Source: Candidatus Obscuribacter phosphatis (GTDB lineage Bacteria; Cyanobacteriota; Vampirovibrionia; Obscuribacterales; Obscuribacteraceae). From it: a stretch of DNA of 35,639 nt. The DNA lies in the NCBI GenBank assembly GCA_001899315.1, contig MOYA01000007.1, positions 1-35,639 of the forward strand. Direction: 5' to 3'. Shown here piece by piece: positions 1 to 35,639 of this stretch. Both the position numbers and the translations under genes were made by a program. The notes below the pieces were generated by a model. The model searched no databases and was not told where the DNA came from. It saw only the letters and a list, made by a program, of their open reading frames with translations. How positions within the stretch are numbered: position 1 is the first letter of the stretch; each line of letters opens with the position of its first letter.

Positions 1-602
1 ACAGTTTTGACTGGAAGGGCGAGAAGTACAGTAAAAGCGACTCTTATGAGCGCTTGACCGGGCTTGCCAGTGAGCTGCGCAACAACAAGAAAGAGCGCCT
101 GCCTGTCGAGGCCTACCAGCGGCTGCGCGGCTGGATTGAGAACCGCGACCGGGAGCGTTTCTCTGGCGTGCTCGAAAAGGAGCTACAGCACCAAATTAAG
201 GCGGAAGGACAGCGAGGCGCAGATGCCGTTCAGCATGGCACCCGCTATCTCGATCCTGTGCAGGCTCAAGTGATGCGCAATCCGGTTATTGGAGTGTTCC
301 TGACTGGGGCGAATCTCGCCAACACTGTAGTGAACTGGATTGACTTGCGCGACCATCGCGACAGGCTCAAAGAAGCTGGAGATGCGCTTGAAGATGCCAA
401 AGCCGAGAAGCATGACGATTACCTCAAGCACGAAAAGCCCGAAGACCGCGACCGGGACAAGGAAGTAATAGACAAGCTCGACAAGTCCATTGAGGACAAC
501 AAGGAAGCCCGCCGGAAGCGTGCTGAAGAGAAAAAGCGCCAGGACGAGGAACGAGAGAAGAAGCATGACCCGTTCCGCTTTGACCCGTGGGGGCAATACT
601 GA
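1..602 (+). CDS. Relaxase, C-terminal part (continues from the right end of the window)
   Basis: This is the 3' part of the relaxase gene that begins at 34619. The frame is open from base 3 with no start codon or ribosome site near the first in-frame TTG (54), so it is a continuation and not a separate gene. Joined to the right-end part it gives 1623 bases, exactly 541 codons. The segment is highly charged and rich in Glu, Lys and Arg, with likely coiled coil in its last 80 residues, and ends in FRFDPWGQY. One short hydrophobic stretch (NPVIGVFLTGANLANTVV) lies in the middle. C-terminal regions of relaxases are usually variable and contact other transfer proteins; no specific domain is recognised here. 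The stop TGA (600-602) overlaps the ATG of the coupling-protein gene by one base, suggesting translational coupling. Confidence 0.8.
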   Translation, partial: SFDWKGEKYSKSDSYERLTGLASELRNNKKERLPVEAYQRLRGWIENRDRERFSGVLEKELQHQIKAEGQRGADAVQHGTRYLDPVQAQVMRNPVIGVFLTGANLANTVVNWIDLRDHRDRLKEAGDALEDAKAEKHDDYLKHEKPEDRDRDKEVIDKLDKSIEDNKEARRKRAEEKKRQDEEREKKHDPFRFDPWGQY

Positions 603-2587
603 TGCCGACTCAAATATCAGATTCAGGTATTGTCGAAACTACAGCCAAGGAGTTTCCGGTTCTTGCCGTTAACGTACTGGAGCGGCTTGGCTATCACGTC
701 TCGCGGGCAAGCAAGCAGCTTGACCAGATACTGGCGAACGAGCGAGTAGAAGAACAAGTCGGGCGCGACTGGTGGCGGCACGAGTATCGAGTGGTTTTGC
801 GCTGGAGGAAGACCACCGATGGCAAAGGCGTGCTTGTCTCGATTGACCTCTCAGAGCACAAAGGCGGCGGCTCTATCAGTGATTGCCAGAAGCGCTGTGA
901 CAAGATCTTGCTGGAGCTTCAATATGACGCCGAGCGAGCTCGCGAAGCTAAGGAAGACAAAGAGGTCAATGTTTCATACGGCGCGGCGCGCTGGGGGAGC
1001 GAGCAGGAGCTTAAGGCGGCTGGCTATTTCCAGAAGAAGCCGGACCCGAAAAGGCTTATTGTAGGCAAGGCACAGACCGGCGATTACCTGCAGGTGCCGG
1101 AGATGCTTACTTATGCTCATGCTCTGGTTTGCGGGCGCACAGGTGTCGGAAAGTCCCGTGGTTTCTTCATTCCGCAGCTCATAGAGCGCACCGGCACTAA
1201 TATGATCGTGACTGAGGCAACGCCCGGATATGAAGCCGGTGAGCTTTACAAGCTCACTTCTGGCTGGCGGAAACTGGCTGGTCATCATGTTTATTGCTTC
1301 AATCCTTCCGATATGACCTCGCATAGAATCAACCCTATCGATCGAATCAGAAACGCGCCGCAAGAGATGAAAGCGGCTCTGGCTGAGAAACTCGCCGATC
1401 TGGTCATAATGAACGGCGAGAGCGCCGAGACCAGATCTGACCAAACGTGGAATCGCTCTGAGAAGCTTTTGCTCATTCCTTTGCTCATGCATGCTGCTGC
1501 CAGTGAGCCAAAATTCGGGCACTTCGGAGCATTGCGCTGGCTTCTATTGCAGGGACCAGACCGGCTGGCAAAAGTTTTATATCGTAGTCCGTCTGATGTG
1601 GCGCAGATGGAGTTCGAAGGCTGGATGAGGCTTTCTGGCGAAACGAATTTCAAATATGGAGTGTTTTCCGGGCTTATTACGAAGCTCAATCCATGGATGA
1701 CAGATCAGATGGTGGCTCTCACTGAGACGACCGATATTGATCTGGACGCTCTTAAGCACCAGCTTTTCACCTTCTACCTGGCGGTCCCAAGTCGTTCGCG
1801 AGACAGCAAGCTAATTGGATCTTTGATGGTCAATTTCTTGCTTGATCACATTCTGGAAATTCGCGAAGACATGAGATACCCAGTTGCCATGCTGCTTGAC
1901 GAGTTTACTAACTTCGGAAAGATCTCAGGGATTGCTGACACTTTGTCTATTATCCGCAAGAACAAAATTGGGCTCGTGCTTGGTTTTCAGAACTACTTCC
2001 AGCTCGAGCAGGTGTACAGTCGCCGGGAAGCGCAAATAATCCTCGACATGCCAGCCACTCAGGTTTATTTCAAACAAAAGAACTACCGTGAAGCAAAAGA
2101 ACTGAGCGACGCCTTGGGGCGCATGACGATAGAAGAGACGACAGTGACTGACAGCGGCAGGGTGCAAGAATTCGTCCAGGGGCGGGCGCTAGCCACGCCG
2201 GAGGAACTCATAAATCTCAAAAATGAGGTCATCGTTTTTACTCCGGACACGTGGCCGTTGAAGCTGGCGCTAACTTCTCCTGTCGCTTACGAGCAGGCTC
2301 TGGAGTATCCGCCACCGGAGCGAGAGCGCCATGAAGTAAGCGAGTTCGTGCGCACAAGGGGGCGGACGGCAAGGCAGCAACAGCACAATCAGCCAGCGGA
2401 TAGACCGCCGCCGGCAGAGAAGAAACCTCGCCCTAATAAACCGAAAGACACTGGTAGAAACGAGCGAGAACACGGCACCCCAAAGGTAGACAAACCAGCA
2501 AAAGAGGACAATCTCAAAAGGAAGCTCCCGCCCAAGGACAAAGATGACGATATTGCTCCAGATGCAGGTGATGTATGGCGGCTGTAG
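602..2587 (+). CDS. VirD4/TraG-type coupling protein ATPase, apparently without its own membrane anchor
   Basis: A 661-residue P-loop ATPase that should couple the relaxase-DNA complex to a secretion channel during conjugation. Walker A GRTGVGKS is at residues 178-185 and a Walker B-like VAMLLDEF at about 428-435, followed by a TraG/VirD4-style segment. The first ~150 residues are a soluble domain with no membrane span, whereas most VirD4 proteins begin with two. The last ~100 residues are a Pro/Lys/Arg-rich disordered tail. ATG 602 overlaps the relaxase stop by one base; a GTG at 587 is possible but less likely. The stop overlaps the next gene (2575), which encodes a small membrane protein that could supply the missing anchor. 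Family assignment is firm; the exact subfamily is not. Confidence 0.85.
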   Translation: MPTQISDSGIVETTAKEFPVLAVNVLERLGYHVSRASKQLDQILANERVEEQVGRDWWRHEYRVVLRWRKTTDGKGVLVSIDLSEHKGGGSISDCQKRCDKILLELQYDAERAREAKEDKEVNVSYGAARWGSEQELKAAGYFQKKPDPKRLIVGKAQTGDYLQVPEMLTYAHALVCGRTGVGKSRGFFIPQLIERTGTNMIVTEATPGYEAGELYKLTSGWRKLAGHHVYCFNPSDMTSHRINPIDRIRNAPQEMKAALAEKLADLVIMNGESAETRSDQTWNRSEKLLLIPLLMHAAASEPKFGHFGALRWLLLQGPDRLAKVLYRSPSDVAQMEFEGWMRLSGETNFKYGVFSGLITKLNPWMTDQMVALTETTDIDLDALKHQLFTFYLAVPSRSRDSKLIGSLMVNFLLDHILEIREDMRYPVAMLLDEFTNFGKISGIADTLSIIRKNKIGLVLGFQNYFQLEQVYSRREAQIILDMPATQVYFKQKNYREAKELSDALGRMTIEETTVTDSGRVQEFVQGRALATPEELINLKNEVIVFTPDTWPLKLALTSPVAYEQALEYPPPERERHEVSEFVRTRGRTARQQQHNQPADRPPPAEKKPRPNKPKDTGRNEREHGTPKVDKPAKEDNLKRKLPPKDKDDDIAPDAGDVWRL

Positions 2588-3252
2588 GAATAGGACTAGG
2601 GATATTCATTTTCTTGCTGGTGAGCGCTTACACCAGCGAATACATCACGAAGCCAGACAATACCGCAGGCTGTCTGCCCGGTCTTATCGCCGCTGTCTGG
2701 GCGGCATGGCCGTTTTTCCATCATGCAGGAGTATCTCGTTACAACTTCCTGCATCCTGTTCCGAGAGAGTACAAAACGCCCATAAAGCAGGCGTTCGCTC
2801 AAATTAGAGACATCATCTCCGATGTCAGCTATAACTTCGGCGACAAGTGGCACGTATCCACCGCTGACGTAAACCAGCGCCGTATCCTGGCTTCGCTTCG
2901 GTTTACCGACGAGGAAACAAAGATTGAAGGCACAAACCTTCAAAACATCCATACCCGCAAGGAGCGTGTACAGAGGCTTCTGGAGATGGAAGTGCAATTC
3001 AAGGACACTGGAAATGACTCAACTATTGTTCAGTTTGACTTTCATCCGCGTGTAGAAGGTGCGCAGTGGTACGCCTGTGACCACATTGTGAGTGGATTGG
3101 TTAGCAGGGTTGAGGGAGCGCTTGGCCCCGGTACCGACCGCGGCCAACCTGCCGATACGAAGATTCCCGCGCCGCCCTGGTGGCTCGTCGGGCTTGGTGC
3201 GCTTGGTGTTCTATCGCTTGGTTCCAGCATCATGACGGCGGTGTTCAAATGA
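2575..3252 (+). CDS. Small membrane protein of the transfer operon, unknown
   Basis: A 225-residue protein that I do not recognise. Hydrophobic segments lie at about residues 4-20 and 30-48, then a soluble domain of roughly 145 residues, then a Pro-Ala-rich linker and a final hydrophobic segment (WWLVGLGALGVLSLGSSIMT). The ATG lies inside the end of the coupling-protein gene (13-base overlap), and its stop overlaps the start of the J-domain gene by 4 bases (ATGA). This places it firmly in the transfer operon. Because the coupling protein before it lacks membrane spans, this protein is a candidate for a separate membrane anchor, which is inference from order and topology only. Confidence 0.7.
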   Translation: MAAVGIGLGIFIFLLVSAYTSEYITKPDNTAGCLPGLIAAVWAAWPFFHHAGVSRYNFLHPVPREYKTPIKQAFAQIRDIISDVSYNFGDKWHVSTADVNQRRILASLRFTDEETKIEGTNLQNIHTRKERVQRLLEMEVQFKDTGNDSTIVQFDFHPRVEGAQWYACDHIVSGLVSRVEGALGPGTDRGQPADTKIPAPPWWLVGLGALGVLSLGSSIMTAVFK

Positions 3253-4709
3253 ACGAATTGCACAAAGCATACGCCGTTCTTGGCTTAGAGCCTGGCTCTT
3301 CGATGGACTCGATTATGCGCAGGTACAAGAGGCTAATCATGGTTTGGCATCCTGACAGGGCGCCAAGCCCTGACCACAAGGAGTTTGCCGAGGAAGAGCT
3401 TAAGAAGATCAATAACGCCAAAGATGTATTGACCAAGCATTTTGGCGCGAATGGAGGACACAGGGCAACTGGCTGCGACTGTCAGCCTGGAGCTGGAGCT
3501 GCCGCCAGTGCGGGCTCTCGAAGCTCGTCTGGTGGTAGTGGTGGTCCTGGACCGAACTATCACCGGAGCAAGACCGCTGATGATAAATACCAGGAGGAAC
3601 AGGCTGCCAAAAAACGCGACGCGGAGCGAAGAGCCAGGGAAGAGGCAGAAGCTAACGCGAAGCGTCAACAGGAGCAGTACAAGCAGCAATCCACCCAGCA
3701 AAGCATGGAATCAGCGATGCAGCAGCAAGCCGCTCTGCGAGACGAGAAGCTGAGATGGCAAATCTCGATTGGGCTTGTTATCGCTTTTGTTGCACTAGAA
3801 ATCTTCGGAACTATGGCTATTGGAGCCAAAACCTGGTGGAAGGATATGACCTGGAAGTGGCAGAATCAACAGTCTTCCAGTAAGCCGCCAGATACCAACA
3901 GTGACACCAACGGCAGCACCAATACAGGAACTTCAACAGGTACATACATTCCGCCCTATTATCAAACGCCTGGCGGCAATCAGGAAACCTGGCAACAAGA
4001 GCAGGCTCAGCGTGAGAAGGAGCAGAAAGAACGTGATCAGAAGCAGCACGATCAAGATGTATATTTCACAAGGCTTGAAATCGACAAATACGAAAAGGTA
4101 ATCGAGCACTGCAACAGCGAGCTAACCAAGCTCGAAATGCAGATCGCCGACCCGAACGTTAGTGAGTATGAGAAAAACAAACTGCGCGATATGCGAGACT
4201 TCCGGCAAAAGAATTTGGCTGAAGGCCAGGATGGGCTCAAGTATGCACGGGAGAAACTCGCGAAACTTACTGGATGCGCAGGCGATAGTAATCCCTCAAT
4301 GAGAGATGCCCGCTCAGTTAACACCTTCAGTGGTGTCACCTATAACCGGAAATGGTCAAAGTGCTCCACTGATTCCAGCGGCTCATCGCCATTTGCTGCC
4401 CCAGCTGACCCTAACAGTACGTTGCTGAATCCGCCTACAAACCAGTTACCATTTAGGCGAAACCTTGGGCTGGAAGGGTTGTCTAGTCCCTCTGCGTCTC
4501 CGTCTACAATCACGCCCAGCTTCTCCGACATGATGAAAAACTATCCAGCAACGTCAACAACCACGCCAACAACAAGATCTTTATTTGATAGGAAAGAAGG
4601 ACTGAAATCGCTCTCCCCGCCATCTTCTGGCACGTCGAGTCTTTCTGAATTGATGAAGAAGTACAAGCTGGACCAGGCTACACCGATGCCGTCTACTGGT
4701 GACCATTGA
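3249..4709 (+). CDS. Membrane-anchored J-domain (DnaJ-like) protein
   Basis: A 486-residue protein starting with a J domain: MNELHKAYAVLGL, with the HPD signature at residues 34-36 (VWHPDRA). J domains stimulate Hsp70 (DnaK) ATPase through HPD. After a Gly/Ser-rich linker and a Gln/Glu/Arg-rich coiled-coil stretch there is one likely membrane span at residues 170-192, a second charged coiled coil, and a long Ser/Thr/Pro-rich tail containing two related blocks (LxSLSxPS…SxLSELMKxY type). No zinc-finger or DnaJ C-terminal substrate domain is seen, so it is a type III J protein. Its start overlaps the stop of the previous gene by 4 bases, and it ends the transfer operon. It may recruit host DnaK to relaxase or coupling-protein remodelling at the membrane; this is inference. 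Confidence 0.75.
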   Translation: MNELHKAYAVLGLEPGSSMDSIMRRYKRLIMVWHPDRAPSPDHKEFAEEELKKINNAKDVLTKHFGANGGHRATGCDCQPGAGAAASAGSRSSSGGSGGPGPNYHRSKTADDKYQEEQAAKKRDAERRAREEAEANAKRQQEQYKQQSTQQSMESAMQQQAALRDEKLRWQISIGLVIAFVALEIFGTMAIGAKTWWKDMTWKWQNQQSSSKPPDTNSDTNGSTNTGTSTGTYIPPYYQTPGGNQETWQQEQAQREKEQKERDQKQHDQDVYFTRLEIDKYEKVIEHCNSELTKLEMQIADPNVSEYEKNKLRDMRDFRQKNLAEGQDGLKYAREKLAKLTGCAGDSNPSMRDARSVNTFSGVTYNRKWSKCSTDSSGSSPFAAPADPNSTLLNPPTNQLPFRRNLGLEGLSSPSASPSTITPSFSDMMKNYPATSTTTPTTRSLFDRKEGLKSLSPPSSGTSSLSELMKKYKLDQATPMPSTGDH

Positions 4710-4721
4710 TTCTAGCTGTTT

Positions 4722-5408
4722 CTACTTGTCTCCGCGTTCGGACAGGCGCGTCAGCAAATCCTTGTTCTGTGCTTCTAGGGTGTTTGCCTTTCCACGCAAC
4801 TCAGCAGACTCTTTGATTGCTGTATCTTTGTCCTTGCGGGCTTCTGCTAGTTCCTCTTGGTGGCGCTTACGCTCGGACTCACTTTCCTTATGTACCCGCG
4901 CCAAATCAGACTCTTGAGACTTCACCTGGTGCTGCAATTGTTCGCAAGTGGCTTTGAGAACGGCTCTCTCGTTTTCCGATTGGTGCAGGCATTTCTCAAG
5001 CTCGGCGACTTTTGCCGATAGCGATTCAAGGCGAGCCGCATCTGCCTCGCTCTCTGACTCTAGGCGCTCAATTGTTTGAAGCGCTTCCTGGAACTGTGTT
5101 CTCGCCGCTGCCACGTCTTCTGCTGCTTGTTCTCTGACCGCCAAGACTTCCTTGCCTGCCTCGGCTGTTGCGGCCCTCCAGGCGGCTCCAAAAGCTGACA
5201 GAACGGCTTCGGGAATGACTGCGGCCCGGTCTGTTACGGCTGACGCCCTAGAAGACTCCCAGGCTGAAAGGTGTTTGTAGATAGTCGTGAAACTGCCGCT
5301 GCCCAGTGAGCTGAGCAGTGCTGTTGGAGTGACTTCCTTACCCTGGGCGACCAACGCGTCAGCCGCCTCGAAAACCTGTTCTTCGCTTATCGATCCGCGT
5401 CGCCCCAT
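4722..5408 (-). CDS. kfrA: KfrA-like DNA-binding coiled-coil protein
   Basis: A 228-residue protein with an N-terminal helix-turn-helix region (GRRGSISEEQVFEAADALVA through TALLSSLGSGSFTTIYKHL, residues 1-50) followed by an almost continuous alpha-helical coiled coil rich in Ala, Glu, Lys and Gln to the end. This is the layout of KfrA from broad-host-range plasmids, where the protein represses its own promoter and its long tail may help partitioning. It is convergent with the J-domain gene, with 12 bases between the stops, and its start faces an AT-rich array of TTACATA-type repeats that is probably its own operator. Family is clear from architecture; the role in partition is inferred. Confidence 0.8.
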   Translation of the reverse strand: MGRRGSISEEQVFEAADALVAQGKEVTPTALLSSLGSGSFTTIYKHLSAWESSRASAVTDRAAVIPEAVLSAFGAAWRAATAEAGKEVLAVREQAAEDVAAARTQFQEALQTIERLESESEADAARLESLSAKVAELEKCLHQSENERAVLKATCEQLQHQVKSQESDLARVHKESESERKRHQEELAEARKDKDTAIKESAELRGKANTLEAQNKDLLTRLSERGDK

Positions 5409-5440
5409 GTGCCATCCCTCAATTGCTTTATGGCGATTTT

Positions 5441-5505
5441 AGCATAATTACATAACATACGTATTACATAAAATATGTAAATTACAAATATTACGTAATT
5501 TGGGG
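5441..5505. promoter_or_regulatory. AT-rich operator array upstream of kfrA
   Basis: This intergenic stretch holds closely spaced related sites: ATTACATAA at 5447-5455 and again at 5463-5471, the palindrome ATACGTAT at 5457-5464, ATATGTAAAT (inverted form) at 5473-5482, and the palindrome ATTACGTAAT at 5490-5499. It lies between the minus-strand kfrA gene and the plus-strand DUF4062-like fragment. KfrA proteins are known to bind repeats in their own promoter, so autoregulation is the simplest reading. Confidence 0.55.
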
Positions 5506-5555
5506 TAAAAAGCGTTAGCTGGGCATATAAAAATGCGCGAGTCCGAGGATTTTTT

Positions 5556-5708
5556 ATGCCAACCAAGCAGCACGTTCCAGTTTTTCTGAGCTCAACTTTT
5601 GTCGATATGATTCCCTATCGAGAGAAAGCCACCAAAGTCTTGGAGGAGGTGCAGCTCGCTGTTAAGGAGATGGGGCTCCCGTCGCTTGACCTGCTCCCCA
5701 AAAGTTGA
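5556..5708 (+). pseudogene. DUF4062-like gene, N-terminal fragment cut by an IS3-family element
   Basis: An ATG with a good ribosome site (GAGGA, 10 bases upstream) starts a 50-codon frame beginning MPTKQHVPVFLSSTFVDM and continuing with YREKATKVLEEV. The VFxSSTFxDM…YR pattern is typical of the N-terminus of DUF4062 proteins, which usually carry a large NTPase or other effector domain after it and often sit in defence contexts. Native sequence ends at 5686, where the inserted element starts; the last eight codons come from the element. The rest of the gene is not recognisable downstream of the element. Confidence 0.55.
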
Positions 5709-5773
5709 ACCACTCAAGCTGGACTACTGACATCGCAAGCAGTACACTCACCAGCAGAAAGGCAGGTCCCGTA

Positions 5774-5833
5774 TGAAAAAGAGCCGTTTCACCGAAGAAC
5801 AGATCGTCGGCATCCTCAAAGAAGGGGGATGAA
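5774..5833 (+). pseudogene. IS3-family OrfA, N-terminal fragment
   Basis: The frame starts MKKSRFTEEQIVGILKEG and then hits a stop at the inversion junction. This is the standard start of IS3-family OrfA helix-turn-helix proteins. Its natural continuation (…[15 protein letters not shown]) is found on the minus strand near 6640. Confidence 0.75.
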
Positions 5834-6391
5834 ATCCAAGAAGACATTGTTCTTCGATGACCAGGTGAGCAGCGCTCTCGACGTAAACTCGGGACCATTG
5901 TCGATCACTAGTCGTTCCGGTTTGCCGTGGCACCAGACCAGTCGATCGAGCAAGCGCGTTACGCGATGGCCGGTCAGGCTGAAGTCGACCTCGATGGCCA
6001 GACTTTCACGGCTGCACTCGTCGATCACGTTGAGCGTTCGATACCGGCGGCCGTTAGCGAGACTGTCGCTAACGAAATCCATTGACCAGCGCTCGTTTGG
6101 ACGCGTTGCCGGCTCTAGTGGCTTACGAAATAGTCTGACCTTCTTTCGCCGGCGTTTACGGACCTGCAGACCCTCCTCGGTGTAGATCCGGTAGACGCGT
6201 TTGTGGTTGATTGCATTTCCGTCTTGCTGCAGCATCCACGTTATTCTGCGGTAGCCGAAGCGCCGTCGCGCCGCAGCCAGATCAATGATCTTGCCACGCA
6301 ACTCTGAGTCGTCCTGGCGCTCGCTCTTATGGCGATGCGTCGAACGAGCTATTCCGATTTCCTTTACTGCGCGCCGTTGGCTGACGCCCAC
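5816..6391 (-). pseudogene. IS3-family OrfB transposase, N-terminal and central part, in the inverted segment
   Basis: A 191-residue frame with the IS3 OrfB pre-domain (RRFGYRRITWMLQQDG, RVYRIYTEEGLQVRKRRRKK) and the first part of the rve/DDE integrase core. The first catalytic Asp is in ERWSMDFVSD and the second in LVIDNGPEFTS. It breaks off after FLDFI, just before the C-terminal Glu region, because of the inversion junction; the missing part lies on the plus strand at 6640-6890. Its start follows the minus-strand OrfA piece in a different frame, as expected for programmed frameshifting in this family. It cannot make a working transposase. Confidence 0.8.
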
Positions 6392-6432
6392 CTCGCAAAG
6401 CGCCTCGACGGCGACACGCTGCTGCGAGGTGT

Positions 6433-6654
6433 TCAGTACTTTTTTGAGAGCGCATTTTTGAAGCCGTCGATGAGCAGTGCTTGCTCGCCGACGAGACGCT
6501 TCAATTGTGCGTTCTCCTCTTCTAGGCCCTTAAGGCGTTTGACGTCGCTGACGGTCATTCCACCGTACTTGGAGCGCCAGTTGTAGTATGTGCCATCCGA
6601 GATGCCGTGCTTGCGGCAAAGATCTTTGGTTGGCACGCCGTTCTCCGTCCCGGC
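6433..6654 (-). pseudogene. IS3-family OrfA, C-terminal part, in the inverted segment
   Basis: Reads …[20 protein letters not shown], then [17 protein letters not shown] and a leucine-zipper-like EEENAQLKRLVGEQ segment. It is the remainder of the OrfA helix-turn-helix and zipper whose first 18 residues are on the plus strand at 5774. The separation is explained by the internal inversion. Confidence 0.75.
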
Positions 6655-6864
6655 AAGCCCATGGAGAACGCGATCTGCGAATCCTTCAACGGCCGCTTCC
6701 GAGACGAATGCTTAAACGAAAACTGGTTCATCGACATCGAAGACGCAAAAGTAATCATCGAAGAATGGCGCCAGAACTACAACACAGTTAGACCGCAGGT
6801 TCATTGGGGAGAATGACACCGACGGAATTTTCTCAATCGTTCATGAAGCACGTCTCTGCTTGAC
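6640..6864 (+). pseudogene. IS3-family OrfB, C-terminal fragment with a frameshift
   Basis: Begins at the inversion junction with [20 protein letters not shown], the segment holding the third catalytic residue (Glu of [10 protein letters not shown]), and runs through [11 protein letters not shown] one-base loss then shifts the frame near 6800, giving an early stop at 6814-6816. The usual ending [16 protein letters not shown] is legible in the next frame up to about 6862. Confidence 0.7.
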
Positions 6865-6890
6865 GTGGTACAACAAAATGGTGCAGGTCA

Positions 6891-7036
6891 CTGGGAGTTA
6901 CTTGTAACAGCAGAATCAACAACTCTGGGCTCCTGCATGAGTTTTTGAAGAGTGGCCAAATGATGTTTACCACCAACCTTCGGATAAAGGCCAATTTGAA
7001 ACAACGCTGGGTTGATCTTGGAATACTCAATTGAAG
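6891..7036 (-). pseudogene. Unidentified gene fragment between two insertion elements
   Basis: Read on the minus strand this stretch is open for about 49 codons (SSIEYSKINPALFQIGLYPK, then VGGKHHLATLQKLMQEPRVV…) and ends in a stop made by the first bases of the IS3 end. It is bounded by the IS3 right end and the truncated IS6 remnant. It looks like part of a disrupted coding sequence, but the family is not recognised and it could be a chance open frame. Confidence 0.25.
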
Positions 7037-7173
7037 AAAATACAGCTCATCTCCGGGCACGGAAACCGAAAGAGCCTTGAGCTTTATCAGCACCTGTCTC
7101 TTGCGGCTATCGAGGGCGACTACCAAAAAGCTGTTCGCAACTTAGAGATTTAGAAATTTTTTGCAACAGAGCC
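7037..7173 (+). mobile_element. Truncated inverted copy of the IS6-family element end (137 bp)
   Basis: These 137 bases are identical, in reverse complement, to 17077-17213. They contain the last ~40 codons of the tyrosine recombinase gene, including LISGHGNRKSLELYQHLS with the catalytic Tyr, and the element's terminal repeat TTTGCAACAGAGCC (7160-7173). The rest of the copy has been lost; identity stops sharply at 7037. Together with the full element at 17077-18770 it brackets the 9.9 kb cargo. Confidence 0.9.
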
Positions 7174-7189
7174 AGAAATTTAGGCAACT

Positions 7190-7203
7190 TTTGCAACAGA
7201 GCC
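7190..7203. repeat. Second IS6-type terminal repeat
   Basis: TTTGCAACAGAGCC, identical to the terminal repeat of the neighbouring remnant at 7160-7173 and 30 bases from it. It suggests a second IS6-family event at this boundary whose body has been deleted. The true left edge of the cargo may therefore be 7204, not 7174. The 140 bases from here to the TetR gene contain only a possible 32-codon minus-strand frame (7348-7250) whose ATG overlaps the TetR stop. Confidence 0.7.
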
Positions 7204-7344
7204 CCTACAGCCGCGCCGTAAGAAAGCCTGCACAGCATCAAGGTGTGCATCAAGTATCGATTTGGCTGCTGTTTGCTCTGTTACGCTGCACCTGCGTTCT
7301 CCTACGGTTGGTAGTACTGGTGGGGTCGAAGTAAATTTTTCTTC

Positions 7345-7950
7345 TCATATAGCACGATTATTTTCTCTGAAAAGAATGGATGCGGTTTCCTTTGCTGTAC
7401 CAAAAGCTGCACCGGTTCTGCGGATTTGCTCTACAACAAAAGCGCCTTCAAATAAAATGAACAGCTGCGCCGCCAATCTCGAAGGAGCTGCGGCCCCACA
7501 TTGGCGGCACACAAAAGCAATGAGCTGCAAAAGATCAGTTTTGAATCTCGCGCAATGAATCCTTACATCCGTCGAGTCCTCCCCGTATTCGCCAATGGCA
7601 TTTATGCACATACAACCAGAGTAGTTATTTTGTTTCGCCCATTTGTGGCCGGCGTCGAAAAGAAATAGCAGCAGCTCCTCTCCTTCGAGCCCGCAACCAC
7701 TGAGCTCCTCCGCCAGAAATGCAATAAATTTTTTCCCGTAGTAGTCTATTACCGCCACAATTAGGTCATCCTTTGAAGGAAAATGTGAATACAGTGTTTT
7801 TTTCGCTACACCTGACTCGCGCAATATCGAGTTAATTCCGGCCCCGCGGTATCCGTGCCTTGCGAATAAATCGAGTGCTGTATCGAGAAGTACCTCGCGC
7901 TTTGAAGGAACTTGGTTGCCAAAGCTCGGAATCAATTCATCGCTTGCCAT
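7345..7950 (-). CDS. TetR-family transcriptional repressor
   Basis: A 201-residue protein with the TetR N-terminal helix-turn-helix at residues ~17-62 (ALDLFARHGYRGAGINSILR, SGVAKKTLYSHFPSKDDL). The C-terminal ligand domain contains several Cys residues (SGCGLEGE, SGCMCINA, FVCRQCGAA), which could allow redox or metal sensing; this is inference. It lies at the left edge of the IS6-bounded cargo, next to and in the same direction as the DUF417-like gene. The long palindrome at 8521-8574 between that gene and dps is a plausible operator. Confidence 0.85.
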   Translation of the reverse strand: MASDELIPSFGNQVPSKREVLLDTALDLFARHGYRGAGINSILRESGVAKKTLYSHFPSKDDLIVAVIDYYGKKFIAFLAEELSGCGLEGEELLLFLFDAGHKWAKQNNYSGCMCINAIGEYGEDSTDVRIHCARFKTDLLQLIAFVCRQCGAAAPSRLAAQLFILFEGAFVVEQIRRTGAAFGTAKETASILFRENNRAI

Positions 7951-8005
7951 TCATCCCATCATCCAAAGAGTATGAGCTATATTTTACCCGAACATGTTTT
8001 GAGAA

Positions 8006-8509
8006 TCAGGTATCAGGCGTACCCCTCCCGACAGACTGTTGAGTAAGAGCCTGGCAAAACAGGAACACCGAGGCTCCCAGCGCCACAAAATCCTTGACAA
8101 GAAATTGCCCAGGAACCACGGACAAAGCTGGGAACCCGAGGGAGGGTTCGATCGTGCCAGGTGTTGTGAGCATAAAAGAAAGCGTGGTGGCAAACATGCC
8201 AACAGCAGTAGCACTCGACAGCACGGCGAGCCGGCGATTATGCCCACCCAAAAGTAGCCCGAGAGATATTGCCAACTCTACCAGCCCGAGCATGTTAGAG
8301 AAATCACGTACGCTCAAAATATTGTACGCCCAGCCAAGAATAGGGCTGTTCCGGACAAAAACGCTGATTCCACTGGCCTCGTACGTCGTGAACTTCATTA
8401 AGCCAATCCAGCCAATTACAATAGCCAAACCCAGCCTGATTGCCAGTACTCCAATATCTTGGATTGACAACCGAAATAGATTCTGAGCACGTTGCCCTGA
8501 CCCAAGCAT
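8006..8509 (-). CDS. DUF417/RclC (YkgB)-like inner-membrane protein
   Basis: A 167-residue protein with four likely membrane spans (IGVLAIRLGLAIVIGWIGLM, FSNMLGLVELAISLGLLLGG, LAVLSSATAVGMFATTLSFM, and FLVKDFVALGASVFLFCQAL). The segments TPGTIEPSLGFPALS and GQFLVKDFVALGAS match the conserved end of the DUF417 family, which includes RclC of the E. coli reactive-chlorine resistance locus. Ribosome site GGAGGGG (reverse of 8516-8522) precedes the ATG and touches the edge of the palindrome upstream. Biochemical role is unknown; the presence of Dps next door supports a link to oxidative stress. A DoxX-like assignment is less likely. Confidence 0.7.
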   Translation of the reverse strand: MLGSGQRAQNLFRLSIQDIGVLAIRLGLAIVIGWIGLMKFTTYEASGISVFVRNSPILGWAYNILSVRDFSNMLGLVELAISLGLLLGGHNRRLAVLSSATAVGMFATTLSFMLTTPGTIEPSLGFPALSVVPGQFLVKDFVALGASVFLFCQALTQQSVGRGTPDT

Positions 8510-8520
8510 AGCCTACCCCT

Positions 8521-8574
8521 CCACCCACATTTGACAGAGTAGACAAAATTGTCTACTCTGTCAAATGTGGGTGG
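8521..8574. promoter_or_regulatory. 54-bp near-perfect palindrome forming a two-way promoter/operator
   Basis: Arms 8521-8544 and 8551-8574 are exact reverse complements (24 of 24), with AAAATT between them. On the plus strand TTGACA (8531-8536) is followed after exactly 17 bases by TACTCT (8554-8559); by symmetry the minus strand has the same -35/-10 pair. It would drive the DUF417-like gene leftward (ATG about 20 bases after the predicted start) and dps rightward. A repressor such as the nearby TetR protein could bind across both -10 regions. Confidence 0.6.
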
Positions 8575-8651
8575 GAAGCACCGAAAAAGTACTGCTATTG
8601 CTTGCAGTAAATTAACCTTATATTTCGTGAACGATACGTTGGGAGAACCTA

Positions 8652-9119
8652 ATGACGGTAGAAATCGGATTAACCGTGGCAGAAAGAGAAGAGCTCGTTG
8701 ACGGACTTTGTCGGCTTCTGGCCGATACCTACACCTTGTATCTAAAGACGCATAATTTCCACTGGAACGTAACAGGGCCAATGTTTCGCACACTTCATCT
8801 GCTATTCGAAGAACAATATGTGGAATTGTCTGATGCAGTCGACGCAATTGCCGAAAGGATCAGGGCGCTGGGCCATCCGGCGCCAGGGAGCTACAGCCAA
8901 TTTGCTTCTTTGAGCTCTGTTAAAGAAGAGCCGGGAGTACCAGAACCGGAAGGCATGATCTCACAACTGAAGGATGGACAAGAACAGATTGCGAGGTCTG
9001 CTAGGGCCTTGCTTGCTGTATGCAACAGGCTTGATGATGCCCCGTCGGCAGACCTGGTAACACAGCGAATGCAGGTACACGAGAAAAATGCATGGGTCCT
9101 TCGCTCGATGATGCAATAA
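8652..9119 (+). CDS. dps: Dps-family ferritin-like DNA-protection protein
   Basis: A 155-residue protein with the Dps ferroxidase pattern spread over two subunits: His37 in THNFHWNVTGPMF, Asp64 and Glu68 in SDAVDAIAERIRALG. Dps dodecamers oxidise Fe(II) with peroxide, store the iron and shield DNA. Length is normal. Ribosome site GGGAGA lies 8 bases before the ATG. It is the first gene of a plus-strand run extending to 17054; the gap to the next gene is 63 bases without a terminator. A second possible promoter (TTGCTT 8598-8603, TATATT 8619-8624, spacing 15) lies just upstream in addition to the palindromic one. Confidence 0.9.
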   Translation: MTVEIGLTVAEREELVDGLCRLLADTYTLYLKTHNFHWNVTGPMFRTLHLLFEEQYVELSDAVDAIAERIRALGHPAPGSYSQFASLSSVKEEPGVPEPEGMISQLKDGQEQIARSARALLAVCNRLDDAPSADLVTQRMQVHEKNAWVLRSMMQ

Positions 9120-9182
9120 CGGCGTACAGCCGCGCTGCCGCCCGCAAGATTAACAGCCAACGATAAGGGAGAATCAGGAACA

Positions 9183-10499
9183 ATGAAGTCGGGATCATCA
9201 TACCTTTACGTGAGCAGTAACAATCACAACTGGAGATCAAACTCTGTTATCGCCTACCGCATTGAAAAGGATGGTGTCTTATCGGCGATCGATCAAGGGC
9301 ACTTTTTGACTGGCGGGGAGGGGATAAATAATAACACCCACGGCAAGTTAGGGCCCAATGACAACGACACGCCCCTGCTAATAGACAGACGAAGAAGGTT
9401 GCTTTTTGTCGTCAATGGTCACTCAGACTCAATCGCCATCTTTGCAATTAAGCAGGATGGAAAGTTGAAGGCAGTTGATGGGTCTCCCTTTCATGCAGGG
9501 GGAATCATGCCAAACAGCCTGGCCCTCAGCGGCGAAACATTGCTGGTGTCTAACAGAAATGAAGACTACCACAGGTTAAAAGAATTGAGAGAGGAGGCGG
9601 CGTGCTACGCTTCCTTCCGCCTTACGAATTCTGGCGAAATAAGTCTAATAAGTAAAGTGCCAGTAGCTGGGAAAAATAAACCAACCCAAATCCTCGTAGC
9701 TAATTACGATCCATCAATCGCGTTTGGTAATGATTTTCAGGTGGATGCCGACTTTGACGGTGGTGGTTCGCGATCTTTTCTCGCCGGAGAGCAACCCAGC
9801 GTTCAAGGGCAAATCCACTCATTTAAAGTTTCGACAGGAGGCGAGCTAAAGGAAGTCGGAGTAGTTCAGTTGATTGAAACGAATGCATTATACAGATACC
9901 TTGGGATGGATAATGTGCCGAGCCTCCCATTAGGTTTGTGGTCCCACCCATCCAAAAACATCTTGTATGTTGGTTTTGTCACGAGAAATGAGCTCGGGGT
10001 TTACACTTTTTCAGACTCGGGGCAGCTGGAATTCCGTGGCTCCGTCCCTAACAGCGGGCAAGATATCTGTTGGTTGTTGAGTAACTCAGCTGGTGATCGG
10101 TTGTACACCATTAACAACCTGCCAAGAGATGAACATGGTGATGGTGGTTCCACTGTTACAACATACGACATATCTGGAGAGAAGGCTCTCAAACCCGTTG
10201 AAGTGCACAGAATCGAGCTACCCTGCACCGCACCCACTTTCCGGAATAACAGAAATCTGCTACAGCCAGGTAGTACAGCCTTTCAGTGTTGCCTCTCACC
10301 AGACGAAGATGTGCTGTTCGTAGTCTGCCAGAGAATCAACCAGACGCAGGAAAACACAGCACCGGAAGGGAATAGAATTTATTCACTCAAGATTGACGAT
10401 CGTGGCATACCATCACAGATTTCATCGTCTAGAGATCTGCAAGATGATGGCGTACCGGTAACGTGCAGGCCACAAGGACTTGCGACAATTCAATTATAG
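9183..10499 (+). CDS. Lactonase-like seven-bladed beta-propeller protein
   Basis: A 438-residue protein with repeated blades of the 6-phosphogluconolactonase / muconate-cyclase type: YLYVSSNNHNWRSNSVIAYR, RRLLFVVNGHSDSIAIFAIK, NILYVGFVTRNELGVYTFSD, DRLYTINNLPRDEHGDGGST and EDVLFVVCQRINQ. No signal peptide is seen. Many proteins of this fold have no proven lactonase activity, so substrate is unknown. Ribosome site GGGAGA precedes the ATG. It sits between dps and the first P460 cytochrome gene (27-base gap), so it belongs to the cargo operon. Confidence 0.75.
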   Translation: MKSGSSYLYVSSNNHNWRSNSVIAYRIEKDGVLSAIDQGHFLTGGEGINNNTHGKLGPNDNDTPLLIDRRRRLLFVVNGHSDSIAIFAIKQDGKLKAVDGSPFHAGGIMPNSLALSGETLLVSNRNEDYHRLKELREEAACYASFRLTNSGEISLISKVPVAGKNKPTQILVANYDPSIAFGNDFQVDADFDGGGSRSFLAGEQPSVQGQIHSFKVSTGGELKEVGVVQLIETNALYRYLGMDNVPSLPLGLWSHPSKNILYVGFVTRNELGVYTFSDSGQLEFRGSVPNSGQDICWLLSNSAGDRLYTINNLPRDEHGDGGSTVTTYDISGEKALKPVEVHRIELPCTAPTFRNNRNLLQPGSTAFQCCLSPDEDVLFVVCQRINQTQENTAPEGNRIYSLKIDDRGIPSQISSSRDLQDDGVPVTCRPQGLATIQL

Positions 10500-10526
10500 A
10501 TAGCGAACTGAATGTTATGAGGAGCA

Positions 10527-11219
10527 ATGGACATGGGTAAAAAAATGAACTTCGACAGAAATGAGCGGCTTTTGCTCGCAGCTTGCGTGGCTGGTGTCAC
10601 TCTTACGATTGGCATTTTCGGCTATGCACAAGATTGTGGCGCAAAGAGTGGCCCTGATGCGCACGCTAAATACCAGGTCAAGCCGGCCCCAGTATGGACG
10701 AAAGACGGAGAGCTGGTTCTTCCTGTGGATTGGAGGCGCTGGGTATTTATGGGTGCACCAATTACCCCAAATGGACTTAACGATGGGCATGCCAATTTTG
10801 CGGAAATTCACAATACCTATGTGCAACGAGAGGCGTTTGACTGGTATCGAAAGACGGGGCAATGGCCTGAAGGCACCATCATGCTGAAGGAGATGCAACA
10901 TGTTTTGCCTGGTGATGGCCCGGGTGGCTCGAGGACAGAGCCTTCTGGAAACGGCTACTTTCCTGGTGTGCCTAATGGGGTAGATTGCTCCGTAAAGGAC
11001 TCGGTGAGATTCCCGAAATCAAAAAACTGGGGCTTCTTTAATTTCGGGCATCATGCGGCGCCATACGCAGCCACGGCCAAGGAGGCCCCGCTAAATAAAT
11101 GCGCGGGCTGCCATATAGCGAACGCTCCTGAGGATATGGTATTCGTCAACTTTTATAAACCAGTCTTGACTCCTCTTCCAGCACCAGTCCAGAACCCGCT
11201 CCCGGCGAAGGGAGAATAG
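10527..11219 (+). CDS. Cytochrome P460-family c-type heme protein, membrane-anchored or exported
   Basis: A 230-residue protein with an N-terminal hydrophobic segment (about residues 13-32, LLLAACVAGVTLTIGIFGYA) followed by a P460-type domain: LVLPVDWRRWVFMGAPIT, HNTYVQREAFDWYRKTGQWP, GTIMLKEMQHV, and the heme site CAGCH at residues 192-196 followed by APEDMVFVNFY. P460 cytochromes carry a modified heme and oxidise hydroxylamine or handle nitric oxide in the known examples. Strong ribosome site GAGGAG is just before the ATG. It is 8 bases before the second P460 gene. The tail after the domain is Pro-rich. Whether the heme-lysine cross-link forms cannot be told from sequence. Confidence 0.8.
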   Translation: MDMGKKMNFDRNERLLLAACVAGVTLTIGIFGYAQDCGAKSGPDAHAKYQVKPAPVWTKDGELVLPVDWRRWVFMGAPITPNGLNDGHANFAEIHNTYVQREAFDWYRKTGQWPEGTIMLKEMQHVLPGDGPGGSRTEPSGNGYFPGVPNGVDCSVKDSVRFPKSKNWGFFNFGHHAAPYAATAKEAPLNKCAGCHIANAPEDMVFVNFYKPVLTPLPAPVQNPLPAKGE

Positions 11220-11227
11220 GAGAGACC

Positions 11228-12121
11228 ATGAGGAAACGATTTTTTGGCACTTCGGCGTTTCTTGTTGCCTGCTCGGTGATCACCGTATCGGCGCAAGCTT
11301 CGAGCGACTCTCCAGCCACTCCGGGAGCTAAAAGTAACGGTGAGCTAGAGTTGCCGACTAACTACGCAGAAACATGGTCGCACGCGGGCACGGTGTTCGT
11401 GGGCGGTGATCTGCACAACACGTACATCAAACAGGAAGACCTGTCGTATTACAAGCAACACGGCAAATTTCGGGATGGCACAGTGCTTGTTAAGGAGATT
11501 CGGGGTTCGAAGTCCGGCACTCTAACGACTGGTGACGCACGCTGGGGTTCTGATGTCAAAACCTGGTTCGTAATGATGAAAGACGAGAAAGGCCGATTTC
11601 AAAAAAGTGGGCTTTGGGGGAACGGCTGGGGGTGGTCGCAGTACAACGGGGATAATCCCCAAAAGCAGATCGCAACAGACTACAAAAAGAATTGCTTAGT
11701 TTGCCATATTCCGGCAAAGGATACAGACTGGGTGTACATTAACAAGTACCCTCTTCTTGCCCTCGACGCGAAACCGGTTGCTGAAAATTCCCAGAAAGTG
11801 ATCATAGAAGGTGATGCGAAGACAGGGAAAGCTCTATTCAACAGTTGCCAAGGTTGCCATAGTGTTCAACCCAGCGATAACGGCGTTGGTCCATCGTTAT
11901 TCGGCGTCTATGGGCGCAAGGCAGGCTCACTTAGTGACTACGACTACTCTGGCGCCATGAAGAATTCCACTGTGATTTGGAACGACTCTTCTCTGGATAA
12001 GCACCTAGCGGATCCAAAAGGATTCATTCCCGGAAATTACATGGGAGATTCCTTCCCCAAGGGTGTGGTTGGGGCTGGAGATCGAGCCTCGTTGATTGAA
12101 TACCTGAAGACGTTGAAGTAG
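11228..12121 (+). CDS. Cytochrome P460 domain fused to a class I cytochrome c domain
   Basis: A 297-residue exported protein: signal peptide at residues 1-25 (FLVACSVITVSAQA), a P460 domain (ELPTNYAETWSHAGTVFVGG, HNTYIKQEDLSYYKQHGKFR, GTVLVKEIRGSKSG) with heme site CLVCH at residues 156-160, then a mono-heme cytochrome c domain (GKALFNSCQGCHSVQPSDNG, heme site residues 207-211). The likely axial Met is in NYMGDSFPKG. The fused cytochrome c would take electrons directly from the P460 heme and pass them to a periplasmic acceptor. It follows the single-domain P460 gene by 8 bases and precedes an unknown exported protein by 14. Two heme sites in one chain explain why ResB/CcsA is in the same operon. 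Confidence 0.85.
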   Translation: MRKRFFGTSAFLVACSVITVSAQASSDSPATPGAKSNGELELPTNYAETWSHAGTVFVGGDLHNTYIKQEDLSYYKQHGKFRDGTVLVKEIRGSKSGTLTTGDARWGSDVKTWFVMMKDEKGRFQKSGLWGNGWGWSQYNGDNPQKQIATDYKKNCLVCHIPAKDTDWVYINKYPLLALDAKPVAENSQKVIIEGDAKTGKALFNSCQGCHSVQPSDNGVGPSLFGVYGRKAGSLSDYDYSGAMKNSTVIWNDSSLDKHLADPKGFIPGNYMGDSFPKGVVGAGDRASLIEYLKTLK

Positions 12122-12135
12122 AGAAGGGGGATCTA

Positions 12136-12858
12136 ATGAAGCCTAGAGGACTCGTTGGAACCCTCTGTCTCTGCTTGCTAAGCTTCGCAACAAACCTATC
12201 AGTTGGCGCCGAGTCCGTGTACTCGGGAGATGCCGGCCAGCTGGCAAAATTGCTAAAAATTCAGGTTACCACAAGCACACAGGACGATACAAACTCTACC
12301 AAACTCAGAAGGATTGAGAGGCTTTTACTTGGATCTTTTCAGGTTCGAGCAGCCATTGGAAGAGTAGACAAAGAGATCGCAAAAGTCGGAGAATTCCAGG
12401 CAAAGCTCGAGAAAAAACGTGATCGATCACTCAAGCTAGCGCTGTTAGCGAACTTGGCAAGCGGTGTAATGGGTGGGCTCGTAGGCAGCTCCCTTGGTTT
12501 TAGGGAAGAACAGCTCCACACATCACATTCGATTCTCGATGTCTCGTCTGGAGTAGTCGATACAAGCTTGGCAGCGGTTGGTTTGTGGCAGCAGCGAGAC
12601 GAGCACCGGAGCTCCGAGATGTTGAAAGGCTTGGTATCAGATTTTCTAGATCTTAGCGCCCAGAGTGACGTTTTTCCGAAACTCATTTGGGGCTATCTAG
12701 ACTCGCCTGGCGGCGAAGGCGGCTCGATATCACGAAGGCAACAGCTAATCGAACGCTGGTCCAGGCTAGGGTTTGTCAAAAAAGCTTGTGAGGGTAGATG
12801 GGAATGCAAAAACAAAGGGAAAGGTTATGTACTTTCCGTTGCAGTGGTCCAGGAGTGA
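12136..12858 (+). CDS. Exported or membrane protein of unknown function
   Basis: A 240-residue protein, family not recognised. It has a signal peptide (residues 1-25, LVGTLCLCLLSFATNLSVGA), a helical Lys/Glu-rich stretch, a glycine-rich hydrophobic segment (LALLANLASGVMGGLVGSSLG, about residues 103-123) that could insert in a membrane, and a basic C-terminus with two Cys residues (CEGRWECKNKGKG). Ribosome site AAGGGGG precedes the ATG. Its place in the P460 operon suggests a periplasmic or membrane role connected with the cytochromes, but nothing in the sequence shows which. Confidence 0.6.
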   Translation: MKPRGLVGTLCLCLLSFATNLSVGAESVYSGDAGQLAKLLKIQVTTSTQDDTNSTKLRRIERLLLGSFQVRAAIGRVDKEIAKVGEFQAKLEKKRDRSLKLALLANLASGVMGGLVGSSLGFREEQLHTSHSILDVSSGVVDTSLAAVGLWQQRDEHRSSEMLKGLVSDFLDLSAQSDVFPKLIWGYLDSPGGEGGSISRRQQLIERWSRLGFVKKACEGRWECKNKGKGYVLSVAVVQE

Positions 12859-12864
12859 CACGCA

Positions 12865-12966
12865 ATGCTTCAAGACATAAGGTACGAGCTATCGAAATTC
12901 GATGCCGGGCTTGCAGAAATACTCCAAGTACAGCTGGCTGACAACAACGCTGGAGAAGAGCTATGA
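12865..12966 (+). CDS. Possible 33-residue peptide gene
   Basis: ATG at 12865 with GGAG nine bases upstream opens a 33-codon frame (MLQDIRYELSKFDAGLAEIL…). Its TGA overlaps the ATG of the hydrolase gene by 4 bases (ATGA). It fits the tight spacing of the operon and may serve to couple translation to the next gene. No homology is recognised, and it could be chance. Confidence 0.35.
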   Translation: MLQDIRYELSKFDAGLAEILQVQLADNNAGEEL

Positions 12967-13916
12967 GGTTCTTCCTGCGGGTGCTTGTGATGGCTCTTGG
13001 AATATTTTGCTTGCTCCCGAATACGGCCATTGCGAAATGCGCAGTATCGGAGAAGGAGTTGGAACAACCTTCGGAGCCGAAGAATTGCCATGTTTATCGC
13101 TCGTGGATGCCATCTGATCGAAGTGAATCTGGAGTACTTTTGTGCGTTCATGGGTTTGGTCTAACTGGAGACGCCTATACTACGCTAGCGAAGAAACTAG
13201 CCAGTAAGGGATTCACGGTTTATGCGGTAAAAGTGCGCGGTTTTGGAGGCGATTCTGATGCCCGCGGCTGTACGGCCGTTGACCCAGCTGGCACCGTAGT
13301 CGATATGGCGGAGGTAATTGAACAGGTTAAACAAGAGCACCCGAGCGCACCAATATTTCTCCTTGGAGAGTCTATGGGCGGAGCAACTGCGCTGCAATCC
13401 GCAGAAAGATACAAGGAGCAGATTGCCGGCCTGATATTGTCGGCACCGGCTGCGCGTCGTTTCAAGGGAAATAGAGAAGCAGCCAAGGTTTTTTTGCATT
13501 CGCTTGCTGGCCCAAACAGAAACTACGATGAAGGATCCAATCTAATCAGACAGGCAAGCTCGCAGGATAGTGCTCTAGCGAAAACTTGGGAGAGCGACAA
13601 AAGGAATAGGAAATTATTTTCGCCTCTAGACTTGGCCCGTTTCCAACTCTTCATGAACAAAAACGAGCCAGCGGCAGCCAACCTGTCTGGAGTACCAGTC
13701 CTGATGATACAAGGCGTCGAGGATTCGCTGGTTGAGCCCATGTCTACTTGGAACTTGTTTCTAAAAATAGGGTCCAGCGATAAAACACTTCTCGCTATTC
13801 CTTACGGGCATTTAGTGTTGGAATATGAGCGGCTTCTCAGCAAGAAAGATGTAGAGCTCATTGCGGGGGCGATAAGCTCTTGGATCAGCGCACGCAGCGC
13901 AACCACAGGAAATTGA
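12963..13916 (+). CDS. Exported alpha/beta hydrolase (serine hydrolase, S33/monoacylglycerol-lipase type)
   Basis: A 317-residue protein with a signal peptide (residues 1-24, MALGIFCLLPNTAIA) and an alpha/beta hydrolase fold: oxyanion region VLLCVHGFGLTGD, nucleophile elbow GESMGG with Ser137, acid Asp254 in QGVEDSLVEP, and base His283 in PYGHLVLEYER. It is therefore a complete catalytic triad. Substrate is likely an ester or lipid but is not known. Start overlaps the short upstream frame by 4 bases, and the next gene begins 1 base after its stop, so it is inside the cargo operon. Confidence 0.85.
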   Translation: MRFFLRVLVMALGIFCLLPNTAIAKCAVSEKELEQPSEPKNCHVYRSWMPSDRSESGVLLCVHGFGLTGDAYTTLAKKLASKGFTVYAVKVRGFGGDSDARGCTAVDPAGTVVDMAEVIEQVKQEHPSAPIFLLGESMGGATALQSAERYKEQIAGLILSAPAARRFKGNREAAKVFLHSLAGPNRNYDEGSNLIRQASSQDSALAKTWESDKRNRKLFSPLDLARFQLFMNKNEPAAANLSGVPVLMIQGVEDSLVEPMSTWNLFLKIGSSDKTLLAIPYGHLVLEYERLLSKKDVELIAGAISSWISARSATTGN

Positions 13917-13917
13917 A

Positions 13918-14622
13918 ATGGATTTGCTTTCACTTTGTGATACTTTCTTAATTCAATCACTTTCATGCAGTGAGGACGTCTACCTATCTTCAAGTAGATC
14001 GGCGCTGGCAAGATTGTTTTACCTTAGAACGCACTCGGTTAACCAACAGGCTGTTGAGCAGGTATTAGAGAGAGAAAGCCAAAACCGGCTAGTTCTTAGA
14101 ACAAGTAACCATATAGAAGCATTTTTCCTTACAGAGAGCGCGAGAGGCCTACAGCGCGCCCGTCTGGCTACGCCTGAGGATGTTTTTCTGCTAGGCGAGA
14201 GCGCTGCTCCCATACTGGCACATAGGCTTATCGCATTAGGTGGTACGCCGAGCTGCGGCACCGGGGTGGTTCGAGATAACAACTGTTTCACCGAGTTAAG
14301 AAACAGGATAACTGAGCTGACATCGCTCTACAAAGCGTATCGACAGGAAGGCTATTTTGAGCATGAAGCGCTGCTGTTCTCGATTAGGCAGATCGAAAGT
14401 GATATCCATATTGACTCAAAGTTGAATCGTTTAAGGCAATGCTGGAAGGATTCTCTTAAAGGCAAAAGGACGAAGCAGAGGCTTGAATCGGAAGATCTGC
14501 TGCTTGATGCAATAGTCTCCGCTATCAAGAAAAACACTAAGAAAATGGATTCTCGCTTGGCGCAGGAACATCTAGAAACCCTAATTTTGATGCTCCTAGC
14601 TCCAATAAAGAAGAGGGCTTAG
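13918..14622 (+). CDS. Hypothetical soluble protein
   Basis: A 234-residue mostly helical protein with no signal peptide or membrane span and no motif that I recognise. The N-terminal half contains SRSALARLFYLRTHSVNQQA and the C-terminal half is Lys/Arg-rich (DSLKGKRTKQRLESEDLLLD). The ATG lies 1 base after the stop of the hydrolase gene, which argues that it is real and co-translated. It is not related to any known cytochrome assembly factor that I can see. Confidence 0.6.
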   Translation: MDLLSLCDTFLIQSLSCSEDVYLSSSRSALARLFYLRTHSVNQQAVEQVLERESQNRLVLRTSNHIEAFFLTESARGLQRARLATPEDVFLLGESAAPILAHRLIALGGTPSCGTGVVRDNNCFTELRNRITELTSLYKAYRQEGYFEHEALLFSIRQIESDIHIDSKLNRLRQCWKDSLKGKRTKQRLESEDLLLDAIVSAIKKNTKKMDSRLAQEHLETLILMLLAPIKKRA

Positions 14623-14624
14623 GG

Positions 14625-14705
14625 ATGGCCAGCAGTGCACAGAAGTCCTGTATCCCCGCAGTTGGAGAAACTTTGAGCCAGTTCGCAGAACACGCTGAGG
14701 TGTAG
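14625..14705 (+). CDS. Possible 26-residue leader peptide before resB
   Basis: ATG at 14625, two bases after the previous stop, with AGAGGG upstream, opens a 26-codon frame (MASSAQKSCIPAVGETLSQF…) that ends two bases before the GTG of resB. The end of the frame carries the resB ribosome site (GAGGTG). It may only keep ribosomes moving through the gap; no homolog is recognised. Confidence 0.25.
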   Translation: MASSAQKSCIPAVGETLSQFAEHAEV

Positions 14706-14707
14706 CA

Positions 14708-16045
14708 GTGCGTCTTTCTCCCTTTGCCTCTGTGAAACTTACAATAATTTTGATGACGCTGATTGCTCTGTCTGTTCTAGTGGGGGCATGGTGTCCCCAA
14801 GAGCCGCAGGTGGGCTTCCAGAGAGTTGAAGAGGTATTCGGAACCGGCATGGCGGCGAGTCTTCGCCGGTTGGGCATCACCGATCTGTTTCACACTCCGT
14901 TCTTTCTTGGCCTAATCGGCATGATTACCTTGAATATGGTTGCCTGCAGCGTTCAACGCGTCTTTCCAAAAGCACGCTTGCTCAAAAAACAAATGGTGTT
15001 CCTGTCAGAACACGAGATTGGTAGGTTTCCGAATAGCCTAGATGTCAGGCTCAATTGCCCAGCAGTTGAAGCATTGGAGTCCCTTGGCTCGGAATTGAAA
15101 AAGCAGGGATTCCTGGTTGAGATCAAGGATGGAAAGCTAAAAGCAGAGCGGGCAAAACTTGCAATATTGGCTTCGACAGTTACACATATAGGGCTGCTGT
15201 CCCTGCTCGTGGGTGTGACCATCACATCATGGACAGGCTTTAGCGGATTCAAGCCCGTGGCGCCAGGAGGCTTTCTCAATTTCGATAATTCGGAGCACAG
15301 TAAGCTATGGATCGGAAGCCCGCCCCGTTGGAAAGTGCGCGTCGAATCAACACATAGAGAGGACTATGAAAACGGCGAAGCGAAACAGTGGTACAGCAAA
15401 CTTTCCGTTATCGGGACGAACGGTAAGGTTTTAAAACAACAAGAGATTTCGGTAAACACCCCACTTTCTTTCGACGGAGTAGATGTATATCAGTCGAGCT
15501 GGGGCCTGGATTCTATTGAAATTTCGGTCAACGGGCACACCTTGCATTTGCCCTTAAGGCAAATGGGTAATGCAAATGTTGCACTTATGCAGCTCGATAA
15601 ACAAACGACGCTTATCTTCTCGCTGAGAGGACAGGATAAACCGCTGCGGATATTTGCCAAAATTCCCGGATGGCAACAACCTAGAATGCTAACAGAGGTT
15701 CCACAGGGTGGCAAAGCAAGAATCGGAGAGGCTGCGCTCGGCTACATAAAGCCGATGCCGGTGACCGGGCTTCAATACAAAGCCGATCCGGGGTTGCCTA
15801 TTACCTACGCTGCTTTTGCAATTATCACGCTGGGCGTTGTAATGGCGGCAATTCCCTACCGCCAGGTCTGGGGGCAAGCTATCGATGGCTCTAGCGGGGT
15901 GTCACGATTGCATATTGCTGGTATCTCAAAGAAGTCCAGAACCACCTTTCAGCGCAATCTCGAGAAGATTCTCGCGAGGCTCAAAGCGAGGTTCGGCGAA
16001 CCAGCTGCCGGAGAATTGGAAGCGCGCCCAGCCGACAACACCTGA
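14708..16045 (+). CDS. resB: ResB/Ccs1-type cytochrome c biogenesis protein
   Basis: A 445-residue membrane protein of the System II heme-ligation complex, which with CcsA delivers heme to CxxCH sites outside the cytoplasmic membrane. Membrane spans: SVKLTIILMTLIALSVLVGA (~9-28), FFLGLIGMITLNMVACSVQR (~63-82), LAILASTVTHIGLLSLLVGV (~151-170) and a last one near ITYAAFAIITLGVVMAAIPY (~362-381), with a large extracytoplasmic domain between the third and fourth. It starts with GTG at 14708 behind GAGGTG. The pair with CcsA (16-base gap) and its position after two multiheme-site genes indicate a dedicated role in maturing the P460 proteins. Confidence 0.85.
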   Translation: MRLSPFASVKLTIILMTLIALSVLVGAWCPQEPQVGFQRVEEVFGTGMAASLRRLGITDLFHTPFFLGLIGMITLNMVACSVQRVFPKARLLKKQMVFLSEHEIGRFPNSLDVRLNCPAVEALESLGSELKKQGFLVEIKDGKLKAERAKLAILASTVTHIGLLSLLVGVTITSWTGFSGFKPVAPGGFLNFDNSEHSKLWIGSPPRWKVRVESTHREDYENGEAKQWYSKLSVIGTNGKVLKQQEISVNTPLSFDGVDVYQSSWGLDSIEISVNGHTLHLPLRQMGNANVALMQLDKQTTLIFSLRGQDKPLRIFAKIPGWQQPRMLTEVPQGGKARIGEAALGYIKPMPVTGLQYKADPGLPITYAAFAIITLGVVMAAIPYRQVWGQAIDGSSGVSRLHIAGISKKSRTTFQRNLEKILARLKARFGEPAAGELEARPADNT

Positions 16046-16061
16046 GTAATGGGGTAAAACA

Positions 16062-17054
16062 GTGTCAGAGTTTCAGACGGTACTAATAAATACAGCAGGG
16101 GTGCTATCCATAGTCTCCTTTTGGTTTTTTGTCGGATCAAACGCCCTACCCAAAAGGCAGGATTGGTTGATCAAAACCGGCAACATCATATTGTTTGTTG
16201 GCTTTGCTGCTCTAAGCTCAGCAATTATTGCGCGCGGAATCGAGTCCAATAGGTTCCCGCTTTCAAACTTGTATGAGTCACTACTCTGGTTTGCCTGGTC
16301 CGTAATTGGGGGCTATTTATTGATTTCTCGGTCATATGGGTTGAAGCAGCTAGGCTGGCTGGCGAGCATGACTGCTGCTACGTTTTTTCTGTATGGAAGC
16401 TGGCTACCAGCAGGGCAGCACGAGATCAAACCACTCGCCCCTGCACTTGTCAGCTACTGGCGCCAAATTCACGTCCCGCCACTAATAATGTCTTATGCGA
16501 TGTTTTTCATCGCCGGACTTTCAGCCTTCGTGCAATTGTGGAAAACAACGCGCTTACGTTCAATGCTTCTCGCGCTGGCTGCATTGGCTGCCGGAATCGC
16601 GGCGATTGCTCTGGGAACTTTCACGGATATGAACAGTTTTGTCTTGCAAGGTTTATTCGTAGGAGGTAGCTTGTCTGGACTTGCAGGTGCTTGGGTTAAT
16701 CTTCCTCAACAGTCCACGAAGAAGATCAACCAAGAGCACGCTGAGCTTTATGAAGAAGTAGTATACCGCTCAATCATGATCGGTTTCCCATTGCTAACCA
16801 TTGGTATCATCACTGGTGGCTTGTGGGCAAATCACTCCTGGGGTAGCTACTGGTCGTGGGATCCCAAAGAGTCGATGGCCCTAGCAACATGGGTTGGTTA
16901 TGCCGCTTACATTCACTTGCGCATTCACCATGAATGCTCAGCCGAAAAGTTATCGCTTGTTGCGGTCACAGGAATGCTTTTGACCATGCTGACTTACTTA
17001 GGTTTCAACTCCCTAGGATTTGGTGGCTTACACAGTTACGGACGATTCCGGTAA
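16062..17054 (+). CDS. ccsA: CcsA-type cytochrome c assembly protein (System II heme handling)
   Basis: A 330-residue protein with about eight membrane spans and the tryptophan-rich heme-handling signature WGSYWSWDPKES at about residues 260-271. Conserved His residues occur nearby (NHSWG, IHLRIHHE). CcsA holds heme for ligation together with ResB. GTG start at 16062 behind GGGGT. It is the last gene of the cargo; 22 bases after its stop the IS6-family element begins, so any native downstream gene or terminator has been lost. Confidence 0.9.
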   Translation: MSEFQTVLINTAGVLSIVSFWFFVGSNALPKRQDWLIKTGNIILFVGFAALSSAIIARGIESNRFPLSNLYESLLWFAWSVIGGYLLISRSYGLKQLGWLASMTAATFFLYGSWLPAGQHEIKPLAPALVSYWRQIHVPPLIMSYAMFFIAGLSAFVQLWKTTRLRSMLLALAALAAGIAAIALGTFTDMNSFVLQGLFVGGSLSGLAGAWVNLPQQSTKKINQEHAELYEEVVYRSIMIGFPLLTIGIITGGLWANHSWGSYWSWDPKESMALATWVGYAAYIHLRIHHECSAEKLSLVAVTGMLLTMLTYLGFNSLGFGGLHSYGRFR

Positions 17055-17096
17055 GAGATTTGGCCAAACTATTGAGGGCTCTGTTGCAAAAAATTT

Positions 17097-17834
17097 CTAA
17101 ATCTCTAAGTTGCGAACAGCTTTTTGGTAGTCGCCCTCGATAGCCGCAAGAGACAGGTGCTGATAAAGCTCAAGGCTCTTTCGGTTTCCGTGCCCGGAGA
17201 TGAGCTGTATTTTGGCATCGGAGAGCCCCTGGGCGGTCAGGAATGTGAGCATTTGATGTCGCAGCAGGTGCGGATGAACGCTCCGGTTGATGCCGGCCAG
17301 GTCGGCATACCTGCGAATGATCTGCTGGACCCTCCTGGGCGTAAATGGCTGGTTCAGTCTCGACTCAAAAAGAAAGTCGTTGCTTTCATTGGCATCCATA
17401 TAAGTCTGCAAGGCCAGCCGGAAGTCCGAAGGAAAGAGAATATACCGGTCCTTGCTCCCTTTGCCGTTGTCTATAAAGATCTTGCAGCCATCGAGGTCCA
17501 CGTCGCTGACCCGAATGTTGACCAGCTCGCTTACCCGGACGGCCGTGTAAAGCATCAGCTTGAGCATCAGTTCGTGCTGGGTATCACCGCACTTCTGCAC
17601 AGTCTTGAAGAACTTCTTGAGCTCAGCCAGAGACAACAGCTCCGGCAGCCGCCTCTCTTTCTTGGGCTTTTCCATCTTTAACTTGAGCCTGACCTGCTGA
17701 CAGACAGCGATGAAGGCGTCATACGAGAGGCGATGCTGCCGAACCACCCGGACTATTTTTTTTACCGCCTCGGATTTCGCAATCTGTTTTGATGCTGCGA
17801 AATTGGCGGGCTTTTGGGGTTTGTGCTTGGTCAT
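17097..17834 (-). CDS. Tyrosine recombinase (Xer/integrase type) inside the IS6-family element
   Basis: A 245-residue protein with the full catalytic set of tyrosine recombinases: Arg100 (LYTAVRVSELVNI), a beta-hairpin Lys near residue 127 (NGKGSKDR), His189 and Arg192 (HPHLLRH), His215 (ISGHGN) and nucleophile Tyr224 (LELYQHLS). Like other simple members it is short, with a small N-terminal DNA-binding domain. It is read away from the transposase and ends 7 bases from the inner edge of the left terminal repeat. It could resolve cointegrates made by the IS6 transposase, which is inference. Its last 137 bases with the terminal repeat are repeated at 7037-7173. Confidence 0.85.
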   Translation of the reverse strand: MTKHKPQKPANFAASKQIAKSEAVKKIVRVVRQHRLSYDAFIAVCQQVRLKLKMEKPKKERRLPELLSLAELKKFFKTVQKCGDTQHELMLKLMLYTAVRVSELVNIRVSDVDLDGCKIFIDNGKGSKDRYILFPSDFRLALQTYMDANESNDFLFESRLNQPFTPRRVQQIIRRYADLAGINRSVHPHLLRHQMLTFLTAQGLSDAKIQLISGHGNRKSLELYQHLSLAAIEGDYQKAVRNLEI

Positions 17835-17933
17835 TGGCTATCTCTTTTGGCACAGTTAGTTCGCATATCTGATATTCTACGAAGTATACCTATTCGGCGC
17901 CCCTGGTTTTAATCTGAGTCTGAGGTTCAAGCT

Positions 17934-18698
17934 ATGAGCGACTTCAAATGGCGGCACTTTCAGGGCGAGATTATCCTCCAGTGTGTTCGCTGGTATTGCA
18001 AGTACGGCATCAGCTACAGAGATCTCGAAGAGATGATGGAAGAACGCGGCGTTGATGTCGACCACACTACCATTTACCGCTGGGTCCAGCACTACGCGCC
18101 GGAGATCGAAAAGCGTCTGCGCTGGCACTATCGTCCGTCCTACTCCACGTCTTGGCAGGTTGATGAAACCTACGTTAAGGTAAAAGGCGTATGGAAGTAC
18201 CTTTACCGGGCTATAGACAAACAAGGCCGAACCTTAGACTTCTACCTATCACACACTCGAAGTACTGCTATGGCAAAGCGGTTTCTCTGTAAGGCACTGA
18301 GAAAACAAAAGTCCTATGATAGGCCGGAAACGATCAACACAGATAAGAACCCCGCTTACGGGGCTGCTCTTAGAGAGATGAAAGATGAAGGGAAGTGTGA
18401 CGTTGATCTTAAACACCGACAGGTCAAGTATCTAAACAACAGGTTGGAAGCAGATCATGGCAAGCTAAAGCGGCTTTTAAAGCCAGTTCGTGGCTTCAAG
18501 TCTATGAAGACTGCTTATGCCACCATCAAAGGCTTTGAAGTCATGCGCATGTTTCGCAAGGGGCAAATGCACGCCTGGCAGCTGTTTCCAGGCATCAAGG
18601 GCGAAGTGTATCTAGTCGAAAAACAGTTCGGGCTAGATAGCCAAAATGCCTACGGTGAGTTTTGGAAATCGCTCATGGCTGAATTTGAGGCTGCATAA
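17934..18698 (+). CDS. tnpA: IS6-family DDE transposase
   Basis: A 254-residue transposase with the IS6 opening ([49 protein letters not shown]) and the DDE triad: Asp77 ([10 protein letters not shown]), Asp137 (INTDKNPAY) and Glu172 ([14 protein letters not shown]). Length is normal and no frameshift is seen, so it may be active. It shares the space between 17835 and 17933 with the divergent recombinase, which therefore holds both promoters. Confidence 0.92.
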
Positions 18699-18770
18699 TC
18701 AGAAAACAGAACGGGGAAACACGTCTCACAACTCGTCTCAACTTTTCCGGGCAGTATTTGCAACAGAGCC

Positions 18771-20220
18771 CTTTGAAGCGATGACCGGCAAAGCGATGAT
18801 AGTCTGTATGAGCCGTCGTATCGCTGTTGCTCTGTATGAAGAGCTGATCAAGTTGCGTCCAGGGTGGCATGAAGACGATGACGAGAAGGGGGCAATCAAG
18901 GTCGTCATGACCGGATCTGCTTCCGATCCGGCTGAGTGGCAAAAACATATTCGCAGCAAGTCGCGTCGAGAGTCCCTTGCCAATCGCTTCCGCGACGCAA
19001 AAGATCCGTTCAAGCTCGTGATTGTGCGTGATATGTGGCTGACTGGATTTGACGCGCCGTCCTTGCACACCATGTACATGGACAAGCCTATGCGCGGTCA
19101 TGGTTTGATGCAGGCGATTGCTCGGGCCAACCGTGTTTTCAAAGATAAGCCGGGTGGTTTGGTTGTCGATTATCTAGGCTTAGCACGCGAATTGAAAGAA
19201 GCCCTAGCGACTTACACAGAAAGTGGTGGCACTGGCCGTACCGCAATCAATCAGGATGAAGCCGTAGCCAAAATGCTGGAACGGTATGAGCAGTGCGTAG
19301 GGCTTCTGCACGGTTTTGATTGGTCCCTATGGACAACCGGCACGCCTCAACAGAAGCTGTCGCTGTTGCCGCCCGCACAAGAGCATATCCTTGCTCAAGA
19401 GCGCGGCAAAGAGCGCTTTGTAGGTGTCGTGCGCCATCTGTCGAAGCTGTTTGCTCTATCTGTACCGCACGACAAAGCTATGGAAATTCGCGATGATGTG
19501 TCGTTCTTCCAGGCACTGCAGGCTGTGCTCTCAAAGCGTTCTCCGGCTGATTCCCGCCCTGATGAAGACATCGACCAGGCGGTACAACAAATCATTTCAC
19601 GAGCAGTGGCACCCGAAGGGGTGATGGATATCTTCGCTGCGGCCGGGCTCAAGAAGCCAGATATCTCAATATTATCGGATGAATTTCTTTCTGAAGTAAA
19701 AGGCTTGCCGCAGAAGAATCTTGCTGTAGAACTGCTCAGAAAGCTGCTGACCGGCGAAATACGGACGCGAAGCCAACGGAACATCATTCAAGGGCGTTCT
19801 TTTTCTGAGATGCTGGAGAACGTTCTGCGGCGCTACCAGAACCGAGCTATAGAAGCAGCTCAAGTTATCGAAGAATTGATTACCCTCGCTAAAGAGATGA
19901 AAGCTGCGCGCCAACGTGGCGAGCAACTAGGATTGAACGAAGACGAGCTTGCCTTCTACGATGCACTTGAAACCAATGATAGTGCAGTGTCTGTCCTTGG
20001 CGATAACACGTTGCGAATTATCGCTCAGGAGCTGGTTAAGACTGTGCGTGCTAACGTTACCATTGATTGGACAATTCGTGAGAATGTCAGAGCCCAATTG
20101 CGCGTGCTGGTTAAACGAAGCTTGCGCAAGTACGGTTATCCGCCTGACAAGCAGGAGAAAGCCACCCAGACAGTACTTGAGCAGGCCGCTCTGCTATCTC
20201 ATGAATGGGCAGCAATCTAG
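18771..20220 (+). pseudogene. hsdR: Type I restriction enzyme HsdR, C-terminal remnant
   Basis: Open frame of about 483 codons starting at the element's right end with no own start codon. It begins in the second helicase domain of a type I R subunit ([20 protein letters not shown]), has motif V-like [20 protein letters not shown] and motif VI-like [11 protein letters not shown], then the helical C-terminal region. The nuclease domain, Walker A and DEAD-like motifs are missing, and no hsdM or hsdS lies on the plasmid. It is therefore a dead gene cut by the IS6-family element. Any longer reading frame starting inside the transposase gene at 18646 is an artefact of the fusion. Confidence 0.85.
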
Positions 20221-20250
20221 CAAGTGAAATGGCTATGAGAAACATCGTGC

Positions 20251-22509
20251 CTACCCCTGCACCTTGCCTCTGATCTTGACTTGCTGCTGTACGACAGGTT
20301 TTAGCTCTTCCAGCATGTACTCATAGCGATTGGCAATCCGGTCGTACAAATCGGACATCTTCTTCGCCGTGACAGTCACAACGAGAGCGTAGGGAATTTC
20401 CTTTGCATTGAGTGTAACGGCCCCGCCTTCGCGAGCGTTGTAGTGAATGTCAAAAACGGGGTCTTTGAGAGAGTCTCCCCTAAAGTTCTTCTGCGCTTTT
20501 ATGCTGGTTTCCCATTTGTGAGCATCTCTTCGTAGCTCTTCTTCGCTTTGATAAGCTTCACTTTTGCCAAAAAATGGCTTGGTGTCGGCGTGCTGCTGTT
20601 TAGGGTCGTTCCGCTTGTCGGCATGCGGGCGGAGCACGACTTCCAGCCCCGCCCTGGTGTAGTTGAGCGGATCTTTGGGATCCGTTTCGCTGGCGAAACA
20701 AAAGGTTGCCTTAATGGAAACTGTGCCGGGAATTGTTCCCTCTGGCAGCGGTATAGGGGCTCTTACGTACTTCCCGGGTTCTAGTCGACCCTGATAAACA
20801 ATCGAAGCGGTTCCGGCTTCACAGGTGATCAAATCATCAATATTTGGAGGAATCCTGCCCCAGCCGACCTCACGCATCTCGTGCGAGCCGTCCTCCGCAT
20901 GGTGAATGAGCAGTGCCTTAAGCGCCAGGGGCTGTATTGTCGCACCGAGGGTCGCTCTTATGCCAAGCGCTGTTCGTAAAGTCGAGGGAGAGGCAAAACT
21001 TGTGCCATATATCCCACTTGTAGCGCCATGACCCCCTTCGGCTACAACCCAGAATGGCTCCTTGTTTGTCCCGCCATAGGAAACAACGTCAGGCTTCACT
21101 CGTCCTGGGTTTCTCCCGGGCCCAACCGAGCTATAAGGAGCGCGTTTCCACGAGCTAGTCAGGCTGTCACATGCTCCAACGGACAGGACGTTTACGCCAT
21201 CCGACGGGGCTTGTATTCGGGCGTTTCCGCTTTCCCAATCTCGTTCGCCAGCATTGCCAGCGGCAACGCAAACTAATGTCTGTCCGTCAGAAAATAGCTG
21301 ATCAAGCCTAGCTGTCCAGACATGTACATCGTCATCTTCTATGGGAAGATCCGGGCCGATACTCAGATTGACGAACTCGTATTTTTTTTGTTGAAGCCTG
21401 TCAACGATTCGTTCAACAACGTCAAAATATTGTTCTTGCGGATCGTGCTTGGAATTAACATCCAAAACTCTGTAGTGATCAACGTTTGCGTAAGGCGCGG
21501 CTATCGACACTCCGTCTTCAATTGGGCCGAATAATAATGCCGACGTGACGCTTAATCCGTGTTGTTGAAATTCTGGGACCGCATCAGCAATACCCGGAGC
21601 CTTTTTTCTGTTTACCCAGGCGGTTAACGGATGGTCTTTGGGAATGCCGCCATCAAACACTGCAACACTCAGGCTGGGATCAACGGCTTTGCCTTTTGGT
21701 AGTTGAGCGGAAACCGAATTACCTTTCTTCGCCGATCCGGCTACTGGTCCTCGCAGTCGCGGCATTTCTCTGGCGACACGGAGAAATGAAAACTTGGCCA
21801 AATCTCTGTGTGCTTTTACCGGTACTCGCACGGGCAAAAAGCACAACCCGTTGACGTAGATCCGTTTGGATAGATCGGCCTCAGCGCCAAGTTCCTTCAT
21901 GTACTCTTCAAAGGATTCGACAATGTAGTCTGTCTCTGGGCTCGCATGTAAAACGACTTCCAGGAGTGGGCGGTCATCTTTGGAGCGCATTGGTTTAAGC
22001 CGCTCTTCCGGCGCTATCAGGCGTACGTCTTCTACTCTGATTAACTCATCGGCACCGCTCGTATTTTCGGTCCATGTTTTGATAACTTGCGCCCAACGTC
22101 TGAAGGATCTGCGCTTGCCAGCGATGTAGATTTCTGCTGATGGAGCCTCTAGCGGCATCCCGTCCTTGTCTTGCTTTTTCTTGGAAGTCGTCTTTTCTGG
22201 TTTAACCATTACCGCTCGACTGCCAATAGCTTCCAGTCCAACTTCACGAAGCAGTCCTGTAGGGAAATAGCTTTTGGCTAGGTAGGCCGGATGTAGTTTT
22301 AGAGCTGCTACTGTCTCGTCGTCTGGACAGCAGGATGAGGGCAGTTCGTCCAGCCCTTTAGATACTGCAGCTATCTTGGGTGCAAGCCGTTGCTGCGCAT
22401 CGGCGAATTGGTATGCATCTACTTTGCTTGGTTTTATCTTGGGTGGCGCAATTTTCTCTGTGAGTCTTTCGCCGTAACCAAGCAAGTAATTCCTTTTCCC
22501 TTCTGGCAT
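20251..22509 (-). CDS. ietS: Subtilisin-like serine protease of an AAA ATPase/protease pair (IetS-like)
   Basis: A 752-residue intracellular S8 protease (no signal peptide). The triad is intact: Asp286 (VAVFDGGIP), His317 (FQQHGLSVTSA) and Ser504 (YGTSFASPS), with oxyanion Asn419 (VAAGNAGE). A ~280-residue N-terminal domain and a ~230-residue C-terminal domain flank the catalytic core and would be used for partner or target recognition. It lies 15 bases after the AAA ATPase gene, same strand. A pair of this kind, IetAS, is described from an Agrobacterium Ti plasmid as a plasmid maintenance/incompatibility-type locus and was later reported as an antiphage system. I assign it by architecture and gene order; sequence identity to IetS was not measured. 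It is convergent with the hsdR remnant. Confidence 0.8.
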   Translation of the reverse strand: MPEGKRNYLLGYGERLTEKIAPPKIKPSKVDAYQFADAQQRLAPKIAAVSKGLDELPSSCCPDDETVAALKLHPAYLAKSYFPTGLLREVGLEAIGSRAVMVKPEKTTSKKKQDKDGMPLEAPSAEIYIAGKRRSFRRWAQVIKTWTENTSGADELIRVEDVRLIAPEERLKPMRSKDDRPLLEVVLHASPETDYIVESFEEYMKELGAEADLSKRIYVNGLCFLPVRVPVKAHRDLAKFSFLRVAREMPRLRGPVAGSAKKGNSVSAQLPKGKAVDPSLSVAVFDGGIPKDHPLTAWVNRKKAPGIADAVPEFQQHGLSVTSALLFGPIEDGVSIAAPYANVDHYRVLDVNSKHDPQEQYFDVVERIVDRLQQKKYEFVNLSIGPDLPIEDDDVHVWTARLDQLFSDGQTLVCVAAGNAGERDWESGNARIQAPSDGVNVLSVGACDSLTSSWKRAPYSSVGPGRNPGRVKPDVVSYGGTNKEPFWVVAEGGHGATSGIYGTSFASPSTLRTALGIRATLGATIQPLALKALLIHHAEDGSHEMREVGWGRIPPNIDDLITCEAGTASIVYQGRLEPGKYVRAPIPLPEGTIPGTVSIKATFCFASETDPKDPLNYTRAGLEVVLRPHADKRNDPKQQHADTKPFFGKSEAYQSEEELRRDAHKWETSIKAQKNFRGDSLKDPVFDIHYNAREGGAVTLNAKEIPYALVVTVTAKKMSDLYDRIANRYEYMLEELKPVVQQQVKIRGKVQG

Positions 22510-22524
22510 TCTAGCTTCCTCTCG

Positions 22525-23646
22525 TTATGACTTCTCGTTGGTGGCATGCTTGCGTATGGTGTCGCGGCTGACTCCAGTCCAGTCGTGAGCCTGTCGCTGG
22601 GAGAACCCGCTCAAGATCAGTTCTTCAGCAAGTCGAATACGGTCAGGCTTGTTCAAGTTTCTAGCGTGATCCAGAATCAACCCCTTCATTGTGTCTTTCA
22701 TTGGGACTCCGTGCACGATTGCGTTACGCCTAGCTCTAATAACCTCGCGCTCAATCTCGCTATAAGAGAGTCCTTTCAAAAGGCGAGTGAAAATATCCAG
22801 GTACATTGGTTCTGCCAAGCTCTCATCGAGAAGGCGCTGTATCACCTTGCCGGCCCCGGGTTCGTCCGGCATTGGAAATTCGATTATCATATCGAACCGG
22901 CGCCACACAGCTGGATCGAGAAGCTCTTTATGATTAGTCGCCGCCAGTAGCAAACCGTTGGCTGGCCAGTCATCAATCTCTTGCAGGAGCACTGTTACCA
23001 AGCGCTTCAGTTCTCCTACCTCAACCGCATCATCTCGTCGTTTCGCTATTGCATCAAATTCGTCGATCAATAGAACGCATTCGACAGTCTTTGCATAGTC
23101 TAGGACGCTTCGAACGTTTGTCCCTGTTTTCCCCAGGAAGCTACTCATTACTGCCGAAAGGTCGAGTGTTACAAGCGGCTTGTCTAATGCTTGTGCAGTC
23201 CATCTAGCGGCTAGTGTTTTGCCAACACCAGGTGGTCCTGTGAAGATGGCCGACCGTGTCGGCGTCAATCCTGCTATCGATAAATCATCTCTGTGGTTAC
23301 GCTCGTTGACTATCTGAAAAATCTTTTCGCTCACTTCGGGCGACCAAATAGGCTCCGCTGGTACTCTCACCGGGAATTCCGAGCGCGCTAAGAGCATTCG
23401 CGAATCGCTATCCACGGGTATCGGGTTTAGTGGTGTCTCGGTAGTTCCGCGTCGAAGCACAGAAGATTTGTCGGCCGCGGGCGCCTCTCTGATAAGGGAT
23501 CCTAGCTGTACTGAAAGCTCAGGAATAGCAGCTCGGTACTTGTTGGCTAGGCGCCTGACGAAAAGCTCTACGTCATCTTTCTTGCCCTGAAGAGCAAGTC
23601 GGGCAAGTTGGACTATTTCCTTTGCATCAACCTTAGTTTCGTCCAT
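22525..23646 (-). CDS. ietA: AAA ATPase of the ATPase/protease pair (IetA-like)
   Basis: A 373-residue AAA ATPase: Walker A GPPGVGKT (137-144), Walker B VLLIDEFD (191-198), sensor 1 Asn238 (ATNHKELLDP) and arginine finger region RRFD (249-252). The ~100-residue N-terminal part may bind substrate or partner. The C-terminus carries a helix-turn-helix-like segment (ILSGFSQRQAHDWTGVSRDT, about residues 344-363). Promoter candidate on the minus strand: TTGCAA, then TATAGG after 16 bases, and ribosome site GGAAGGG. Expected role is to sense or unfold a target and pass it to, or activate, the S8 protease encoded next. Confidence 0.8.
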   Translation of the reverse strand: MDETKVDAKEIVQLARLALQGKKDDVELFVRRLANKYRAAIPELSVQLGSLIREAPAADKSSVLRRGTTETPLNPIPVDSDSRMLLARSEFPVRVPAEPIWSPEVSEKIFQIVNERNHRDDLSIAGLTPTRSAIFTGPPGVGKTLAARWTAQALDKPLVTLDLSAVMSSFLGKTGTNVRSVLDYAKTVECVLLIDEFDAIAKRRDDAVEVGELKRLVTVLLQEIDDWPANGLLLAATNHKELLDPAVWRRFDMIIEFPMPDEPGAGKVIQRLLDESLAEPMYLDIFTRLLKGLSYSEIEREVIRARRNAIVHGVPMKDTMKGLILDHARNLNKPDRIRLAEELILSGFSQRQAHDWTGVSRDTIRKHATNEKS

Positions 23647-23694
23647 TCGGTTTTAAAACCCTTCCTATATAATGAATGTTGTCGGTTGCAAACG

Positions 23695-23728
23695 GGACTA
23701 TTTTGTGTTTCAATCTAGATTATAGTCC
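23695..23728. promoter_or_regulatory. Inverted-repeat operator between the ATPase/protease pair and the Ubl operon
   Basis: GGACTAT (23695-23701) and ATAGTCC (23722-23728) are exact inverted repeats 20 bases apart, and the 10-bp palindrome AATCTAGATT (23712-23721) lies between them. They sit in the only spacer (23647-23761) shared by the two divergent operons, so one regulator could control both. Confidence 0.45.
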
Positions 23729-23761
23729 ACTTGGCTCAATTCCGAAAGGGGGAGATAACAA

Positions 23762-23902
23762 ATGTCAAGCAAGAAAGCTACTCCAAAGACAGTGAAAGTT
23801 GCCCGGGATGCTGGCACCGGACAATTTGTCACCAAAACGTATGCCGCCGCCCACAAGAAAACTACTGTTGTAGAGACCGTTCGCCGAAATACAAAAAAGT
23901 AA
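23762..23902 (+). CDS. 46-residue basic protein heading the Ubl operon
   Basis: ATG 23762 follows a strong ribosome site (GGGGGAG, 6 bases upstream). The 46-residue product is Lys/Arg-rich and contains ARDAGTGQFVTKTYAAAH and TTVVETVRR. The pattern R-D/S-A-x-T-G-x-[FY]-V-T-x…TTV-x-E is one I recognise from short conserved hypothetical proteins in many Proteobacteria. Function is unknown. The next gene (Ubl) starts 86 bases later on the same strand. Codon pattern and ribosome site make it a real gene; its link with ubiquitin-like conjugation is only positional. Confidence 0.65.
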   Translation: MSSKKATPKTVKVARDAGTGQFVTKTYAAAHKKTTVVETVRRNTKK

Positions 23903-23988
23903 ATAAGCGCCGAACTGTCTTGAAAACTCAGTTTTCACGATTGTCTTTATGACTTGTCCTAATACTAAGCTCGAATAGGAGATTGGAA

Positions 23989-24243
23989 ATGCAAGATACA
24001 GCAACCCATAGCACGCATCCAGAGCCGGAAATGGTCCATATAACCATCAACCGCAAACGCTACAACATACCGCAAGGATCTCTCGCGGTCTCTTCGCTAA
24101 AAGACTGGGCGGAGATTTGTGCGGCAGATGAGGTCGAGCAAGTGATTGATGGCAAGCTCGAACCGCTCCAGGACAACGCCACGGTGCAGATCAAGGGCGG
24201 GGAAAAGTTCATCTCTCACCCTCGCGATGGAGGCTCGTCATAA
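23989..24243 (+). CDS. Ubiquitin-like protein, multiubiquitin family, single domain
   Basis: An 84-residue protein with one beta-grasp domain of the multiubiquitin type: VHITINRKRYNIPQGSLAVS, LKDWAEICAADEVEQVIDG, and KGGEKFISHPRDGG near the end. The chain ends Gly-Gly-Ser-Ser, so the conjugatable diglycine is covered by two residues that a JAB peptidase could remove. ATG 23989 is preferred (AGGAG nine bases upstream) over TTG 23983. The E2 gene starts directly at the next base after the stop. Expected role: the tag attached to targets by the E1 and E2 that follow. Confidence 0.85.
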   Translation: MQDTATHSTHPEPEMVHITINRKRYNIPQGSLAVSSLKDWAEICAADEVEQVIDGKLEPLQDNATVQIKGGEKFISHPRDGGSS

Positions 24244-24597
24244 ATGGAATTCTCTCAAGAACAAATTGACGAGCTTCTCTCCATCTATCCTGGCGCTAGG
24301 CAGATGGAGGAAGGCGGTACGCCGTACTTCCTCCTCCCTGACGTTGCCCTTCCCGGTGGCGCCAGCCCAGAGAAGGTGGACCTGCTCCTTCGACCCGTCC
24401 ACATGGATGGCTACCACTCTCGGCTCTATTACCCCCAGCAGCCAACATTCTCTAGCCGTACATGCACGGAAGCTCTTAACTGGAATGCAGTCAATGTGCA
24501 TATACTGGCTCGCAATTGGTTCGCATTCTCTTGGAGAACGCTACCAGGGCTGACCCTTGTCCAAATGATTGCCATGCACTTGAGGGCGTTACGATGA
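24244..24597 (+). CDS. Prokaryotic E2-like conjugating protein (Prok-E2 family E type)
   Basis: A 117-residue protein matching the layout of prokaryotic E2 family E: KVDLLLRPVHMDGYHSRLYY, NWNAVNVHILARNWFAFSWR, LPGLTLVQMIAMHLRAL. It has a single cysteine, Cys74 (SRTCTEALNWN), the only candidate for a thioester with the Ubl. Starts at the base after the Ubl stop and overlaps the JAB-E1 gene by 4 bases (ATGA), so the three are one translation unit. The fold assignment is by pattern; Cys74 as the active residue is inferred and other members of this family may use another residue. Confidence 0.75.
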   Translation: MEFSQEQIDELLSIYPGARQMEEGGTPYFLLPDVALPGGASPEKVDLLLRPVHMDGYHSRLYYPQQPTFSSRTCTEALNWNAVNVHILARNWFAFSWRTLPGLTLVQMIAMHLRALR

Positions 24598-25901
24598 AAA
24601 AAGTCCAGCTTAAAATCCCGCGCCAACTCTACAGTCTAATGCTTGCTGATTTAGCAAGGCCTCATCCATACGCATATGAGCGAATAGGCTTTTGCCGCGT
24701 CAGGCTTGGAAATCGCGGCGGCACAACCGAACTGCTTCTGGTCGCCGATTACTGGCCAGTAGAAGACGATCAATATATTCCCGATGAATTTTCAGGTGCG
24801 CGCATAAACAACCTGGCGATAAGGACTGCCCTGCAAACCTCGATCTCGTCCGACGAAGGTATCTTTCATGTTCACATGCATGACTTTCCCGGGATCCCGA
24901 GATTCAGTCGCATGGACCTCGAAGAGATTCCGCGCATCATTGAAAGCCTGACCCACGCTAATCCTGCTATGCCCCACGGTATGCTTGTTCTGGGACATGA
25001 AGAGGCTGCTGCTAAAGCCATCATGCCTGGTGGCACGCTTCAGTCCGTGGACCGTATAACTGTAGTTGGGCAACCTACCCGAGTCATTAGTGGCTTGCCA
25101 AAGTTCAATGGCGGTGAGCGCTTTAGCAGGCAGGGCTTTCTGGGAGCGCTCGCTCCTCAACAAATCCACTCGCTACGTATCGGTATCATTGGTCTTAGCG
25201 GTGGCGGCTCCCATGTAGTCCAACAGCTAAGCCACCTTGGATTCTCAGACTTTGTCTTGTTCGATCACCAAGCAATCGACATCTACAACTTGAACAGGCT
25301 CGTAGGGGCAACCGAGGAAGATGTAGCTCAAGGGCGCATGAAGATACAGATAGCCGATCGCGTCATAGCAAGCATCAACAGCCAGGCTAGAACAATGCCG
25401 GTTCCGGCTCGTTGGCAAGAAAACGTCGATGCTCTAAGGAGTTGCGACATTGTGGTTGGCTGCATCGATGGCTTTGATGAACGCCGGCAGCTTGAGGCTG
25501 CCTGTCGAAGATACCTTATACCGCTGGTCGATGTCGGCATGGATGTGGTCCAGCTGCCCAGTCAGACCCCGCGTATGGCCGGACAGGTCATCCTGTCCAT
25601 GCCTGGCTATCCTTGCTTCCACTGCATCGGCTTCCTGAACGAGCGAACCCTGGCTGCCGAAGCGCAAAGGTACGGAGATGCTGGCCCCAATCCTCAAGTC
25701 GTCTGGCCAAACGGCGTGCTCGCTTCAACTGCCGTAGGAATTGTTGTCGATCTCGCGACGGGCTGGAAAAGAACTTCTCCAGGACTAATTTATAAGAGCT
25801 ACGATGGAAACATCGACACGCTCACAGATCATCCTCGGTTGGAGCATGTGTTCGGTATGAAGTGCCAACATTTCAAGTTTGAAAGCCTGGGCGATCCCTA
25901 A
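24594..25901 (+). CDS. JAB deubiquitinase-like domain fused to an E1 (ThiF) activating enzyme
   Basis: A 435-residue fusion. The N-terminal ~160 residues are a JAB/JAMM metalloprotease: Glu29 candidate, then HVHMHDFPGIPRFSRMD with His92, His94, His96, Ser105 and Asp108. The rest is an E1-like ThiF domain: GERFSRQGFLGAL, nucleotide-binding IGIIGLSGGGSHVVQQLSHL (196-215), Asp224 (VLFDHQAIDIYNLNRLVG), VGCIDGFDERR, and a Cys pair YPCFHC (339-344) that may bind zinc or include the acceptor Cys. It would adenylate the Ubl and remove the Ser-Ser tail or reverse conjugation. It overlaps the E2 gene by 4 bases and the convergent regulator gene by 4 bases. Confidence 0.88.
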   Translation: MKKVQLKIPRQLYSLMLADLARPHPYAYERIGFCRVRLGNRGGTTELLLVADYWPVEDDQYIPDEFSGARINNLAIRTALQTSISSDEGIFHVHMHDFPGIPRFSRMDLEEIPRIIESLTHANPAMPHGMLVLGHEEAAAKAIMPGGTLQSVDRITVVGQPTRVISGLPKFNGGERFSRQGFLGALAPQQIHSLRIGIIGLSGGGSHVVQQLSHLGFSDFVLFDHQAIDIYNLNRLVGATEEDVAQGRMKIQIADRVIASINSQARTMPVPARWQENVDALRSCDIVVGCIDGFDERRQLEAACRRYLIPLVDVGMDVVQLPSQTPRMAGQVILSMPGYPCFHCIGFLNERTLAAEAQRYGDAGPNPQVVWPNGVLASTAVGIVVDLATGWKRTSPGLIYKSYDGNIDTLTDHPRLEHVFGMKCQHFKFESLGDP

Positions 25902-26593
25902 CTTACATCTCGGGGGGCGAACCACTTTTTCCACCAAGGTTTTTCGAGCTCCTGAACTTTCGTCTTCAGGGCCTCAAGGTCGCTAACAAGAATACTTGCC
26001 TGACTCGCCTTTTCTTCAAGCTCACGTTTCTGCTCTTCCATGGCAGCTATTTGCCTGTTTAAGGCTTCTATTTCCAGTGCCCGGAGTTCCGCAGCCTTCC
26101 TCTCTTCTTCGGCGTGCTGACGCTCCTGTTCGGCTTGTCTCTGGAAGTCGGGGAGGAGGCGAAGTTGTCTTTTCTGGTCCTCAATGATGCGCTCTTTCTC
26201 CGCAAGCGCTAGCGCTTGGGCCTTCACCTCTTCGACCAGAGGGCGGACGCATTGCTCGACGAGGCTCTGAAACTCAGTGGCAAATCGAGGCTCGGTTTGT
26301 GTTGCGGCTTCTGGTCCATCCGGTGCATCTACCGATTCCGCTTCGACTACATCCTCGGGCTCGAAATTTATCGGACCTGTTGTCGTCGTTGTTTCCGGCT
26401 GGCTATTCAGACCGGCCATGATTTCTTTGTTGGGATATATGCGCCATTCCGGGACGCCGAACTCGTTCTTGTTCAGAGTGCCTTTGAGTTGTCCCTTTTC
26501 CAGGCGGTACGTCACCGCTCTTGGCGTAATACCCAGGGCTGCTGCTGCTTCCTTGACTGAAATCGTTCGCGACACGGCACTCCTTATATCCAA
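25898..26593 (-). CDS. HTH/coiled-coil DNA-binding protein next to the origin
   Basis: A 231-residue protein with a MerR/helix-turn-helix-17-like N-terminus (ISVKEAAAALGITPRAVTYR, residues 11-30), a short acidic Thr/Glu-rich linker, and a long Glu/Lys/Gln-rich coiled coil (about 125-215), ending KPWWKKWFAPRDVS. This design resembles KfrA-type or partition-linked plasmid regulators. Its start faces the iteron-like origin region, so a role in copy control or partition is likely. It is the second such protein on the plasmid but not a close copy of the one at 4722. It overlaps the end of the convergent JAB-E1 gene by 4 bases. Confidence 0.7.
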   Translation of the reverse strand: MDIRSAVSRTISVKEAAAALGITPRAVTYRLEKGQLKGTLNKNEFGVPEWRIYPNKEIMAGLNSQPETTTTTGPINFEPEDVVEAESVDAPDGPEAATQTEPRFATEFQSLVEQCVRPLVEEVKAQALALAEKERIIEDQKRQLRLLPDFQRQAEQERQHAEEERKAAELRALEIEALNRQIAAMEEQKRELEEKASQASILVSDLEALKTKVQELEKPWWKKWFAPRDVS

Positions 26594-27441
26594 TGTGTAT
26601 CTATTGAATATTGCAAACCCTTACCCCGTGGGCATTATACGGCTTTTTCGCAGAAAGGAAAAGTATTTCTTCATTGCTCAAGCCGCATTGTGGCTCGGAT
26701 TCCGTGGGAGCCTGGAAACGCTTCTAGCCACTGCCTCGAAACTCCTTCCGGTATGGAAATCTCAGTCAATAACCGATTCGGGACTCTCGAAATTTTTGCC
26801 GCCGAATTTTCCAGCCCGCTTCTTGCGCTTTTCGAGACGGTTGGAAGTTATTTCCAGTCGGAGATCCCCTTCCTGGTATTCATTCGGGCTGTCTCTTGAA
26901 TCCCTTGGCAGGGGCTGGAAGCAGCTCCCTCCGTTTCTTTCGACCCCGGGCTGGAAGCGCTTCGATACCCTTGGAAAATTTCCAACCTCCTTCCAGGGCG
27001 GGGTGGAAAAACACTGTTGGATATACTGTGGACTTCATTGCTTGCTCGTCCGGTATGTTCGGGGTGGCGATGCTCTCGGGGTTTTTTGAGCCGTTTCTAG
27101 CCTGTTCTTCTTGTCCTGGTTTTGATATTTCCATATACTGGAAGTTTGTTTCGATACCGGCTGGAAAAACTTCTGGCCGATTCCGACACCTGATTTGCTA
27201 TCGTGGTGCCAAATAATCGCAAGCCGCAATAAATGCCGTGAAACCATTTCTAGGCTTAAGTATCGAAATTTTCCAGCCTTCCGAAAGCCGCCGCCATTCG
27301 ATCTATTCGGGTAGTAAAGAGTTGATCGGTTTTAACGCAAATAATATAGTGTCATCGGTCGATGCCACCAAAAGTGGTGCATATCGAACGGATATATAGA
27401 GGCTCTAGCCTCCTAGAAAGGACAAAGTTACCGATAAAAAA
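26594..27441. other. Putative replication origin region (oriV), noncoding
   Basis: About 850 bases without a credible gene between the HTH regulator and the Rep gene. It contains many copies of a TGGAA-centred motif in both orientations (listed separately), AT-rich patches such as 26581-26635 and 27325-27352, and a palindrome TTGGAAAATTTCCAA (26971-26985). Position directly upstream of the Rep/primase gene and repeat density fit an iteron-type origin. Confidence 0.6.
26710..27278. repeat. Iteron-like repeats, best form GGCTGGAAAATTTCGATA
   Basis: Related copies: GCCTGGAAACGCTTC (26710-26724), CCGAATTTTCCAGCC (26802-26816, inverted), GGTTGGAAGTTATTTCC (26839-26855), GGCTGGAAGCAGCTC (26913-26927), GGCTGGAAGCGCTTCGATA (26949-26967), GGGTGGAAAAACACT (27001-27015), GGCTGGAAAAACTTC (27159-27173) and TATCGAAATTTTCCAGCC (27261-27278, inverted). 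Spacing is irregular and orientation mixed, unlike a simple tandem iteron block. Confidence 0.6.
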
Positions 27442-27467
27442 ACATCGCTTGGAGCGATGTCTTTTTA
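27442..27467 (+). terminator. Rho-independent terminator before the Rep gene
   Basis: Stem ACATCGCT (27442-27449), loop TGG, stem AGCGATGT (27453-27460), then CTTTTT. It lies ~120 bases before the Rep start, so it may end a short regulatory RNA from the origin region or attenuate rep transcription. Confidence 0.7.
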
Positions 27468-27583
27468 GAGACCTTTTGCGGATCTCGTTATTCAGTTGTT
27501 GTCGCGTTTTTGGAAGTTTCGCGAATTGACTTCAGGATAGACGAACGGTCCGGATAGGTCAACTCATCCCTAATTAACTTTGG

Positions 27584-29404
27584 GTGCCGACTATCAACGG
27601 ACTGGCTCAAGCGCGCTTAGCATCAGCTACCGCGCCGACTAGATTTGATCGACTGCAGTACTTCCCGAAAGGGTGGGAGACTTGCGTCGCCCAGTTTCTT
27701 GAGCTGTTCCACCGCTTTGGTTACATCTACAAACCTCTCTCTGGTGGCTCCTGGTACTCGGCTAACGAGAGCTGGAAGCTGCCTGATTCGGAGATATTAA
27801 AGGCCATTGCCTGCGCCCATCCTAAGTTCTATATCGGCTGTCGTGCCGGGAAAACAAGCCGGTTTGCAGTCCTAGATATTGACCAGAACAGTCGCTATCA
27901 CAACAAGCAGTCACTTGAGAAGTTGCTACAGTGCTTGTCTCAAGCGGGTCTTTCTCGATCTTCACTTTATCGCTCAAGTTACAGTGGTGGTTGGCATTTA
28001 TACCTTTTCTTCGAGGAACCCATTGCCAGTCTCGAACTTAGGCGGCAATTATTCAAACTCCTTACATTGAATGACTTCCAGGTCGCAAAAGGACAGCTCG
28101 AGATTTTCCCTCATCCAGGCAGCCAAGGCTCTATGGGCTTGGGGCTGAGGTTGCCGATGCAGCCTGGTTTTGCCTGGCTTGATAAAAAGACTTTGGAGAT
28201 AGAGCATGAGCGAAATGAGCTTGATGCTACCTATGCGCTCGAATTATTTCTCGACGTACTAGACGGCGACGCTAATTCCTTTGAGGATTTCCGGAGGCTC
28301 AAGGCGCACGTCCAGGAGCTGGAGCAACGCAAGGCTTCCGCTTCCGTCCACGGTCGCGGTGACCGCGTCAACAACGTCGTGCCTATACGTGCTGCCCTGA
28401 AGGCCGTTCCGGAGTCTGAATTTTCCGATTTTGTTCGAGGGGTGTTCCACCGACTGCCGCCAGGCATCATCGTAGAGAACTGGTACAAAGGACGGCTGTA
28501 TCATCTCAACGGCTTGAATGGTCCATCCCAGCGCGCTGAAGCTATTGAATGTGTCGGCCATTATTTCTTCTACGGCGACCCGAGCCGCGACCTGCCAGCT
28601 TTGGGATATGGATACGAACAAGAGCGCCAATGGGCCATCGACGAGTTCTTACACACCAGAAACAATGGGCAAAGTGAAGACATTAACCGTGGCCGGGCTG
28701 ATGCTTACGCCCAGGTAGAGCGAGCTGCTAGTTGGCGTCCAGCACACAAGCAGTCTACCGAACCGGTTAAGTACGCCCCCGAGCGCCCCATCTCCTGGAT
28801 AAGGGAGAACGCCAATCGCAAGACCGACGCACGTAAGCGCATATCAGACGCCCTCGACGGGCTCAAGAAAATGCAGCGCTCCTTCACCACCGTGGAGTTG
28901 CAGAAGGCCGCCGGGTGCTCCAGGGAGACTCTATATAACCACGCTGATATCTGGCGTCAGGACTATGAGGACCTTGCTGAAGGGTTCTTTGCAATCTGTA
29001 CGGACGAGTATAACGATGTGGTGGGGGCGGGTTCTACTCAAACCCAGCCCCCTACCATTCCTTCTAATTCGGATATGCCGCCGGGTCGCTTGGCAGCTCG
29101 CCGGATTATCTATGAGATATCCATGCGATCGCAAAGAGAGCAGCGCCAGGCAGAGAAAACCGCTCATGCCACCCAGAAGGCTTCTGAATCATCTTGGTTG
29201 GCAGAAGTAACCAGTCTTACCAAGAACGATCCTTCGACCCTTTCCGTTGAGGAAATCAAAGTACTCCTGGTCATTTTGTTGGGGTATCTAGCCCTGGCTC
29301 CTGACTATGACAGTCAGAACACATTGCAGATTTATATATCCGCCCTGAAAGAACAGCTGTCCTCTGTCCTAAATGGTCCGCAGCTGGTGGTTCGTCCGCC
29401 CTAA
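27584..29404 (+). CDS. Replication protein with primase-like (AEP) N-terminal domain
   Basis: A 606-residue protein. The N-terminal ~230 residues look like an archaeo-eukaryotic-type primase: Asp-x-Asp in FAVLDIDQNSR (97-100) and the SGGWHLYLFF segment (134-143) containing the second-motif His, followed by GQLEIFPHPGSQG. A central region of unclear fold follows, then a helix-turn-helix-like stretch (TTVELQKAAGCSRETLYNHA, about residues 435-454) and a charged C-terminus. Start GTG 27584 is the first in-frame start; no strong ribosome site is visible, which could mean low expression, as usual for Rep. Context next to iteron-like repeats supports the replication initiator role. Exact Rep family is not recognised. 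Confidence 0.65.
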   Translation: MPTINGLAQARLASATAPTRFDRLQYFPKGWETCVAQFLELFHRFGYIYKPLSGGSWYSANESWKLPDSEILKAIACAHPKFYIGCRAGKTSRFAVLDIDQNSRYHNKQSLEKLLQCLSQAGLSRSSLYRSSYSGGWHLYLFFEEPIASLELRRQLFKLLTLNDFQVAKGQLEIFPHPGSQGSMGLGLRLPMQPGFAWLDKKTLEIEHERNELDATYALELFLDVLDGDANSFEDFRRLKAHVQELEQRKASASVHGRGDRVNNVVPIRAALKAVPESEFSDFVRGVFHRLPPGIIVENWYKGRLYHLNGLNGPSQRAEAIECVGHYFFYGDPSRDLPALGYGYEQERQWAIDEFLHTRNNGQSEDINRGRADAYAQVERAASWRPAHKQSTEPVKYAPERPISWIRENANRKTDARKRISDALDGLKKMQRSFTTVELQKAAGCSRETLYNHADIWRQDYEDLAEGFFAICTDEYNDVVGAGSTQTQPPTIPSNSDMPPGRLAARRIIYEISMRSQREQRQAEKTAHATQKASESSWLAEVTSLTKNDPSTLSVEEIKVLLVILLGYLALAPDYDSQNTLQIYISALKEQLSSVLNGPQLVVRPP

Positions 29405-29479
29405 CTGGGGGTCTTTTTAGAATTTCGTTCTATTTGATCTGCCGATCTGTTATGATGATGCCACTGGATGTGGTGCTAG

Positions 29480-29656
29480 ATGACAGTATCGCCAGGGCGT
29501 TCTCTGAAGTCGCAAGAAGCGCTCAGTGAGCTCGATAAGACTCGTACCGTCTTTAGAAAAAATTGCAAAGTTCCCACCGCTAACAAGTGTACTTTCTTGA
29601 CATTTGTTTTGGTGGGCGATACCACATCAGATTTCACTCATTTGCCGATCGCTTAA
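29480..29656 (+). CDS. Possible 58-residue protein
   Basis: ATG 29480 opens a 58-codon frame (MTVSPGRSLKSQEALSELDK…) behind a TATGAT box at 29450-29455. No clear ribosome site and no recognised family. It lies between the Rep gene and the Gp88-like gene, in a stretch otherwise holding only inverted repeats. Confidence 0.25.
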   Translation: MTVSPGRSLKSQEALSELDKTRTVFRKNCKVPTANKCTFLTFVLVGDTTSDFTHLPIA

Positions 29657-29704
29657 GCGTTGTGAGCCTGACTTCGCGGCTCTCTCCGCTGTTCTTCAAG
29701 TTTA

Positions 29705-29793
29705 CCGGCTGAGCGCCCACTACCGTCAAGCCGTTTTGTTTCCTTTTGTCCTTCTAGTTAGCGCCTCCCGCCTTGACGGCAGAGCCCAGCCGG
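29705..29793. repeat. Nested inverted repeats A, upstream of the Gp88-like gene
   Basis: Outer stem CCGGCTG (29705-29711) / CAGCCGG (29787-29793); inner stem CCGTCAAG (29723-29730) / CTTGACGG (29772-29779) with a 41-base loop. The inner motif returns in two later elements (30728-30783 and 32722-32776). A smaller hairpin (CCTCCGGGAGG, 29799-29809) follows before the ribosome site of the next gene. Confidence 0.55.
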
Positions 29794-29844
29794 TCGCCCT
29801 CCGGGAGGCAGCGTCGCTGCCCTATCAACCAGAAGGAGGGCAAT

Positions 29845-30654
29845 ATGGTAAGTGCTCGCGCGCACGATTACGGTCTGGAGTTGACTCAAAATAGTAAGGT
29901 GGGATGGGCTTTTAGCCTATCTCGTACTGAATCCTGTACCTATGCAACGGAAATTTGTAAGCGGCTTTGTTATGGAAATGGTGTCCGGTATCAGTCCGCA
30001 GCTCAGCGTCACAAGCGGCTTCGCAATTACATCACCTGTGAGTTTCTCTTACGTAATGGTGGACCGGAGCTACTGGCTCAGAATCTTGTTGCCTTAGTGG
30101 ATCAGGCACGGCCGGTCGATTGGCTGGCTGCGCAGATATCAGGCGAGGCAACTAACTTGCCATACACGCTGCGCATCCATGACGTGGGAGACTACTTCTC
30201 ATGCGATTATGCGGCTGCATGGTTGATGGCAATCAAGCAACGTCCTCAGTGCAAGTTCTGGTTTTATACTCGCAGCTTCCTTGAGCCGAAGCTTCTTTCG
30301 GTACTCTCGGAGCTTGCGTCTCAGTCCAATTGCCAGGGATTTTTGAGCATTGATAACGATAACTTTGAGCAGGGATTGCTTGCCTTTTCTTCCTGTCCAG
30401 GTGTCTGGAAGCTGGCTCTCATGCAGGTTGAAGAGGAGAAGTTGCCGCTTAACTTACTTCCGTCCGTTCGCAAAATGGTTAGTCCTGGGCAAATCATCAA
30501 CTTCCCGTATCATCGAGCCGGTAAGCATGTCCAGCCTCTCAAGGCTGAGCCATTGACCAACTGTCCGCAAATAACTACCTCTGCTTATCCACTGCAAACT
30601 AATCGATCTGAGCTTAAGCCATGTCAGTCTTGCAGTTTGTGTTTACCTGGGTAA
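29845..30654 (+). CDS. Gp88-like protein (phage/plasmid Gene product 88 family)
   Basis: A 269-residue Cys-rich protein resembling the Gp88 family of phages and plasmids: NSKVGWAFSLSRTESCTYAT, EICKRLCYGNGVRYQ near the start, LRIHDVGDYFSCDYAAAWL in the middle, KFWFYTRSFLEPKLL, and a C-terminal Cys cluster (CQSCSLCLPG). The Cys groups could bind a metal or an iron-sulfur cluster. Biochemical function of the family is unknown to me. ATG 29845 is chosen because AAGGAGGG lies 5 bases upstream; the frame stays open further upstream to 29773 but without such a site. A terminator hairpin follows the stop. Confidence 0.6.
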   Translation: MVSARAHDYGLELTQNSKVGWAFSLSRTESCTYATEICKRLCYGNGVRYQSAAQRHKRLRNYITCEFLLRNGGPELLAQNLVALVDQARPVDWLAAQISGEATNLPYTLRIHDVGDYFSCDYAAAWLMAIKQRPQCKFWFYTRSFLEPKLLSVLSELASQSNCQGFLSIDNDNFEQGLLAFSSCPGVWKLALMQVEEEKLPLNLLPSVRKMVSPGQIINFPYHRAGKHVQPLKAEPLTNCPQITTSAYPLQTNRSELKPCQSCSLCLPG

Positions 30655-30668
30655 GCCTGTCTTCTGGC

Positions 30669-30694
30669 GTGCAGTCTAACGGGGCTGCACTTTT
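30669..30694 (+). terminator. Likely terminator after the Gp88-like gene
   Basis: Stem GTGCAG (30669-30674), loop of 10 bases, stem CTGCAC (30685-30690), then TTTT, 15 bases after the stop codon. It overlaps the outer arm of the nested repeat that follows. Confidence 0.5.
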
Positions 30695-30820
30695 CGCCTT
30701 CTTAGTCTAAGGGGGCGGCGCCACCCCGCGTCAAGCAGTAGTACCAGGTGATTTGTCTTCCAGGCTCACTTATCGCTTGACGCGACGAGCCTCCCCCTTG
30801 CCCCGGTAAGTGGCGAAAAG
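30690..30820. repeat. Nested inverted repeats B, upstream of the RHH gene
   Basis: Three nested perfect stems: CTTTTCGCC (30690-30698) / GGCGAAAAG (30812-30820); AAGGGGG (30709-30715) / CCCCCTT (30793-30799); GCGTCAAGC (30728-30736) / GCTTGACGC (30775-30783). All three are in correct nested order, giving a long cruciform or RNA leader 27 bases before the next ATG. The innermost stem matches that of elements A and C. Confidence 0.65.
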
Positions 30821-30847
30821 CCGCACCGATAAAGGGAGACGACCCTC

Positions 30848-31054
30848 ATGAAAAAGAAAGTCTTGATAGCAATACCTGAGCGTCTGCTCGACCAGATTGA
30901 TCTGCTTGCTGAGTTTAGGTCACAGACAAGATCCGAGCTAATCCGCGAGGCGTGCCGGATTCACACGGAGAACAGTCAGGCATTTACTGCCCCTCGCCCA
31001 GCAATTTCTCTTTTGAGCTCACCTCTCCTGAAGGAGGAAGCTGTCGCCAACTAA
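30848..31054 (+). CDS. Ribbon-helix-helix DNA-binding protein
   Basis: A 68-residue protein: a short beta-strand (KKKVLIAIPERLLDQID) then two helices (LAEFRSQTRSELIREACRIH), the CopG/Arc-type RHH layout, with a ~30-residue tail. Dimers of such proteins bind short inverted repeats. The large nested repeat directly upstream is a candidate target. No toxin gene lies next to it, so it is more likely a regulator than an antitoxin. Confidence 0.7.
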   Translation: MKKKVLIAIPERLLDQIDLLAEFRSQTRSELIREACRIHTENSQAFTAPRPAISLLSSPLLKEEAVAN

Positions 31055-31078
31055 CCGATGACCTCTGTTGTAACCCTT

Positions 31079-31112
31079 GCCGGTATGAGCCTTTGTGCCA
31101 TTCCGGCTTTTT
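31079..31112 (+). terminator. Rho-independent terminator after the RHH gene
   Basis: Stem GCCGGTATG (31079-31087) pairs with CATTCCGGC (31099-31107) apart from one mismatch, followed by a T run (31108-31112). It lies 25 bases after the RHH stop and just before the ribosome site of the next gene. Confidence 0.65.
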
Positions 31113-31127
31113 CATCAGGAGCTGAAA

Positions 31128-31595
31128 ATGAATACACGTGCACTCAAGAAACATCTCAAGTACAAGATTCCGCAAATAAAGCTCGCAATATTGCGGGAGC
31201 CGTCAGGCGAGCCCCTGCCTGCGATTCGCACGCCTTGCGACCTGGAGCAATACCTGGAGCCAATGAAACATCTATCTGAAGAACACTTCGTAGCTCTACA
31301 CCTTAATGCAAGAAATCAGGTGACCGGCTACCACGTCGTAAGTCACGGAACCATCTCTGCAAGCCTTGTTCATCCACGAGAGGTCTTTAAAGCTGCCATC
31401 TTGAGTAATGCTTATTGCATTGTGGTTGCTCACAACCATCCTGCTGGATCGACCGACCCGAGCCCGGAAGACCTGGATACCACCAGGCAATTGTTGTCCG
31501 CCGGCAAGCTTCTTGGAATTGAGATCCTAGACCACTTGATCGTCTCTTATCGAGGTGTGACAAGCATTAGGGAATCTCATCCGCACTTATTTTGA
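31128..31595 (+). CDS. RadC-type JAB domain protein
   Basis: A 155-residue protein of the plasmid RadC/DUF2466 class. It has the JAMM metal site AHNHPAGSTDPSPEDLD with His102, His104 and Asp115, and a candidate Glu in HLSEEHFVALHLN. It lacks the helix-hairpin-helix domain of chromosomal RadC, as is common on plasmids. ATG 31128 is preferred because AGGAG lies 8 bases upstream. The role of these proteins is unresolved; it need not be related to the Ubl operon's JAB domain, which is of a different subfamily. A GC hairpin follows the stop. Confidence 0.8.
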   Translation: MNTRALKKHLKYKIPQIKLAILREPSGEPLPAIRTPCDLEQYLEPMKHLSEEHFVALHLNARNQVTGYHVVSHGTISASLVHPREVFKAAILSNAYCIVVAHNHPAGSTDPSPEDLDTTRQLLSAGKLLGIEILDHLIVSYRGVTSIRESHPHLF

Positions 31596-31606
31596 GGGCT
31601 ATCCAG

Positions 31607-31648
31607 GGCAGGGGCGGCTGAATCGGCTGCTTCTGCCCTGCCCCTGCC
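31607..31648 (+). terminator. GC-rich hairpin after the RadC-type gene
   Basis: GGCAGGGGC (31607-31615) pairs with GCCCCTGCC (31640-31648), starting 12 bases after the stop; the following bases are pyrimidine-rich (TTGTGCTTCTTTCG), so it may work as a terminator although a clean T run is missing. Confidence 0.45.
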
Positions 31649-31649
31649 T

Positions 31650-32026
31650 TGTGCTTCTTTCGCTCTTTCGATTGCTTCTAGCTGGTTTCATCATCTGCCA
31701 GGTGTGCCCGTGCCTCTCTGTGGAAGCTGCTTTGGGAATGTCTTGTTCCTTTTCTTTCCTACTTCCTTGAAAGTGATACTTGGAAGTCTGCCTGTGGTTG
31801 TCTTCTTTCCCGTGGAGTTTTCATCACGCTTTTGAGTGTTTCAGCAATCTACATTTCAGTTGTCTTGTCTTTCTTGCTGCTTGTATTGTTGGAGCCAGAA
31901 CTATACTTCTATTGTGCTGTCAGCAAAACCAGCCGTTGGTACTTGTGCCTGTGCCTTTGTTTGTCTTTTGTCTTGTTTCTTGTGAGGCACCCCCGTGCTT
32001 TTTTAACGGCGCCAATACTGGCATAA
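31650..32026 (+). other. Pyrimidine-rich tract without a credible gene
   Basis: About 380 bases strongly enriched in T and C on the plus strand (for example 31740-31800 and 31850-31990). Open frames here encode only low-complexity hydrophobic sequence rich in Leu, Phe, Cys and Val, as expected from the base bias, and none has a good ribosome site. Such skew may mark a single-strand initiation or assembly site; nothing more specific is visible. Confidence 0.4.
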
Positions 32027-32086
32027 CTTTTCGGAGGCGCAAGGATTCCCCTGCGGGCGCGTTCGCGTCCTTGCACCACCGAAAAG
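32027..32086. repeat. Nested inverted repeats D, upstream of ssb
   Basis: Outer stem CTTTTCGG (32027-32034) / CCGAAAAG (32079-32086) and inner stem GCAAGGA (32039-32045) / TCCTTGC (32068-32074), with a small GCGCGTTCGCG hairpin inside. The outer arm resembles that of element B (CTTTTCGCC). It ends 65 bases before the ssb start. Confidence 0.55.
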
Positions 32087-32150
32087 CGCTGGCGCGGTCT
32101 GCGACTTATGCAAGACCTGGGGCACCTAAAACGCACTGGAGGTGCCTATC

Positions 32151-32540
32151 ATGAACAATCAATTGACCATCATCGGCAGAGTCGGACAAGATCCCCGCGC
32201 TGTGAGCTTCGCTGACACCGGCAACAAAGTTGTTAAGTTCAGTCTTGGAGTAACTGAATACAGCAGCAAAAAAGAGGAAGAAAAGACTCTCTGGATCGAT
32301 GTAGATTGCTGGAACGGTCTTGGTGAGCGCGTGATACAAACCATAACCAAGGGGCGCGAAGTTCTCCTCACCGGGCGGCTTGCCATCAATGTCTTCACCA
32401 AGGAAGTTGACGGAAAGACAGTGGAAGTACACAAGCCCATTTTGAAGCTGACCAGCTTCCACCTCTGTGGCCCTAAGCCTGTAGATAAGGCAGAAGATGC
32501 CGCCACCGAAACAAAGAAGGCTGCTCGAAAGAGCGCCTAA
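32151..32540 (+). CDS. ssb: Single-stranded DNA-binding protein
   Basis: A 129-residue OB-fold SSB: MNNQLTIIGRVGQDPRAVSF, KVVKFSLGVTEYS, TLWIDVDCWNGLGERVIQTI, KGREVLLTGRLAIN. The usual acidic C-terminal tip (DDDIPF type) is missing; the chain ends Lys/Ala-rich (TKKAARKSA), which could change contacts with host replication proteins. ATG 32151 is set by GGAGGT seven bases upstream. Plasmid-borne SSBs support replication and conjugative transfer. A terminator follows directly. Confidence 0.88.
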   Translation: MNNQLTIIGRVGQDPRAVSFADTGNKVVKFSLGVTEYSSKKEEEKTLWIDVDCWNGLGERVIQTITKGREVLLTGRLAINVFTKEVDGKTVEVHKPILKLTSFHLCGPKPVDKAEDAATETKKAARKSA

Positions 32541-32547
32541 CTTCAGT

Positions 32548-32597
32548 AAGACAGAGGCAGGAGTGAAAGCTCTTGTCTCTGTCTTTTATCTTTTTCT
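32548..32597 (+). terminator. Rho-independent terminator after ssb
   Basis: Perfect 9-bp stem AAGACAGAG (32548-32556) / CTCTGTCTT (32577-32585), a short inner stem, and then TTATCTTTTTCTG. It starts 7 bases after the ssb stop. Confidence 0.7.
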
Positions 32598-32721
32598 GTT
32601 CTCGTCGTCATTGCCTGTCTTTGCTTTAGGGGCACTTGCCCCGATGCTCATCTTGCCGCGATACGGTACTTTTGGCAGACTGCCCTTGCTTTCCTGCCCG
32701 GCGCAAAGCCTACCGCTTGCA

Positions 32722-32776
32722 CCCGCCGTCAACCTCACCAGGGCTTGAGTTTGACTTCGCTCAAGTTGACGGCGGG
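32722..32776. repeat. Nested inverted repeats C, downstream of ssb
   Basis: Outer stem CCCGCCGTCAA (32722-32732) / TTGACGGCGGG (32766-32776), 11 bp perfect; inner stem CTTGAG (32744-32749) / CTCAAG (32760-32765). The outer arm shares CCGTCAA/TTGACGG with element A. The surrounding 32600-32940 is GC-rich with more short hairpins (for example GCGCGCTTCGCGCG, 32871-32884) and no credible gene. Confidence 0.6.
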
Positions 32777-32954
32777 ACCCCTGCTGCGCGGTATTCAGGC
32801 AGTGCTGCAGGAGCTGGCGGGCAGCGCGACTGGAGGAAGGGGGCTCGGGGCTGGCTTAGTTCGGCTGGAGGGCGCGCTTCGCGCGTGGCTACCCACCCGC
32901 CGCCCAGCTGCAAGTAAGGGACTCGCGCCGGTGTAAACAGCTCGTCTTGCCCGT

Positions 32955-33332
32955 CTAGTCGGTCTTTGCCTGGGCAGCTTCCTGCTCGGCTTTCTCTTTT
33001 TCTTCCTTGAGTTCTTTCTGGAAAGTGGCTACGTCATCGGCTGCTTTCTCGGCAATCTGTTTTTCGTCGTCGTACACCTTGCTGCGGTGTGCTACGCGCA
33101 AAACCAGGACCGTCACCTCGCCTTTGTCGATGTGGCAGATCACTCGCATGTCGCGCACTCGGTAACGCCACAAGGTTGCAAGTCTTCCAGTCAGAGCTTT
33201 TCCGGCCGTCGTCGCATCTTCGAGAACGGCTATCTTTTTGTCTAGATAGTCGAGTATTTCTCTGGCGGCGCCTTTGTCGAGCTTCTTTAGCTCTTTCAAG
33301 GCGGTATCTGAATACTTAATCGTCCAGGCCAA
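32955..33332 (-). CDS. RelE/ParE-type toxin with a charged C-terminal extension
   Basis: A 125-residue protein: residues 1-85 are RelE-like (WTIKYSDTALKELKKLDKG, EILDYLDKKIAVLED, LWRYRVRDMRVICHID, VLVLRVAHRSKVYDD), including the basic residues used by ribosome-dependent mRNA endonucleases of the family. The last ~35 residues are a Glu/Lys/Ala-rich helix (FQKELKEEKEKAEQEAAQAK) not usual in RelE. The start overlaps the antitoxin gene by 17 bases, as expected for a co-translated pair. Confidence 0.85.
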   Translation of the reverse strand: MAWTIKYSDTALKELKKLDKGAAREILDYLDKKIAVLEDATTAGKALTGRLATLWRYRVRDMRVICHIDKGEVTVLVLRVAHRSKVYDDEKQIAEKAADDVATFQKELKEEKEKAEQEAAQAKTD

Positions 33333-33543
33333 GCTCTTTTCTCACTGCTGCGCTGCTGTGGACTGCTTCTTTGCCTGCACGGATGCGTTCCAGGACAGAC
33401 TCTGCCAGGTAGCAGTCTTCAACGTCGTCGATGCTGCCTTCTACCATCTGCTTGATATAGAAGCTCTTGGCTCGCCCTGTTTCCCTGGCAAGCCTGTCAA
33501 GACGTTCTTCGATTTCTGGTGAAAAGCGTACTGAGGTGCTCAT
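33316..33543 (-). CDS. RelB-type antitoxin (ribbon-helix-helix)
   Basis: A 75-residue protein with an RHH N-terminus (TSVRFSPEIEERLDRLARE, TGRAKSFYIKQMVEG) and an acidic C-terminal toxin-binding tail. First gene of the pair and overlaps the toxin start by 17 bases. The upstream spacer holds repeated TCTTA/TAAG-type sites around 33555-33580 (including CTTAAG), a likely autoregulatory operator. The pair would stabilise the plasmid by post-segregational killing. Confidence 0.85.
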   Translation of the reverse strand: MSTSVRFSPEIEERLDRLARETGRAKSFYIKQMVEGSIDDVEDCYLAESVLERIRAGKEAVHSSAAVRKELGLDD

Positions 33544-33665
33544 ATCCTTGTCCTGTCTTACATGTCTTAAGTGTATTACAAGTATGACGGGTTGGCAAGG
33601 TAATTCGTTCCATGGCTGGCACTTCTCCTCTTCCGTTTGGCCGGCGGCAGGGCGAAAATTGAATT

Positions 33666-33926
33666 ATGGAACTGCTCTGGTCATTAGGTCTGATTGTCTT
33701 CCTGCTCGTCGCCCTCAACCACATGGCTGGCGGGCGTGCCTCTAATGTGCTGCGTCCGGTTGCCAACATTGCTTCAGGGCTTGTGTCATTTGCCCTGCGG
33801 CTTTGTATGTCTGCTCTTGGCTCGGTGGTCCGGTTACTGGGTGGCTCGGTGAAGCTACCTGGACCGCCTAAGATTCGCGATGACAAACAGCCGCCTGGAC
33901 CTACGCCGCCACGATGGGATGACTAA
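33666..33926 (+). CDS. Small membrane protein, unknown
   Basis: An 86-residue protein with one clear N-terminal membrane span (LLWSLGLIVFLLVALNHMAG), a second amphipathic or hydrophobic stretch (NIASGLVSFALRLCMSALGS) and a Pro-rich hydrophilic tail (KLPGPPKIRDDKQPPGPTPP). No family recognised and the ribosome site is weak. It is placed just before the oriT-like spacer, so a transfer-related role is possible but unsupported. Confidence 0.45.
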   Translation: MELLWSLGLIVFLLVALNHMAGGRASNVLRPVANIASGLVSFALRLCMSALGSVVRLLGGSVKLPGPPKIRDDKQPPGPTPPRWDD

Positions 33927-34172
33927 CCCGAATGCAGCTGGCGCGGAAGAGGCACTGACGCGCAACCTTAGACGGAGCGACTGAGAAGGAGCGGAGCCCT
34001 TACCGTAAGGGAGGCACGACCGTTCGGTAAGGCAAGATACAATGCGCAGGCACGCGCTTGTAAGAAGCGCACTTGCGCTGAATAATGATGGCGGCACGGT
34101 CTTAGGGTTTATCCTATTGGCGGCGGCACAAGTCTACTATTATATTAGTAGTACGGTTTGAGGTAGCGGCAC
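33927..34172. other. Candidate origin of transfer (oriT) spacer
   Basis: The 246-base gap before mobC contains several inverted repeats: CCCTTACCGTAAGGG (33998-34012), GCGC…GCGC around 34046-34063, and CTACTA (34134-34139) / TAGTAG (34146-34151) with TTATAT between. Position directly upstream of a MobC-relaxase pair is the usual place of oriT. The nic site cannot be identified by eye. Confidence 0.5.
34134..34151. promoter_or_regulatory. Palindromic operator/promoter before mobC
   Basis: CTACTA-TTATAT-TAGTAG, an 18-base palindrome overlapping a -10-like TATATT, 21 bases before the mobC start. It is a natural binding site for the RHH protein encoded next, which could both repress the transfer operon and mark oriT. 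Confidence 0.45.
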
Positions 34173-34622
34173 ATGCCAGATGACACAAAGAAGAGAGTTT
34201 TCAACCCGAAGGTCGAGACCCGATTGAGTCGAGCCGACGTTAATCGCCTCGACGAGGCCGCCAGACTGGCCGGTCAGACCCGGTCCGACTTCATCCGTCA
34301 GGGGCTTCTCTGGTATCTGGACAACCTGGAAAACCTGAAAGAAGGCGAGCGCGAGGCAAAGACCGCCCAGGCTATCCGATATGCCAGCGAGCTCATCGTG
34401 AAGGCCATACTGAGTGCCACTGACCGGATTTGCGGCATGCTTGCCCGGCAGGGTGCAGAAGTTGGCACCCTTTATGAGTTGACCTGGCGGGCCTGCGGCA
34501 CCCCGGAAGCAAAAGAACAGTTCACAGCAGCCGTCAACACGGCCAAGCAGCGTCAACGGAACCGGCTCGATGCCGACGAGAAAGCCGTGGCTGAACGGAC
34601 CAAGAAGGTAGTGACCTCGTGA
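34173..34622 (+). CDS. mobC: MobC-like ribbon-helix-helix relaxosome accessory protein
   Basis: A 149-residue protein: RHH-type N-terminus (RVFNPKVETRLSRADVNRLD, EAARLAGQTRSDFIRQGLLW, residues ~8-50) followed by a helical region and a basic end (KQRQRNRLDADEKAVAERTK). MobC-like proteins bind oriT and help the relaxase to open DNA at nic. The stop overlaps the relaxase GTG start (GTGA), so they are translated together. The palindrome at 34134-34151 is its likely operator. Confidence 0.75.
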   Translation: MPDDTKKRVFNPKVETRLSRADVNRLDEAARLAGQTRSDFIRQGLLWYLDNLENLKEGEREAKTAQAIRYASELIVKAILSATDRICGMLARQGAEVGTLYELTWRACGTPEAKEQFTAAVNTAKQRQRNRLDADEKAVAERTKKVVTS

Positions 34623-35639
34623 TAGTCGTCAAGCACCAGTTTTTCTCCAGGCGCGACCGGCAGAGCCGTAAGGGGGCTACCGGTAGGAAGGGCGCGAAGG
34701 TAGTGGCGATGGAGCGGGCCCTGGCTCACATCAAGTACATCCAGCATCGCCCAGGGGAAGATCGCGGCGATGGCGGGCGCGAGTTGTTCAACGACCAGGA
34801 GGACAACCTTGACGGCAAGAAAGTCCGAAAAGCCATCCGGGAGCAGGAAGACAACAAAGTCGTGGCGCATAAGTTGACGCTTGCACCGGAGATAAACCCG
34901 GAGCACAAGAAGGCTTTCACGCGCGAGATCATGCAAAAGCTCGGCTCTGAGAAAGGGCTGGATCTCAACTGGGTGGCGACTGCGCACAATAACACAAGCC
35001 ATCATCACATCCACGTTGTTGTTCTTGGAAAGGACAACAACGGCAAAGACGTGCGCTTCGACAAGGACGACTACAACCGGATAAAGGAATTTGGAGACCG
35101 TTACCTTGAGCGGCATCACCCTTTTGAGCTTGAGAAATCAAGGCAGGAGCGGGAGCGCAAAGAGCGCGAGCGGATTGAAGCCAGGCAGAGGGAGCGCGAG
35201 GCTGCCCGCGCCGAGCGTATCCGTGAAGGGCTCGAATTGCCCTGGCTGCACAAGAAAGTCATCCGGGAGGTGCTTGAGCCTTATGAAACCTGGAAAGTTG
35301 AGCAGCAAGAAAAAGAAAGAGCCGCTCTTGCCGGGAAGGACAAATCGGACGACAAAGAGCCCGAGAAGCCTTACTTCCAGGACACGATAGAGGCGGCCGG
35401 AAAGGAATGGAGTCGAGAAAACACCCTTTCTGAGCTGCAAGACCTGAACCAGTACCTCTGGGACCATCCTGACGAGCGAATAGACATCAAGGAATACAAG
35501 AAACTGGTCCGCTGGATGAAGGACAAAGAACGCATCCAGCAGAGAGAAGCCCGCGACGGCTCACAGGACCAGGGTAAGGATGAGCCAAAAAAAGACCAAT
35601 TGAGCGCCCAGGGCGACAGCGATAAACCCAAAGACAAAG
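34619..35639 (+). CDS. Relaxase (MobP/VirD2-like), N-terminal part; continues at base 1
   Basis: Starts with GTG 34619 (ribosome site AAGG upstream) and is open to the end of the window; it continues at 1-602, total 540 residues. Motif I candidate with the DNA-attacking Tyr is ALAHIKYIQHRPG (Tyr40). The metal-binding histidine motif is TAHNNTSHHHIHVVVLG, with His123, His128-130 and His132, which fits the HxxxxHxH pattern of relaxase motif III. FNDQEDNLDG and KLTLAPE lie between. After ~residue 165 the chain becomes a long Arg/Glu/Lys-rich coiled coil. It nicks oriT and pilots the strand into the recipient. Class assignment (MOBP-like) is tentative. Confidence 0.85.
   Translation, partial: MIVVKHQFFSRRDRQSRKGATGRKGAKVVAMERALAHIKYIQHRPGEDRGDGGRELFNDQEDNLDGKKVRKAIREQEDNKVVAHKLTLAPEINPEHKKAFTREIMQKLGSEKGLDLNWVATAHNNTSHHHIHVVVLGKDNNGKDVRFDKDDYNRIKEFGDRYLERHHPFELEKSRQERERKERERIEARQREREAARAERIREGLELPWLHKKVIREVLEPYETWKVEQQEKERAALAGKDKSDDKEPEKPYFQDTIEAAGKEWSRENTLSELQDLNQYLWDHPDERIDIKEYKKLVRWMKDKERIQQREARDGSQDQGKDEPKKDQLSAQGDSDKPKDK

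What the first reader, a model, noticed from the sequence alone, without database searches (positions are those of the whole stretch)
20251..25901. Ubiquitin-like conjugation operon back-to-back with an AAA ATPase/subtilisin pair
Seen: Ubl, E2 and JAB-E1 genes on plus, and AAA ATPase plus S8 protease on minus, start from one 115-bp spacer. Known: both types occur as separate bacterial defence modules (Bil/Bub-type Ubl systems; IetAS). Inference: together they contain tag, ligation machinery, tag-removing enzyme, unfoldase and protease, the parts list of a ubiquitin-proteasome pathway. The protease could act on Ubl-tagged phage or plasmid proteins, or the two may only be neighbours in a defence island.
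Basis: partly seen in the sequence, partly recalled or inferred. Interest (0 to 1): 0.88.

Follow-up and report, generated by a model that had tools for sequence, protein, structure and literature searches.

The report
Ubiquitin-like operon paired with AAA protease
A mobile element in a non-photosynthetic cyanobacterial relative carries a bacterial ubiquitin-like tagging operon back-to-back with an ATP-driven protease pair, and the same two modules turn up side by side in several unrelated bacteria more often than chance predicts, which hints that the tags may steer or control the protease, although no direct contact has been shown.

Summary
The five genes are real. Minus strand: IetA (AAA ATPase) and IetS (subtilisin, triad intact), the two parts of IetAS defence. 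Plus strand: Ubl, a cysteine-less E2-like protein, and a fused JAB-E1. The plus operon is a divergent relative of Bub pathways (E1 matches BubCD; the E2 model matches BubB) and of Iyer 2006 operon type 6e. The "115-bp spacer" holds only if an unconserved 46-aa ORF counts; the Ubl starts 342 bp from IetA. Neither E1 nor E2 has a conserved catalytic cysteine, so "ligation machinery" is too strong.

The pairing is not confined to this plasmid. IetAS adjoins or lies near Ubl operons in five phyla, in different gene orders, with three Ubl-operon subtypes, on at least five branches of the IetA tree. But both modules mostly occur alone: 0 of 78 IetAS loci from random genomes have a Ubl neighbour, and the nearest Melainabacterial Ubl operons lack IetAS.

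Verdict: an occasional but recurrent composite of two known systems, probably functionally coupled. Whether IetAS destroys Ubl-tagged proteins, or is itself regulated by the Ubl, is unresolved.

The parts
20251..22509 (-). IetS: S8 subtilisin-like protease, 752 aa; catalytic D286, H317, S504 invariant in 31-40 homologues; beta-alpha-beta-beta-alpha-beta segment (182-248) before the catalytic domain, prodomain-like
   Evidence: PADLOC IetS 2.5e-49; Pfam S8 5.7e-25; alignment; AlphaFold pLDDT 87.5 and PDB fold matches to pro-subtilisins
22525..23646 (-). IetA: AAA ATPase, 373 aa, Walker A GPPGVGKT, Walker B LLIDEFDAI; C-terminal helix-turn-helix-like tail
   Evidence: PADLOC IetA 5.8e-84; Pfam AAA 1.9e-29 and weak HTH_23; closest solved AAA domains p97/Cdc48
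23647..23988 (.). Divergent intergenic region between the IetA and Ubl starts (342 bp)
   Evidence: no promoter or terminator consensus found
23762..23902 (+). 46-aa ORF of unknown status inside the spacer; no homologue in fetched loci
23989..24243 (+). Ubl, 84 aa, single beta-grasp-type domain, C-terminus ...RDGGSS (family signature G-x-S-S)
   Evidence: profile of Ubl relatives 2e-31; C-termini
24244..24597 (+). E2-like (BubB-like) protein, 117 aa, no conserved cysteine; invariant Y57, W80, W92, S96, L113
   Evidence: profile 2e-40; cysteine count; invariant columns; AlphaFold pLDDT 94.4; best PDB fold match Citrobacter BubB, TM 0.70
24594..25901 (+). JAB-E1 fusion (BubCD-like), ATG overlaps the E2-like stop; JAMM H95/H97/S106/D109; adenylation residues D225, R236, K251, D293; CxxC...CxH (342, 345, 425, 427); numbering of P0005
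   Evidence: ThiF 5.2e-28; BubCD 2.3e-17; conservation over 91 homologues; JAMM
18646..20220 (+). Defence-island context: 3' part of a type I restriction HsdR gene, cut by an IS6-family element (17934-18698)
   Evidence: T1RH-like_C 1.4e-134, IS6 transposase 3.7e-83

Best explanation
A composite mobile defence locus in which a Bub-like ubiquitin-like (Ubl) modification operon is functionally coupled to an IetAS AAA-subtilase. Proposed steps: the JAB domain trims the Ubl tail (probably after the conserved Gly of G-x-S-S) and/or removes the Ubl from targets [inferred]; the E1 domain adenylates the Ubl, and the Cys-less E2-like protein acts as a binding or scaffold subunit, not a thioester carrier [inferred from missing cysteines and the BubB match]; the Ubl mark then controls what, or when, IetA unfolds and IetS cleaves [inferred]. 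Of the two versions I rank 'the Ubl marks targets that IetAS degrades' slightly above 'the Ubl is put on IetA or IetS to license or restrain it' (listed separately as a rival). Shown: gene identities, motif conservation, recurrent linkage. Not shown: conjugation, contact, degradation, phage phenotype.
For: Recurrent linkage in independent lineages and orders: Ubl-E2-JAB-E1-IetA-IetS on one strand in Methylovirgula, Bradyrhizobium, Ancylobacter and Hyphomicrobiaceae; IetA-IetS-Ubl-E2-JAB/E1 in Bacteroidota (L050); convergent in Acidobacteriota (L107) and in Rhizobiaceae with true Bub-type E1; IetA-IetS-Ubl::E2-E1 in Runella and IetA-S8-Ubl-E1-DUF6527 in an acidobacterium; IetA-IetS-(3 genes)-Ubl-E2-E1 in Mycolicibacterium. 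The IetA tree needs at least 5 changes of the 'Ubl neighbour' label. S8/IetA is the third commonest neighbour family of type-A E1 loci, after HTH/ImmA-IrrE and an exonuclease. 6 of 30 IetA copies in E1-bearing genomes adjoin a Ubl operon, against about 1 of 122 AbiEii copies (Fisher 2e-4). Plasmid-wide: 6 of 27 IetS records hold a Ubl operon nearby, 0.08 expected.
Against: 0 of 78 IetAS loci from 934 random genomes have a Ubl operon nearby. The closest Melainabacterial Ubl operons (E1 67-73% identical) have no IetAS, and the closest IetA relatives (52-54%) have no Ubl, so the pairing here looks recent. No residue set is special to Ubl-linked IetA or IetS including the window's. A 50-fold defence-island effect would lift the enrichment P to 0.055. 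IetAS also sits beside caspase modules. Nothing shows that this Ubl can be conjugated.
Confidence: 0.32

Rival explanations
1. Neighbours only: two independent defence modules collected in a defence island on mobile elements, with no shared substrate or regulation.
For: The window has a defence-island context (HsdR remnant and IS6 element next to IetS). Both modules are usually found alone. Orientation and distance vary. Melainabacterial Ubl operons lack IetAS. AbiEii toxins are also found near E1 loci (5 loci within 9 kb), and the within-9-kb contrast with IetA is not significant (P 0.076).
Against: IetAS is rare (about 0.02 per Mb), yet it is the third commonest neighbour family and nearly always the immediate neighbour, in one-strand operons in several phyla and with three Ubl subtypes. 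AbiEii, several times commoner, is almost never immediately adjacent (Fisher 2e-4).
Confidence: 0.38
2. The Ubl operon regulates IetAS itself: Ubl attachment to IetA or IetS (or to its prodomain-like segment) holds it inactive or licenses it, as Cap2/Cap3 do for CD-NTases in CBASS; IetAS then cleaves its own, Ubl-independent substrates.
For: The Ubl set has no E3 and no canonical E2 cysteine, so a short target list is plausible. IetS has a prodomain-like segment that could be a control point. IetAS works as a stand-alone family, so it should not need Ubl for substrate choice.
Against: No lysine or other signature separates Ubl-linked from unlinked IetA and IetS. Direct evidence is absent.
Confidence: 0.22
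3. The Ubl does not modify proteins covalently in these loci; Ubl, E2-like and E1 form a sensor or assembly that only signals, and IetAS is its effector.
For: No conserved catalytic Cys in E1 or E2-like. In the Rhizobiaceae and Runella versions the Ubl is fused to the E2-like domain, so its C-terminus is not free.
Against: Adenylation residues and JAMM residues are conserved, which argues for activation and cleavage of a C-terminus; the Ubl tail G-x-S-S is conserved.
Confidence: 0.08

Closest known systems
Bub pathway (Citrobacter BubCD-BubB structures 9ea4, 9ea5, 9ea8, 9eae, 9eav)
   Same: JAB-E1 in one chain (BubCD, 2.3e-17); E2-like protein with the BubB fold (TM 0.70); small operon on mobile elements
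   Different: Only about 66 bits to BubCD, whereas the Rhizobiaceae IetAS-linked E1 reaches 2.6e-80; E2-like not detectable from BubB by sequence; single short Ubl ending GGSS; no DUF6527 gene next to it
Iyer et al. 2006 operon type 6e (polyUbl, inactive E2/RWD, JAB-E1), PMC1779556
   Same: Gene set and order; E2-like domain without the catalytic cysteine; spread on mobile elements
   Different: The 2006 description lists a metal-binding partner and usually 2-3 Ubl domains; here one Ubl domain and an IetAS neighbour, which the searched text of that paper does not mention for this operon
IetAS anti-phage system
   Same: IetA and IetS homology, gene order, intact catalytic residues
   Different: Well below NCBIfam equivalog cut-offs (241 against 510 bits; 125 against 900); linked to a Ubl operon, which most IetAS loci are not
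Type II CBASS Cap2/Cap3 and BilABCD
   Same: Ubl-type activating enzyme plus JAB peptidase used in defence (general knowledge; a CBASS paper, PMC10097602, was listed but not read)
   Different: No CD-NTase here; E2-like partner lacks a conserved cysteine; coupled instead to an AAA-subtilase
Ubiquitin-proteasome and archaeal SAMP-proteasome
   Same: Tag, activating enzyme, tag-removing JAB, AAA ATPase related to p97/PAN and protease in one locus
   Different: No conserved E1 or E2 catalytic cysteine; protease is a subtilisin, not a proteasome; no evidence of tag-dependent degradation

Membership tests
IetAS | AAA ATPase gene of the IetA family | tested here: met
   PADLOC IetA 5.8e-84 over residues 9-372
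IetAS | Adjacent IetS-family S8 protease with intact triad | tested here: met
   PADLOC IetS 2.5e-49; D286/H317/S504 invariant; 15-bp gap on the same strand
IetAS | NCBIfam equivalog score (IteA, IteS) | tested here: not met
   241.4 < 510 and 124.7 < 900 bits: not an equivalog of the tested proteins, a divergent member of the wider family
IetAS | Phage or plasmid restriction phenotype | not testable with these tools
   needs plating experiments
Bub / type 6e Ubl operon | Ubl - E2-like - JAB/E1 gene order | tested here: met
   same order in about 80 loci
Bub / type 6e Ubl operon | E2-like protein of BubB fold without catalytic Cys | tested here: met
   fold match TM 0.70, prob 1.00, though E 6.9e-3; no conserved Cys in 81 sequences
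Bub / type 6e Ubl operon | JAB-E1 homologous to BubCD | tested here: met
   2.3e-17, residues 87-324
Bub / type 6e Ubl operon | Metal-binding (DUF6527-type) protein, listed for 6e | tested here: inconclusive
   No such gene next to the window operon; present in the Runella and acidobacterial subtypes; not specifically searched for in other type-A loci
Bub / type 6e Ubl operon | Covalent Ubl modification of targets | not testable with these tools
   needs biochemistry
Ubiquitin-proteasome-like pathway (works like) | E1 and E2 catalytic cysteines | tested here: not met
   only CxxC...CxH universally conserved in the E1; none conserved in the E2-like
Ubiquitin-proteasome-like pathway (works like) | Tag-removing JAMM peptidase | tested here: met
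   motif present in 80 of 84 JAB domains including the window's
Ubiquitin-proteasome-like pathway (works like) | Tag recognised by the ATPase or protease | not testable with these tools
   complex prediction not available; no linked-only signature residues

The most novel reading that the evidence does not exclude
A bacterial ubiquitin-like pathway that works without E1/E2 thioester cysteines and feeds tagged phage or plasmid proteins to a non-proteasomal AAA-subtilisin machine: a convergent, mobile 'ubiquitin-protease' immune system.
Probability: 0.22. Interest if true: 0.92.

Novelty: new variant of a known kind. Interest (0 to 1): 0.64.

Why it matters
The cellular role of Bub-type operons and the trigger of IetAS are both unclear as far as I could find. 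A recurrent physical link between them gives each a candidate partner and a simple test, and it would be a second evolutionary route, besides the proteasome, by which a ubiquitin-like tag is tied to an AAA-driven protease. If the link is only ecological, it still shows that Ubl operons and IetAS share mobile defence islands across five phyla.

Tried and rejected
Near-identical plasmid copies: none in PLSDB. Viral contigs: only two IetAS loci, neither with Ubl. Promoter and terminator search in the spacer: nothing above chance. The 46-aa ORF as a conserved operon member: rejected, no homologue in fetched loci. Obligate two-module pathway: rejected, both modules occur alone in most loci. Residues special to Ubl-linked IetA or IetS: the linked set is mostly two related alphaproteobacterial clades, and the sharpest position (IetS 550, R against W) is not shared by the window; no convincing signature. 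The AAA protein near L103 was set aside: 704 aa, 5 kb away, no S8 partner. L302 has only a distant ThiF 4 kb away and was not counted. Class-wide count of type-A E1 in Alphaproteobacteria gave no further genome (0 of 384). Literature searches found no report of the IetAS-Ubl link, but preprints and most subscription papers are not held, so absence there is weak.
Full report
Where it is. The window is on contig C7 of a 5.5-Mb genome. The nearest named relatives of its Ubl operon are Candidatus Obscuribacter and other Melainabacteria. The window carries conjugation, KfrA, integrase and IS genes, so it is from a plasmid or integrated mobile element. The finding lies in a small defence island that also holds the 3' part of an HsdR gene cut by an IS6-family element.

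What the genes are: IetAS. The minus-strand pair is IetA-IetS: PADLOC IetA 5.8e-84 and IetS 2.5e-49, with the subtilisin triad D286/H317/S504 invariant in alignments of 31-40 relatives. Both fall below the NCBIfam equivalog cut-offs, so this is a divergent IetAS. The IetS model (pLDDT 87.5) has a beta-alpha-beta-beta-alpha-beta segment at 182-248 directly before the catalytic domain and matches pro-subtilisins best; calling it a prodomain is my inference. IetA's AAA domain is closest to p97/Cdc48 and PAN-type ATPases and ends in a helix-turn-helix-like tail that most close relatives share.

What the genes are: the Ubl operon. The plus-strand operon is Ubl, E2-like and JAB-E1, with the E1 start overlapping the E2-like stop. 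Single-protein searches of the Ubl and E2-like gave no family, but about 80 loci with the same order were recovered through the E1. The E1 matches Citrobacter BubCD at 2.3e-17. The E2-like model (pLDDT 94.4) has one good match in the PDB, Citrobacter BubB (TM 0.70, probability 1.00, E 6.9e-3). This is the operon type that Iyer et al. (2006, PMC1779556) listed as 6e, with an E2/RWD-like domain lacking the catalytic cysteine. In 81 E2-like sequences no cysteine is conserved, and nine have none at all. In 91 E1 sequences the only universally conserved cysteines are a CxxC...CxH set that looks metal-binding. Adenylation residues and the JAMM motif are conserved. The Ubl ends in G-x-S-S in most loci; trimming by the JAB after that Gly is my inference.

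Is the pairing more than a single lineage? From 80 genome loci plus plasmid loci, clustering neighbours gave HTH/ImmA-IrrE regulators (49 loci), an exonuclease (11), then S8 protease and IetA (7 each). The linked loci show different layouts: Ubl-E2-JAB-E1-IetA-IetS on one strand (Methylovirgula, Bradyrhizobium, Ancylobacter, Hyphomicrobiaceae); IetA-IetS-Ubl-E2-JAB/E1 (Bacteroidota, L050) and convergent in an acidobacterium (L107); convergent with a true Bub-type E1 (2.6e-80 to BubCD) in three Rhizobiaceae plasmids; IetA-IetS then Ubl::E2 and E1 in Runella (L165); IetA-S8 then Multi_ubiq, DUF6791-ThiF and DUF6527 in another acidobacterium (L171); and IetA-IetS, three genes, then Ubl-E2-E1 on a Mycolicibacterium plasmid. 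The window adds a divergent layout. On an IetA tree the linked copies need at least five changes of the label.

Is it more than island clustering? IetA-like genes have a density of about 0.02 per Mb in 934 random genomes (genome sizes taken as averages). Near 80 E1 loci 0.028 are expected and 4 were seen (P 2.6e-8); allowing 10-, 20- and 50-fold island enrichment the P values are 2e-4, 0.003 and 0.055. In genomes that hold the E1, 6 of 30 IetA copies adjoin a Ubl operon, while AbiEii, about four times as common, does so in about 1 of 122 (the 122 is scaled from 61 in 40 genomes; Fisher 2e-4). By the weaker measure of lying within 9 kb of the type-A E1 the contrast is not significant (P 0.076). 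In the plasmid collection 6 of 27 IetS records have a Ubl operon within about 6 kb, against 0.08 expected, or 0.58 if only some 10,000 large plasmids are eligible; three of the six are close kin. So linkage beyond chance is well supported, and linkage beyond generic island clustering is supported but not beyond dispute.

What speaks against a fixed pathway. None of 78 IetAS loci from random genomes has a Ubl operon nearby, nor do three from random Alphaproteobacteria or two from viral contigs. The closest Melainabacterial Ubl operons have no IetAS, and the closest IetA relatives have no Ubl. IetAS also sits divergent from caspase modules in two plasmids. The combination is therefore optional and, in this lineage, probably recent.

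Mechanism. I put the odds of a functional link of some kind at about 0.6: the Ubl mark decides what IetAS cleaves (0.32), the Ubl acts on IetAS itself (0.22), or a non-covalent Ubl assembly signals to IetAS (0.08). The chance that the two are only neighbours is put at 0.38. The missing cysteines mean the transfer chemistry cannot be the classical thioester relay. No contact, conjugate or phenotype was tested; the structure tool accepted single chains only.

Novelty. Each half is a member of a known kind. The recurrent combination, with three Ubl-operon subtypes, is something I did not find described in the papers held here; I rate it a new variant of a known kind.

Noticed in passing
L005:8165-10585 (G000:C1 about 1218165-1220585): A second Ubl-E2-JAB-E1 operon on the main chromosome of the same genome, with a two-domain Ubl and split JAB and E1 genes, without IetAS.
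   Followed up: partly
E1 loci such as L025:3510-4806, L027:3945-4786: An HTH regulator plus ImmA/IrrE metallopeptidase lies upstream of the Ubl operon in 49 of about 84 loci, resembling protease-controlled repressors of other immune operons; it is missing in the window, where IetAS occupies that side.
   Followed up: partly
L123:3638-7131 and L124:3616-7104: IetAS divergently next to a caspase-family protein module in Komagataeibacter and Agrobacterium plasmids: a second possible partner of IetAS.
   Followed up: no
window 23989-24243 and about 80 Ubl relatives: Ubl C-terminus is almost always G-x-S-S with a variable x; the SS tail seems too conserved for a throw-away peptide and has no explanation here.
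   Followed up: partly
L117:11061-11813, L165:5167-5901: In the IetAS-linked Bub-type operons the Ubl is fused to the E2-like domain (Multi_ubiq + Prok-E2_E), so the Ubl C-terminus is not free.
   Followed up: partly
window 22525-22620 (IetA C-terminus): Helix-turn-helix-like tail (SQRxAHxxTGVSRDTIR) shared by most close IetA relatives, suggesting DNA binding or autoregulation.
   Followed up: no
window 29773-30654; L038, L039, L040: GP88-like gene downstream of the Ubl operon in the window and in three other Melainabacterial loci, suggesting a shared mobile element.
   Followed up: no
window 27584-29404: Protein with a primase domain of the TOTE conflict-system type (exactly at the Pfam cut-off).
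   Followed up: no
window 10527-17054: Cargo cluster with two cytochrome P460 genes, a hydrolase and ResB/cytochrome c assembly genes.
   Followed up: no
window 31095-31595: RadC-like JAMM-family protein near the Ubl operon; relatives also lie near E1 in L050, L053 and L061.
   Followed up: no
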